Of a stretch of DNA of 64,000 nucleotides, positions 1 to 64,000 are shown piece by piece. Below the pieces are notes generated by a model that made no database searches, was not told the DNA's origin, and worked only from the letters and a program-made list of their open reading frames with translations. The position numbers and the translations under genes were made by a program. The stretch is from Poronia punctata. Lineage: Eukaryota; Ascomycota; Sordariomycetes; Xylariales; Xylariaceae. Location of the stretch: contig MU401547.1 in the NCBI GenBank assembly GCA_022579005.1, forward strand, positions 1 to 64,000, read 5' to 3'. Every line of letters begins with the position of its first letter. The first letter of the stretch is position 1.

Positions 1-1116
1 ATATATAAAGTAAAATAAAAAAAAAGTATTTAAAAGTTTAAAATATATAAAATATAAGTAAATACTATACTTAGTACCTACTTTTAATTGTTTTACATTA
101 TCCTTTATATATCGGTACCCTTATCCTATATAGTCTACTTATCCTTGCAACCAGCAGATCTACACAAGTACATTGTATCTGTTCAACGGTTCTCTGCCTT
201 CCAATCAATGCCCTGAATCCGCCAAGATCTAGGCACCTAGTGTGACTCTCTGGTTGGTTGGTTGGTCGGTTAGAAAGAAATGGGTACATCATCGGCTCGG
301 TCTGGTTAGGTCTGGTGCATATTCTTTGCATGGGATGGTTCTGATGGGCCCTGACATAATCTTATCAATCTGATCAGTGGTTTTTCATCGTGTCCATCTT
401 GTGTCAGATCTCCTAATCCCCTCATTTCAACGCATTGCTCCCCCGCGGCTTGCATAGTTCTTCTAATGCAGCCGGCCCCCGCAGTCTCTCGCTTCTCTAA
501 TTCTTCAATCTGATAAGGATTGGAAGTTTCAATCGCTTTTACTCTCCTCGCCCAGGCCTGACTTCTTCGTGGAACAGAAGAGTCTTTGCTGTCCCTCGGA
601 TTTAACTCGTCTTTATCTCGTTCAAACTGCCAAGGGTCGGATTCAACCCTACCTGGCATCTCTCCTCTGCCGTACCTCTGAGTCACAGGGGAATGAAAGC
701 AAGGGAGGAAATAATTATCCCAACTCGGATTACATTTTACACATACAGCTAAATCATTCCTGCTGCAACGACCTGACCTTTGAAAGTGAGATACTGGACA
801 CTGGCAATACGAATACGGGAATATTGGGCCGAGGAGCAAGCGACCAAATCCGCCCCTCTTCCATTGCCATCAGGCCAGTTTGCCTCTTGGTCTCCTCGAT
901 TCTCTCGCCCATCAGCACTGGCTTGCTCGGAATTTTCCACGGCTTGCCCTGCAAAGGTTTCCGGGTTATCACGCACTTTGTGGATAACCAAAGCGGACAC
1001 GCTCAGTCCGGTGTCCGGCGAGCTTCTTAAAACTAAGGGACGTGGTTACCTAGAACGAAGGACCTTACGTCTATGGTTCAGATCACAGGTGGCTCGCTAA
1101 AGGATCAGGATTTAGG
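1..1116. other. hapX upstream region
   Basis: About 1.1 kb without a convincing gene. The first ~115 bases are strongly AT-rich. The remainder carries overlapping open frames on both strands that resemble no family and look like chance frames in a long fungal promoter and 5' UTR. A GATA-type iron-regulator site lies at 508-516 and is listed separately. Confidence 0.6.
508..516 (+). promoter_or_regulatory. SreA-type GATA site upstream of hapX
   Basis: The 9-mer ATCTGATAA matches exactly the ATCWGATAA consensus known for fungal siderophore/iron GATA repressors (SreA, Sre1, Urbs1). It lies about 600 bp before the hapX ATG. In Aspergillus, SreA represses hapX when iron is plentiful, so a site in this promoter makes biological sense. 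Occupancy is inferred. Confidence 0.55.
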
Positions 1117-2859
1117 ATGGCTTCCATTCTTGCCACACCATCGCAGACAGCGACGAGACCGCTAGGGAACAATCTAACCATCGTACCTCCATCTCAACCC
1201 TCTCCATCTTCGGAGATGTCTCCCTTGTCGGCTACATCGACACAGTCATCCACGACACAGCTAGCAATCAAGTCTTCGAATGCAGCTCAATCAAATAATG
1301 CGCCCGCCACCAATATTCTTCTTCCCAAGACTTCCATCACCAGCAAGGAATGGGTAATACCACCACGGCCGAAACCTGGAAGGAAGCCTGCCACCGACAC
1401 ACCGCCAACTAAGCGTAAGGCCCAGAACAGGGCTGCACAGAGGGCCTTTCGAGAGAGGAGAGCCGCTCGCGTCGGAGAATTAGAAGAAGAGCTTGAAGAG
1501 CAACGTGAGGAATATGAACGCGCACAACAACAGCTGCGTCATCAGATTCAGGGGCTAGATACACAAGTCGAGACGCTACGGACTCAGTGTGCCGCTTTGC
1601 AAGAGGCACTGGACAGGGAGCGTGTCGCACGCCGAGTCGTAGATACCGAACTTGAGTCTTTACGTCGATGGCGCGACCAGACCTCTCATAACTCATCCAG
1701 GAACTCCAGTTTCACGTCGAATCATGGACGAGCTCAAAGCATGTCGGGACAGCACCATGGTTCTAGGGGTAGCCTAACAAGTAACGTTGGGGAACAGCGG
1801 CCAGCTTTCTCTATTCCGCAAGTCGTATCCCCTCCGGAGCCGTCGGTTTCATCGGGCCATCCACAAGGGACAACAGATCTCATTGGTTGTGGCAACTGTA
1901 GCTCTTCAGGGCCATGTGCCTGTGTGGACCAGGTACTCGCCAACACGACGGTCGAGTGCGGTAACTGCACCCTTGGTACAAGATGTGAATGTCTAGAGAC
2001 TGCATTGAACGGACCTGTCTCCAACTCGGAAACAGAGTTGAAACGAAAGCCATCATCCCCTGCTATGGAACCAGAGGAGAAGCGGCAGAGGTCAGATCCA
2101 TCTCCTATCGAGATTGACTTCACTGCCATGTTCTCTTCGAAAAAGAAGGCTTCTGTGGCAATGGCGCCACCGCGTCCAGAGCCTCCTACCGCCCCACAGC
2201 TACCACGGGAGCCGTGTGGGTTCTGCACAGAGAGTAGTTACTGCCTGTGCGCCGCCGAGGCTGCCGAACTCAGTGCAGCGCAAACTCTCCCTCCCATGGG
2301 TCAGCAAGTTCAGACGCCGCCTCCCGATGCAGATCCAGGTTTCGCCGTAGAGGTTACCTCAACCGGCGCCATCAAGCTACCTAGTCTCAATTCTCTCAAC
2401 CGCGGTGGTGCATTCCAATCTGCGCGTAAACCCAACGGATGTGGTGCGAATGGTCCGGGGACATGTTCCCAATGTCTTAGAGATCCTAAATCGGGCCTCT
2501 TCTGTCGGAGTCTCGCTGCCACATTTTCACGCGGCGGTAGCAGCAGCAGCAGCACCGGTGGAGGGTGTTGTGGTGGCTCAAATGGCTCTGGCGGATGTTG
2601 CAAGTCAATTAATAATACGTCGACACAAGACCCTCTTCCTACTACCGGAGTCAGCCTGTCGTGTGCAGATACATATCAGACTCTTTCCAGTCATCCCGGC
2701 TTTGAGCGGGCGGCCGACGAAATCGAGACGTGGCTGCCGAAACTAAAGGCCATACCCAAGCCAGCCACCGGGCTTGGTCGGACGGCCATGGATGTTGAGA
2801 CAGCCAGCATTATGAGTGTGCTGAAGGAGTTCGACGTCCGCTTCGGGAGAGATGGATGA
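1117..2859 (+). CDS. hapX: HapX-type bZIP iron-responsive transcription factor
   Basis: A 580-residue nuclear regulator. The Hap4-like motif (residues 78-91, EWVIPPRPKPGRKP) recruits the CCAAT-binding complex. A bZIP basic region follows at about 98-117 (KRKAQNRAAQRAFRERRAAR), then a heptad coiled coil to about 180. Four cysteine clusters come next: C258/C261/C267/C269, C281/C284/C290/C292, C367/C370/C376/C378 and C442/C450/C453/C463. These are the iron-sensing cysteine-rich regions typical of HapX. A conserved C-terminal block (about 512-577) completes the protein. Known role: with the CBC it represses iron-consuming pathways and activates iron uptake under starvation, and it acts in iron detoxification. 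The gene is intronless in this model; the start is the first ATG of the frame. A consensus iron-GATA site lies upstream. Length and motif order fit the family closely. Confidence 0.95.
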   Translation: MASILATPSQTATRPLGNNLTIVPPSQPSPSSEMSPLSATSTQSSTTQLAIKSSNAAQSNNAPATNILLPKTSITSKEWVIPPRPKPGRKPATDTPPTKRKAQNRAAQRAFRERRAARVGELEEELEEQREEYERAQQQLRHQIQGLDTQVETLRTQCAALQEALDRERVARRVVDTELESLRRWRDQTSHNSSRNSSFTSNHGRAQSMSGQHHGSRGSLTSNVGEQRPAFSIPQVVSPPEPSVSSGHPQGTTDLIGCGNCSSSGPCACVDQVLANTTVECGNCTLGTRCECLETALNGPVSNSETELKRKPSSPAMEPEEKRQRSDPSPIEIDFTAMFSSKKKASVAMAPPRPEPPTAPQLPREPCGFCTESSYCLCAAEAAELSAAQTLPPMGQQVQTPPPDADPGFAVEVTSTGAIKLPSLNSLNRGGAFQSARKPNGCGANGPGTCSQCLRDPKSGLFCRSLAATFSRGGSSSSSTGGGCCGGSNGSGGCCKSINNTSTQDPLPTTGVSLSCADTYQTLSSHPGFERAADEIETWLPKLKAIPKPATGLGRTAMDVETASIMSVLKEFDVRFGRDG

Positions 2860-3029
2860 ACCATCTGAGAAGAAACGAGGGCCGGCCACCATACAGGATT
2901 TATGATTATATTGAGAAGATGAGATATTGTCGCTGACGAAATATTAATTATTACCATGTTACACAACGTCCTGCCATTCCCCCTGTCCCTTTGGCCTGTC
3001 TTCCACTCGGAACTTCGTATGTAAAGTAG

Positions 3030-3875
3030 TTATATGTACGTGTATGAAGGATATTGCATCACGTGGAATATCCTAGGGATGGTATAATTCCGGCGGCCCC
3101 AGAAGAAATGTGCCCTACTTCTAAAACCCAGCTTCTCTTGATAGAAGGGTACTATGCTTCTTCTTTCTCTTCCCCTTAGCAATGACAACTCACACATATC
3201 TACTTCCTCTCCCTCACAAGCGGTCCACTTCTTTGCCGCATCAGAGACAGAACCTTCAACCAAGACAATCACCTTGACGGCAAGCTGATTTACGATATCG
3301 GTAACGTGACGCATGAGCCTAGTTCCGTTGCCCATCCCACGCTTACGAGGATGGATGCAAATCTCGGAGATGACTGATGGCCGTTAGTAACATGCCAAGA
3401 CGTGCGCAGTTCATTTGCCACACTGACATAAAAACTCTTCATGAAGCAAAGACGGGTCAGCCCGTATGGCAGCCATGAGAATATCATTAGCCGGCTTCCT
3501 ATCCGGCGGTCGATTTGCCGGTAACACAATCTCTTCGCCCGTCTCCGAGTCGCGGTATTTCCTGGCACGACGAAGATAGGATTCGAGCATGACGACTCCA
3601 TGGATATCAAGCCGACCATGATCCTCAAGGATCCTACAACAGGGATAACCCCCTTCAATCTCATCCCGACGTCGATGTATCAGCTCACCGACGTCGTCGG
3701 TGTACACGTCTGGGAAAGAGGTGGTTTCGACTTGGATTATCGCTTCAGTATCGTCCTCGCATGCTGCCCGGATTTCATTAATCGTACATGTAGGACGTGT
3801 CCTAAACAAGCTCGCGTCTTGTTTGTTGACGTCGTCGTCGTCGTCGTGTTGCATCATTTTGCTTTTTTTGTTCAT
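3030..3875 (-). CDS. GNAT-family N-acetyltransferase
   Basis: Two exons on the minus strand, 3875-3428 and 3373-3030, 263 residues. The 54-nt intron starts with GTCAGT (a weak donor), has a TACTAAC branch site and ends CAG. Removing it joins a frame reading EEFL-F-ISEICIHPRKRGMGNGT, which is the acetyl-CoA-binding motif A of the GNAT fold (R/Q-x-x-G-x-G/A). The C-terminal FYQEKLGFR is the usual motif B ending. The acceptor substrate cannot be told from sequence. The N-terminus has an Asp run (residues ~10-15). An ATG at 3875 is preferred; the frame is open further upstream but without an ATG. The gene converges on hapX, 170 bp away. Confidence 0.75.
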
Positions 3876-5699
3876 GGCGTGCAGATAATTTTTGGGGTAA
3901 AAGGCAGGGTGTCTCACTCTGTTCTGTTCTGTTTCCTCAATACCCGACGTACCTACGTATACGTACAATAACCGCCTTTCATGATTCGAAAGAGAAGGGG
4001 GATCACGAAATATTTATATATATACAGAACATTTACTCCATGATGCCAAGATGATTACGATTAAATTCATCCATCCAGTCGGCCGATACCTACCTACATA
4101 TTTTCTAATGCTTTGTTTATTGTCTGTCCCCATCTTTGAAATCCAAGCCTTTTGCTTTTCCATTTCCCGTCTGACGGCTGCTTATTTATTACCCTTTTTC
4201 TGATTCAGCTGTTTTTTTTTCTCCGCAGCAGAAAGAAAAGAATCGGAATCCCCCCTTCCCACCTCGAAAATGGAATGGAGTGCAACCAACGCACGATGGA
4301 GGGGGCCCACACATGAGACCTACCTACCTTCCCGTCGCGTCCTCTAGCTATTTATTTACATTTTTACTTTACATGTACTTTGTCGCGATGCATACCTAGG
4401 TACCTACTTTTCCGGTTTTGCTGGATATGATTCTTTTTACTTGGCATATCTCATGCCATGGGTTGGTTTTGGTTTTGGTTTCGGGGGAATGTCAGAGCGA
4501 GAGAGAGAGAGAGAGAGAGAAATGGCGGGGTAGAAATAAAGTAGTGGGAGGAGAAGAGAAGAGAGGAGAGGGGGATGTTTATGATGATTTGTTTCTAGGA
4601 GTGAATGAGTTGTTATGATACAGTTAGCTAGGTAGGCATGTTATCTCGGGATGGGTGTGATGTACTGGGGGCAAGATGTCGGGTAGATGATAGAAACGGC
4701 TCATGCGATTGCGGTTGAGTACCTACCTAGATATATACTTACCTATATGTCTTGGTCTGGGATGGAGATGTAATATTTTATTGGTAGAATTTTGAACCAT
4801 CTATAAGACGGAACTTGATAAATAAACACCTTGTAAAATTTATCTATGACTCTCTTGTGGTATACTTAATATCATGTCGAAGACACGTTCGCATACGCCA
4901 GGTTAAACGTATATTCTGGGGATTTCTCCATCCATCACCCTTATGTCCTACTATATGCTATATTCTCGACCATTCCTATTGTTGCACATATGATACACAT
5001 ACGTAATTAGCTAGATAATTCCATGTAACCAGTTGAAAGGTAAGCCATATATATAGGTATAGGGGGCAAGGTTTGGTTTTATGTCTCCTCCCTCTAACTT
5101 AACCACAAAAACAACAACACAGGGCAGGCTAATAGCACATTCTAGAACATCTTGTTCTTTGTTTTATATTGAATCGTGAGATTGTTTTGTATACGCTCGA
5201 CCCTACACGTATATCTTCTCTCTTGAACGTGGATAACAGTGAATACACGTAAGGATAAGACTGGTCTTGATTAAATTCAAAAGCTTGAATTGATTGATTT
5301 TCTGTCGATCTGTGCAGTACATGGAAGAGAATAGAAGAGGGGTATCTAGAAACACAGAGATGTTTTGTTTCTGATAGGATTCAACACTTACTACCTATGC
5401 CTTTGTTTGAAGAGAGAATTCTTCCCCCGGAGTTTGGCAATCAGTTAGTTTAGTTAGGTGTTGGATAAAACAACTCTGGTGCTACGAAAACTGTATTTCT
5501 ATTGCTTATGTTTTATTATTTGATAGTGTGGTAGGTTTATATATATATATGTATATAATTCCCCCCTTCTCTCAATTTCATAAAACTAAACCAAATCATC
5601 ACTTGACACAACACAACGCAACCTCTTCACACCGATATTTCTTTTTCCCTCTCCAATAAGTACCTACAGGACTACAACTCACATTCACAATAACGTAAG
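3876..5699. other. Intergenic spacer with AG microsatellite
   Basis: About 1.8 kb with no supportable gene. It contains a (GA)n run at about 4499-4521, several TACCTACC stretches and homopolymers. The end (about 5540-5699) has a TATA-like TATATATATGTATATA followed by a CA-rich leader that leads into the small ORF at 5700. Confidence 0.6.
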
Positions 5700-5906
5700 A
5701 TGCCTCCCCGCATAGGAATAACCCCAGACGGAGACGCAGTTATCATCCCCTCCCCCACCTCTACCCCTTCCTCTTCCTCTTCCTCTTCTAGAGATAAAGA
5801 CGTTAAAAGGGGAAAGGAAGGGCAAGATGATGATGAAGGCGGAGAGGGCGGTGAACAGAGGAAGGATGGTGATGATAAGTCTCCTTTTTGGGGGGTCGAT
5901 TGGTAA
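5700..5906 (+). CDS. Possible small low-complexity protein (doubtful)
   Basis: An intact 68-codon frame starting MPPRIGITPDGDAVIIP, followed by a Ser run and a charged Lys/Asp/Glu/Gly region, ending SPFWGVDW. The residues suggest a disordered, cytosolic protein. Support is contextual: a TATA-like element lies about 150 bp upstream, and a long CA-rich leader typical of expressed fungal genes directly precedes the ATG. A GGTAAGG sequence at the stop codon could be a splice donor, so this may be the first exon of a longer gene, though no convincing downstream exon was found. No family recognised. Confidence 0.3.
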   Translation: MPPRIGITPDGDAVIIPSPTSTPSSSSSSSRDKDVKRGKEGQDDDEGGEGGEQRKDGDDKSPFWGVDW

Positions 5907-6572
5907 GGTAAGGTAGAATGGGGAGATGTAGGGGAGGAAAGAAGAGGGAAGAAATAGCGGGGAGAAAAGGGGAAGTAAAAAAGAAGTTTAAATGGGGGGA
6001 GATATACATAATAAAAGAAACGAAAAAGAAGAAGAAGAAAAGAACAGATGTATTCATGAACAGCTTCATTGTGCTGCTTTGATATGCAAAACAACCTAAC
6101 CTAGGTACTTTAGGTTAGGTGATTCAATATATTTTATGCTGTCTTATTTTATGCCAGGCAAGATTAACTAGCTACTACATGATTCCAGTGATACTACAAA
6201 CAAAACAATTATTTTATCCATCCCTCACTTTGATTAAATACCAATACATACGTGTCAAGGTGTATCACTAACATATGCCCGAGTTGATATCATTGTTCAT
6301 TAGTAAGAAGGGAGGACCATTGCCCTAAAGCAGTTAGCATCACAGTGCAAAAGGAGCTACTCAGGGTATATATAGCATGTGCAAATACTGTGTTGAGAAT
6401 GACAGGATATTATAATCAGAGGAATATGGCATTATGATTTCTAATACGGATGGTATCATCTGAGTGTTATATAAGGAGAGAGTAGACCGTACGTAGTTTA
6501 CCTGTATAGATACTATAAATCAATCAGCTCAAACTTACCTCTCAACATTCTATCAACAAGTCACATCCCAAA
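5907..6572. other. Spacer and promoter of the oxidoreductase-like gene
   Basis: No gene seen. It is purine-rich just after the small ORF, then AT-rich. The last ~60 bases form a C/A-rich leader ahead of the ATG at 6573. Confidence 0.5.
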
Positions 6573-7757
6573 ATGCCACCTATCCGCGTCGCACTCATCG
6601 GTCTCTCAGCCACAGCAAAAGTAAACTGGGCAGAACAAGGCCACCTCCCATACCTCCAATCCTCACGCGGCCAATCCCACTACGAGATCGTAGCTTTATT
6701 GAATTCCAGTCAAGAAGCAGCCGAAACAGCAAGAAAACACTTCAACCTATCTCCCACCGTCAAAACATACGGGAGTCCAGATGCCTTGGCCGCAGACCCG
6801 GATGTTGATCTAGTGGTGTGTAACACGCGAGTAGATACACATATCAGCACGACAGCCCCCTCCTTACGCGCCGGCAAGGGCGTATACATTGAATGGCCAC
6901 TCGCAGAAAATTACGAAGTGGCTGTGGACCTGCTAGGCGGGGAAGATGTGCGTGTTGACGCGAGTATTGTCGGTTTACAAGGTCGCGTGTCGCCCATCGC
7001 TATCAAGTTGAAAGAGATACTTTCTTCGGGACGCATAGGCCGCGTGTTGAGTAGCGATGTGCGCGCTTTTGGAAACTTGGGGCGAAGGGATAGTGTTTCT
7101 GAACTACTGACGTATTTTGCTGATCGCAAAGTCGGTGGGAATCACATCACTATCGCGTATGCGCATACCGTCGATTATGTACACGATGTGTTGGGGGAGT
7201 TTGAGAGTTTCCAGAGTCGTATGCAATTACAGCGACCTGTTCTCAAGATCAGAGATCAGAACGGCGATACTGAGGCGGGACGGGTTATTCCGTCTGATGT
7301 CCCTGACTTTCTGGCTGTTCATGGCAAGTTAGCGAAGGGAACGGCGGATATTGTGGAGGATGCCACGTTGTCCTTCACTTTCCGGTCTGGACAGCAGTTC
7401 AAGGGTACGCCGGGATTTATCTGGACGATTAATGGTGAGAAGGGCGAGATCATGGTTACGGCCAATGGGGCGTATCTTCACTCCGACTCATATAAAGACC
7501 CTATCGAGATTAAACTGCATGATCACGTTACGGATGAGGTTGTTGACATGGAATGGGATTGGCAAGACTGGCAAAAGGAGCTCCCATATCGGTCGAGGAT
7601 TGTTGCTGAACTATACGAGAGATATGCGCATTGGTGGGAGAATGGTCGACCGGCTGGCAATCTACCAGTGGATAGAGAATGGCCTCGACTTGACGATGCG
7701 ATGGAGAGGATGAAGGAGTTCAAGGAGTTGTTCCGGCAGTACGATATGCAAGCTTGA
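6573..7757 (+). CDS. Gfo/Idh/MocA-fold protein, Gal80-like
   Basis: 394 residues, intronless. The N-terminal Rossmann segment (RVALIGLSATAK, residues 5-16) is a loose version of the nucleotide-binding GxGxxG. The C-terminal half has the family's alpha/beta dimerisation domain, with a YAHTVDYV segment in the position of the usual catalytic HxxD. The normally conserved EKP motif, whose Lys takes part in catalysis, reads EWP here (residues 107-109). That loss is typical of Gal80-like members that bind dinucleotide without being ordinary dehydrogenases. The role may be regulatory or an unassigned oxidoreduction. It sits about 700 bp before the start of the NRPS locus on the same strand; membership in that cluster is possible but unproven. 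The start has a clean AAAATG context. Confidence 0.75.
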   Translation: MPPIRVALIGLSATAKVNWAEQGHLPYLQSSRGQSHYEIVALLNSSQEAAETARKHFNLSPTVKTYGSPDALAADPDVDLVVCNTRVDTHISTTAPSLRAGKGVYIEWPLAENYEVAVDLLGGEDVRVDASIVGLQGRVSPIAIKLKEILSSGRIGRVLSSDVRAFGNLGRRDSVSELLTYFADRKVGGNHITIAYAHTVDYVHDVLGEFESFQSRMQLQRPVLKIRDQNGDTEAGRVIPSDVPDFLAVHGKLAKGTADIVEDATLSFTFRSGQQFKGTPGFIWTINGEKGEIMVTANGAYLHSDSYKDPIEIKLHDHVTDEVVDMEWDWQDWQKELPYRSRIVAELYERYAHWWENGRPAGNLPVDREWPRLDDAMERMKEFKELFRQYDMQA

Positions 7758-8467
7758 TACCCCAAGATTATCTGGCGTTTTAGTTGATCAAATAGTTCAG
7801 TCTACTATTGATTGGTATCGCTAGCCTATACCAAAAGTAAAAGGTATTGCCGAGTAGGTATAGAAGATGGCAACATAGTCTATTTTATTGACGGTGTTGA
7901 TAGGTCTCCTCCTAAGAATAAAGTAGGTAGTTTGTAGATCAATTGCCGACGTCATCGCCTCATCGGTCATTGCATGTCCCGAAACTCGACTGCTAGGCGA
8001 ACAAAAATGGGGGGACTGCTAAACGCGTTAAGAAAAGTTACTACCGCAGGGGGGACAGAGTACTAACCTGTTCAAGTTTCTCAGTTGTATCAAAATATCT
8101 TGCACAATTCCCGCCTATCGGGTTGCGACAAGACCAGCACCCTCCCGCCAGCAGCAATACTATTGCTCTATAGTAGATAATAGTACATACTTTTCAAGAG
8201 ATTGTTTGGTTTCCTTTGCATCTTCACATGTGTGACTGGGTGACTGGCCCGGCAGGTACACTCCTACGGTCCTACCATCGTCTCAACCTTTAGCCAGATC
8301 AAGTTAGCCTGGCTATCTGTGCCGGTAGTTGATCCGTCATAGTCAGTCTGTCAGGTCCCTCTACGAGAGGTAGGTAAAGTAGGTACCTTTGCTCACATCA
8401 TCCACTCATCTCGCTGCATCACTTCATCACTTCATCGCCTCATCCATCTGCCGACTAGTCTACCATA
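7758..8467. other. Spacer before the NRPS locus
   Basis: No gene recognised. Short CATC/TTCATC-rich repeats at about 8395-8450 precede the small Cys-rich ORF. Confidence 0.5.
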
Positions 8468-8629
8468 ATGCCTACTACCTACTCACAGTACAATATGATC
8501 ATGCCCGGCACTTGCGACTTCCAAGCCGGTCGCCAATGCTTGTCATGCGGAAAGGTCTACTGCGAGAGTGATTGCGCGATGCTACGGTCCCATGCCCATC
8601 ACCCCGACGACTTTAGGGAATCGTCGTAG
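8468..8629 (+). CDS. Small Cys/His-rich protein, zinc-finger-like (53 aa)
   Basis: An intact 53-codon frame. Cysteines fall at residues 16, 24, 27, 32 and 36, and histidines at 42, 44 and 45. The order C-x7-C-x2-C-x4-C-x3-C-x5-H-x-H-H resembles compact treble-clef or MYND/HIT-like zinc-binding folds (core CLSCGKVYCESDC). It is too regular to dismiss, but an ORF this short can occur by chance. It lies 485 bp upstream of the first NRPS gene on the same strand. No close family is recognised. If real, a role in protein binding or regulation would be the first guess. It could also be an exon of a longer gene. Confidence 0.35.
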   Translation: MPTTYSQYNMIMPGTCDFQAGRQCLSCGKVYCESDCAMLRSHAHHPDDFRESS

Positions 8630-9114
8630 CCGAGTCGGTCTGGTTAGCTCCCCTCCTTTTCCATGGTTGTATGGTACGAGGGCTTCCCAGCCGCAGCTCC
8701 TGGCTCGGTCGGATGCATCGCGTACGAGTACGGCTGAAATTAATTCAATATCTACCTAAACTAGACTACTGACTATATGATAGTATTTAGATTATATTAA
8801 TATACCTTTAGTAGTTAGACTTACGACAATTAAGTCAACATACGTCTACACTAAACATACTTTGTTGGATAGGTACTTTACCTAGCCCAACCGATCTACA
8901 TCCTCCGTTAGAAGATAGGATCGTTATACTGTACCTGGGTCGCCCAAGCCACCGCATGGTGCATACCGCCACTCCATTCTCCGTCCCAAAGCCTTCCATC
9001 GCCGACTTGCTGATCTGGCCGCGAGGTTAGCTATATCCATCGCCAACGGCATTTGGTCACGTAGCACAACGCAGGAATACATCACCCAAACCCTACTGAG
9101 TAGATACCAGCATC
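8630..9114. other. Promoter region of the first NRPS gene
   Basis: AT-rich at about 8740-8870, possibly a decayed repeat, then of ordinary composition. No upstream exon encoding the missing half of the condensation domain is visible. Confidence 0.45.
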
Positions 9115-11376
9115 ATGACCTTCGACCAAGTTGGTAGCACTGCCTGTGACAGTCTGGCGACGCCTGGACTGATTGCCGCACCATATTCAAAGACTGCGAT
9201 TCAGGATGAGGCAAATTACGACAAGACGCACTATGTATCCTTTCCTATTCTTCCTCCACTCGGAAAGCCGGCAAGGAGAAACGCGGTGCTGGAGCAACAG
9301 TGTCCACCAGTCGGGGAAAGGACTAAGGGGCAGACTAAGTCGACCACCTTGTATGCGGCTTGGGCCTTGACCGTGAGCCACATGACCAAGTCGAAGCGCG
9401 TCGTGTTCGGCGTGACGGATTGGCAGCATCAGCATCAGCCAGCGAAATTAGGAGATGCGGCCGGCGCAGAATTGCTTGCCATGCCCATTTTCATCGATTC
9501 CGATGGCCACCAATCAGTTCAGGACTATCTCGCTCATGTACAGAGTCAGCTAAACAGATTCGCGTCTTCTGATCTGGAAGGCGTGCGTGAGCCGGGAAGC
9601 GACACCCAAAGCAGGCCTGCCTTCTCGGCCCTACTCAATATCCAACCTGGGAAGGGTACTTGGATGGAGAGTTCTCCATGTCAGGGTACCAGCGAGCAGC
9701 AACCGTGTTGGAGCACGGGAATGGCCCTGACACTTACAATTCACTTTGGTATCGACCATACTGATATCACGGCTTCTTTCGACTCCACCGTCATCTCCGA
9801 TTGGACCATGAGACACTTGTGCCGGCAGCTGGCCTTCGCTTTACACCAGCTTCAAGTTTCAAGCGCCGAGGAGAGCATCTCTACAATCACGATTGCGACA
9901 CCCGACGAGTTGGAACATATTTGGAATTGGAATTGTGCTGTCCCGACTCCTGTTGAGCGTTGCGTTCATCACGTAATCCAGGAGTGCGCTGCATCACAAC
10001 CAGCTGCGCCGGCTGTCTGCGCCTGGGATGGTGAGCTATCGTATGGCCAACTTGACCGCCTGGCCATGGGTCTATCCGGCCAGCTTTCCGGGCTTGGTGT
10101 CTGTCGCGGTAAGATTGTGCCCCTGTGTTTTGAGAAATCCATGTGGGCAGTCGTCGCCATGCTCGGGGTGCTCCAGACTGGCGCCGCCTTTGTATTGTTT
10201 GACCCTTCGCTTCCCGAAAGTCGTCTTCTTGCCCTGGCGAGGCAGGTGAAAGCCGACGTCATCGTGTCGGGCGATTTGGAGAGGCAACTGAGCTCTCGAC
10301 TCGCACCCCATGTCATGGTTCTTGGTACATTTGTCAGTCAATCCTTGTACGATCAACCGGCATCACCGGCAAGCTCATCCCGTCCGTCCGATGTCATGTA
10401 CATTGCGTTCACGTCGGGTAGTACGGGAGTGCCAAAAGGCGCAGTCATAACCCATCGAAACCTCGCATCTGCCCTACACTATCAACAGGACGCTTTACGC
10501 CGTACATCTCGCTCTAGAACTTACGACTTTTGCGCATACACATTCGACGTTTCAATCTGCAATATATTCTCAACCCTTGCTGCAGGCGGCTGTGTCTGTA
10601 TCCCCAGCGAAGAACAACGGCGAAACCACTTGGTGGAGAGCATAGCGTCTCTCAGGGCAAACACTATCGATCTCACTCCATCTATCGCCCGAATCCTGTC
10701 TCCCGAGCAGGTGCCTAGTATAGAAACTATCATCTTTGGAGGAGAAACGCTGCACCCCAAAGACGTGGCACGTTGGTGGGGGAAAGTCAACATCGTTAAT
10801 CTCTATGGGCCATGCGAGTGCACGCCGAATAGCACAATCAACAGCAGTCCCACGAGTATTGAAGATGCCATACACTTGGGAAAAGGCCTCGGGTTGTTGA
10901 CTTGGATTGTCGATGCTGATAACCACGATGTTCTTCTTCCGTCGGGGTGCATTGGTGAGCTATTACTCGAGGGTCCTCTTGTTGGCCACGGCTATCTAGA
11001 CGACCCTGCAAAAACAGCAGCAGCATTCATTGAGAACCCGGTTTGGTTACTTGAAGGCAGTCCCCACCATGCGGGAAGACCTGGTCGGCTTTACAAGACT
11101 GGAGACTTGGTTCGGCTTGACAAGGACGGATCCTTGACTTTCATTGGGCGCAAGGACTCACAAGTAAAAGTTCGAGGGCAGCGGGTTGAACTAGGCGAGG
11201 TTGAGCATGCTCTCCTCGCATGTGATTCTGTTGACGATGCCGTCGTTGTTTTCCAACATGACGATAAACAGGGCGCTCGGATGGTAGCCTTCGTCACCAT
11301 CCATGACCAAACCCCTGCATTCGAGAAAAGACCACCGTCGCCTGAAGAGGCAGAGACGTCACCGTTACTGGGGTGA
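9115..11376 (+). CDS. NRPS fragment: C-domain C-lobe plus adenylation core, lacking A10 and carrier
   Basis: 753 residues, no intron. Residues ~75-270 match the C-terminal half of a condensation domain; the HHxxxDG half is absent. Residues ~278-753 are an adenylation core: A3 FTSGSTGVPKG (432-442), A4 FDVSI, A5 NLYGPCECTPN, A7 YKTGDLVR and A8 VKVRGQRVELGEVE. The frame stops about 45 residues after A8, so the LPxYMxP and GKxDR (A10 Lys) region and a carrier domain are missing. The missing parts appear at the start of the NRPS at 20182. Known reaction: ATP-dependent activation of an amino acid. Without A10, thioesterification should fail unless supplied in trans. Hand-read pocket residues D-V-C-D-I-G-L-P-N keep Asp235, so an alpha-amino acid is likely. 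GTGAGA at the stop could be a splice donor, but no matching exon was found. Confidence 0.85.
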   Translation: MTFDQVGSTACDSLATPGLIAAPYSKTAIQDEANYDKTHYVSFPILPPLGKPARRNAVLEQQCPPVGERTKGQTKSTTLYAAWALTVSHMTKSKRVVFGVTDWQHQHQPAKLGDAAGAELLAMPIFIDSDGHQSVQDYLAHVQSQLNRFASSDLEGVREPGSDTQSRPAFSALLNIQPGKGTWMESSPCQGTSEQQPCWSTGMALTLTIHFGIDHTDITASFDSTVISDWTMRHLCRQLAFALHQLQVSSAEESISTITIATPDELEHIWNWNCAVPTPVERCVHHVIQECAASQPAAPAVCAWDGELSYGQLDRLAMGLSGQLSGLGVCRGKIVPLCFEKSMWAVVAMLGVLQTGAAFVLFDPSLPESRLLALARQVKADVIVSGDLERQLSSRLAPHVMVLGTFVSQSLYDQPASPASSSRPSDVMYIAFTSGSTGVPKGAVITHRNLASALHYQQDALRRTSRSRTYDFCAYTFDVSICNIFSTLAAGGCVCIPSEEQRRNHLVESIASLRANTIDLTPSIARILSPEQVPSIETIIFGGETLHPKDVARWWGKVNIVNLYGPCECTPNSTINSSPTSIEDAIHLGKGLGLLTWIVDADNHDVLLPSGCIGELLLEGPLVGHGYLDDPAKTAAAFIENPVWLLEGSPHHAGRPGRLYKTGDLVRLDKDGSLTFIGRKDSQVKVRGQRVELGEVEHALLACDSVDDAVVVFQHDDKQGARMVAFVTIHDQTPAFEKRPPSPEEAETSPLLG

Positions 11377-12047
11377 GAAGGCGTATGAAACTCGTAATGG
11401 GGCACTTTCTGCCGATTTCCATGACAAAAGTACAGGCTATGATGTGAATTTTATGGAAGCGGGCGATCAGGGGCGTAGGTGGTCATTCGAGGTTAAGGAT
11501 CAGAGGAAAAATTGATCACTCCTACTTGGGCTAAAGGGCAGGAACTCGGGATTTGTCGAGTTGGTTTCCGGTGGTCATGACTAGGAAACTTGGACAGGAT
11601 TATGTCAGTGGTCAAATCGTGTACTAAGTACTCTCTTATCACAATTGCAAAAATTAGTTCTCAATACTAGATTATCTTGAAGTCTCATCGCAGGCAATGA
11701 ACCGTTGCTACCGAGTGCCAAGCGATTGGTCAAGGATCCCATTGTGAAAAAAAAAAAAAAAAAGCACAATCCTCGAGTGGTAGAAGGTAGAAAGACAACA
11801 ACAGCACATAAAACGACGCCACACGCTGAACCGATTATTGTTTTCCTAGTTCCGGCATATTCAAATGATGAGATATCCAAATAAACTTGGGTTTTGCAAT
11901 TTGATTTGATTTGGATGCGGCGATTTAATTCATCTATTTGCAAGTCTGCTCACCGCAGGGCATGGCCGGCTTCGCTTTGACTTGTAGCTGTAAAGAAGCT
12001 CTCCACCTTTTTCCAATCTTGTCCTTGTTCAGATCCAGCTCCCTAAT
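11377..12047. other. Spacer after the NRPS fragment
   Basis: A frame running through to 11515 continues in another phase beyond the NRPS stop but shows no A9/A10 or carrier motif. An A-run of about 17 lies at 11746-11763. Otherwise nothing is seen. Confidence 0.5.
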
Positions 12048-12740
12048 CTACAGTGGTCGTATTTGAATAATGTAATACTGCTCTGTCACGCCATTACCCA
12101 GATCGCCAAGTCCGTCCCGAATAATCTCCTGAGCATACCCGCAGGCCGCACAAATCTCTTCTATAGCACGCAAGTTGGCGTAAGGGACCGTCCCCAGCAA
12201 GACCGACCCGCCTTCGACCAGGTGGTCCCTGGCCTGAGAGACGAAGCGCCTCAGCGTGACGTAGCCCTCGTCCAGGAACATCTCCAACTTCTCGTCCTCG
12301 GTCTGCATTGTTCCGTCCCAGGCCCAGGGGTGATTCCAGAAGATGAAGTCGTACTTCCCGGTCACGTTTTCGAAAACGTCGCTGACGGCGAAGTGTCCGG
12401 TCTGACCGTTCGCCTCGAAGTTCTTCTTGGTCACCTCGACGGCGTTGGGGTTGATGTCTACGCCGGCAACGGCAGAGCCGGAGGCGGCGAGGTAGAGCGA
12501 GACGAGGCCCGAGCCGAGCCCGACTTCGAGGAAGGACTTCCCCTGGACGATGGGCGGGAGGTTCTCGCCGAACCATACCGTCTCCGGGAAGTATTTGGGG
12601 GAGAGGATGGAGGGATGGATGTAGATGTCGAAGTTGCCGACGCGCTCGAAGTAGGTTTCCTTGTGTGCACGGGACTCGGCCCACAGCTCGGACTGGCGTC
12701 GGTCCCAATCGGGACGTGGAGAGGGAGAGAGTGTGGCCAT
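12048..12740 (-). CDS. Class I SAM-dependent methyltransferase
   Basis: 230 residues from the ATG at 12740; an earlier in-frame Met at 12833 would add a low-complexity leader encoded by the GA repeat. Motif I is LEVGLGSGLVSLYLA (71-85), the acidic residue after beta-2 is D95 (VDINPNA), and motif IV reads FWNHPWAW (135-141). The last resembles the NPPY/NPPW motif of HemK/PrmC-like N-methyltransferases, but the first Pro is replaced by His. Intronless and visibly GC-rich. It lies between the two NRPS genes on the minus strand, in tandem with the carbamoyltransferase, so a tailoring role is likely. The substrate could be an N or O atom of the peptide product. It may instead be a general small-molecule methyltransferase captured by the locus. 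Confidence 0.8.
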   Translation of the reverse strand: MATLSPSPRPDWDRRQSELWAESRAHKETYFERVGNFDIYIHPSILSPKYFPETVWFGENLPPIVQGKSFLEVGLGSGLVSLYLAASGSAVAGVDINPNAVEVTKKNFEANGQTGHFAVSDVFENVTGKYDFIFWNHPWAWDGTMQTEDEKLEMFLDEGYVTLRRFVSQARDHLVEGGSVLLGTVPYANLRAIEEICAACGYAQEIIRDGLGDLGNGVTEQYYIIQIRPL

Positions 12741-13864
12741 TGTTTTGCCGCGTTTGACCGTTTGATGAGAAGGGTTATTATGAAAGCTGGTATAGAGAGA
12801 GAGAGAGAGAGAGTATTGTAGTGAGTAGTTCAAATCGTATCAGAAAGTGATATCAGAAGCAAGATGGCATACCAATAAAAGCCCTTGACTAGGATCTCAC
12901 GAAAAAGAGAGGCGAACCAATACGACTTACAAAGCAGACAACTACCTACGTTGTACAAACAGGAGACAAGGCAATTATAGTGCTAGGGATTCCCGCCCGT
13001 CTCAGAGGCCTCTTCCACTCTGCAGTGTGAAAGGGGTGTCAATGACGGATTAGGGGTAGAATTAACAACCCTAGACTAGGTTCTGGAACATATCACTAGG
13101 TTAGGTGCATGGGGAAAACGAATGACGTATACAAGACATATGTTAGTTGACGCTAGGTACCTAGGTAAGTAGGATAGGCATTAGAATTTACGTGCTAACA
13201 ACAAAAGGAACAGCGGCGGCTAAATAAGCATAGACTGGAGTGATCGCTGCAGGGTTAGATATAGCTGCAGAAATCTAGATACGCCAACGTAAACGTACCT
13301 CTTGCATTTCATTCGCTGTCAATTCATGCATTGCAAATCCTCTCATGTACCTACACTTTCCCCATAACCTCATGCACGGGCCTTTCTATTACCTCATGCA
13401 CTTTCCCATCACCTCATGCACGGGCCTTTCCATCACCTCATGCATGCACTATTGACACGAGAAGAACGAAGTGAGACAAACGAATCCCAATTCAAGGAAG
13501 ATCATCGGCCATGTTGACACATAGCCAATCTCTAGTTGGAAGACTACCAATGGAGATCCTGTACATTGGCTGTCTTCACCGCCATCTATAGTACACTCCG
13601 CACGGCTAGAGCACGGCTAGAGACGGAGCTTGTGAAGCCAGCAGCAGGAGCGACTTACGTGGTGATGGCCTAGTCTAGAGAGAATGAACCGTAGCAGCTC
13701 AAATTTAATTCAAACTCAACATGTTTGATTGTCCGAGAGAAGTGCCTGTTAGTGAATCCTATAAACGCTTCCTGTTAAAGCAGTAATGTTTTATATTACA
13801 GCAAATGCTAAGCATAAACTCTTATCTACAGCACTTGTACCTGACATAACACAGTAGACTAGCT
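12741..13864. other. Intergenic spacer
   Basis: A GA microsatellite (about 12801-12822) lies in the methyltransferase leader. TACC-type micro-repeats are frequent. An interspersed ACCTCATGCAC repeat is listed separately. No gene seen. Confidence 0.5.
13352..13450. repeat. Short tandem repeat, ACCTCATGCAC core
   Basis: The 11-mer ACCTCATGCAC (the last copy is altered) occurs at 13367, 13391, 13411 and 13434. The spacers alternate between GGGCCTTTCYATY and TTTCCCATC, so the higher-order unit is about 43-44 bp repeated twice. Confidence 0.8.
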
Positions 13865-14164
13865 ATCCCCTTGCGCCACAGATTTGCTCTGTAGTCTGTA
13901 CCGCGTTTGTATACTAATGACCATATGTTTAACCAATAAAAGGCTGTAAAATCAAGGTACATAATTTCTCACATTTTCCCACCTTGAAGGCCGGGGCCAA
14001 ATGTATAACTACAGATTCTAGCAATATAATAGTACATCATTTTTATTATTTTAAACTGAGGGCCTCTTTGTACCTGTTATGCTACTAGGTAATACAAAAC
14101 GCGGCAATGTGGGTCACCTTAAAGTAGAAGCGCGGTACGGAGCAAATCTGTAGCGCAAGGGGAT
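13865..14164. mobile_element. MITE-like element with 25-bp terminal inverted repeats
   Basis: The left end 13865-13889 (ATCCCCTTGCGCCACAGATT then TGCTC) and the reverse complement of 14140-14164 agree at 24 of 25 bases. Similarity resumes further in (GTACCGCG) after a small indel. The 300-bp element has no coding capacity. No clear target-site duplication beyond a possible AT dinucleotide was found. It sits between the methyltransferase promoter and the 3' end of the carbamoyltransferase. Non-autonomous DNA transposon is the best reading; a large hairpin of other origin is possible. Confidence 0.55.
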
Positions 14165-14283
14165 GTCCCTTCTCCTCCTTCTCAAGGCTAGAGTGGGACC
14201 CATGTAGGTACCTAAGTAGATACCTAGTGAAAACCCAGTTGTGCCAGGTGCCAGGACCCGCCGGCGATTGTTTCACTTCAAGC

Positions 14284-15978
14284 TCAGTTTTCGCGGGTGA
14301 CAAATCTGTTGCCTATGAAGAGGGCATCGATGCGCGTCTTCTTAAATGTGGCAATAGCGTGATCCGGGGTGCAGACGATTGGCTCGCTATCGTTGAAGGA
14401 TGTATTGAGCACCATGGGAACCCCGGTCAGGTCCGCAAAGTGGGAGATGAGCTCGTAAAAGGCGGGGTTGCGCTCGCGATGGACCAACTGTACGCGGGCC
14501 GTGCCGTCCTCGTGCAAGACGGCCGGTACCTGTTCCCGGCGGCCCGCGACCGTCTGGCAGGCAAAGAGCATGAAGTCGTAGCTCCGAGAGGGCTTGCCGA
14601 GTTCAAACCACTCGCCGGCCGGCTCGGCCAGGACGCTGGGCGCAAACGGACGGAATGTCTCGCGATGCTTCACTTTGACGTTGAGCATTTCGCGCGTCGC
14701 CGAGCTTCGCGGGTCGGCCAGCAACGACCGATTACCCAGAGCTCGGGGGCCAAATTCCATTCGGCCCTGGAACCAGGCCACAATCTTGCCGGCGGCAATC
14801 ATGCGGGCAGCCTCGAGGGCCGGCGAGCTGGACAGCTCCGGCGACAGCCCGGCGGCCTCGTATGCTGCGACGATGGCGGCGTCGTCGTACTCCGGGCCGA
14901 GGTACGGCGTATCGGAAGCGACGTTCGCGGGGCCACCCAGGCGATGATTCAGTTCTAGCGCGGCCCCCATCGCCGTACCCGCGTCATGAGGAGCCGAGGG
15001 AACGAAGATGTTGGAAAAGAGTCCGGCTTCCTTCAGGGCCACGTTGCTAACACAGTTCAGGGCGACGCCACCCGCAAGACACAAGTTGTCGGAATTAACC
15101 AGCTGGCGGAGTTCCTTGGCAAGTGCGAGAAGAGCCTCGTCCGTGACGAGCTGAAGAGAGGCGGCCACATCGTAGTGATGGCTCTCGAGCGGTGTATCCG
15201 GCTTGCGAGCGGGCCCAAACAGAGCCTCCAGGCGTTCGAAGTCGGGTAAGCGAAAATTGGCCGTCGCCTGGTCGACGGCGTATCCGCCAGCGCTCTCAAC
15301 CCACATCAGCTGGGAGAAGGCATCTTTGAACTTGGACCCGTCACCATATGCGGCTAAGCCCATGGTTTTGCAGGCGTCGTATTCGGAGAATCCGAGATAC
15401 TTGCTAATCTTCTCCCAAATGAAGCCGATAGAATGGGGGAAGGATATCTCGCGCAAGATGGTAATCCCGTTCTTATCGCCCCGCGCGAGCAACGTGCAAG
15501 CAGCCTCTCCAATGCCATCCGCGACGAGGATGGCGGCATCTTCAAAGCCGGACGGGTAGAAGCTGGACGCCGCGTGAGAGACATGATGCGGGATGAAGGT
15601 CAAGCGCTGTTCGGGTCGGCCGAAGTGGGCGGCCAATGCCTCGGGCACCGAACGAAGATGGGAAAGGAAAGTCTTCTCGCCTTGCTCCGTTCCCCAATCC
15701 CCGGCCTCGGTTCGGTCGTCCAAGATGAACTCGCGAGCGCGCAGATCCGGGTCGAAGGAATAGGCAATCGCGTCAAGATCCTCGGGCTTGACGGCGGCGG
15801 ATTCAAGGCAATACCGAATGCTTTCGAGAGGCAGTTCATCGGCATTGTCAACGCTCGCCGGCTTGGCATGCTTGATTCTGGAGAACCGTTCCTCTTCGGC
15901 CGCTGCAACGACTTTCCCGTCGACGAGCAATGTCGCGGCCGACTCGTGATAGACTGAATTGATTCCGAGAATTCGCAT
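14284..15978 (-). CDS. NodU/CmcH-type carbamoyltransferase
   Basis: 564 residues, intronless, GC-rich. The start MRILGINSVYHESAA is diagnostic of the family. HHVSHAAS at 131-138 supplies the metal and carbamoyl-adenylate-binding His residues of the Kae1-like N-terminal domain, with VADGIGE at about 152. KTMGLAAYGD, GGVALNCVSN and APHDAGTAMGAAL follow. The C-terminal YrdC-like part contains GRMEFGPRALGNRSLLADP and HRETFRPFAPSVLAE. Known reaction: transfer of a carbamoyl group from carbamoyl phosphate, through carbamoyl-AMP, to a hydroxyl of an antibiotic, sugar or alkaloid. The family is mainly bacterial. The gene lies between two NRPS genes beside a methyltransferase, so O-carbamoylation of the NRPS product is inferred. 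Absence of introns, base composition and family range suggest bacterial ancestry. Confidence 0.92.
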   Translation of the reverse strand: MRILGINSVYHESAATLLVDGKVVAAAEEERFSRIKHAKPASVDNADELPLESIRYCLESAAVKPEDLDAIAYSFDPDLRAREFILDDRTEAGDWGTEQGEKTFLSHLRSVPEALAAHFGRPEQRLTFIPHHVSHAASSFYPSGFEDAAILVADGIGEAACTLLARGDKNGITILREISFPHSIGFIWEKISKYLGFSEYDACKTMGLAAYGDGSKFKDAFSQLMWVESAGGYAVDQATANFRLPDFERLEALFGPARKPDTPLESHHYDVAASLQLVTDEALLALAKELRQLVNSDNLCLAGGVALNCVSNVALKEAGLFSNIFVPSAPHDAGTAMGAALELNHRLGGPANVASDTPYLGPEYDDAAIVAAYEAAGLSPELSSSPALEAARMIAAGKIVAWFQGRMEFGPRALGNRSLLADPRSSATREMLNVKVKHRETFRPFAPSVLAEPAGEWFELGKPSRSYDFMLFACQTVAGRREQVPAVLHEDGTARVQLVHRERNPAFYELISHFADLTGVPMVLNTSFNDSEPIVCTPDHAIATFKKTRIDALFIGNRFVTREN

Positions 15979-16969
15979 CTTGAAGTTTGTCTCCCAGGTG
16001 ATGTTATTCCCAACGCAGCTTTGGGTGATCTGGCTACTTTATGTTGACAGGCTTTGTAGAGTCGCTATCTCATCAACGGTCGCCTGGCTTAGATGATTGT
16101 GTACAAGCGGACCCTTGATGAAGTGAGTAAGTACCTGGATTTGTACCAAGATAGGAAGCATAACTGCATCGGTCCGTCTTTTATATAGCACTACACTTCG
16201 AGCGGTATAACAGTATTCTTGATGCTTGAGCGGGTCCATCGGGCGACCAACCTTGATTTCTCTTCTCCCCGTATGCAGGCTAGCAGGTTTCTGGGCCACT
16301 GTCCAGTCCGTACGGGAGTAAGAATCCAGCTCGGGATGGCCAGTGTAACTTCCCAGATGGTCACACTATTTCCCATTTCTCCCCCATATTGGCACCACTA
16401 CTAGTGCTACCCTGACGCACAGGACCCGACCTCACTTTACGTAAACACTCTAGCACCTACATGGTGCGGTTGGCACTGTCTTTAACTCTATAACATCACA
16501 TCCTACGTGGCAGGACAGGACTGGCTTGTGGCTGCTGAGGCGATCTGCAGCCAAAAAGGCGTAAGTGAAGGCATGTTTCGAGGATTGCGGCTGAGATATT
16601 CACTGCAACCTTCAAACGATAATGCGGTGGGGCCCGTTCGAAGCTTTGCCACCCTCACCCTAGCGCACTTGAGTGTGGCCCCGCGGCTCCGGCTCATTGG
16701 ACCTGCGATAGGAGACAGACATGATCTCGTTGTGCCGTTACTCGTACATACGATGATGTTCTTGCCCTCTGTAAACATGGTATAATGCATTTAACGTTGT
16801 ATTTTTTTTTACGGATAATTACGCATTATTATGCATCTATCTACACGCCAAGGGGGGGGGGGGGATCTTATATATATTAAACCGCCGTAAACACGCCCCC
16901 CCGAACAGAAAAAAAACCGGACACTTCTGTATTTCCGACCAATTCCACACATAGCCATCGTCTTCAACC
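15979..16969. other. Divergent promoter region, carbamoyltransferase / TenA-like gene
   Basis: About 1 kb between divergently transcribed genes. Overlapping frames of about 92-95 codons on both strands at 16503-16790 match nothing known. A G-run lies at about 16852-16864, shortly before the TenA-like start. A shared bidirectional promoter is plausible. Confidence 0.5.
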
Positions 16970-17779
16970 ATGTCGTCATTTACGCAGGCCCTCGTGGCCT
17001 CTGACCCGGCAGTCTTCCAGCGCGCCACGCAGTCGCCGTTTCTGCGCCGCGCCGCGCAGGGCACGGTTTCGAAAGAGGTCCTCGGGCGATACCTCGCCAA
17101 CGACCGTCTCTACGTCCACGGCTACCTGCGCGCCGCCGGCCGGCTGATCAGCTTCCTGCCGCTGCCGCAGGTGGTCCCCGCCGCGGGTGGCGAGCTGCAC
17201 GCGGACCCGGCGTCGAGGCTCCTGGCGTGGACGATTGACGACCTGATCAACATCCAGCACGAGGAGCGCTTCCTCGTCGACACGGCCAGGAAGTACGGCA
17301 TCGAGGTGAACCTGCCGGCGGACGAGCACGGACGGGTGCCCGCGTCGGCAAAGACGCCGGGTCTCCGCCAGTTCGAGGCCCTGTTCGATGGCTTGCAGTT
17401 GGGGGGTGGCGATGGGGGACTGCTGCCCTGGCTCGAGAGCGCGGTGGTGTTTTACGGGACGGAAAAGTGTTACCTGGAGGCGTGGACGTGGGCGAAATCG
17501 CAGGTCGACGAGGACAAGGACAAGGACGGGGCGGACGATGAGGATGGCGGCATGGTGCGGCGGGAACTCATCGCCAACTGGACGGGCCCCGAGTTCGAGG
17601 CCTTTGTCGATCAGCTGGCCGGGATTATCGACGCTGCGGTGCAGACGCAGGAGGAGGACGCCAAGGAGGCCTTGCTGCAGCGCGGCTTAGTCAAGTGGCG
17701 GGAGATTCTCGCTGCCGAGGAGGCATCTTGGCCCGTCATTGACGCTGATCCGACCATTCCGTCGCGTGTAAAAGAATAA
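16970..17779 (+). CDS. TenA/heme-oxygenase-fold protein
   Basis: 269 residues, intronless, GC-rich. The all-helical TenA family is recognisable from RYLANDRLYVHGYLRAAG (40-57, with the family Asp45 and Tyr48), the helix WTIDDLINIQHEERF (87-101) and LLPWLESAVVFYGTEKCYLE (151-170). Canonical thiaminase II has a nucleophilic Cys in the LPC position; here it reads LPW (W154), so thiamine hydrolysis is unlikely. Relatives of this fold include non-thiaminase fungal proteins and diiron or cofactor-less oxidases. An acidic linker (about 179-193) interrupts the C-terminal half. It sits between the carbamoyltransferase and the large NRPS, which suggests a tailoring or supply role, but single TenA-like genes are also common outside clusters. 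Confidence 0.75.
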   Translation: MSSFTQALVASDPAVFQRATQSPFLRRAAQGTVSKEVLGRYLANDRLYVHGYLRAAGRLISFLPLPQVVPAAGGELHADPASRLLAWTIDDLINIQHEERFLVDTARKYGIEVNLPADEHGRVPASAKTPGLRQFEALFDGLQLGGGDGGLLPWLESAVVFYGTEKCYLEAWTWAKSQVDEDKDKDGADDEDGGMVRRELIANWTGPEFEAFVDQLAGIIDAAVQTQEEDAKEALLQRGLVKWREILAAEEASWPVIDADPTIPSRVKE

Positions 17780-20181
17780 AACGAGGGCCATCTCATCTCA
17801 TCTCCTTGGGCGCCCGGATAATCTGCAGACCCATTTCACACAGAGAAATAGGGAAACTTGAAGCTGAACCAATAGCAAACCGTTATAAAAAGGTACAAGA
17901 TGATCCCTCTTTCCCTGCCCAATTTGAGCATGCCTTATGTAATGGCATACACTAGATCTACATGGTGCTTTACTAAACCAACTACTAGGTAGGTATTCTC
18001 TTGTACGTGTAATTACCTGTGATGTTACTCGTCCTCAAAACGTTCAAGTAATACGACCGTCTGCTGTATTTGTGGGGATTGCAGATATCTGTAGCCCAAC
18101 TTCCAAGGAGATGGATGGTGTGTGCATGATCGTGTCTAAATGTAGCGTAGGCATACTGTGTATATGTAATTGTACATGTATGCACCCGCACGGTCCGTGC
18201 CATCTCACCCCCCTGAACCAGTCATACTGCCGTAGCGGTTATGCACCTCGGAGGATTGTATGTAATACCGTACCCTACAAGCTGGCCCGATCTGTGACCC
18301 ACATCTTCTTCGCTAGTGTTGCCAGACACTTGTTCGACGTATGTAGCTGTATGTATGTATATCATTGTCTATGTCATCGACCATCTGCTTAATAAAGCCA
18401 ATGGACGTGTTTTCGCCCACTCAGGGACTCGAAGTGCCTTTACCCGCCGCAACCTACCGTGATGCCTCCTCAATCCTTCCCTTGGCGCCATTGCAATTTT
18501 ATCCATTGTCCAATCCCGGCTCTAATTCTTCCCATTTGTTGGCCATCTGTAACATCAGCTTACAAGTAAAAAAAAAAAAGAGAATTGTTAAGGGGACACC
18601 CATAATCCTAATACACTGTGTGTATAGCAAGGAAGGCACCTGCTGCTTTAAGTCTTATTTTCTATCAACATTACAGAATGCGATTTCTGCTTTTATAATG
18701 CAGGTGAAAATTCCTAGGTACGCTGCGTACTACCTATTGTAAATGTAAAGCAGCGCGCGCCTATTCCATACCTACCTACCCTGTACCCCTCCTACACGAA
18801 CACTACTACAAAACCGTGCCTGCCCCCAAAGCTTGACCACGCAAACCCGCTAATCATGAACTCCTGCCTACGTCATCCCACCCAAGACACCATCCGATTC
18901 GGTGTACTGTACAACGAGATCGGGCAAGAGTGTTCACTAATTTTGAACGACACCCCGGGCGAAGGCACATATGCTTTTTGCAGACGCAAGACCCGTGCAT
19001 CCGCAAAAACAAGGGAGTTGTCTGTCTGCTGCGTTAGTTTGACAGAAAAAGGGGAAATATTACGTGTATGTAAACACGTGATTTTTCCTACCTACCTACC
19101 TACCTACCTAGGTACCTATTGTAGTTAACCCCCCCCCCCCCCCCCGCGCGCATCAACGTAAAAGCTATCGATTCGGGTGGGACTCGATCACCCCAAACTG
19201 AGTGTAGGTAGCACACTCTATCAAGGGGGTTAGGTTCGATTCCTGACAGCGCTATTGGTATTCGCTTGGTAGCTCATTTCCCAAGATCTGTAATCGCTTA
19301 GCGTACCTTACCTACATGATTTGCACCACACCCCTGACCCCGACATTTCGGTAGGTAGGTACCGTACCGTACGGAGGCTTGCTTCAAAAGTACACGGCAG
19401 ATTTTCAACTCAATAGATTTACCTATTTCACTACCTACCTTACCTATCACGGGCCACCATTCCTAATTTGCACCAATTCCCTATAAAAAAGGGGAATGCA
19501 TTCTGTAGACCGTATCCATGTGACTTTTACAACAAAAACCTACGGTTAGTTATTCTTGGTACGTACTTTACTAATGCACCTACTACTACTAGGTAGGTAA
19601 CCTTTCTTGCTCTACCCAAGGTACAGCACTTAATTATTGATTGAATTATTACATCGCGCGCATATTTTTCTTTTTCTTTTTCTTTTTCTTCTTACATTGT
19701 TTTCAGCTAAAAAGCTATCGTAGAGCTAATCGCAGACCTTGCGGCCATGTCGTCACCTTTTTCTAAACCTGCACTAACTGACTTGTTGGTTTGATACAAA
19801 CTTTAGAATAGGTAATTATTCGTTAGTTACCTACCTACGTATCAAGGCGCCATTTGCTGTCACAGGCGGGCAAACCACGCTAGCAGTCCCGCTCATGGAA
19901 AGGGGCCTGTAGGTAAAGTAATGGAGGTAGGTACTCATTGCCTCCTTCAAGTCGGTCGTATGACTTCCTAGACATGGCGTGGGATCCTTTGAATCCAGGC
20001 TTGTATTCATCCCAAGCTGTCTCCCAAAGCCCTCTCTTCACCGCTAAATACTTCCGTTGCCGAATGCCGGATAAATTTTGGTTTCAGGGTGGTAAAGTAA
20101 AATCCTAACAAACGTTCATCGATCGTTATTTCATATCCTCAAATTTCGGAATAGTTTGATACCCGTATGGTGTAGGAGTTG
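17780..20181. other. Long spacer inside the NRPS locus
   Basis: 2.4 kb without a supported gene. It holds a 90-codon frame at 18856-19128 of no recognisable family, a TACC repeat (about 19089-19114), a C-run (about 19129-19145), CTTTTT repeats (about 19668-19690) and a B-box-like tRNA T-arm sequence at about 19233-19243 that does not fold into a tRNA. No adenylation-core relics were recognised directly upstream of 20182. Confidence 0.5.
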
Positions 20182-23100
20182 ATGGGTAGTTACCTATGTA
20201 AGTGGCAAGGTTCATTCTACGACATAACGCAAAGCTAACGACGGCCAGAATTTCAACTCGTACTCTCACTGTCAGCAAAGCTAAGAGAGAGACATTGTGT
20301 AGAGCTGGGCAATGTTGAGAATATGTTAGGCAGTAACAATTCTGTCAAGGATGCCGCCGTTGTGGTTCAACGCTCAGACTCCCAGGGGGCCCAGGGGGCA
20401 CAGGGAAGAGCGAAAGCGAAAGCGAAAGCCGCTAAACGTATACTGGCCGAGCTAAGCGACAAATTGCCCGCCTATATGCTCCCCAGTGCCATCGTAGTAT
20501 TGGACCAGATGCCACTCAACAGACATGGCAAGATTGATCGTCGTATGCTCTGCGATGAGAGAGTCGATAGACAGATGGCAGACAGGGAGTCGAAGACGCA
20601 GCCGTCAACACAAGCACAACTGGTTTTGCAACGGATATGGAGCCAGGTACTCGAACTCGACGTTGCCGCTATTGGGCTGGAGGACAATTTCTTCGAGCTC
20701 GGCGGTGACTCACTCAGTGCGATGCAAATCGTGTGTAACGTCCGCAAGATGGGATTCGACCTGGCGGTGGAGGATATTTTCCGCAACCCATTGCTACAGC
20801 ATCTAGCCAGCTGCTGTAAAGCAAAGTCACTCGACTGCGAGTTGGAAAACATCCAGCCCTTTTCACTCTTGGGCAGTGACGTTCACGTTCCGTCCTTGCT
20901 CGAGGACGTGTCGGCGCAATGCAGCTCGAATCCTAGCGCCATACAAGACGTCTACCCCTGCACAATGCTTCAGGAAGGCCTTTTGTCGCTGACATCAAGA
21001 CGGCCCGAGAATTATATCTTACAGTACACCTTGGAATTATCTGCCGACATCTGCCTCCCCAATCTCCAAAAGGCATGGGAAGCAACAATCCAAACGACGG
21101 ACATTTTACGGACAAGGGTCGTGCATCACGCTAGTTACGGCTTGTTGCAGGTGGTCTTGGACGAAGCAATCGAATGGGTTGACGCATCCAGCTTGACCGA
21201 GTATCTCCGCCTGGACAGGACACGACCGATGGAAATCGGCCAGCCACTGACCCGGTTTGCTCTAGTCAAGGATGACTGCGGGGTTCCGAGGTGGTTTGTG
21301 TGGACAATCCATCATGCGCTGTATGATGGCTGGTCACTCCCCCTGATCTTGAAAACGGTCGAGCAAGCATATCGTGGCGAGGAACTTCAGCCTCGGCAAC
21401 AGTTCAAAGCTTTCATCAAATATGCCAGAGAACGAGACGACGAAGAGGTGATGGAATATTGGCGACGTTCCTTGAGAGGCTGCGGCTGTGAAAGCTCAAT
21501 GTTTCCGGCTCCGACTCTCGGTACCGACATGGCGCAGCCACTGGCGGACAGTGTCATGGAGCGGCGGATACCACGATCGCGGAAATGGACGTCACAGCGT
21601 CTCGGAGTCACGACGTCCAACATGATCCGAGCCGCATGGGCATTGGTAACTAGCAGCATGACCAACTCGAACGATGTCGTGTTCGGCTGCGTTGTCTCGG
21701 GCAGGACTGCGCCTGTTGACCGCATCGATGACATAATCGCACCGACAATCGCAACGGTCCCGATTCGTATCAAGTTGCCTGATGACCAGACCGTTTGGGA
21801 ATATCTGAAAGAGACGCAGAGGCAATCGATGGAAATGATGCCTTTCGAGCAGGCCGGATTGCAGCGTATCGCTCGGATAAATTCTGATGGGCGCCGGGCC
21901 TGCATGTTCAATACGCTGCTCGTGGTCCAGCCGGAGAAAAGGGAAGAGGGCTCGGACCAGCGGCACTCGGTCGGGAGGTGGAAAGACTCCCAAAAGGAGT
22001 TTGCGGGCGCGTATGCTTTGGAGATGGAGGTGCAGATCGAAGCACACAGTATTGCCGTGTCGACCTACTTTGATAGCAAGTTGCTCGAGCCGTGGATCGT
22101 GTCAAAGCTTATGGACCGGCTCGGGGCCGTGCTGCACCAACTTGAAGACGCGAAGCCCCATCATTTGTTGGCAGAAGTCAGCTTGGTCACGCCAGATGAT
22201 CTGACTGAGATATGGTCACGAAACGGCGCTGTGCCAACTCTGGTGGAGCGTTGTGTTGATGAACTAGTCGAGGAGCGGACGCGGAGTCAGCCCGGGGCGA
22301 TAGCCGTCTGCGCTTGGGACGGGCAGCTGACATACAGCGAACTAGATCGGCTCGCAGCCAGGTTAGCCACTCATCTCGGCAGCTTGGAGGGTATTGGCAT
22401 GTTAATACCGTTATGTTTTGAGAAGTCGATGTGGACAACGGTGGCAATACTTGGTGTCCTCAAACTGGGCAAGGCTTTTGTTTTGTTGGACCCGTCCCTC
22501 CCGGAACAACGGCTCGAAGCAACATGCAAACAAATCCAGGCGAGCATTCTCCTCTCGTCAAGCTCTTGCAAGGCACTTGGCTCGAAACTGGCACCACAAG
22601 TCGTTGCTGTCGGTCCTGCATTCTTCAAAGATGAATGCAGCCATGTTGAAGGCAAAACATTGACCGCAAACGTCAGAAGCCCGCAGGACATTCTCTACGT
22701 GACTTTTACGTCTGGTACGACGGGCGTGCCAAAAGGGGTGGTTATTAGCCACCAAAATGTCGCCTCGGCCATTCGTTACCAGACAGAAAAGTTTGGCTTC
22801 ACGCCGAAATCAAGAGTATATGACTTCTCGTCGTATAGCTTCGATGCATCCATCAACACCACTTTCGTAACACTTGCTGCCGGCGGCTGCATATGTGTCC
22901 CAAGTGAATCGGATCGGAAGGAGAATTTGAGACAGAGTATTGTCTCCTTGAAGGCCAACGTGATTGATCTCACACCTTCTGTTGCCCAGCTGCTCCTCCC
23001 GGTGGATGTTCCCGACGTGCAGACGGTAATCTTGTCTGGTGAAGCCGTGCCAGTCGAAGCTATTAGACCTTGGTGGAACAAGGTTCGAGTTATCAATGTC

Positions 23101-25587
23101 TATGGTCCGTCCGAATGTACCGCAACCAGTACAATGAATACAAATCCATCATGTCTAGAAGAGGCCACTCGGATAGGGTCCGGTATCGGGCAGATAACTT
23201 GGATTGTAGATCCTGGCAATTACAACCTCTTAACTCCGATCGGATGCGTGGGCGAGCTGCTGCTTGAGGGACCGCTCGTGGGCTTGGGCTATTTGGGCGA
23301 CCCGGAAAGGACCGCTACGGCATTTATCGAGGACCCATCTTGGTTGCTCCAAGGTGTACCAGGTGGTGCTCCAGGTCGCCGTGGGCGACTTTATCGGACA
23401 GGCGACCTTGTTCGGTACAACGAAGACGGCAGCCTCAGCTTCGTTGGGAGGAAAGACACACAGGTGAAGATCCGAGGACAACGAGTAGAGCTTGGCGAAG
23501 TTGAGCACCGCCTGAGAGAATACTTTCCAGAAGCGACAGGTGTTGTTGCCGAACTTATCCATCTGGACAGCAAGCGTGCCGGTCTCACACTGGCAGCATT
23601 TGTTCAGAAAGACAGCAAGGGCGACAGTACTGCACATGGCAACCCGGACATTTTGCTAGCCACAGAGTTCTCCCCCCCTTGCTCAGTCCGAGATAGGATG
23701 GCCCTTTCCCTGCCGACTTACATGATCCCAACTGTTTTCTTTACTATGAGAACACTGCCTTTGACAGTTGCCGGTAAGATAGACCGCAAGCGATTACGTG
23801 AAATCGGCGCGGCACTCGGCGCTAAAGAGGGTCGGGATACGGGAACAACAACAAGCAATGGGACTAGTGTCGATACCATGCAGATGCTCGCTGGCGACAG
23901 CACACCTATTTTGGAGACTGAACAGCCAGCCTATGCACTGGCCAAATGGGTTTTCTCGATCAACCAGGATTCAGGTCGAAAAGACGAGCGGCCCAACCCA
24001 GAAGGCTTCCCCGATGCCCTTTTGCATTCATGCGGCCTTGACTCGGTCAACATGATGTCATTCGTCTACTTTATCCAACAGCAGTTCCAAGTCAAGGTGG
24101 GAATCCCACTATTGATGGATAGGGCCACGAGCATACGGAGTCTGGCTAGAGCTATATCCGATTTACAGGCTGCCGCTACGTCAGTCAAACAGGTTGAAGC
24201 GCCATGCGGACCTATGACAGCCCCGGTTGACCTCATGGCCGAAATAGATGGCCATTACTCCAGGATCGCGGCTGAGCAACAAGCACAGACTATCCAGGCA
24301 AAGCCGTCCTACAGCGTGCGCGAAACTGATGATGATGAGCGAGAGCACAACTCGGACAAGCCGGTGTCCGTCTTTCTTACGGGCGGCAACGGTTTCCTCG
24401 GCACACAAATCTTACGCCAGCTCATTGAGGACAGTCGTGTGGCTAGAGTCGTTGCCCTCGTGCGCGGCAAGACGGACGATGAAGCCAGTAGACGCACCAT
24501 CGATGCTGCAACGAGAGCTCTTTGGTGGACAGGGTCACACCAGTCGAAGCTTTGCGTCTGGGCAGGCGACCTCGGAATGCCGCAGCTTGGACTCGATTCA
24601 TCTCGTTGGACAGCACTTGCCGAGGGTGCAGAGGTTGATGTGGTGATTCATTGCGGCGCAACAGTGCACTGGGGGATGAGCTACCAGGCCTTGGAAGCCG
24701 TCAATGTCGGTTCCACGATGGAGCTGCTCCGTCTCGCCATTGCCGTGCCCCGTATGAATTTTGTCTACGTAACCGGCGGGCGAGAATCCACAGGTGATCA
24801 GGAGGAGGAGCGGGAGCAGGACGTGGTAGAGGAGTTGTCTACCTCAGATGCACTGGGCTACAGCCAAACAAAATTTGTGGCCGAGGCTGTGGTCAAAAGG
24901 GCGGCTCTATGTAGATCTAGCTCGTCGGTACACACTCGGCGCATCTCGGTCGTAAGTCCGGGGTGCGTGATCGGGACGCCGACGGAAGGCGTTGCGAATG
25001 CTGATGACTACATATGGCGGCTAGTGGCAGCTAGCATCAGCATTGGCATGTACAACGCCGATGAGGCCGATACATGGATTCCCTTGACGGATGCCGCAAC
25101 CACGGCGCGGGTCATCATTCGCAATGCGCTGTCGCCAAGTTCACAACAACCAATCGTGACGCAGGCCGCCGACGGGATGCCTTGGAGCCGTTTCTGGACC
25201 ATCCTGGCGGCCATGGGCTACAGACTCAAACCTGCCACCAGAAAAGAGTGGACTGCTGCTGTGCGTCAGGCTATCAACTCAACCAAGGAGGAGCACCCGC
25301 TGTGGCCGCTACAGTACATGCTGGAGGTCGAATATACGCCACGGAAAGAAGAGGACGGGACCGATGCATGTAGGGAGGAGAGACTCGAGAGAGATACACA
25401 TGAGGGGCTGGAACTGGCCGTGAAAAAGAGCGTGGAATTCCTTGGCAGAGAGGGATATCTGCCTTTGCCTGTACTTTTACCTGCCTCTGCTAAGCGTGTA
25501 CCGCAGGTCCTGGAGGGAAATCGCAGCCGAGGGGGAGCATTCTTGAGGTCCACTTCCAGACTTCAACATTGGGAAGCTGTTGGCTAG
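20182..25587 (+). CDS. NRPS: A-subdomain (A8-A10)-T-C-A-T-R
   Basis: Exon 1 20182-20197 and exon 2 20276-25587, 1775 residues. The 78-nt intron (GTAAGT, GCTAAC branch, GTCAG end) extends the frame to begin MGSYLSKLRERHCVELGNVE. This places an A8-like motif at the very N-terminus; the next in-frame ATG is 20323. Domains: A10 (LPAYMLP; LNRHGKIDRR with Lys91), T1 (FFELGGDSLS, Ser151), C (HHALYDG, 351-357, intact), A2 (FTSGTTGVPKG from 816; pocket read as D-A-N-D-I-S-V-A-T), T2 (CGLDSVNMM, Ser1262) and an NAD(P)H thioester reductase (TGGNGFLG from 1374; catalytic YSQTK, Tyr1534). Reductive release would give an aldehyde, alcohol or cyclised imine. The order resembles PerA minus its methylation domain. 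The core of the first adenylation domain is absent here and present at 9115-11376. Confidence 0.9.
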
Positions 25588-26958
25588 CCTGCTAACGAAA
25601 GTGTCGAGGATATTTATTAGCATCGCATTTAAATGGAGGACCGAATTCATCAGCACATCCCCAAAGTGAACCGTAGCTAAACTCTCGATGATGACCGCTT
25701 TGTATCGATTCGTCCATAAATGCGCATCCTGCAATAGTCCGACAAAGAAGGACTAACTAGGTGTCTAACCTAAGTTGGTCTCAAAGTGACGTCATCAAAT
25801 ACATAAGGTAGGTACTTATTAGCATTACGCCGTTTATTCTTGGCAATGACTAGTACTGTGATAAGGATAGCAGCTAATAGGTACCTGCAAAGGTCTCGAA
25901 GATGGCAAAAGACTAAATTTTTACTAAGAAAAATAGGCAAAACGGCCATTGACTGAGGAGTATTGTCGGTCTGCCAGTTATTGTATTTTGCGAGCATCTT
26001 TTGCATGGAAGTTGGTCTATACCTATTACCGAGAGGGGCAATAGGTGGCTTGTATAACACCGGCGTATCTGCCCAATTGGAAGGTGAGATAGCCCTAGAT
26101 AACGCTAAACGACTCGTGGCAGGCCAATCAACCTGGTAATCTTACCTGGTCCTTAACGTCCTACCTTTTCATCCCACTATTACAAGGCACATGCAGAATT
26201 CCTTCTCGAAAACCCAACTGGTCGGGTGCTAAGGAAGACCTAAAGAACACGCTAGACACTAGGTGAGCGTCCAATAAAAGTATCCAATGCGGCCAGATGG
26301 TTTGATTTATTCAGGTAGTCGAGAAATAATTATCCATCACCACATGCATAATTTCGGCATTTCGGGGTTGATGGTAGTATATTCGTGGCAACCAAGGGAA
26401 GAGTTTGACCCTTGAGCCGGGGCGACTGGAGGCCCCAAGATGCCCCGGAGGATCTTCCGTTCGACTCGGTAATTATTTGCTCGAGGTACACACTGCAAAG
26501 AGCTGTCTGCCCACATGGTCTTGACTAGGGGCAGGCTAGTACGGCACTCTAACCCGATCTCATAAAGAACCAACGGCCATCTTTCTTATTATAACTCGTT
26601 TTATTACTAGGAATCCGAGACCCTTGAAGAAGACGCTCTCTCTTTTTCTTCACCCTCCACTCTCCTCACGATTCTCAGCTCTCGCAACTTTCCTTAATTC
26701 TTGGTCATTATTTTCCAACCCATTCATTCATTCTCTTTCTTGGAAACTACACGACCCTATGCATTGAATCGTACGAGATCTGCCTTTTGAAGCCCTTTTA
26801 TTCTTGCTACCGCTGACAGCCGGCGCTTCGTCCCGCGCGTTGCTGAACTGGTCGTAGAACTCGCGACCGTTACAGCGAGATAAAGGGAAGCAAAAGCGCT
26901 TAGTGGCTAGAAGAGCAAGAGAAAGAGAAAACAGGAGAATACGGAAAGGAGATTCAAA
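25588..26958. other. Spacer between NRPS and permease
   Basis: No gene recognised. The last ~350 bases form a pyrimidine-rich then GA-rich leader before the permease ATG, typical of a long fungal 5' UTR. Confidence 0.5.
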
Positions 26959-28755
26959 ATGGGAATTAAAGGAGGCGAGAAACCGAAGATGGTGTCAGGC
27001 GAACCCCACGATGGCATCGAGACGGACACGGCCTCGGCCGACCAGCTTCTGACGTCGCTTGGTTACACGCCCGAACTATCGCGAAATCGGTCTACTTTCC
27101 AGGTCGCCTTCATGTCTTTCGTCCTCGCCTCGGTTCCCTACGGTCTTGCTACTACGCTGTACTATCCCTTGGTCTGCGGCGGTCCGGTAGACATCATTTG
27201 GGGCTGGGTAGGAGTGTCGCTCATCATCATTTGTGTCGCCTCGTCGCTCGGAGAGATCACCAGTGTTTATCCGACCGCCGGTGGTGTCTATTATCAGGCT
27301 TGGATGCTTGCGCCCATGACGTACCGGCGGATTGCAGCCTGGATTTGTGGTTGGCTCTACGTCGTCGGCAACATTACCATTACGCTCTCCGTCAACTTTG
27401 CTACTGCCTTGTTCTTGGTTGGCTGCATCAACATTTTTGAAAAGTCCGAGGGGGTTGGCGTTCTGGAAGGGTCGCCTTATCAGGTCTTCTTGATCTTCCT
27501 CGGTATTACTTTGCTCTGCAATTTGGTTTGCTCCCTCTGCAACAAATGGCTGCCCATCCTAGACGTACGTGTTATGTTTACATCTTTGTTTACATCTTCC
27601 TCGGTTCCCTCATTCTCTACTCATGGGTTGCCAAGTCCCCGGATACTGACCCGACTTCATCTGTAGACTTTTGCCATCTTCTGGACCTTTGCGGGTGTAA
27701 TAGCTATCCTCATCACAGTACTAGTCATTGCCAAGAATGGACGGCGTGACGCCAAGTATGTATTTGGTCACTTTGAGACCAACTCGGGTTGGACACCTGG
27801 TTGGTCCTTCTTTGTCGGACTATTGCATGCCGCTTATGCAACCTCTTCGACCGGCATGATCATCTCGTAAGCTTGACTTTATACCCCGCTGCTCTAAAAT
27901 GTACCACGTGCTTGAGGCTGATACGACATGTACCCCTAGCATGTGTGAAGAAGTGCGAGCACCTGCCACCCAGGTGCCCAAGGCTATGGTGTTGACCATC
28001 TTGTTCAACCTTGCCGCCGGTCTCCTCACTCTGATTCCCTTGGTCTTCGTCCTTCCCGACATCCAGGAGCTTATTCTGCAGGCCCAGCCCGTCCCGGCCA
28101 TTGTCAAGAGCGCAGTTGGCAACCCCGGTGGTGCTTTTGGTCTCATGATTCCTATCCTCGTCTTGGGCATCATCTGCGGTATTGGTTGCACCACGGCCAC
28201 GTCGCGTTCCATCTATGCCTTCTCTCGTGATGGTGCCATTCCCGGCTCCAAGTGGTGGAAGGTCGTGTCTCCTAAGCTCGATGTACCTTTCAATGCTATG
28301 ATGTTGAGCATGGTGGTTCAGGTCGCCCTGGGCCTCATCTACTTTGGTTCATCTGCCGCTTTCAACGCATTCTCCGGAGTGGGAGTCATCGCCCTCACTG
28401 CCGCTTATTCCGTTCCGATTGTGGTGAGCTTGATAGAAGGCCGAAAGACGGTAGCTACCGGTTCTTTCTTTCTCGGTCGTTTTGGTTGGTTTGCCAACAT
28501 TGTTGCTGTCTGTAAGTCATCCCCCCTTTTCTTCCTTTTCGACTCGACTCGACTCATGTTAACGTTTATCTAGCTTGGACTGCGCTCGTAATCCCTCTTT
28601 TCTCCATGCCCACTACAGTTCCAGTTACCGACCCGAGTCTGGCAAACTTTGCTCCCGTAGTCTTTGTCGGTTTCACGGCCATCTCTGCGTTTTGGTACAT
28701 CACATGGGGTCGCAAAAACTACAAGGGACCCCCGGTCCAGACCATAGGTCAATAA
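26959..28755 (+). CDS. APC-superfamily amino acid/choline/GABA-type permease
   Basis: Four exons: 26959-27564, 27667-27866, 27940-28511 and 28574-28755; 519 residues. Donors are GTACGT, GTAAGC and GTAAGT; acceptors TGTAG, CCTAG and TCTAG; all junctions keep frame. About twelve hydrophobic helices are visible. Family features include the early SVPYGLATTLYYPLVCGGP segment, SSLGEITSVYPTAGGVYYQA and, after splicing, HFETNSGWTPGW with SMCEEVRAPATQVPKAMV, the conserved loop of the fungal ACT (amino acid/choline) transporters. It acts as a plasma-membrane proton-coupled importer; the substrate cannot be assigned. It lies 1.4 kb downstream of the NRPS on the same strand and could supply a precursor, but it may be an independent gene. 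Confidence 0.88.
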
Positions 28756-29007
28756 CGGCCTCTCCCACAGTGTTTTATTTCTTTTAGTTCGATGATACCC
28801 CAGGCGATAGTGAAAGACAACGACGATCTCGATCATCGACGGGTTTAAGATATAGCCTTAGTCTCACTATATAGAAAGACATCTATGGAATATTTCTCGG
28901 GCTTCAACAAAACCGGTGTTTTCAATCCCTATGTGAACAACTCGCTAACTCCTACAGTCCGACGCTCAAACTATTTTATCACAGAGTCTAGGTTAGTCAG
29001 TGTCTGT

Positions 29008-30243
29008 TTAAGAGCACTGGGAGTAATATTCGTTCAGTTCCTCGCAGGTTCCGCTCTGTACATAATCAGTCAGCAATGCCTTTCCACCACATCAGTATTT
29101 GGAAGGATCAAAATTCAACTTACAGCACATGAAGTGCAGCCAGTGAAATCCTTGCCACCGCACTGCTCGTACATATTGGCCTTGCAGCCCCCGGTTGGGG
29201 TAGCACCACCGCCTCCAGTCGTGGTAGGAGTAGGGGTAGCTTCGCTATCACCGCTACCACCGGCAGCAGAAGAAGTCGGGCTAGTGCCAACAGCACAAGT
29301 CGACTCGCAAGCACCGCAGTCACTCCCGGCCGACTTAGTCGTACCACCAGAATACACTATTTTCGACTTTTGTCAGCTTCCATCGCCCCATCAAAACGAA
29401 CAGATGAAAGAAAAGAAAAAAAACATACCAGTAGGACCAGGAGCCTCATAAGTCTCCAAAGCAGCATGGATATTAACCAAAATACCCGGATCACTCGCCG
29501 AATAAGCACCGGGGAACTTGACACCCTCCGGCGTAGCCGACCCGGACCCATCAACAGTCAACTGATAACACGTCATATAAAACTGCGCACCGCCCGAACT
29601 CCCCGCGACATGCAAAGCCGCGACCTCGGCCCTCAACAAATAATCGCCCGGCGCAATATCCTCGGGAACCTTGACATCCATCCTTCCACAGCAATTATTC
29701 ATATCCTTCGTCCCCCAATAATCGTCGTCGCCCGCCCCACCACTCCCACTAGGCGCCCAGGTGTCGGCGAAGACCTTGAACCACGAGGCGGATGTCGGGT
29801 CCGCGCTCGCGGCGTCGGATACGGCAGCCATGTATACCTGGACGGGTCCGTGATGGTCGCCGCCGATGGCTTCGGAACTGCAGGACCGGTCGCCGGGTTG
29901 TTGGTGCATCTCTACGGTCACGGTCGATCCGGCTTGTACGGCGCATTTTCCGGATGCGGGGGATGTCCCGGCGTTGCAGACGAAGTCGGAGGAGGTCACG
30001 TCTGTTACGGGACTGTTGGATGGGACTACGCGGGCGCAGGTTGAGCCGTGCAGGGGGTTGTGTTAGGTTTTTTTTTTTTCTGTTTTTCTTTTTTTTTTTC
30101 TTTTCATATTCGGGGGGGGGGGGGGGGGGGGGGGGGGGTTTGGGGGTGGGATAAAGGGTGGGAAGTTGTAAATAAAAACAAAAAAAAACACGGAGAGGAT
30201 NNNNNNNNNNGCCCCCCCCCCCCCCCCCCCGCCCCCCCCCCCG

Positions 30244-30295
<52 letters not shown>

Positions 30296-30442
30296 CCGCT
30301 TGGGAAGGGAATTGGCGGAAAGGAAAAGGGGGGCACTTATGAAATCAACACCGTCGACCCAGAGGTCTTGGAATGTGGCGTGAGCAGCGACATTTGTTGT
30401 CGCGCCCAAAGCCGTCAGGGCGGCGTATAGAGTCGTCTTCAT
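29008..30442 (-). CDS. AA9 lytic polysaccharide monooxygenase with CBM1
   Basis: Four exons: 30442-30341, 30047-29429, 29356-29124 and 29055-29008; 333 residues. The signal peptide MKTTLYAALTALGATTNVAA ends directly before the copper-ligand His21 (HATFQDLW). The second His is in GDHHGPVQVYM (99-100) and the axial Tyr in FYMTCYQL. A Ser/Thr/Gly/Pro linker leads to a C-terminal cellulose-binding CBM1 (YEQCGGKDFTGC through SQCS). It is secreted and cleaves cellulose or related glucans oxidatively. The first intron (30048-30340) reads ATAAGT...CAC and contains the G/C runs and the N gap; splicing there gives VDF-GSTCARVVPSNSPVTDV, as expected for AA9. The other introns are GT-AG of 72 and 68 nt. 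The gene converges on the permease. Confidence 0.92.
30048..30340 (-). other. AT-AC intron of the AA9 gene
   Basis: On the minus strand the intron begins ATAAGT and ends CTGCAC, with a CCTAAC branch site about 15 nt before the end. No AG lies between an in-frame TAA and the required exon start, so a normal acceptor is impossible in the printed sequence. Donor and branch follow U2-type consensus apart from the terminal bases, not the U12 ATATCC type. Confidence 0.7.
30112..30295. repeat. G/C homopolymer tract with assembly gap
   Basis: A G-run at 30112-30138, a short A-rich stretch, ten Ns (30201-30210) and a C-run with single G interruptions (30211-30294). All lie inside the first AA9 intron. 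The true length is unknown; the 10-N gap is a placeholder. Confidence 0.9.
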
Positions 30443-33101
30443 GATGAGATGACTTGACTTGACTTGACTTTGAAGTTGACTGGGACCAATCAAGTGTAGA
30501 CGATCGTTACTGAACCTTTTTTTTTTTAATTCGAAAGGAAGAAAGGGAAGAGATGGAAGGGATGATGGGACTGGGGATACTGGTAGAGATATATCTATAT
30601 TTTTTTCATGCACGACCGACTGGTCCATTAAAGGGAAAGGGCCGTTTACTTTGGTTCCCTTGGGATCGGATCTCTTGCTATGAAATCTAACTAACTAAAC
30701 CTGATTTCATCAAGTATGTTTGTATGTAAGTAATTGTGCATTCGGTCCGCTATACCCTTCCAATTAATTCCCCATGGGGCCGGGTTCGGTTTAACTTTGT
30801 TGTGAGTGGAAACGGAGTTGAAGCCACCGGTTTGCCAAGAAGGGGAAAGGAAGGTTTTCTGGACTAGTTTACCGGCTTTCGGTCCTAGGTTGTTTTCTTC
30901 TCTTTATACATCAGGTTTGGTTTTGTAGTTGAAATAGGAGACGTTTTCATAACTATTTTATACTTTACTTAGTAGAGAGGGGAATATCTTACTCTTTTCT
31001 TATTGTTAATGCTCGTATGTTATTTAAGTCTTGCGCAAAAACCTAAACATCACAATATAAACAGAACCAGGCTATTTTATTCCATCAAGAAATGAAATAT
31101 CGGCACGCCGAAGAAGGTCCATGAATCCATACAAAAACCCCCCAATTTCAGAGCGGCAGTGGAAACTCTCGCTTAACGAGACAACGGGTCAAGCGAATGG
31201 CTAACCTTTATATAAATTAAAAAGGCAACATACTTAAAAGCCGGGCTTAACTTGTATGCAATGCAATGCGATGCGATGTTACCTCCTGCCAAGGTTTTTT
31301 TATTATTTCTTGGAAACCAATGGGACATTTATCTAATCAACGACCCCCACGGGACAGAAGTGTGTGTGTGTGTGTGTGTGATGCGTGGGTAAGGTAATAT
31401 ATATAGGTAGACTTTATTGGTTGGGAACCCCTCTCTTACTTACTTACTTTTACTTACTTCTACTTGTATTGTATATTGAATTTGTACCGTTTTGTAGAAT
31501 GCTTGCTCCAGAAGTATAAGAAACTTGATTATAAGAGATCAAATGAGATACTGATAAAAAGCAAAAAAAAATTGGGGATGTGATTGGGTAGGATAGGGTT
31601 TTTAAAGTTCGGGAATATATCTTCCCTGATTACCGTATACGGTTAAAGTCGTCCGATGCCGTCTATCCGTAACGCCGCGTAATTAACCTACGTGTAGTTA
31701 GAGGGAACGAATGAACTATCTTGGCCTCGTGACACGGTGAATTAAATGCAGGCGGGGATTTTGTACGCGGGATATGTACTCGTAGTATGTGTGGAGGTGG
31801 AGGGGAGGGGATGAGTGGTTTGGGGATGTCGGTATTTATAGATTGGATTGCTGGATGGGTTGGGAAATATGACGTTGATTGGGGAGCGGTCAGGTTGCAT
31901 GTGCCTGTGTGCACAGGGTAAGAGGGAGCGGGAAGGGTTACGAGGAGGAAGGAAGGAAGGCATGATATGTTGTCTTGTCTTGGCTGGATTATAAGCGGAG
32001 AGAAGAGAATGGGGAGTGTGCCCTCGTGGTTGTCTTGCGCAAAAACGAATGATCCTTATACTCTTGCTCGAACAATTCCAGCTTAATAAGTGTAAGGGTT
32101 TAAAGTACAGGTAAAGGTTTTTATCTCTTATGTCCTTGGACACCAAGAATATCATTTCAGACCTCTGACGGCATATCGGTCCTTAATACTTTCTTTAATC
32201 ATAACCAAGTAGAATCAAGATGTGTAGATGCGCAGGTAGGCCAATTAGCAACGTCCTGATAATTAGTAAAGACTGATGAGGGTATACACGTAGATACCTC
32301 AATTAACGGAGGTAATCCCACGTACGACCATAGCATGTACCTTGATCAGATTGAGTGTATAATTAACTACTACCGAGTTTCGCTTTAGCTGACCTTTGCC
32401 TAATAGCAGATCGAACGTTTCGTTGCTCCCAGAGACGAACATATGCTCTGACCACGGAGAGAATTCCTCCAGCCACCAGTCGGAAGCCTACATAATAGTG
32501 CCAAGACTTTCAGGAATCTGGTGCTATATGGGTGGCGGTGCTATAGACAAGCCACTAACCAAACTGTCAAGCCACACCTTTGGAATTGACCTGCCATGAC
32601 CTTTGGAATTCACCTGCCATGACCTTTGGAATTCACCTGACACGGCCATGAACTTTGTGCAAGTGCAAGGGAGTATACAATGCGCGTTAATTTAACAACT
32701 GCTATCACCTGGAGCCCTGCGTCAATAGGAATTTCCACTACCCTGCGCACCTAGCAATGCTCTTAAAGATTCGTACTGTAATAAGACAATTGTAGGGGGA
32801 GGTGCGGATTTGGCTATAATAAGGGTCTTTTCACCGTGAAGGGACTGTAACCTAACCATTACTTCTACATACCATAATTACCCCCCAACCTACAACACAA
32901 TATATCTTAGCCATTTCAGGCACTATATATTATTTCTACGCCTGCACCTACACAGTTAGAAGCCTTTCCAATAACATATCACTTACTCCTCTCTTTTCTC
33001 TTGGCTGCTTCGATAACATCTACCTATTCTACTTTGTCTATCACGTCTACTTCGGTTATCGCGCCCTTCGGTAGTGCCTTTATGGCCTTAGACCTCGAAA
33101 A
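30443..33101. other. Long spacer
   Basis: 2.6 kb without a supported gene. It contains a (GT)n run at 31361-31380 and the 23-bp tandem repeat at 32576-32644. Weak open frames at 31663-32155 on the minus strand have no recognisable content. Confidence 0.5.
32576..32644. repeat. 23-bp tandem repeat, three copies
   Basis: The unit ACCTTTGGAATTSACCTGCC followed by ATG starts at 32576, 32599 and 32622. The first two copies differ by one base; the third diverges in its last bases. Confidence 0.9.
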
Positions 33102-34012
33102 CGATGAATAACCCGACCATGGCGTCCCAAAACCCCTTCAATCCCAAACCTGGGCGGCCTGGTAATCCCAAGTTGGATTACCCATCGGCATGGGCCACAA
33201 AATCCGAGGTCGATCCTCTCCCGGCGGAGAGACAAAAAAATGCATAGCATTCTTAGGTCATACCTGGATACCCTCAACAAACCGTCATCTTTAGCAGCAA
33301 CAAGGACCTGGCAAAAAGCAGAGAAGGCGCGGGTCGTCCTAGCAATAGGCGTCTCTTTTTATGCCCACCAGCGAGATCAAATGGGCCCAGTGGAAGTGGA
33401 AGGACGAGCTCGAGGTTCTCCCGGGCCTAGCCGCAGACCTGGCCGAAGGTCTGGTGCCGGTTCGAACCCGGTACCCAACAAACGGCCTCGCGTGTCGCAG
33501 TCAAGTTCCGATGCGCCCGCCCTCAGTAATTCCAGCTCCGAGGACGATACTGACAGCAGTGGGACCGATATCCGGTCAAGCGAGTTTGACACAGATGAGG
33601 ATCATATTCCTTATCACAACCGCGTTGGTCCGCGCACCCCCGACCGACCCTTGCTACCCGACGGATCTGTGCTTGGAACGCCCGCTGCTCTCGTTCGAAA
33701 GGAGAAACAGCGCAAAGTATCTGAACTTCGCACAGGTACTCGGCGCGAGGTCCCTTGCGTTAATTGTCTCTCTGCGGCAATGGGTGGGTCTGTTCGTGCG
33801 GAGCGGTACACCAGCCAGGTCGTCCTAACTCAAAAACACACACACTCAAAACCCTGCCTCCTATCAACCAGCTCCAGGAATCTCCAAGGACCCTGTTCCA
33901 ATTGAACTACCGCGCCTGCTATATACCCAAGTGCTCAACCATGGGGATGTGGGTTATTATAAATAAGTTTTTGGAAGCAGAGCCCCCCACCAGCGAGGGA
34001 GAGGAGTAGGCT
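33102..34012 (+). pseudogene. Probable degenerate gene of unknown family
   Basis: A first frame at 33102 (47 codons, MNNPTMASQNPFNPKPGRPG) stops. A second, overlapping frame starts at 33240 and runs to 33905 (221 codons), rich in Ser/Arg/Pro/Asp and ending with a lone Cys-x-x-Cys (VPCVNCLS). A third frame (33764-34009) overlaps its end. The pattern resembles fast-evolving fungal proteins with a disordered N-terminus and a C-terminal CxxC-type motif, broken by frameshifts. It could instead be a live gene with unrecognised introns. Confidence 0.35.
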
Positions 34013-34177
34013 CCCTCGTCCCATAAAGTCCACTCAAGCGCAGAGAGTGCTGCACGAGTGGACGCAGGGAGTTTGTTACCTTACCTTACGGGGAATACCT
34101 AGGCACTAGAGGCTTGCCATATTCTGGCAAGCTCCATCCAGCGAAACCAGCGGTCACAATTCTGGTGCGCCCTAAGA

Positions 34178-34558
34178 ATGCTCTGGTCAGAGCCAAACGT
34201 CTCAAGACTACATCAGTATGTAGCCGATCCAGAAACGGAGCGTAAGAATCTGCTCCTATTGGACGGGTGTCTCCATAAGGCGTGGGGGAATGCTATGTTG
34301 GCATTCAAACCTATGCCGACAGAACGGCCAAACCAAGTGAACCTTGAGGTCCATATACTGAGACTACCGACACCGTCCCAGGCTTGGTGCATAGTGCGCA
34401 GCGACACGAGGCTGCCAGTACGAAGGGGGGATTCCCACAGTCCGACGGGGCCGGCCAATCTCATTAGCGATGAAGAGGACAACCTAGCGTTAGGACCATT
34501 AGAGAGAGTGTTTTCCGGCTTCTTTGTCCAGGAAGCATATAAACCAGGGTATTATTGA
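34178..34558 (+). pseudogene. C-terminal fragment of a fungal HNH-nuclease-domain protein
   Basis: 126 codons. NLLLLDGCLHKAWGNAMLAF followed by a KPMP segment and a beta-strand-rich stretch resembles the end of the fungal HNH domain, where the last His sits in a (N)LITL...lHxxWd-type motif. The terminal SGFFVQEAYKPGYY also fits that family. The N-terminal part with the first HN residues is absent, so a remnant is more likely than a functional nuclease. It may belong with the broken frames just upstream. Confidence 0.4.
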
Positions 34559-36459
34559 AGAAGGGTCGGAAGTCTATTGGTTAGAGCAGTTGTGCTGGGC
34601 CAGCGACAAATAACAGCAGCACCGACAACATACGGACACCGGAGGAAAGCCCTCCGTTTGACAACTCATGGACCTAGTTGAGTACCTAGCTGCGGCGTCG
34701 GGGCCTACTTAAAAACCGTCTTAGCAACTAGATACGTATATATGTTGTATAGGAGGTATATAAATAATGTTTAAATAAATCAGCTTGCGTTATCTGGCTA
34801 ATATGTAGGCCTTAACTACTGTACAATTAAGCCTTTATATCTAAAAACAGCTATATCGATCATAAAATAAATAGCTAGTCGGTCTTACCTCGCATAAAGT
34901 ATAACTTCGGACCGGTCCTGGGTTGTTGTTTTATCTCATCTCATCTAACCTCGGACCATACACGCTTTTACAATTACCTCACAGCGTATATCTCTAAACA
35001 GACAAATAAGGCCGCGAGACACGTGCGCGGACTTCACTACGAGTATATAGCGAACAGATTGAGAAGGTATCAAAATTCCATAGAAAAAAGTACAGTGACG
35101 ACATCTGTCTTATGATTGCTTATTTATTGCTTACCCCTTCCGCCGCGATGAGACATTGTGCTGCATAGCGTTTTTCGCCTATCGTCTAGACTAGGTCCAT
35201 ACGAGTAGGCGAGCATGGTGGGATGGTTTTCCGGATCTTAATTGGTGGCGTATATCTAGGTATGTACTTACTTGACTAAATGTACTTTTGTTACATTGTT
35301 TACTAATTGGAAGAAGTATATATAGGTATGTAGGTATGTAGGTAGTAGGTTTTGCTTTAATTTCCGTGATGTGGCAGTGTTATGATACACTATAGTCTAT
35401 AGGTTAAGTTTGTGAATATCTTCTTCGTTTCGTTTCGTTTCGTTTCGTTGCAAAGTCGGCAGTTCTTCTACTCTTTTTTTTTTTTTTTTCCCCAAGTTTA
35501 CCGGTATATTCTCATTCTAGGAAATTTCAATAATTCACCAATCATTTTCAAGGTTGCATCGGATGCCGGCATAATGCAGTTACAAACTGGTAGGTAGTCA
35601 TGATACCGTAGTAAGCATCTTACGAAAGGGGAAACGCTGTCGAAAAATTGCCTTTTTCATATGTCACACCTGATCGTGACAAAATAGAAAACATGCCAAA
35701 TTTGTCAGGGTGTTTGTAAAGCATTTCTATTGGACTTCTTGGCTAGAGTTTACCTGCCTGTATAAAGCTCTGGGTTGTCTGGGTCGGGTCGACGACTAAA
35801 GTGACATGCAGATGGAAGATTTCAACGGCAGGAAGGAAAACTTACCTGGTCTAGACTAGAGCAAACCGGATCGGGCGTATGGTTGAGATGTGGATACATA
35901 TGTTATCTCCGAAGGAACATCTATCTGAATGGGACGGTTTTCGGAGAAGTGAAGCATGGGATGAGCCGATGGGGCATTCGTGAATAGACAATAGACTCGG
36001 TATTTCGCTATTATTATCATCATCGAAAAAGCGAAGATCTATAAACTATTGAAGCAAAGAAGAAGAAAAAGAGAGTAGGGCTGTGAAAATGTCTCGGGCT
36101 AGATTTCGCGATTATATATCGATTCTATGGCCGGGGGGGCAAGTATTTGTATGTATGTATGTATGTATGTATGTAGCCGGCCATCGACAGTGGAGTCGGG
36201 GAGAATGACAAGAGTCCAAGACAAGACGAGATAGGTTAGGACGATTCTTTTTCGATACAATTGCGTTTATGTTTGTTCAAATTGACTCTTATTCTTTTTT
36301 TTTTCTCATTACTCCATGTCTATAACATACAAATAATATGTAGAAGAATCATCACTTTTCTTCTACTGTTATTTGTCTTGTCTGTTCAACTCTGTCTTTT
36401 TTTTTTCCCTTTCTTTCTCTTCGTCGTCATATACATAGGTACGCGCCCCTCCGGACAAA
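34559..36459. other. Spacer with microsatellites
   Basis: 1.9 kb with no gene seen. AT-rich around 34720-34900, (TTTCG)n at about 35424-35449, a T-run at about 35475-35489 and (GTAT)n at about 36149-36174. The pyrimidine-rich end is the MFS gene leader. Confidence 0.55.
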
Positions 36460-38164
36460 ATGATGGATGATGAAAAACAAGTACCGCCGTCGACGGCAGT
36501 TGAGGGGGGAGGAAATAGCGCTTCGGAAGATGAGCAGCAGCCTACGGATATGACGAGAGAACAATCGCAAGTCGAGTCGTTATGGCCTTTGGAAAAGATT
36601 TCTTTTGCTAGAGAGGCTGCTATGGTTTTTGTTGTGTGCATGGCTCAATTCTGTACTCGTGAGTTTTTTTTTTTCTGTTTTTCTTTTCTGTCCTCCGACC
36701 TGTTTTATCATCGTCGACGTTTATCTCGCACAAAAAGACCTCTCACGAAAACAGCAAAACTAACACACACAAAAAAAAAAAACAGAGGCCGCATTCGCCT
36801 TCCCTCTCCTAATAATACACACAATAGGAGACTCCTTCTCAATCTCCAACCCAGCCAGACTTCCCTGGCTCGTAGCAGGCTACTCCCTCACAGTCGGGAC
36901 ATTCATCCTCATCTCCGGCCGACTAGGCGACGCCTTCGGCTACAAGCGCATGCTCATCATCGGCTTCGCCTGGTTCGGCTTCTGGTCCATCGTCGCCGGC
37001 CTAAGCGCCTATTCCGGCTTCGTATTAGCCGTCTTCGCCCGCGTCTTACAAGGCATCGGGCCGGCTATCTGTCTTCCTAACGGACTGGCTATCCTCGGCT
37101 CCGTCTATCCGCCCGGTCATCGGAAAGCCATGGTTTTCGCCTTCTTCGGCGCCTGTGCGCCCGTGGGAGCTGTTCTGGGATCCGTTATCGCGTCGGCGAT
37201 TTCGCTTTCCTGGTGGCCTTGGTCGTATTGGGCGCTGGGTCTTTGGCTTTTCGTCTTGCTCTTTCTCGTTATTGTTGCTGTGCCGGATCTGCCGAGAGAG
37301 GATAACGAGGCTTTTGCCAAGGGGTTCACGATTGCGAATCTGATTGAAGAGTTGGATCTCCCGGGCGCAGTCACCGGTGTCGTGGCTTTGGTCCTGTTTA
37401 ATTTCTCTTGGAACCAGGCGCCCATTGTCGGCTGGGCTACGGCGGAAACGATCGTCCCGCTTGTTCTGGGATTAGTTCTTTTCGGCGTCTTCGCGTATAT
37501 CGAGTCGAGTGTTGCGCCGAAACCGCTTCTCCCTTTTGCAGCAATCAATGGAGACGTCGGGTTTGTTCTGGGCGTGGTGGCTTGTGGATGGGCGACTTTT
37601 GGTATATGGGTGTTATATCTCGTTCAATTACTCCAGGAAGTCCGCCATCTCAGTCCCTTGTTGTCGTCCGTCTGGCTCCTCCCTCTCACGATTTCCGGTG
37701 CCGCGGCTGCGATTATCACGGGACGACTCCTGGGACCGTGGCAAGTACGTCCGTCGGTCGTTATGACGATGGCGCTGGCGGCTTTCACGATTGGGATCAC
37801 GCTTATCGCGACGGTGCCGCCGGGGCAGATCTACTGGGCGCAGATCTTTGTCTGTACGATTATCATCCCGTTTGGGATGGATATGAGTTTCCCGGCTGCG
37901 ACGCTGATCCTGTCGGATGCGGTTAAGAGGGAACACCAGGGGATAGGGGCGAGTTTGGTTAATACGGTTGTGAATTATAGTATCTCGCTAGGTGTGGGGT
38001 TTGCTGGTACGGTGGAGGCTAATGTGGCTCATGGGGATAAACTGACGGGTTATAGGGGGGCGATGTATTTTGGGATCGGGATTGCTGGGTTTGGGTTGGT
38101 GGTTTGTTTGTTGAATTTGGTTAGGGAGGGGGTTATAGAAAGGAAGAAGGGGTCGGGGAAATAA
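36460..38164 (+). CDS. MFS transporter, DHA2/ATR1-like drug:proton antiporter type
   Basis: Two exons, 36460-36658 and 36786-38164, 525 residues. The 127-nt intron starts GTGAGT and ends AACAG after an A-run; splicing gives FCTQAAFAFPLLIIHTIGDS. The hydrophilic N-terminus (about 45 residues, Glu/Ser-rich) is followed by about 14 membrane helices. The loop GRLGDAFGYKRML is MFS motif A, and AFFGACAPVGAVLGSVI is antiporter motif C. Likely a plasma-membrane exporter; substrate unknown. A second in-frame ATG follows directly (36463). It is about 11 kb from the NRPS locus, so a link to it is weak. Confidence 0.85.
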
Positions 38165-39191
38165 GGGGTTTAACGGTTATAGAGTGGGATAGTATGGAAT
38201 GAAAATATGATATATACAGGTGTTTCTGATTAGAAGTGTGGACTGTGAGCGCGGTCGTGATGCCTCTTCTCCGAGCCTCGAGGGGGTACAACGTACGCTT
38301 GTACCTTGTCAGATACCCTAGAGGCCCAAGGACAGATGCTCATCTGTCCTGATGTACACAAGTGAAGCTTCAAGCTGAAAAGAGTCTGAAAACGGGACAT
38401 CACTTTACATCGATCGAGGTCTTCGCAGAGCACATTCAGCCTTATGCTGTATCACATAAACTTATATTCGTTTACTTACACATCATCATGAAACCTGTTC
38501 AATTCGTGATTCATGTACTATCACAAAACACCTATTCACTTCTCTTATATCTGCAACTAGCCCGGGTTACTTCAGAGTCAGAGTGGTGTTCCCCCATATA
38601 TGACTGCCTCGTTAGCCGAATAAACGTGCTTAAGGGTCAAAAAGGCCTTGAATTCTAGCTTTAAACTTGGGATACTCGACCTTGGGCCTGATTAGTTCTG
38701 ATAGGAATTGGCTTATTATTTACCTTGGAACAGTTGCCATCTATCGCGTTCAAGTTACTGCTGTGGTCTAAGCCTCACACAGGTCGCCAAGGCGGTCACA
38801 AGATTCACACAACACGTATTGCGGTCTGTCACGGCTTTTGGTAATTGTAACTCCCAAAAACAGGAATGGTAATAGGAATTACCAGGGTGAAACTGGGACT
38901 TGGTAAAAACAATTAACTTGTTAATCTCTTATCCCACACTTAGGTACACGCCTCGCCACGGTGAAGAGTGGTATTTCCAAAACTCCAAATGCCGGGCCCC
39001 AAGTCCCCTATCTATAGAGGACTCTTTACCAAAGTACAATGTCAACAAGCAACACCGTGGAAGAAGAAGGCGAAGGGGGAAATATAAAGATGGAATCTAA
39101 CCATCGTCCTCGATGTACGATACGATACGATACGATACGATACGATAGAACATCCTCCAGTCTCAAGCCCCCCTTATCTCTCTTCCGAACC
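38165..39191. other. Spacer with TACGA repeat
   Basis: No gene seen. The pentamer TACGA is repeated six times at 39116-39146, in the probable 5' UTR of the next gene. Confidence 0.55.
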
Positions 39192-39713
39192 ATGTGCAAA
39201 CAAGTCCACTACAAATTCTGCATCCGCGTATCCCACAACTGGCGTCATCCCCCAGCCGACTACCACCATAAATGCGAGACTCATCACAGATTAGTAGAGG
39301 CTTATGACAGAGGTGAGGTTTCTGCCTTACGGGAGTTACGACGGCATGATGCTAGTAAGTTCCCTACCTCCTCCTCTCTTTTTCAATGACGGCGATTGAT
39401 TTCGAAAAAAAAAAAAGGATGTGAACATCTAGAACATATATACCATTACGGTCAAAGAGTCGATTCCAATGGGCTATGTATCGTTGATCCCGGCGAGCCT
39501 ATAGTTCAGCAGAGAGATAGATACGAAGAGGATAGGAATGGGGATTTGTAAGTGGACTGATAACTGACCCCCTTTTATTGCGCTGCATGGAACTGATACT
39601 GGTCTAGGTGGTATTTGAGGTGTGATGGTACTTATCGAAATCATTATGGGGAGGTTCTTCGTCGGGTGGGTAGGGTTCGAATTGATTCCCAAGGACGCGT
39701 GGCCAAGAGCTGA
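39192..39713 (+). CDS. Conserved-looking unknown protein, 127 aa, three exons
   Basis: Exons 39192-39354, 39433-39547 and 39608-39713. Both introns start GTAAGT and end CTAG (78 and 60 nt; the second has an AACTGAC branch), and every junction keeps frame, which is strong evidence for a real gene. The product begins MCKQVHYKFCIRVSHNWRHP and carries Cys/His residues in its first third (C2, C10, H15, H19, H25, H26, C28, H31, H32), then charged and Tyr-rich sequence (ERDRN-type, WYLRCDGTYRNHYG) to the C-terminus. The N-terminal Cys/His pattern could bind metal, but no known finger is recognised. Function unknown. It converges on the glycyl-tRNA synthetase gene. The start ATG is in a CCATG context; open frame upstream to 39039 is less likely coding. 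Confidence 0.6.
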
Positions 39714-40070
39714 AGGGTTTGGATGTCGGTTGGATAGCGAGTAAGTTTGGTTATTTTGTTGGGGGTTTGGGGTTTTGGTGTTTCTGGTAATAGATATCGA
39801 AGTTGGGCTTGACTGGTTGTTTGTTTTTACGTGTCGTGTATTCCATGATTTCCATGATTTCCATGCCTCCTTAGCGATAGGAACATGGCTATGATGGCCA
39901 AGTCACCATTCCACGCATTTCACCTGAAATACTCCGAAATACTTACCGTACGTTATTATGATACGGCATGTTCCTGATGCAAGAGAAGTGGCCGCTCTAT
40001 CTATTCATGAACTCAACAGTCTCGCATTTCAACGTCTCTTCATAGTACCCATCTTACACGCTACATACCC
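39714..40070. other. Short convergent spacer
   Basis: 357 bp between two convergent genes. GT-rich at the start; nothing else seen. Confidence 0.5.
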
Positions 40071-42177
40071 CTATCCGTCATCTTGACCTTGACCCGTAAA
40101 AAGAACTAGACGCTCAGCAACTTGCTCCCATGTTTCCGTAGAATCAGCGAGATTCCTCACAGCCTGCAAAACCTCCTCCTCGGAACCTCGAACCTGGGAC
40201 GTACTGTCCCGCTCCCGGAGAGTTACGGACCCATTGGCCACGGTATCAAAATCAACCGTGATACCCAACGGTGTACCCAGCTCATCATTTCTCGCGTACC
40301 TCTTGCCGATCGAGGCACCGGATGAATCGATATTGTTTGCTATACCGAGCGCACGCAGCCGAGATGATATCCTGCGCGTAATGGGTGCGAATTGTGGTTG
40401 TGCTGAGAGTGGTACTATAAGGACCTTGGTGGGCGCAACGGCAATGGGAAGGGAGAGGACCTTGTATATATGATTAGAAAGCCTTTGCGCAGTTATAGAT
40501 TAACAGGGACCCCTCGACTCACAGCTCTTGCGACATCCTGTGGTCGATGCCAATATGTCTGCTCAAGCAAACAATATAAAATGCGACCGATACCAAACGA
40601 GGGCTCAATCACATTAGGCGTGTATTTGCGAACTGTCTGAAGCCGAGTCACCTTTCGAATACTCAAAAGGTCCCGCGAGAGCTCAATGATCGTATCGCCA
40701 TTCGCAAGAGGTGTCGTCGTGGGTATCTTGACAACCCCTTTCGCATCTAATTCCGCGGCTAGCGTTTCGAGAAGAGATTGATCCAAAGCCTCTACACTAG
40801 CCTGCACGAGTTTGGAATCCCGCTTGAACTTGGGACCGACGAGTTTCTTGTCGAGCGACGCTTCCCATCTCTCTACCTTTTTGGCACCCGCGTGTAAAGA
40901 TTCCTTCACTACCAACGGAGTGCCCGTGAATTTGGAATGCACCGTCAGATCATACGCGCTTCGGTCCGCGCAGCCGACACATTCGATCCATCCGTAACTC
41001 GTCAGAAGCTCTGCATCCCAGCAATCGCAGGCGTAATGGGCCATTTCATTATCGAGATGTTGTCGAAACCGTATTTTTGAGGGGTCTACACCGATCTTGA
41101 GTAAGAAACGCATGATTCTTCCAAGGAAATATCCAAGTGTTTCATTATCGATTGTTCTAGACTTGACGGCCTCTCCGATTTTTACGTTTCGGGGTGTCGT
41201 TTTGCCAGCTAATTGCGTTTCCTTGTCGAGAAGAGGTAATTCGATATCAACGACTTCATCGAATCTTTCGTGTTCTTTCTTTTCGGGGTCGACATAGTGC
41301 TCTATCTCAGCCATGAGGAATTCTCTTACACGCAGGAGACCGGAGCGGGGTGAGATCTCGTTCCGGTAGGATTTTCCGATACTCGCGGAAGCAAAAGGCA
41401 TCATGCCCTGGTTGAAATCAAGGCATTTGCGGAAATTTAAAAATTGGCTCTGAGCTGTCTCGGGTCGTAGATACACGGGAGCGGCTGAACTGGGTCCCAC
41501 GGTAGACTTGAACATGAGATTAAACGGTATTGGTGGGAGGACTTCGCCGTTGCCGTTTGGGTTTCGGATGTCGAATCTCTTGATGAGGTCGCCTAGTTCG
41601 GATCCATTGTAGTTGTCAATCTAGTAATACGCATTAGGACGGGCGGTTATCTAGGCGGGGAGCAAGACATGGCCGTGATGTCGTGACTGAGTGATTGAGA
41701 GATGAAAGTACAAACCTTTGCCAGAACCTCCTGATATTCAGCAGCCGTTGTCTCGTTCAACTTAGGGCTATTCTTAGAAGAACCATTAACACCCCGAGCC
41801 AACCGCGACTCCAAAACATTTTCAACAAGATGATCGGCGCGTAGATACTCCCCCTGAACCGGATCTTTACACATCCAATCCGCAAACTTATCCATGTGGC
41901 CACTTGTCTTAAGCACGGGCTCAGGGGTAATGACGGTACAGTCCAGTTCTAGCATGTTTTCTTCAAGGACAAAGTGCTTCCGCCATAAATCAACAATATT
42001 GGCCTGTAAGGCACAGCCTGGCGGACCGTAGTCGTAGAGACCGCGATTGTCACCTTGGAAGTTGGGCGCCGTACGGTACATCTCGAAGGACTCGGTGAAG
42101 AAGAACCGGCGCTTGGTGACGGATTCGAAGAGAGAGCGATCAAATCGATCGCCTTTTAACGTTGTCATGGGAGGCAT
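40071..42177 (-). CDS. GRS1: Glycyl-tRNA synthetase
   Basis: Three exons: 42177-41716, 41620-40523 and 40460-40071; 649 residues. It charges tRNA-Gly in the cytosol, and usually also in mitochondria because fungi tend to have one gene. Class II signatures are YLRPETAQSQFLNF, motif 2 SIGKSYRNEISPRSGLLRVR and motif 3 EPSFGIGRILYCLLE. The C-terminal anticodon-binding domain starts VLSLPIAVAPTKVLIVPL. Introns: GTTTGT...CTAG (95 nt) and GTGAGT...CAAG (62 nt, TTCTAATC branch). The ATG at 42177 has a strong CCACC context. The frame stays open 18 codons upstream (TAA before it) with a TTG at 42219, which could start a longer, possibly mitochondrial form, as yeast GRS1 does from UUG. Confidence 0.95.
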
Positions 42178-42981
42178 GGTGGAGACCTCTGGAGGGAATA
42201 GATGGGCTCCAAGGAACAAGGTAACTTGCGATTATGAAGAAAACTACAAAGTATGTCGCAAGGTGCAAAATATCGAGTAAGGCCTTTTTTATTCCCATAC
42301 TCTATGTGATTGATAGATCAGGATGAGTCACAATGTCTCGATGGAAAGGAGATACAATCTTGGACACAAAAGGTAGCTCAGCCTCCCTATACCGGACTGT
42401 TTGTACTCGGCGGCGGACTTGCTTGTGAATACCTACTTCAGCTGTCCCTCTCCCTGTAATATGAAGTGCCCCTTGTAGCGAGTGAATCCCAAAGATTGGC
42501 CGAAACCGCCATGGTCACTGTTGGCTTTTCCACAAAATGACTTTTCGGTGGTCTTGTTAATGTTCTTTCTATGTAAGCCCGGCACTTACAGTACTTTGTC
42601 ATCTTCAGGTCCCTCAATTGGCATTTATGGCGGGGTGGCGGGGTCCGGGGTAACTTCCAGTTAGGCTTGTATTACTGCCGGGGCGGGGCAGCAAATAGGT
42701 AATAGGGCTCAAGCTGTCAACCTCAGCTGGTTTCGATTCTCCCATGTGACTGCCTCTGACAGTGACAGGTCACTGTTGGTTCAGAATGTGCATATAACGA
42801 ACCCTCAAAACTGCATCTTGTCTTCATCTAACAGAAGAACCAACCTGACATGGGAGCTACCATACCATCCATTATTGTGAGTCATGTTATCTACCTCATA
42901 CACCAGGATCTGAGATTTGGTTATTGGAATGATTGAATCTCAGTATGCTTGTCGTACTGATTTAGTGAGAAAAATGACCAT
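42178..42981. other. Spacer upstream of GRS1
   Basis: No gene seen. A GGCGGGGTGGCGGGGT-like G-rich patch lies at about 42629-42645. Confidence 0.5.
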
Positions 42982-43845
42982 CTATACAATAAAACCACCA
43001 TCAAAATCATGCTCAGGATGAGGCTCAAACAGAAACGCCAAAATATTCTTCAACCCCCGCAAATCCCCCTTCTCCACAGTCCCTGCTTTCTCCCTCTCAA
43101 CCCATCCATCCGTATAACCCCCTTCGAAATTCGTAATCACTACCTACATCATCAATCTCATCAACTATCACATTAGCCACCTTGGCGTCTTCCCAGATTA
43201 CCCCCACCCGATGCAGCTCCCCAAGCGTATACTCAATCTGCGAAATTGGCCTTGTGTAGGTATCTTCCCATAGGCTTCAGTTTCTCTGCCCAATGGACTT
43301 TCTTCTCCGTAACTGCATCCGAAACATTCTTTGAAGAAACAGGTAACCATCTGCCCGGATCCGCCTAGATCGACGCGTACTTTAGGTACTATGCATCTTG
43401 TCGAGCACGTCTTCCGGGTTCTGGAAAATGACCTCTATTTCCGAAGCATCAATAAATCGTGTTCGTCGTAGATATCTTCAAACTCCCCGGGTCCGAATGG
43501 CTCTATGGCTCGTAGGTACTTAAGATATAAATCGGTGGGTTTGGGTGAGTTCTGGAAGAAGGTTGGTGATAATTTGATATCGAAGCATCTGCCATGGAAT
43601 CTGATGGAAATTGTCGCGTCATCGTCCTTTTCACCACCTGTTAAGACGGTTAAGACTTTAGCAGGTAGTGAAGGGTCGTATTTTCTATCTAGATAGCTCC
43701 TTGCCTGTGCGCAACTTGTAGGAGAAGAGAACCTGGACGTCTCTTTCCGCGAGCGGCGGGTCAGATTAAGGGTCAGAAGCAATAGGAGCCCGGGGGTTGG
43801 TAGGCTGTTACATGCATGGTTTATACGTGCGAAAGTAGTCCGCAT
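42982..43845 (-). pseudogene. Decayed fungal protein-kinase-like gene
   Basis: The upstream half is an open frame ending YLRAIEPFGPGEFEDIYDEHD. After a stop, the sequence continues in shifted frames with VRVDLGGSGQMVTCFFKECF, then IEYTLGELHRVGVIWEDAKV (a kinase catalytic-loop equivalent with D-x-K-x-x-N, continuing ANVIVDE), then NFEGGYTDGWVERE, which stands at the DFG position. At least three frameshifts or stops separate these pieces, and much of the N-lobe-to-catalytic-loop section is missing. The order of the pieces matches the large family of fungal kinase-like proteins seen in accessory regions. It is clearly non-functional as printed. Confidence 0.7.
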
Positions 43846-44138
43846 AAGCACTTAACCTACGCGTATCGTAGAGCGATAATTCAGGGGTCCGTTGCTCACT
43901 ATGTTAGTATTTCGGTTGGTAACGACTATCTTGGTGTTGAAGGTTATTTGATCTAACTACCGGTGATAGTTATGCAAAACAGCAAGATTCGGAACCCGAT
44001 CATTGTTCGCCGACTGTCTCAATATCTGTTTTTGTTATAACTTATACCAAAGGGCCCTTGTTCTACAGCACTCGTAGCTGAAAAGAGCTGTCCGCAGTCG
44101 CCTGTCTTCATATCAAAAGACGTCTGGCATACATAATC

Positions 44139-45158
44139 TCAGGGAAGTTTCTGGCCCTTTCTCGTAGCCTGCCCAACTTCGGACTGCGTCGTATCTTCCG
44201 CATACCTCTTATAAGCCTTGATATACAACTCATCTGCGCTCCATGTATCCTTCACACTCTTCCTGCTTGTGATAGCATCAAACCAAGCCCGCCACCTCTG
44301 CCATACCTCCTCGTCATCACCCGCTTCGCCCTTTGCTGGTAATCCCACGCCGCCCGGCTTATAGTGGTCGATGAGAAATAGCCGTTTAGCCCATGGTGCT
44401 AGCATCACATCGACCAGACTAAACCTCTCGCCCAGAAACCACGGTCCACTATCGTCCATCTCCTTCACAAATGTCTTGATCTGGGCCAAGAACCCAGCCC
44501 GCGCCTCCTCTATGCTGTAGTCCTTGTCAGGCGTATGCTGGAGAAGTCTATAGAAGCCCGGGATGATCTTATTCGATATATGATCAATCCAAAGCCTACA
44601 TCTGGCACGCTCATACGTATCTCGCGGCCCCGGTCCACGTGGCAGTAGTGGTTGTCCGTTGGCCGCCTCATCACCATATGCCTCGTCCAGATACTCGCAA
44701 ATGATGGTACTTTCGTACAAGGGTTTCTGGTCCCTGCTTTTCTTGGTGTTACTCTCACTTTGAATCTCCGACGGGTCCATATCGGGCGGCACCGCAAGCG
44801 TCGGCACCAGACCGCGCGGATTCAGCGCTAGAAACTCTGGTGCTTTTTGGTATGGGTTGACCTCGACGTATTGGTGCGGGATGTTCTTCTCGTGCAACAC
44901 GATCCAACTGCGTTGCACAAAGGGGCAGAACCAGCCGCCGTAGAGTTTCAGTGGATGTTCTGCCGAGTGGGACGCTGCCAAGTCGGCTGCTGCGCCCGTG
45001 GGCTTTGCGGGTAGGGAAGTATCTACTGATGCCATTTTCCTGCTGCTTGTTATGGGAACTCTTTGGATAAAATGACCGGGCCTCGTATTCTGAAGCGCTC
45101 CGGTGGTTCTTGCTGATGAGCGTAAGTGAAGGTATGATGAGTGTTTGAGGACGCTCAT
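44139..45158 (-). CDS. Omega-type glutathione S-transferase
   Basis: 339 residues, intronless. The thioredoxin-like domain has LYGGWFCPFVQRSWIVLHEK (residues 73-92) with a catalytic Cys rather than Ser/Tyr, as in omega GSTs (glutathione-dependent thiol transferase or dehydroascorbate-type reactions). The cis-Pro region is NPRGLVPTL. The all-helical C-terminal domain contains WFLGERFSLVDVMLAPW. The first 41 residues are rich in Arg/Ser/His with no acidic residues before a second Met (M42, MASVDTSLP). This looks like a mitochondrial presequence, so dual targeting from two starts is possible. The central insert SESNTKKSRDQK is hydrophilic and may be a surface loop. Confidence 0.88.
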   Translation of the reverse strand: MSVLKHSSYLHLRSSARTTGALQNTRPGHFIQRVPITSSRKMASVDTSLPAKPTGAAADLAASHSAEHPLKLYGGWFCPFVQRSWIVLHEKNIPHQYVEVNPYQKAPEFLALNPRGLVPTLAVPPDMDPSEIQSESNTKKSRDQKPLYESTIICEYLDEAYGDEAANGQPLLPRGPGPRDTYERARCRLWIDHISNKIIPGFYRLLQHTPDKDYSIEEARAGFLAQIKTFVKEMDDSGPWFLGERFSLVDVMLAPWAKRLFLIDHYKPGGVGLPAKGEAGDDEEVWQRWRAWFDAITSRKSVKDTWSADELYIKAYKRYAEDTTQSEVGQATRKGQKLP

Positions 45159-46580
45159 GGTGTCATGAAGGGTGGCATGACATCATGGGTGTCAGTTTGG
45201 AGCAAGTGCCCGCAGCAGGTGAGCTAGGTATTGGAGGAAGGAGGGGTGGTTGTAAATGGAGGCGCGGTAGGCTGTAATTACAAAGTGTGGGGATTTGAGA
45301 GCTGGAGGGGGGGAGGCGAGTGGCTGTGAGGGTTCTAGGTCACGCGTTTACGGACTGGAGTAACTTGGGCGAACGTGTTCAGCTGCACCTCTACTCGTAT
45401 ACGGTACCGCACACATCTACCCTCCCCAAACCCGAATCTGGAGACCGAGATGCATCTAATATCATGGGGTACTCAACTTAGGCCATTCATATGTCGGGAA
45501 TAATGTTTTTACGGCGGAGCAGATAATCTACATATATCGGCAAGCTGACAACAGCTGAGCTGAGAGGCAACAATCCGCGGTGCAAGGAAAGCAACCGAGA
45601 TGCATGCATGCGCATATTCCCGCACAATAGCTGGAGTCGACTCCTGATCCGCGTTGATCGCAACTGCTCGATGGAAGATATCTCTGTTCATCTGTCGGCT
45701 TCCCTTCGCCCCAGGGGGTATTTTGTAATCCATCCCTCAACGCCTGTGTCGATTCCGAACACTTGAGCCGTAGGTAGGTCTACGAAATACGACGTATGAT
45801 AATTCTTGACCGGTCGCGTTTTCGTTTTCGCCAAACAGATGAACTCAGCGTATCTGCGAATCGCCATCGAAAGAGAAAACTATTAACTTATGATATGTAA
45901 ATAATATTACGCCGCGTCAGGTCAAAGAAGTGATTTACGACGGCTGGATGCCGATCGATATTACCCCAAGGACTTTGTCTGGCCTGTAGGCTGTAAAATC
46001 ACCCGTCTTTAGCGTCCGCCTTCCGCCGGCTATAGCGTGCCGTGCTGACCCCCTTTACCTGTCACAGGTCACTTGTCAGGGCAACGCCACGCTTAGGTTG
46101 CCCTGGCTTAACCCAATCTGATCAGGCTGGCCCGCTCATTTTGCTACGTTAGGATATACCGACATACTCGTACTGCCAGTCCAGCATACGAAGGAGACCA
46201 CGCAGGATGACTACTCGTATGGTCGCCTGGGATCTTGCATCCCTGGTTCCTCGCCTTGAAACTGGGGAACTGTCATTCAGACAAGTTAGCCCGCCGTCAA
46301 GTCAGCTGGCACTGAAAAGGTCATGTTCAGCCTTATGTTGGAGAATATGCATGCACGGCGTGTATGACTAGTCTGGAAAGCGGTCCGGGCCTTCAACGGT
46401 ATGTAAATATTCTGTGGTATTCCTCACATTGCGTGTTGACACGCTTTTGTCGTCTTGTTGTCTCAACATCAAGTCATGTAAAATGCTCGTATACACAACC
46501 CTGCAGATGAGATATACATGCACTCGTATCGTCTTACCTTCCGGTTCTAGGAGTCAGTGAAGAGAATATATACGGTGGAG
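45159..46580. other. Divergent promoter region
   Basis: 1.4 kb between divergent genes. Small frames at 45509-45740 on the minus strand have no recognisable content. No gene seen. Confidence 0.5.
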
Positions 46581-49500
46581 ATGGCGACCCAAACGGCTAG
46601 AGAGGGTCAGGGGTCGTGGGATCCAGAGCCGCGACGCAGTGACGCGACGACATACACGGACCCGGACTGGGACAGGTCGGTCCGTAGTAGCGGCTCACAT
46701 TGGGGCTCGGAGCCGGGATTTGAACATGTCGATGGGGATATAGATGGCCGCGGCTATAATGAGACGTCGGTTGATATCATCGCCGTGCCCTGTATAGGTG
46801 CTTCCCCCACCGACACTTGGGCGCGCGATCCGTTGGACGACGATTTTTTCCAACTTCCGCCCTCAAATGACCTGGTGGACAAGTACTCTGTCAAAAAACT
46901 GCCGGGCAGTAGCGTGCTAACGCCCGCCATCAATCGGCCCCTGCCAAAGGCCAGCCATACCTGGATACGCCAGGGCATACGAAGAGAGGTCAACAATGCC
47001 CGCGTCTTGCTCTATCGACACCGCGAGTTACACGATGGCATGACTATCGAGCAGGCCGCCGACGATCTCATCGAGCAGCTGATGAGGATGCGCTCGGGTT
47101 TAACTAAATCACGCCCACTTGTCTTCATATGCCATAGCATCGGAGGATTGGTAGTCAAGTCAGCCCTCGTCAAGGCAAGGAAGAGGGAGGATCTGATGTC
47201 ACTGGTGTTTGACTGTCACGGCATCACGTTTTTCGGTAAGTTTTGCTTTACATCGTATGTAAGTTCCCGTATGCGTTTGCTCTTCTGACTTTAGGCAGCC
47301 ACGCCTCATCGCGGTTCCAGTTACCTTTCGATGCCCGGTCTCAGGGCTAGCATTCAACAATTGTTATTCTTGGAAAGACCGCTTCCGAGGTCGATAACAG
47401 ATGATCTGCGATTAGGGTGCAGGACACTTCTCAAACTTCACGACAAGTTCATGGATATAGCAAGTGAACTTCGCATCTGGACCTTTTATGAGACTGTCGA
47501 CTCGCAGCTTTCTGGGCTTGCAAATTCCGAATTCGACGAGGTTCATTTTAGTGCTCCTATCACTTCTATCAAATCGGGTCTCATAGGGACGAGAAAGGAG
47601 GTCGCGTTGTCTCTTGAGAGTGACCATGCCCACTGCGCTTCATTCGGGCCACAAAACCTGCAGATCATGCACTCGTATCTCATCGACCTAGGGGATACTG
47701 TCCGCAAGGCGGCACGCCTAAGCTCACAGTTTACCCACACGCCACTGAAACTATCCAGCAAGGTCAAAGTCGAGCTCATAGGCTTCTACGATGACGAAGA
47801 TGCCGAGGCCGAGCACAACACTAGACTCTACGTCTCCAAGCACTTTCTTAACCAGTTTCTAGAGAAGGGCCCGGAAGACTGCTTGCGAGAACGACTAAAT
47901 TCCATGGCGCCTAAGACGCGCAGGACAGCACCCTCCCGTCCCAGACGGATGACATCTACCGTAGCGGCGACCTCTGGTGCGTTGGGGCTCTGGAATACTG
48001 CGCAACAACTAGGCCAAAGAATCCTCAACTCGTCACATTCGCAAGATACACCTCAAGACCCAGATGTGCCCTCCCAGACATCGCCCGAGATTGTGGTGAC
48101 AAGTCACACGCCTAGACGTCCGTCTATCGCAGGCACATCCTCCGAACCCCTGCCAGCCGTAAATATCCCTCCTACACGAAGCAGAGGCCTGACCGTGCCG
48201 GCCTTGACGAGTCCGCAATTCAACCAGCCCTCTACTCGGAGGAGCAGTGATAGTGTCCGGACTGACACGGCCAGCGCCGAGGATATCGCCCCGGATAGCA
48301 TCTCTCCCATGATCGTAGAGAGCGACGAGAGCGATCAGGCGGCCGAAGGGCGAACGCATGTCGCGGAAAATCGGCGGGATAATTTCACACAAAGAGGTCG
48401 TAGGCATCGCGGCAGTCATACTTCGCCGCTGCAGGACTTCACAGCCGGCTTTTCGAGACCCAACCCGCTGAAGAGGAAGTTCATGTGGGTCCATCTGCCG
48501 TACAACAATCCTCAGTGGGTGAAGGCAAGTACAACATTTAATCTGATAACTCACTGACATAATATTTGTCTGCCACGCTAACATGGGAACAGAGCATCTT
48601 TGACAAGATATCCGAGTCTCAGAATAAGAGCTACGCTAAGCTATTGAACAACGATAACTGGACCAGCAAACATGTTCAGGGGAGACATGCAAACTGGCAT
48701 GTGTCGTATGTGAAGCCGGGTTGTGCTTTCGTACCTGCGGAAGCAAGTACCCCTCGCCCTAGCTCTCCCATTGGAAGTGGAAGAAGCGTCAGTCCCAGCA
48801 CGTCTCCCGACCATTTCTACCTCTACCTCCCATACTTGCATTACGACACATATCTCAACATCGTCCGGCGTCGTAACATCATTCGACGTCGAATGAAGCA
48901 TGGCAGAACGAGACCAGTACCACAGGATATCGCAGAACTCGAGTCGCTCGAGTGTCGGGTCATATGGGAGTTCATAGGACACGATCCCCCGCTTAATGCT
49001 CGGAGGACATTAGATCAATACGGGTATCCGGCCCTCCAGGATACTCGCGCTCGAGATGACGATCAGATGCTATACAAACTCACGAAACAGAGATACGTGG
49101 ATCCATTGAATCGCAAACCAGACATGTATCATTGCAGCGAGGATCCCGTGACTTCAGCCTCGCCGGCTAGTCGACTGCCTTCTGCCGCGGACAAGTTGAC
49201 GAAGATGGACGGGCGCGATCCCGATGCCACCGAGGGAGAACTAGAAGAGGATATCATCAACGGGAACGTGTTAATGGTAGATCAGCTGTGGTTGTGGGCA
49301 GTTGATAAAAGTAAGTGCTTCCAAGTGAGAGAAGATTAAGGGTAGGGGATGCTGATAAGGTTGTTTAGCGACATTGATCACCTTCTTCCCCAAACGAGAG
49401 TCACAACCGATAGAAGGGCCCATGTTTCAACAGGCGGACCTTCGCAACAGCATCTATAACGAACTCAATGGTGACCTGACGGGACGATGCGACAATGCCC

Positions 49501-50806
49501 TAGATCTGGCCGCCTTTGTGACGCTCCATGCAGTAACGGTACTTCTCGACCGTGCTTCTCACCCAGATTTGGAGATCTTCCGCATCTTTGAGGAAGCACT
49601 CGGTATTCTAGTAAGCCCACCCTCACAAATCATGGGCAAAACAACAAGTTCGGCCTAGCTAACCTCGACAATCAGACTGAGAAAATGACGTCGGCGCTAA
49701 AAGAATTTCGAATGCAATCCTATAACAAAATCCACGAGGAATCTGAATACGAAGATGCAGACAACAGTGCAGAGGCTATAAGGAAGCGCCACAAACGTGA
49801 GCTCGAACGGGCGGAGAGGCAGAACCGTGAAAACACCTCGGCCGTACTAGAACTTCGCGATATGGAGGATGAGCTGCATACTCTGAACAATCTGTTCGCG
49901 GAGCAACAGGAAGCGATCAAGACGATGAAGGAGAGCTTTGAAAAGCCTGGCTTGAAGTCTTTTACTGACTGTGGACGTGAGTATCTGAAAGAAGCTCTTC
50001 GAAGTCTAGAGGAGTATGAGAAGCAGGCGCATGATATGTTGGCGCGCGTTGATGCTACGAGGAAAGATGTTCGTATCTCCCTTTTTGTTCTGTCAATCGT
50101 ATACTTGTCGCTCGTTAGGACAAGGCTAATCAAAAGCGCAGTACGAAAAACTTCAAGAGATGATCCAACGCCAAGCCCAAGTCGACGAAGTCCGTTGGTC
50201 ACGCCTGCAGACAGAACTCGCAAGTTCCCAAAACCTCTCGGTCATGATCTTTACCACCTTTACCGTCATCTTCCTACCCCTGAGTTTCTTTACCAGTCTC
50301 TTCGGCATGAACACTTATGAGTGGGGGGATCCGGACGACTTTGTCAGTCTAGAACTGATCGGCATCATATCTCGTAAGTTCTTTTCACCCTCCTTTTCTT
50401 GCATATTTCTGACAAGAAAAAAATAGTCCCGGCATCGGCATTCTTGATAGGCTTGACCCTCATAGCCGCCTTTAGTGGACGCGCACAACTAATTATGAAA
50501 TGGACATACCGTCTGATGCGTTCCGCAGTCGACAAGACCAAACAATCGGCTTCAAAACTCAAAAACACGGCAAGCTCGAAGAGAAGAAGGGAAGAGAAGA
50601 GGAGGAGGAAACATGCCAGAGAAATACGGGAGAAACGGGAACTTCGAAGAAGGGAACAGGCGTATGATTTCTGGGGGACCGTTCGCGGTAAATGGGAGAA
50701 TGAATATGAGATTCCAGAGACGAATCTGAAGAAGCCGATGCAGATGCAGGGCAATATTGAAGGGAGGGGAACATGGAGTCGGCTCATTGGCGATGATGAT
50801 TATTGA
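46581..50806 (+). CDS. Alpha/beta-hydrolase (lipase-like) - CorA-type transporter fusion
   Basis: Seven exons: 46581-47235, 47299-48524, 48593-49310, 49369-49610, 49676-50068, 50142-50373 and 50427-50806; 1281 residues. All junctions keep frame. The N-terminal part has the DUF676/SERAC1-like hydrolase nucleophile elbow CHSIGGLVVKSAL, and splicing exon 1 to 2 gives FFATPHRGSSYLS, typical of these hydrolases. A disordered Ser/Arg/Pro region (about 415-590) leads to a CorA-like domain: a long coiled coil, then FTVIFLPLSFFTSLFGMNTY with the GMN selectivity motif, a second membrane helix (LIGLTLIAAF) and a basic tail. Intron 2 (48525-48592) is GC-AG (GCAAGT). The likely location is a membrane, with the hydrolase facing the cytosol. 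Ion transport and hydrolase substrate are unproven. The ATG at 46581 is used; the frame upstream has only GTG. Confidence 0.85.
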
Positions 50807-52720
50807 CGATACCAGAGTTAATGGTTGGGAGGAGGGAGAGGGGGACATTTACTAGTAGCGAATCTACCTACCTTCTACGAAACGGCGTCCCATGGGTTCA
50901 CTTCCGTGGCATGCTCGAAGCACGTACGATGATGCGGTCATGTTCCGAGCAGATACCTCACATATAAACATACCGGGTCTTCCCAGTTGAAAATCGCCCC
51001 CTTCGCCTGATAAAAATAGTCCGATCCCAGGGACAGAGAAGTTAGACAATCTCGGTATATCTTGCCTTAACCTTTAACAGACACCGAGCAAAGCAGCCAA
51101 GATAATGTTACGTGCGTATACTATTTAGCAGAAAACGTGATCGACAGTGCTGTTAGGTAGTATAATGTCTAGCCAACTCCGTACAAAGGATTCCGAGAAA
51201 AAGATGTTGATTGGATTGATCAACGACCTTGATGAGTAAGGATGTGGGGCCGTATTACAACGTGGAAAAGAAAAATATTGGAGACCGTGACCGGGTCCGG
51301 GGATGTGGGGTTCGTGTTGGTGGGTACTGAAAATAGATCGGCTTTATTACTTAGTAGGGGGGGCTTGATAGAAACGTGGGGTTAGGTTAGGTTAGGTAAT
51401 AGGGAGTATACGTACATACAAATACGAGCAGAGTAACGCAATATAGGACAGAAGCAGGCACGCAAGCGTAGAGAAGCGAGGTCCGGGATGAGTAAGGAGG
51501 ATGACGAAGTGACGTACCTACGTGGTTATAAGAGGTGTTTATAGGCAAGTTGGCGTACCTATTCCTAGAGTATGACATGTACGATATTCCCGTCCCTGTA
51601 TCCTGTTCCTGTTCCTGTTCCTGTTCCCGGCCCTGTCTGTTCAAGTTAAGACGTGGGTGTGTGTGTACGTGTTTCCGGAGCTTTAAAAACCCCTTACTAG
51701 GTAGGCCAAGGATGCCGATCATGTTAACCTACTTTAGTCATTATGTGCATGTGTTTTTCTTCTTGGCGATTTAGTTGGAAGACTATTTTTAAGCATAAAT
51801 CACGTTATTACCTACCTATATCCCTATCTGCGCGTCATTACTTTCTTGGGGTGTGGTTACTTACGCAGAGGGAAAAGATGGTTGCTGATCATGTGTACAA
51901 GTAGTTGGAAGTGTGATAGAAATGTGCTGGTAGTCAGGCAGTAGGTAGGCAGTGGAAAGAAGGACGTACGGTACACGTAGGAGGTGTGTATGTAGGTAGG
52001 TAATAGAATTGTGATACTTTATATTTTACAGGCATATACTATAGTTACGTACGTGAATAGTAGATACACGTGTTGATAGATAAGTTTTTGGATGGACAGC
52101 ACTTCAAATTTGCTATGGAAATATACAATATCCAAACTTTACGACCTAGGTAGCTAGAATTTACAAGTGTCATATAGTATACCTTCTCTAGCAACCTGGC
52201 GTTCTATCAACTGATTCAGGGGTGCATTCAGCCGTACCTGTCGACCTTTCTTTCATCCTTGTTACCTGAAAGTGCCCGACATATAACACGCTCCTATGAT
52301 CAGCCGCATCTTTTACTATAACAAGAACAAGCTAGGATTTCCCCAAGGCTACATCTTTCTTGTTCAAATCCTTCCTTGAATATCTTGTCCTGAAACAGTC
52401 ACGTCGATATATCTCAGCTCGGCCTCATTTCAAGGTTACACGTATAATCGTCATGTGTTAGAATGAAAACTTCAGGACGAGGGAATTGGAAGGCTATGCT
52501 GTATGAAGAAGGAGGCAAGAAACAGAACCTATAGACTTTCTATGATATCGTCGATCTTGATCGGTGTTGTTCAGCTGATACAATAACATACATCTAATAC
52601 ACGTATGTAGAAGTTTAAATATTTAAAGATTGACAATATCCCCTTTTTTTGATCATCAACAACAACGACAATCACTACCTTCTTACCTACCTCTTCCATC
52701 GAATCCCATCCCTAGAAACC
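50807..52720. other. Spacer with TGTTCC repeat
   Basis: 1.9 kb. TGTTCC repeats at about 51598-51627; AT-rich and GGTA-rich elsewhere. No gene seen. The final ~80 bases (C/A-rich) are the leader of the next gene. Confidence 0.5.
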
Positions 52721-53454
52721 ATGAAGTCCTCTACCCTAGCAGCGGGCATCACTTCCCTCTGCGCCGGCGTAGCTTACGCCTCGCCTATCGTCGAAGAGCG
52801 TCAAGTCAACCCATGCAGTCAATGGACGCCCGCCACCGAACTATCAGGCGATGGTTCGCCTCGCGATCGGTTCTTACATAAGCAGCTCAGCGTAAGTTTT
52901 CCCCTTTCCCCCTCCCTTTTTTTTCCATCTCCTCATTTTTCGTCTCTTTCTAACATGTATGGGGATGATATAGCAAACAATAACCTGCGACCAAGAAAAC
53001 GGCTGCAGCGTAGGCCGACAAGAAAGCGAATCCTTCACCATCGGCTTCTCCATCACGAGCGGAAGTGACATAACGGAATGGATCTCGGGAGGATTCAGCG
53101 TTAGTGAGAGCTGGACTACGGGGAATTCGTACACGTGTAATGGCGGAGCCGGGGATACCGTTTGTATTTGGCAGAGTGTTGCTCATACTGCCGTAAGTTT
53201 TCCTTATTTTTCTCCTTTCAAGTTTCATCCCCCCTTTTTGGCTTTTTTCGTAAAGGAAACAAGAAAGGGATGCTAATCAAAGATATTACATATAGTACAA
53301 GGTCCGCAACGGCAGCTATAACTCGTGCACCGGGTTTGAGCCTAGTGGTGACGAGATTGAGATCTCTTCGCCTAATGAGGATAATAGGGGTGGTGGTTTC
53401 TATTGCGTTGTTGGCACTTGCAGGAGCCAGGGGGATGAGTATTGGGATGATTAA
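52721..53454 (+). CDS. Small secreted cysteine-containing protein
   Basis: Three exons, 52721-52891, 52974-53192 and 53296-53454; 182 residues. Donors are GTAAGT and acceptors ATAG, and both junctions keep frame. The signal peptide (about residues 1-21: MKSS, then a hydrophobic stretch ending AYAS) is followed by a short propeptide-like PIVEERQ. The mature part has eight cysteines and many Ser/Thr/Gly residues, with ESFTIGFSITSGSDITEWIS and SESWTTGNSYTCNGGAGDTV, a beta-rich pattern shared by a widespread but uncharacterised fungal secreted family. Size, secretion and cysteines fit an effector candidate or a surface/antagonism protein, but neither is shown. The first ATG is chosen for the signal peptide. 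Confidence 0.8.
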
Positions 53455-54252
53455 CTAAGAGACGGCATTGTCTCCTGTTCAGTCCAGTCTTGGGAACTTT
53501 ATGGGATGAAGGGAGAGATAAGGGGGTTAGGGTAGGGGGTTGAGGTTTACTGACTGAAGAAACTCGTGTGTATTGTTGCTGTAAAAACTTCCATTCTACT
53601 CAGATAGTACTCAAAGATATCTTCTGAATTTGGTTTATGAGATTGAAGATGGCTTTACATACTTTGCTCGAAGAGAAAGTTAGATATGACTTTCTACTGT
53701 AAATATTTTCATTCGGGTTGCTAGTATTTTGTAGCTATCATGTATATGACGCTGCTGCGACCTACTGGCAGCAGTAATACCAAATGAATGTAGAGAAAAA
53801 TAAATGAAAAGGGGTATCGGTCGTGCTGTCGTGTAACATTCTACACTCAAAAGAATGAGCCCGATCAGCCCGATAACCTTACACAAACGACTTAAAGGCT
53901 TCCAAATTGGTGGGCAGCTATTTTCCTGGTTCTGTTTTACTGATGTCAACTTTAGGGTAGGATGTGCCGGAGAGGGTGACGACTCGTTGGTAGTCCCAGC
54001 ATCAGTGTGTCTTGCCTTGCAATTCCATATGTGTGATGGCGACAAAGCATCAGCTTTAAGTTGTATAAGGCAGTCCTTATATCATATACAGCAAAGTATG
54101 TATCACAATTAAAAGAGGAGCTCGTTGTGTGCGCTTTATATGTATATTATATTATATTATATCCAGTCCATCTATCATTCTATATATAGGTAGTCGAGGG
54201 TATCATCTCCTAGCGGAAAACTAGACTTATATCCACTGTAATATTGACCTTG
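53455..54252. other. Convergent spacer
   Basis: About 800 bp between convergent genes, with a (TATAT)n run at about 54141-54162. Nothing else supported. Confidence 0.5.
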
Positions 54253-56006
54253 TTAATCTATCTTGCCGCTGTGCGCTTCCGTTATGCCTACGGAATCCCT
54301 CATTATTCTTGTGCCGTTGGAACTCGGTTTGTTATTGATCCCGGTATCATGGGTATGGGGATTCTCGTCATCCATGGCCACGACCGTCATATCGGAACGG
54401 ACGCGGAACCGCCTCCCCCGCCAGTTGACGCCCGTGCCTTGGAAAACGGCCCAAGCCCAGATTGGAAAGGCGAGAAATTCGCGACCGAGCCAGGCCAGAA
54501 GCCATTCACCGAACTGGCGCTTCTCTGCGCCGCCCCGACTCGCACCTCGGACGAATGCCGGGGTATCTTCGTCAACGGATATGCTCACTCCCGCGTGTAG
54601 TTTCTTGAAGACGGCTCGGTCCACAAGCATCCATAAAGTGACGCCTGCGAGCCAGCACCAGCCCAGGGATGCCCACGTCCCCGGAATACCGAGCGCATCG
54701 CGAGTCCAGGGTAGAGTGGTAAGTCCAAAGGATAGATAGAAGCAACAAACAAGACTCTCTACACCATGCTCGACTAACGTTGCCAGTAGCACGGTCCATT
54801 TCCGCGCGCGCAGCCAGCGGACTCTGCGGGCAGCATACGCAGATACGGACATGCCGGCTATGGGTTGAATAGCCAAGTCGCCATACACCAGGGCGTGTCT
54901 TGCGAAGCCCGGGATTTTCATATGCCATAGGAGAAGACCAATTACATGGTCCTCACACATGTACGACGAGAAGTGGTCGATCCCTTTCGGCAGCGTGGCC
55001 GAGGTTCCGGTGAGCAAGGGGTTCCGTGCCGGGTCCGTGGCTTCATCGAGATGGGATTTGCGAAACATGTTGCTCTTGCCCACGATGCAGGGCGTGACGG
55101 CGGCCGTGTTGATGGCGCAGTAGAACTTGGCATGACTCGTTGCCAGAAACATCTCTTCCAGTCTACCGCCGCCGTGCTTCCAAGATCGCGATAGTACAGA
55201 CGAAGGGACGCCGACATCCCCCGTCCCCGACCCTCCGGTCACCACCGAGTTGGACAAAAGAGCCTGGCCTTCAGTGTTCATGTGGCTCATGGACGTCACC
55301 GTGTCGACGACCAGAGGCAGCTGGTGGACGAATTTGTAAGGCGTTGTCGTCTTGCCACCTGGCTGAAACCCGCAGAGTCTGTCGACCATGCGACCGATGA
55401 CATCTTTAGCAACCCAGACATTGCAGTCAATTGCCCATATTATATCGCCCTTGGCTTCCCGGTACGCCCTGCTCTGATTGCGGATCTTGGGGTTTGGACC
55501 GATGTCGGTGGCATGGCGGAGATACGGATCTTCGGCCTCGACAAAGACGGTCGCATCGAAATCGGGAAAGTCAGAGACTAGTTGGCGGAGAATGGGATAA
55601 GCCGGGTCTTGGTTCGACTCGACACAGAGGTAGATGGTCAACTTGTCGCGGGGGTAGTTCTGGTGGAAAACAGAGGCGAGGCATTCGTAGAGGCCGGGTT
55701 CGATGCCCTTGGCCGGTCGGATGGCGGTTACATGAGGTACTTCGTTCTTGGGAAGAGTTGGGGACACCGGTTTATCCGGGATGGAAGAATAACGTCGAAA
55801 ACTGGCGGTTTGGGAGACTTGGTCAGATATGTATAACGCATATGTAGCCCTTACAAGGTATACCGAGAATAGAGGACCGAATCGCAGATTGGAAACCCAG
55901 GCGGAAAGGATACTTACAGCTTGTAAGTACCTATGACCTGTACTCCTATTACAAAACACCCCCAAAGCAAGCCCGCCCAGGCTAGTAAGTAGATTATGGT
56001 ATGCAT
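54253..56006 (-). CDS. Ceramide glucosyltransferase (glucosylceramide synthase, GT21)
   Basis: Two exons, 56006-55918 and 55801-54253; 545 residues. It transfers glucose from UDP-glucose to ceramide at the Golgi/ER membrane. The true start is MHTIIYLLAWAGLLWG, an N-terminal membrane anchor. A 116-nt intron (GTAAGT...GCCAG) joins it to LFRRYSS. The longer unspliced frame starting at 56085 replaces the anchor with intron translation and is rejected. Catalytic features are RPAKGIEPGLYECL, the acidic AIDCNVWV (D155), CEDHVIGLLLW and RRVRW, which stands in the (Q/R)xxRW position. Two to three membrane segments lie near the C-terminus. The tail is hydrophilic. Fungal GCS genes influence growth and sensitivity to plant defensins. 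Confidence 0.9.
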
Positions 56007-57587
56007 TGGAGCATTGTGTACGGCTTCTGCAGAGAAAAACAAGGAGGGCACAGCCAACAGAGCAAGTAAGGGAGTAAAGAACCAATGAATTCGTCCGTTG
56101 CGTAGACGAATACCGGATTGTCGGTAAAGGTCGAAGATGGTTATTTACGCCCGGCCAAGGTCGTCTGGGGGGACCCTTTTATTTTTTGACCAGGAGGATG
56201 TTCCTTGGAGGGGAGTATTGAAAAAAAGTCAAGTTACGCTAGATTCTAGGTACTCGTACTCGACGGGATACGGAGGTACAACTATTTCAATGCGGTGCAC
56301 CCTCGAGGAATTGGCCCTTTGAGTCGGTCTGGAGTTAAGCACTCGATCGAAAGTCGAAATTGACAAGAGAAGAGACGACGTGACGACTACGAGAAATTTT
56401 CAGCGCAACACTTGACAAGCGAAAGTGAAACGGTCAAAGAAATATTTCAATCTAATATTAGACAACACCTCGTCATTTTGCTGACTGAGTAGGTCGATAT
56501 GCCACTTTTACTTTAGTCTGTCCACAAGGTTGGTACAGTACGTGCTCTTGGCTTTTGGTACCTGCTTATGGTGGGTATTTCGGTAGCTGAACATCCGGGA
56601 GCGTTGTGAAATGATATTTGCAATACAGCACACAGAGCTTCAACTTTCCGAATACTTTACTAGAGATTCTAGGTCCAAAGCATGAAGTACGGCAGAATCG
56701 ACAACGAGCAACGATCAAGAAGTGAAATTGTAGCTAATAAGACCAGCACCGAGCATCCGGGATCAGATTCGACAGCAACTTTTTTTTTTCGAAGCTTGTT
56801 CTCTAGTAATACCCGCACGACGTAGTGGACCAAGTACGTTCTACTTCATGCCAATCTGATCTGTGCATGAATTCAGGTGCTGTTTCCCATCGTTCAGGTA
56901 CAGTCTACATGCCTCTGTACCCTACAAAATGCCCCACCTTGTTCATCCCGTTAGCGCTACAGGGGAAGAGCTTATCTGATCCACCCTCAATTCCCAACCA
57001 CCTTGCAAACTTTTCTCTATTTTTTCTTCTTCACAAAGTTCGAAGCTGCAGGTGGTTTCTTCTTCTTCTCAACTCGGAGGGGATTGAAACTAGCAATTCA
57101 ACTTGCACAATTCGCATTGAAAACATGTGAACACCATGCAATTTGCCTGCTATCGCCAGGCGAACCATACATTCTTCATTCTGACATCTGTTACCCCTCG
57201 ACTCTTGGGTCTCGTCGCCACTCTCTGGTAGAAAGCTACACACATTACTACCTCTTCGGAGTCTATCTGCAAGCCTTTTCTCCATCTATAAACGGTGAGT
57301 ACTTGCCGTCATTTCGTTCAGCCCTTGACCCAATCGGCTTGCCTGCCCTGCCTGGTGTTATGGAAATCCCTGTATCCCGCACGGGCATTCCAATCGCGTT
57401 GATGACAAAATTTATTCGGAGCTTAGAGATGTGATTTCATAGATCCGCTCGATGAGTGTCCTTATATAGACTACAACGGTATCTGAGCGATCAAATACAC
57501 AGTCATCTTGACAAGCATGGAGAATCCAAACAACCTTTGAACTTGGCTAATGGCTTCCCGAAGATATAGAAAAGAGTCACTACAGTC
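56007..57587. other. Divergent promoter region, GCS / SEN2
   Basis: 1.6 kb. Frames at 57003-57434 (143 codons) lie just before SEN2 but begin with a translated T-run and match nothing. Probably leader sequence, possibly with a 5' UTR intron. Confidence 0.45.
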
Positions 57588-59153
57588 ATGGCAAACGGGA
57601 AGAAGGCAGCGCCTGGCACCCCTGGCGCGGCCGAGACACCCAGTGCGGGATCGCAGACCCCCAATGGGACAAGACGGGCTAGGCCCTCGACCACGACCCC
57701 GAAAATTCCTCTCCACGAGATATACGCATTGCCTGCCCCTCTGCGTACTTTCCCGCTCCCTAGCTTCTACCCTAATAACCCACTGTCACTTTTTCATGTG
57801 CTTTGGGCATGGGCGAACCAGGTCCTATTCCCTCCACCCGCGGAACCCTCCATCATACACCAGGGCTATTGGTCTCCAGAGACCCACTCTGTACATGTTC
57901 GAGACCCAAAGTCCATCAGGGCTCTATGGGAACAGGGGTTCTTCGGTAAGGGTAGCTACAGTCGGAGCGAGCCGAATTGGCTCAAGCGAGAACTGAGTCG
58001 GCAGGGCCAGGGCGAGAAGAAGGTTGCAGAACTCATGACGGCGCAAAGGCGGGAAGAACGTAGAATGATGAAGTGGGATCGTGCACGAAAGGAACAAGAA
58101 GCCATTCTTAAAACACGATTGGCAGAAGCTTTGGTTGCGCCAGTCGGTCCCAAGGAACTTTTAGCCTTGCCCAATTCCTCCGAAGATCTACTGAGGCTCT
58201 CGTCTTTACATGAGTTGAGTAATGGGCTTATCGCTGCCAGTGCCTCTGTCAACGGTGCTCCGTCTCAGCCTCGCACGTCACCCGGTGTGGACAGCTCGGT
58301 CACCGGTGTTTCCACTTCATCTGTCCTCCCGGTGGGCTCGCCCTCTCCGGAGATCAAGGCTCCTACTCCTAAGCGAAGAAAGAGCGTGCGATTTTCTCCC
58401 GACGTGGAGTCTACCACGTATCGACGTACAGATCCCCCAAGCCCTTTACCAGGCTTGCCACCAAACGGAAAGGCTTTAAATGGTAGTTTGATGACCAACG
58501 GGCCCTCCTCACCCTTACCACAGGACGTGAGTAAGGCTCCAACTGAAGGGTTTGATCCCTCTCACCCTGCGGAAATCTCGGCCGAGGGGTCCGAAATCGT
58601 AGACCGTGAGCACCTCCAGTTGAGTCCCGAAGAAGCCTTCTACCTAGTGTTTGCTCTAGGCGCCCTCACTATCGTAGATCCTGTGACTGGGAAAGCCATG
58701 ACGAACCAAGAAGTGTTTCACACGTTGCGACGACTGTCGTGTCCTCCTGGTTCGGGAACAATGCAGCCAGATGACCCGTTCCTTGTCCAGTATGCGGTCT
58801 ACCACCATTTCCGGTCCCTGGGCTGGGTACCCAGGTCAGGCATCAAGTTTGGTGTTGATTGGTTGCTATACATCGGCGGACCAGTCTTTTCCCATGCAGA
58901 GTTTGCCGTCATTGTTTTGCCTGCCTACACTGACCCTTATTGGAAAAGTCGTGGCAAGACGGCTCCAAAGAGATCTTGGCATTGGCTTCACTCTGTCAAT
59001 CGTGTACAGAGCCAGGCTCTGAAGACGATGGTGATGGTGTATGTCGACATACCTCCTCCGGCGGAAGATATCACGGACCCTGCATCATTGCTGCGGCGGT
59101 ACAAGATCCGCGAATTCTATATGAAGCGATGGCTCAGCAATCGTAGTAGATGA
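57588..59153 (+). CDS. SEN2: tRNA-splicing endonuclease subunit Sen2
   Basis: 521 residues, intronless. It is the catalytic subunit that cuts the 5' splice site of tRNA introns. The N-terminal half has conserved LPAPLRTFPLPSFYPNNPLS and the EPNWLKRE block, then a disordered linker (about 215-340). The C-terminal nuclease domain starts LSPEEAFYLVFALGALTI; the catalytic triad is carried by GVDWLLYIGGPVFSHAEFAV (Tyr and His) and a Lys in the VNRVQSQALKTMVMVYVDIP segment. The length is close to that of other fungal Sen2 proteins. An intron-containing tRNA-Met in the same window is a potential substrate. Confidence 0.9.
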   Translation: MANGKKAAPGTPGAAETPSAGSQTPNGTRRARPSTTTPKIPLHEIYALPAPLRTFPLPSFYPNNPLSLFHVLWAWANQVLFPPPAEPSIIHQGYWSPETHSVHVRDPKSIRALWEQGFFGKGSYSRSEPNWLKRELSRQGQGEKKVAELMTAQRREERRMMKWDRARKEQEAILKTRLAEALVAPVGPKELLALPNSSEDLLRLSSLHELSNGLIAASASVNGAPSQPRTSPGVDSSVTGVSTSSVLPVGSPSPEIKAPTPKRRKSVRFSPDVESTTYRRTDPPSPLPGLPPNGKALNGSLMTNGPSSPLPQDVSKAPTEGFDPSHPAEISAEGSEIVDREHLQLSPEEAFYLVFALGALTIVDPVTGKAMTNQEVFHTLRRLSCPPGSGTMQPDDPFLVQYAVYHHFRSLGWVPRSGIKFGVDWLLYIGGPVFSHAEFAVIVLPAYTDPYWKSRGKTAPKRSWHWLHSVNRVQSQALKTMVMVYVDIPPPAEDITDPASLLRRYKIREFYMKRWLSNRSR

Positions 59154-60102
59154 GAGTACGATATATGTATATGTACAATACATTAAGGCGTTACATGATG
59201 GGCTTTTTATTGGGTATACCATGGGCATGAAACGGTGTCACGAATAGAACCAGCCAGCAATAGCAATTGAACAATCGGCTTGTATTAATCGATACACATC
59301 CATCCTTCACACCTCGGTTCCTCCACCCCTGATTTAGTGATAATGCAAGTATAAATACCATATTTGATTATTGGTTAGAAATCGAGGCGTGCCGTAAGTC
59401 CTACAAGTGGCCGTTCGTTCATTCCATACTCATGCATCCGGTTTACGTTGCGGTTCACACCCTTGCCAACATGGCTGTGTTTTAAACAATGTCATGTACA
59501 TATGCCAAATGTTTCGGGACATTGAGAAAAGGTAGGTAGGTATAATGATCTCTTATATTTACCAGTTTAATCTTCATTCTCGTACTGTTTCAACAATTCT
59601 TGCATCTCTTGTGAAGTTTGAATAATGTTATGTATAAGTAATGAGAGGGAGTTACTTTTTATACAGTATAAAGTGTGTGCTCGTATGTGTTAGAATTTAG
59701 CGCTTATCTCGGAGTCTCGGATTCCTTTAAGGATCAAATGCCTGTCTGTCTCTGAATGAGATAACTTTTACGGGGCTAAATGTGCTGAACTTCAAGTCGA
59801 AATCATTATACACTCTCCTTTTCGCATCAGCCGCTCGCTCCTCTTTGCAAAGTGTATTAAATTGACAGCAATTCTTTATTTTCATTTTGTACATATCATT
59901 GTGTGTTCTAGTCCAAACCAAGACTTACGAAATCTGGTGGCGCGACAAAACTGGAAGACTCTTACTTTACGCGTCTCATAACGCCGCTCGCTATGTGGAG
60001 AGTGAAAAATCAAGGTTGAGAGAGCGCGCTTAACGGGAATTTTGCCAAGTCAGATTTCAACTATACAGGAAATCGTCTAGAAAAACGAGGCAGAAACTCA
60101 CC
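59154..60102. other. Spacer
   Basis: About 950 bp between tandem genes; AT-rich. A small minus-strand frame at 59727-59921 is not convincing. No gene seen. Confidence 0.5.
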
Positions 60103-61650
60103 ATGGCGACCGACAGACGCGGAAGCGCAAGTGAAACAACGCCACTTCTGGCATCGTCAAACGCGCCCGTAGCACCAGCTGGTGATCCCGACGATGCCAG
60201 AGCCATTGTTTCCAGAGGCTCAAACTCGGCACCTGTACCGAGTGAAGAAGACAAGCCTCTACCCAAAACTCAGATCTTCTTCCTCTGCTACGCGCGATTG
60301 ATCGAGCCGATTGCCTTCTTCTCCATCTTCCCTTTCATCAATCAGATGGTACGCGAGAATGGAAATTTGGATGAAGCAGACATGGGCTTTTACTCGGGAC
60401 TCATCGAGTCGCTGTTCTCGCTCACGCAGATGATTGTCATGGTAGGCTGGGGTATGGCGGCTGACCGGGTGGGCCGTAAGCCGGTGCTGGTTGCCTCGCT
60501 TCTCGGCGTAGCCATCTCGACGTCGCTGTTCGGATTGGCCAAGAGCATCTGGCAGATGATTCTGTTCCGATGTCTAGCGGGTGTCTTTGCCGGTACCATC
60601 GTCACCATCCGCACCATGATCTCGGAACACAGCACCAAGCAAACGCAAGCCCGGGCTTTTTCATGGTTCGCATTTGCCGGTAACGTGGGCATATTCATCG
60701 GCCCTCTAATCGGTGGTGCGCTCGCCGATCCCGCGGGACAGTATCCGCGCATCTTCGCTGGTATCCCTTTCTTCGAGACTTATCCATATGCGCTCTCATC
60801 CATCGTTGTAGGCGTCATCGGGCTCACGGCGGTTATAACGAGCGCCGTGTTTGTCCAAGAGACGCTCCACAAGGACAGCAAGAGCGGAGACGACGAGACA
60901 GGTTCTCCGACTCGGCGGCCCGCGCCGGTCTCGCTCTCTACACGGGAACTAGTAAAGTCGCCCGGTGTGGGCATGGTGCTTTACAATTACGGCCACGTTA
61001 TGCTTCTCGCATACGCTTACACGGCCATCGGACCCGTCTTCTGGGCCACGAGCCCCAAACTAGGTGGTCTCGGTTTCAAACCGTTGCAGATATCGCTGTT
61101 CATGGGCTTGACGGGTTTATCGCAAGCCATCTGGTTGCTCATCTTTTTCCCTCCGCTACAGCGCAGATTGGGAACCAACGGGGTGATGCGCGCTTGCGGC
61201 GCCGCATATCCGTTTTTCATGCTCGCCATGCCCTTCCTCAACGTCATCCGAAGACCGGGTACGCATGCAAGCGATATTATCTTCTATATCATAGCACCGA
61301 TTCTATTGTCCGTGGGACCGGGTGTTAGTATGGCATTTACGGCGGTGCAGCTTGCGTTAAACGATGTGTCGCCGTCGTCGGAGACGCTGGGGATGTTGAA
61401 TGCCTTGGCGTTGACGCTGTCGAGTGGTGTGAGGTCTTTCTCGCCTGCGTTGTTTTCGAGTTTGTTTGCCATTGGGGTGGGAAATCAATTTCTGTACGGA
61501 TATTTCGTTTGGGTTATTATGGTGGTCCTCGCATTGGGCTTTACGGTTTCCACGAGGTTTTTGCCCGAGGTTGGTGAGAAGACTGCGGAAGATGGGCATG
61601 GAGATGGTACTCGGACGGGAACCGATGGCGCTGATTCTGATACTGGGTAG
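60103..61650 (+). CDS. MFS transporter, DHA1/ZIFL-like
   Basis: 515 residues, intronless. The N-terminal tail contains TTPLLASS, a dileucine-type signal known from vacuolar fungal MFS proteins, then LCYARLIEPIAFFSIFPFIN, the opening helix typical of the zinc-induced-facilitator-like group. MFS motif A is WGMAADRVGRKPVLV; motif C-like glycines occur in GNVGIFIGPLIGGALAD. About twelve helices with a hydrophilic central loop (QETLHKDSKSGDDETGSPTR, about residues 251-270). The C-terminus is hydrophilic and acidic. Function is probably export or vacuolar sequestration of a small molecule or metal chelate; substrate unknown. The ATG has a perfect CACC context. Confidence 0.85.
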   Translation: MATDRRGSASETTPLLASSNAPVAPAGDPDDARAIVSRGSNSAPVPSEEDKPLPKTQIFFLCYARLIEPIAFFSIFPFINQMVRENGNLDEADMGFYSGLIESLFSLTQMIVMVGWGMAADRVGRKPVLVASLLGVAISTSLFGLAKSIWQMILFRCLAGVFAGTIVTIRTMISEHSTKQTQARAFSWFAFAGNVGIFIGPLIGGALADPAGQYPRIFAGIPFFETYPYALSSIVVGVIGLTAVITSAVFVQETLHKDSKSGDDETGSPTRRPAPVSLSTRELVKSPGVGMVLYNYGHVMLLAYAYTAIGPVFWATSPKLGGLGFKPLQISLFMGLTGLSQAIWLLIFFPPLQRRLGTNGVMRACGAAYPFFMLAMPFLNVIRRPGTHASDIIFYIIAPILLSVGPGVSMAFTAVQLALNDVSPSSETLGMLNALALTLSSGVRSFSPALFSSLFAIGVGNQFLYGYFVWVIMVVLALGFTVSTRFLPEVGEKTAEDGHGDGTRTGTDGADSDTG

Positions 61651-61960
61651 GTACATGTAGGTAGTAGGGTGGTGGTGACATGTTTAGCAAGCAGGCACAT
61701 ACGTCATAGGATACATGTATGTATCATATATGAATGAACATGTAGACTTAAATATTCTGGATCGCAACTTCCTCTTTCGTGTTTCCCTAAATCTTAGTAA
61801 GAGGTGCCCGAGTCTTAATGTGTAGTACCCAGTGTCCCTTCCTATTCTATGCCTTCCTTAGCGAGAGTGTACCTACCTACTTCCTACACACAAACATCCA
61901 TCATAGAAAGGACAGCTGTATGTAAGGGGGTAGGTACTAGGTACCTACTTAGACATGAAG
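61651..61960. other. Convergent spacer
   Basis: 310 bp between convergent genes with GTAGGTA/TACCTACC micro-repeats. Nothing else seen. Confidence 0.5.
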
Positions 61961-63118
61961 TTAGAATCCCCCCCTATTATCCCTACAATCGACCAACTCG
62001 ACACTATCTAATGACATCTCGTCATCTATTTGATCCGCAATCTCTTCCCAAAGAGGACGAGTGACGGTGAGACGGCTCAGACTAACCACTCTCAGCGTAT
62101 CTTTGTGGCGGCGTAACAAGTTCTGGAGTGCGCCGGACAGGCATTTCCCCCAACGGATTTGGAGTACGGAGAGGTTGGGCCGATATAGATTGTCGAAGAA
62201 CCCGGTCAAATCCCAGTCTAAATCGGTTATGAGCGCTAGATGTCGGAGGTGCGGGAAGAAAGCAACAAAGTCGCCCAAGGGCTTCCCGCAAATCCAGCCG
62301 GGTCCATCCCTAGACGAATACGAGTAGACGGAACTCCGACTTACGGATAGTTCCAATTCCTTGACGCTGTCAAAGGGCAAGAGACGCATCAAGTCGGGGT
62401 GAGGGGGAGGAGATAGGCCTGGATACTCGCTAGGGACGCTGCCGAAGCACATGCACTCCAGGGGTACGCCACTCTTGGCTGAGGCTATGAGGATTACCAA
62501 GAATGCTCGGTGCCGGGCTTCAAACTTTTCTTGTTCGTCAAGCCCGTATCCCCACCCGCATCCTAGGTGCCCGCACCTTGTCCACGGTAAGTCGTCGTCT
62601 ATGCTCACGGATCTCAGATTGGGAAACCGAGCCATGGCATGGGTCACATAGGCAATACCCGTCTCCGTCGTGGCAAGGACATCCTTGACGGCCTTGTTCT
62701 TCTCGATACGAAGCTGCCTGTCGCGGGACTCACCTTCATCCCACCTACCCCTGCCCCTGCCCCTGCCCCTTCCCCTGCTCCTGTCCATCATGTCGTCACA
62801 ACGATAATAGTAGGGTGCCTTAACAACCTGGGAGCATGTTTGATCGAACATACGAGTGGTACTGATGGTTAAACTTTGTACCCAGTAGGCGAAAGGAGAC
62901 ACGGAGAGCCGCCGCAGACGATCCAAGCTGCTGGGATTCAAGGTGACGGTGCTCTCGACAAAGAATTTGCGTCCGAATCGTTCCAGTGTTGCATTGTTAA
63001 GGCCTCTGCAGGTTGCCCGGACGTTGGGAAGGTCATCTGCAGCAAGATAGTCGCAGATCAGGTCGAGTAGCTCGACTGGCAGATTGTGAATCCCCTTTTC
63101 CACTACTACTTCAGACAT
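61961..63118 (-). CDS. F-box protein
   Basis: 385 residues from the ATG at 63118. The F-box lies at the N-terminus (NLPVELLDLICDYLAADDLP, residues ~12-31, then RATCRGLNN). It should bind Skp1 in an SCF ubiquitin ligase. The remainder has leucine-rich, irregular repeats (FPNLRSVSI, FFPHLRHLALI, LSVLQIRWG), consistent with a substrate-binding domain like those of the many fungal F-box proteins of unknown target. An (RG)n run (SRGRGRGRGRGRW, about residues 113-125) is encoded by a CCCCTG hexamer repeat at about 62747-62783 and may vary in length among strains. Intronless as read. Confidence 0.85.
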   Translation of the reverse strand: MSEVVVEKGIHNLPVELLDLICDYLAADDLPNVRATCRGLNNATLERFGRKFFVESTVTLNPSSLDRLRRLSVSPFAYWVQSLTISTTRMFDQTCSQVVKAPYYYRCDDMMDRSRGRGRGRGRGRWDEGESRDRQLRIEKNKAVKDVLATTETGIAYVTHAMARFPNLRSVSIDDDLPWTRCGHLGCGWGYGLDEQEKFEARHRAFLVILIASAKSGVPLECMCFGSVPSEYPGLSPPPHPDLMRLLPFDSVKELELSVSRSSVYSYSSRDGPGWICGKPLGDFVAFFPHLRHLALITDLDWDLTGFFDNLYRPNLSVLQIRWGKCLSGALQNLLRRHKDTLRVVSLSRLTVTRPLWEEIADQIDDEMSLDSVELVDCRDNRGGF

Positions 63119-63888
63119 CTTCACCCGGTACACACTGCTTCCCCTGTCGTTTTCACTTTGTTAATCTGATATCCCATTAGGGAAAAAGCATAATGTTGGT
63201 AGCATTTGACTTACAAGAGTTTTGATAAGACGTTTGCTAGTTTCGTATAACGGCGACGAAGTCACTGTCGGGATAAGATGTGTGCAATAAGGTGATGGAA
63301 ATATCCAGGAGAAAATCACCGTAGAATATATGAGAAGGATGGAGGAAGAGGGCAGTCAGTCCAGGATATAGAGTAGTAGAGAATAGAATAGCGAGGAGAC
63401 AGACGGGTGTCTATGTTGGTTTGAATGCAGGGATATACCTAGGAGTAGGCAATCACTGTTCGTCTGCAAATGTGAACCTCACCGAAGCATCCGAGTCTCG
63501 TACATACTTGTTTTGTTACTTTGCAACATTATCTATCTACCTTTCTACCACGTTTATACTCTTCAAGGGCACGAAAAGTATAATCCTGCTCATTGCACCC
63601 CTTCACTGCACTGTGACAGGTGACAATAACTTGAATTCAATGCCTCTTTTTCTATCATCAATTCTTGTCCGATTGCTTCAAGGTCAATCTTGATTGATGG
63701 GCACCGTGCTAACTCCTATCCTCTCCTTTTCAATATTACATACTTCTCTGCTTACACTGTATTTTTAGGAGGCCTGAGAAAATAGACCTTGTCCTCGTCC
63801 TTGTTATCCGTCTACCTACCTATCTACTTGAGGCTGTTATAACAACAAGGTCTAACCTAGATGAAGAAATATAAAAAATAAAAAGATG
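63119..63888. other. Spacer before the tRNA
   Basis: 770 bp without a supported gene. The end (about 63869-63884) holds the A-runs that form the Pol III terminator of the minus-strand tRNA. Confidence 0.5.
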
Positions 63889-63991
63889 TGTCCTCGGTGA
63901 GGCTCGAACTCACGACCTTTGGATTACCCAATCTGGGATTGGATCATAGTCTATATGAGACCAACGCTCTAGCCAACTGAGCCACGAAGAC
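63889..63991 (-). tRNA. tRNA-Met (CAT), elongator type, with intron
   Basis: The acceptor stem GTCTTCG pairs with CGAGGAC (one G-U) and a discriminator A. The D arm GCTC/GAGC is present, as is the T arm GTGAG-TTCGAGC-CTCAC. The anticodon loop reads CTCATA, interrupted after position 37 by about 29 nt of intron, then ATCCAA. U31 opposite U39 is shared with yeast elongator tRNA-Met. A T-run follows the 3' end on the minus strand as a Pol III terminator. Confidence 0.93.
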
Positions 63992-64000
63992 AGGTTTTTT

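What the first reader, a model, noticed from the sequence alone, without database searches (positions are those of the whole stretch)
9115..25587. A reductase-type NRPS whose first adenylation domain is divided between two genes 9 kb apart
Seen: the gene at 9115 encodes an adenylation core through A8 but stops before A10 and has no carrier. The gene at 20182 starts at an A8-like motif, supplies A10 (GKIDR) and a carrier, then C-A-T-R. Together they make exactly one A-T-C-A-T-R enzyme. Known: A10 Lys lies on a mobile subdomain that rotates against the core, so a core/subdomain boundary is a mechanically sensible place to divide the enzyme. Inference: either the two proteins reassemble in trans, which would be a new kind of natural NRPS split, or an ancestral synthetase was broken and tailoring genes now sit in the break.
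Basis: partly seen in the sequence, partly recalled or inferred. Interest (0 to 1): 0.8.

Follow-up and report, generated by a model that had tools for sequence, protein, structure and literature searches.

The report
Two truncated, mismatched fungal NRPS genes
A fungus carries two peptide-making genes that look like two halves of one broken enzyme, but relatives show they are cut-down pieces of two different enzymes that may now have to work together, which would be an unusual way to rebuild an assembly line.

Summary
The anatomy is largely as described. The gene at 9115 (753 aa) has a C-domain remnant and an adenylation core through A8, but no A9, A10 or carrier. The gene at 20182 starts at an A8 remnant, then A9-A10-T-C-A-T-R. 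They are not halves of one enzyme. Gene-2 orthologues (80-90% identical) in Akanthomyces and Beauveria carry their own first A domain, 28-31% identical to gene 1 and in another clade (100/100). Gene 1 belongs to another NRPS family: three relatives (82-88%) end at nearly the same point, one (81%) continues into A9-A10-T-C. Each gene was thus truncated on its own, at the same A8/A9 site. Gene 1 is open with intact motifs in 4 of 4 copies. Gene 2's own A1 core is missing in 3 of 8 proteins and motif-damaged in 3 of the other 5, while A9-A10, T1, C, A2, T2 and R motifs persist in 8 of 8. I favour gene 1 acting in trans with gene 2's orphan A9-A10 to charge T1; the rival is charging by A2. A functional two-gene split A domain is already published (bacterial Crz1/Crz2), so trans-assembly is not new; a eukaryotic, non-cognate pair would be.

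The parts
9115..11376 (+). Gene 1: 753-aa carrierless C'-A(core) protein, ends in mid-subdomain
   Evidence: open frame; relatives P0124-P0126 end at nearly the same place
9283..9858 (+). C-lobe remnant of a condensation domain in gene 1
   Evidence: PF00668, E 0.0032, profile 248-448 of 456, below cut-off; model
9958..11157 (+). Adenylation core of gene 1 to the hinge D686
11158..11340 (+). First part of the A subdomain (A8 plus strands); homology to unsplit relative P0127 ends about 11340-11346
12051..12839 (-). Methyltransferase-like ORF between the two genes
   Evidence: PF05175, E 8.9e-13
14287..16035 (-). Carbamoyltransferase (both Pfam halves), between the two genes
16970..17779 (+). 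ORF with weak TENA/THI-4 similarity, between the two genes
   Evidence: PF03070, E 3.4e-4, below cut-off; start read by eye
20182..20275 (+). Predicted short first exon (20182-20197) and intron (20198-20275) of gene 2
   Evidence: GTAAGT / CTAAC / CAG; prediction only
20276..25587 (+). Gene 2 main exon: A8 remnant, A9-A10, T-C-A-T-R
20299..20394 (+). Subdomain stretch also present in gene 1 (18 of 32 residues identical)
20464..20541 (+). Orphan A9 (LPAYMLPS) to A10 (GKIDR) of the lost first A domain
20626..20811 (+). T1 carrier domain (LGGDS intact)
20944..22197 (+). Condensation domain (HHALYDGW intact)
22270..23295 (+). A2 adenylation core of gene 2
24376..25071 (+). Terminal thioester-reductase domain (PF07993)

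Best explanation
These are two different NRPS genes, each truncated at the A8/A9 site. Gene 2 is an A-T-C-A-T-R synthetase that lost its own N-terminal A1 core, leaving A9-A10-T1 orphaned (shown by comparison). Gene 1 is the first part of an A domain from another NRPS family that lost A9-A10-T and has been kept as a separate carrierless protein (shown by comparison). Most likely gene 1's core activates an amino acid with the help of the A9-A10 subdomain still attached to T1 of gene 2, and so charges T1 in trans before the C-A2-T2-R part finishes a reduced dipeptide (inferred). My confidence is about 0.9 for the two-separate-truncations part and about 0.4 for the mechanism; the figure below is for the whole statement.
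For: Gene-2 orthologues have their own A1, 28-31% identical to gene 1 and in a separate 100/100 clade. Gene 1 groups 100/100 with P0124-P0127; three of these four end within a few residues of where gene 1's homology ends and one continues to A9-A10-T-C. Motifs A2-A8 of gene 1 show only conservative changes in 4 of 4 truncated copies. Random drift to 83% identity left 0 of 300 simulated copies free of stops. In gene 2 the A1 core is missing in 3 of 8 proteins and motif-altered in 3 of the other 5, while A9, A10, T1, C, A2, T2 and R motifs persist in 8 of 8. The orphan A9-A10 segment has 3/108 private changes in the three core-less proteins against 10/54 in the adjacent linker, Fisher p 0.001, uncorrected. 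A split at this site works in Crz1/Crz2.
Against: No biochemical or expression data. Gene 1 and core-less gene 2 are seen together only in this window; no contig linking them was found in a relative. The specificity codes of gene 1 (DVCDIFLPN) and of the lost A1 (DAWFLLGVC in P0009) differ at 8 of 9 positions, so gene 1 is not a like-for-like replacement (code positions recalled, read by motif anchoring). The halves come from different families and overlap by 32 residues. The low rate of A9-A10 against the linker is also seen in the five proteins that still have a core (3/180 against 7/90), so it shows that constraint persists, not that a new role began. Beauveria-type gene-2 subdomains are 22-28 residues shorter from hinge to A10 than P0127's. 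The A1 core of bearing copies is not in general faster evolving than A2. The model of gene 2's N-terminus was too poor to use (pLDDT 50.7).
Confidence: 0.4

Rival explanations
1. T1 of gene 2 is charged by another complete A domain, most simply its own A2, as proposed for A-less T-C units of fungal ferrichrome synthetases; gene 1 does something unrelated.
For: [quoted passage not shown] A2, T1, C, T2 and R motifs persist in 8 of 8 proteins. The genome has many other A domains (57 matches to gene 1).
Against: It does not explain why A9-A10 stays conserved after the core is lost nor why gene 1 is kept as a carrierless core.
Confidence: 0.25
2. Module 1 is a relic: A1 was inactivated in the Beauveria group, T1 and C are passive, gene 2 works only through A2-T2-R, and gene 1 is a separate protein of unknown use or on its way out.
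For: A1 is missing or motif-altered in 6 of 8 proteins, and the Beauveria-type subdomain lost a strand even where the core remains (4 of 4).
Against: T1 and C keep their active-site motifs in 8 of 8 and vary about as much as A2; gene 1 is open with intact motifs in 4 of 4.
Confidence: 0.2
3. One ancestral gene was broken by inserted tailoring genes, and the two genes are its true halves.
For: Complementary motif content and three unrelated genes between the parts.
Against: Gene-2 orthologues carry another A1; the halves overlap; gene 1 relatives exist as the same truncated gene.
Confidence: 0.03
4. Assembly or gene-model artefact.
For: Draft assembly of 573 contigs; both fragments end inside one domain.
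Against: The truncated gene 1 recurs in three other protein clusters and core-less gene 2 in two others; no remnants of the lost parts were found in the window by tblastn.
Confidence: 0.04

Closest known systems
Corallorazine NRPS Crz1/Crz2 (Corallococcus coralloides), PMC11342130 (passages and section 7 read)
   Same: Core through A8 on one gene, A9-A10 at the start of another; the carrier is missing from the first gene; same split site.
   Different: Bacterial, adjacent genes, pieces of one A domain, nMT inserted after A8, activity shown on mixing. Here the genes are 8.8 kb apart, fungal, from different NRPS families, no nMT, no assay.
PerA/PpzA-like A-T-C-A-(M)-T-R reductase synthetases (architecture recalled; 'peramine synthetase' seen only as a database label)
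   Same: Gene-2 orthologues are A-T-C-A-T-R with a terminal reductase; gene 1's A domain is closest, outside its own clade, to A-M-T proteins, two of which are labelled peramine synthetase.
   Different: Window gene 2 has no A1 core and no M domain; product unknown.
Ferrichrome synthetases with lost or degenerate A domains, PMC2644324 (passages read)
   Same: A domain lost, T-C kept, another A domain presumed to charge it.
   Different: No separate core-only gene mentioned in the passages read; here A9-A10 is retained.
Stand-alone [A-T] modules complementing dead A domains in trans, PMC8949500 (passages read)
   Same: Loss of a cis A domain complemented by a separate gene.
   Different: Those stand-alone modules have A and T; gene 1 lacks A9, A10 and T.

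Membership tests
Crz-type two-gene split A domain | First gene ends after A8 without A9/A10 | tested here: met
Crz-type two-gene split A domain | Second gene begins with A9-A10 followed by a carrier | tested here: met
   (it also keeps an A8 remnant)
Crz-type two-gene split A domain | Both pieces are parts of one A domain on adjacent ORFs | tested here: not met
   different families, three genes between
Crz-type two-gene split A domain | Adenylation restored on mixing the two proteins | not testable with these tools
   needs protein assay
PerA/PpzA-like reductase NRPS | A-T-C-A-T-R order in orthologues of gene 2 | tested here: met
PerA/PpzA-like reductase NRPS | Complete first A domain in the window gene | tested here: not met
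PerA/PpzA-like reductase NRPS | Pyrrolopyrazine product | not testable with these tools
   no metabolite data
Stand-alone trans A domain | Complete A domain with A10 lysine | tested here: not met
A-less T-C unit charged by another A domain | A core lost, T and C active-site motifs kept | tested here: met
A-less T-C unit charged by another A domain | Charging of T1 by that A domain | not testable with these tools
   needs protein assay

The most novel reading that the evidence does not exclude
A eukaryotic split adenylation domain made of non-cognate halves: the core of one NRPS family, kept as its own gene, works with the orphan A9-A10 subdomain of an unrelated synthetase that discarded its own core, so that the peptide's first residue has been switched by exchanging only the core as a separate protein.
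Probability: 0.28. Interest if true: 0.8.

Novelty: new variant of a known kind. Interest (0 to 1): 0.5.

Why it matters
If the two proteins cooperate, it is a natural example of swapping an adenylation core in trans at the A8/A9 site, a position the corallorazine authors suggest could be a starting point for NRPS re-engineering. Even if not, a first A domain that is missing or motif-damaged in 6 of 8 related proteins while the rest of the line is kept asks directly how its carrier is charged.

Tried and rejected
Rejected: gene 1 as the missing A1 of gene 2; remnants of the A1 core upstream of 20275 or of A9-A10-T after 11340 (none found in the window by tblastn); a long intron joining the genes (the overlap and the different families speak against it; no transcript data). 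A repeat search over 8000-21500 showed no pair flanking the intervening block, only short families, a 43-nt tandem pair at 13358-13444 and a 29-nt inverted pair at 13865-14164. The A1 core of the bearing copies does not in general evolve faster than A2, though it is lower in P0008, so loss of constraint rests on motif changes and deletions. Whether the three A1 losses are independent is open: the ML tree needs 3 changes and 0% of 200 bootstrap trees have a single one, but no inner branch is starred and the AU test does not reject one clade (p 0.199). The junctions differ. Comparing longest-contig lengths between protein lists to infer synteny gave nothing reliable. The second structure job was uninformative. 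Literature, listings unless said: searches for split A domains listed only the corallorazine paper or none; one search gave the review PMC8949500 (passages) and one other; 'truncated adenylation domain' with fungal gave one paper, on a bacterial enzyme; among the papers listed (capped lists) I saw none that by title or abstract treats this cluster. A Beauveria genome paper names one carbamoyltransferase as positively selected (PMC13313595, passages); its link to the window's gene was not tested. PMC6670151 gave one hit in its reference list only.
Full report
Anatomy. ORF 9100-11376 (+) contains gene 1 (ATG 9115, 753 aa). Pfam finds an AMP-binding core (E 1.6e-53), the first 39 of 76 positions of the A C-terminal subdomain (24.3 bits, just under its cut-off of 24.5), and a weak C-domain C-lobe. 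ORF 20239-25587 (+) is gene 2: AMP-binding_C, T, C, A, T and a male-sterility-type reductase. Motifs A9 and A10 are absent from gene 1 and present at the start of gene 2. A structure model of gene 1 (mean pLDDT 78.8) has a confident core, a less certain half-subdomain and a disordered end, and matches C-A structures such as Txo2 and EntF.

Not halves of one enzyme. The protein search with gene 2 (residues 1-640) returned 4712 proteins, 120 listed. Nine rows are at least 79% identical there: the window's own and eight others, among them Akanthomyces muscarius P0009, Beauveria gryllotalpidicola P0007 and B. asiatica P0010; the rest bear no species name. P0005, P0006, P0007, P0008 and P0009 are 2304-2437 aa and carry a module 1 with core. 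Their A1 is 28-31% identical to gene 1 (34% over the partial A1 of P0004), whereas gene 1 is 45-46% identical to their C-A2 part. In a tree of 40 A cores the four gene-2 A1 domains entered (P0005, P0007, P0008, P0009; P0004 and P0006 were left out) form, with that of the more distant P0113, a 100/100 clade set apart by a very long branch from everything else, gene 1 included.

What gene 1 is. The search with gene 1 returned 374 proteins, 120 listed. Besides itself, four rows are at least 81% identical, none with a species name. P0124, P0125 and P0126 (82-88%) are 732-765 aa and end 8, 8 and 2 residues after the DQT of VAFVT..DQT, without A9, A10 or carrier; the window protein ends 20 residues after it. 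P0127 (81%, 703 aa, begins inside the domain) goes on into A9, A10, T and C. So the truncated form is shared by other protein clusters and an unsplit relative exists. Motifs A2-A8 show only conservative changes in the 4 truncated copies. In simulated random drift of the reading frame, 200 substitutions gave 83% identity and 0 of 300 copies without a stop, 150 gave 86.5% and 0.7%. The database is biased to intact frames, so this supports selection but does not prove it. In other relatives of gene 1 an N-methyltransferase is inserted just after the point where gene 1 ends: in P0128, P0131, P0137 and P0138 a SAM motif lies at hinge+128 to +133 and A10 only at hinge+509 to +538; P0130 has the SAM motif at hinge+134 but no A10 match. 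Of 15 proteins tried, 8 did not match the hinge pattern and were not read; P0127 and P0146 showed no SAM motif. The nearest other NRPS of the same genome is 54% identical (contig C150).

What happened to gene 2. I compared eight proteins (window, P0004, P0005, P0007, P0008, P0009, P0010, P0011; P0006, nearly identical to P0005, was dropped). The A1 core is missing in three: window, P0010 and P0011. By eye, P0010 keeps the first residues of its relatives joined directly to the subdomain, P0011 keeps more of them, and the window keeps an A8 remnant: three different junctions, all between A8 and A9. Of the five with a core, three have altered catalytic motifs: TSCSTGQPRG in P0005; TSDSTGQPRG, YGSTE and NIQGHG in P0008; an inserted residue in A3, SDAST and GTTD in P0007. 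P0009 and P0004 are intact where read; P0004 begins at A3 and may be cut by its contig. Four of four A1-bearing copies of the Beauveria group (P0004, P0005, P0007, P0008) have only 73-79 residues from hinge to A10, against 101 in P0127 and 135 in P0009. Against a general decay, A1-core identity between bearing copies (86-94%) is close to that of A2 (84-96%), lower only in P0008. The motifs A9, A10, T1 serine, C-domain HHxxxDG, A2, T2 and reductase persist in 8 of 8, with a few conservative changes; the records of P0009 and P0007 end within or near the end of the reductase. Whether A1 was lost once or several times is not settled (ML tree 3 changes, AU test for one clade p 0.199).

Is the orphan A9-A10 still used? 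Counting residues private to one protein, the A9-A10 segment of the three core-less proteins has 3/108, the neighbouring linker 10/54 (Fisher p 0.001), the T1-C linker 14/120 (p 0.012), the A2-T2 linker 13/109 (p 0.017). It does not differ from T1 (11/219), C (71/1296), A2 core (72/1215) or the A2 counterpart (4/111) (seven comparisons, uncorrected). As a control, the five proteins that still have a core show the same contrast (3/180 against 7/90 in the linker). So the constraint on A9-A10 is kept after the core is gone, which continued use predicts; but the ages of the deletions are unknown and the numbers are small.

Mechanism. Shown: two separate truncations at the A8/A9 site, one leaving a core without A9-A10, the other leaving A9-A10-T1 without a core. 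Inferred: they meet in trans. The precedent is corallorazine: Crz1 stops after A8 (plus nMT), A9-A10 are on Crz2, Crz1.2 alone shows no turnover with glycine and mixing gives almost quantitative turnover (PMC11342130, section 7 read). Here the halves are from different families, and the substrate codes of gene 1 and of the lost A1 differ at 8 of 9 positions (DVCDIFLPN against DAWFLLGVC, positions recalled), so cooperation would mean a changed first residue. The main rival, charging of T1 by A2, has a fungal precedent proposed for ferrichrome synthetases (PMC2644324, passages). I put trans-assembly at about 0.4, A2 charging at 0.25 and a relic module at 0.2.

Between the genes. Three ORFs with Pfam similarity lie in the 8.8 kb: methyltransferase-like (-), carbamoyltransferase (-) and a weak TENA/THI-4 ORF (+). 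The carbamoyltransferase is 95% identical to a cluster represented by Nemania (32 members, not seen singly) and 82-87% to the five Beauveria rows listed; the nearest named bacterial rows (Mycetohabitans, Mycoavidus) are 62-64%. One match was found in this genome, the window's own. This looks like a transferred gene rather than an old part of the cluster, an inference without a tree.

Verdict. The striking arrangement is real but the literal reading fails: not one divided enzyme. What remains is a loss, possibly recurrent, of the first adenylation core beside a conserved core-only gene, a testable variant of a known, so far bacterial, split. Co-occurrence of the two genes outside this window could not be shown, and the own-genome searches with P0002 and P0009 did not complete.

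Noticed in passing
window 14287-16035 (-): Carbamoyltransferase 95% identical to a cluster labelled Nemania sp. FL0916 (32 members, not all seen) but only 82-87% to the five Beauveria rows listed; patchy across distant fungi, nearest named bacteria Mycetohabitans and Mycoavidus at 62-64%. Suggests horizontal transfer.
   Followed up: partly
window 12051-12839 (-) and 16970-17779 (+): A methyltransferase-like ORF and an ORF with weak TENA/THI-4 similarity lie between the two NRPS genes.
   Followed up: no
window 20182-20275: A consensus-like 78-nt intron would give gene 2 a 16-nt first exon; the alternative start is the ATG at 20323 used by the database protein P0003.
   Followed up: partly
window 6519-7757 (+) and 26911-28570 (+): GFO/IDH/MocA oxidoreductase upstream and an amino-acid permease downstream of the pair.
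   Followed up: no
proteins P0004, P0005, P0007, P0008 (no window coordinates): In the A1-bearing gene-2 proteins of the Beauveria group the module-1 subdomain lacks a strand (LVGFVT in P0009) although the A1 core remains.
   Followed up: partly
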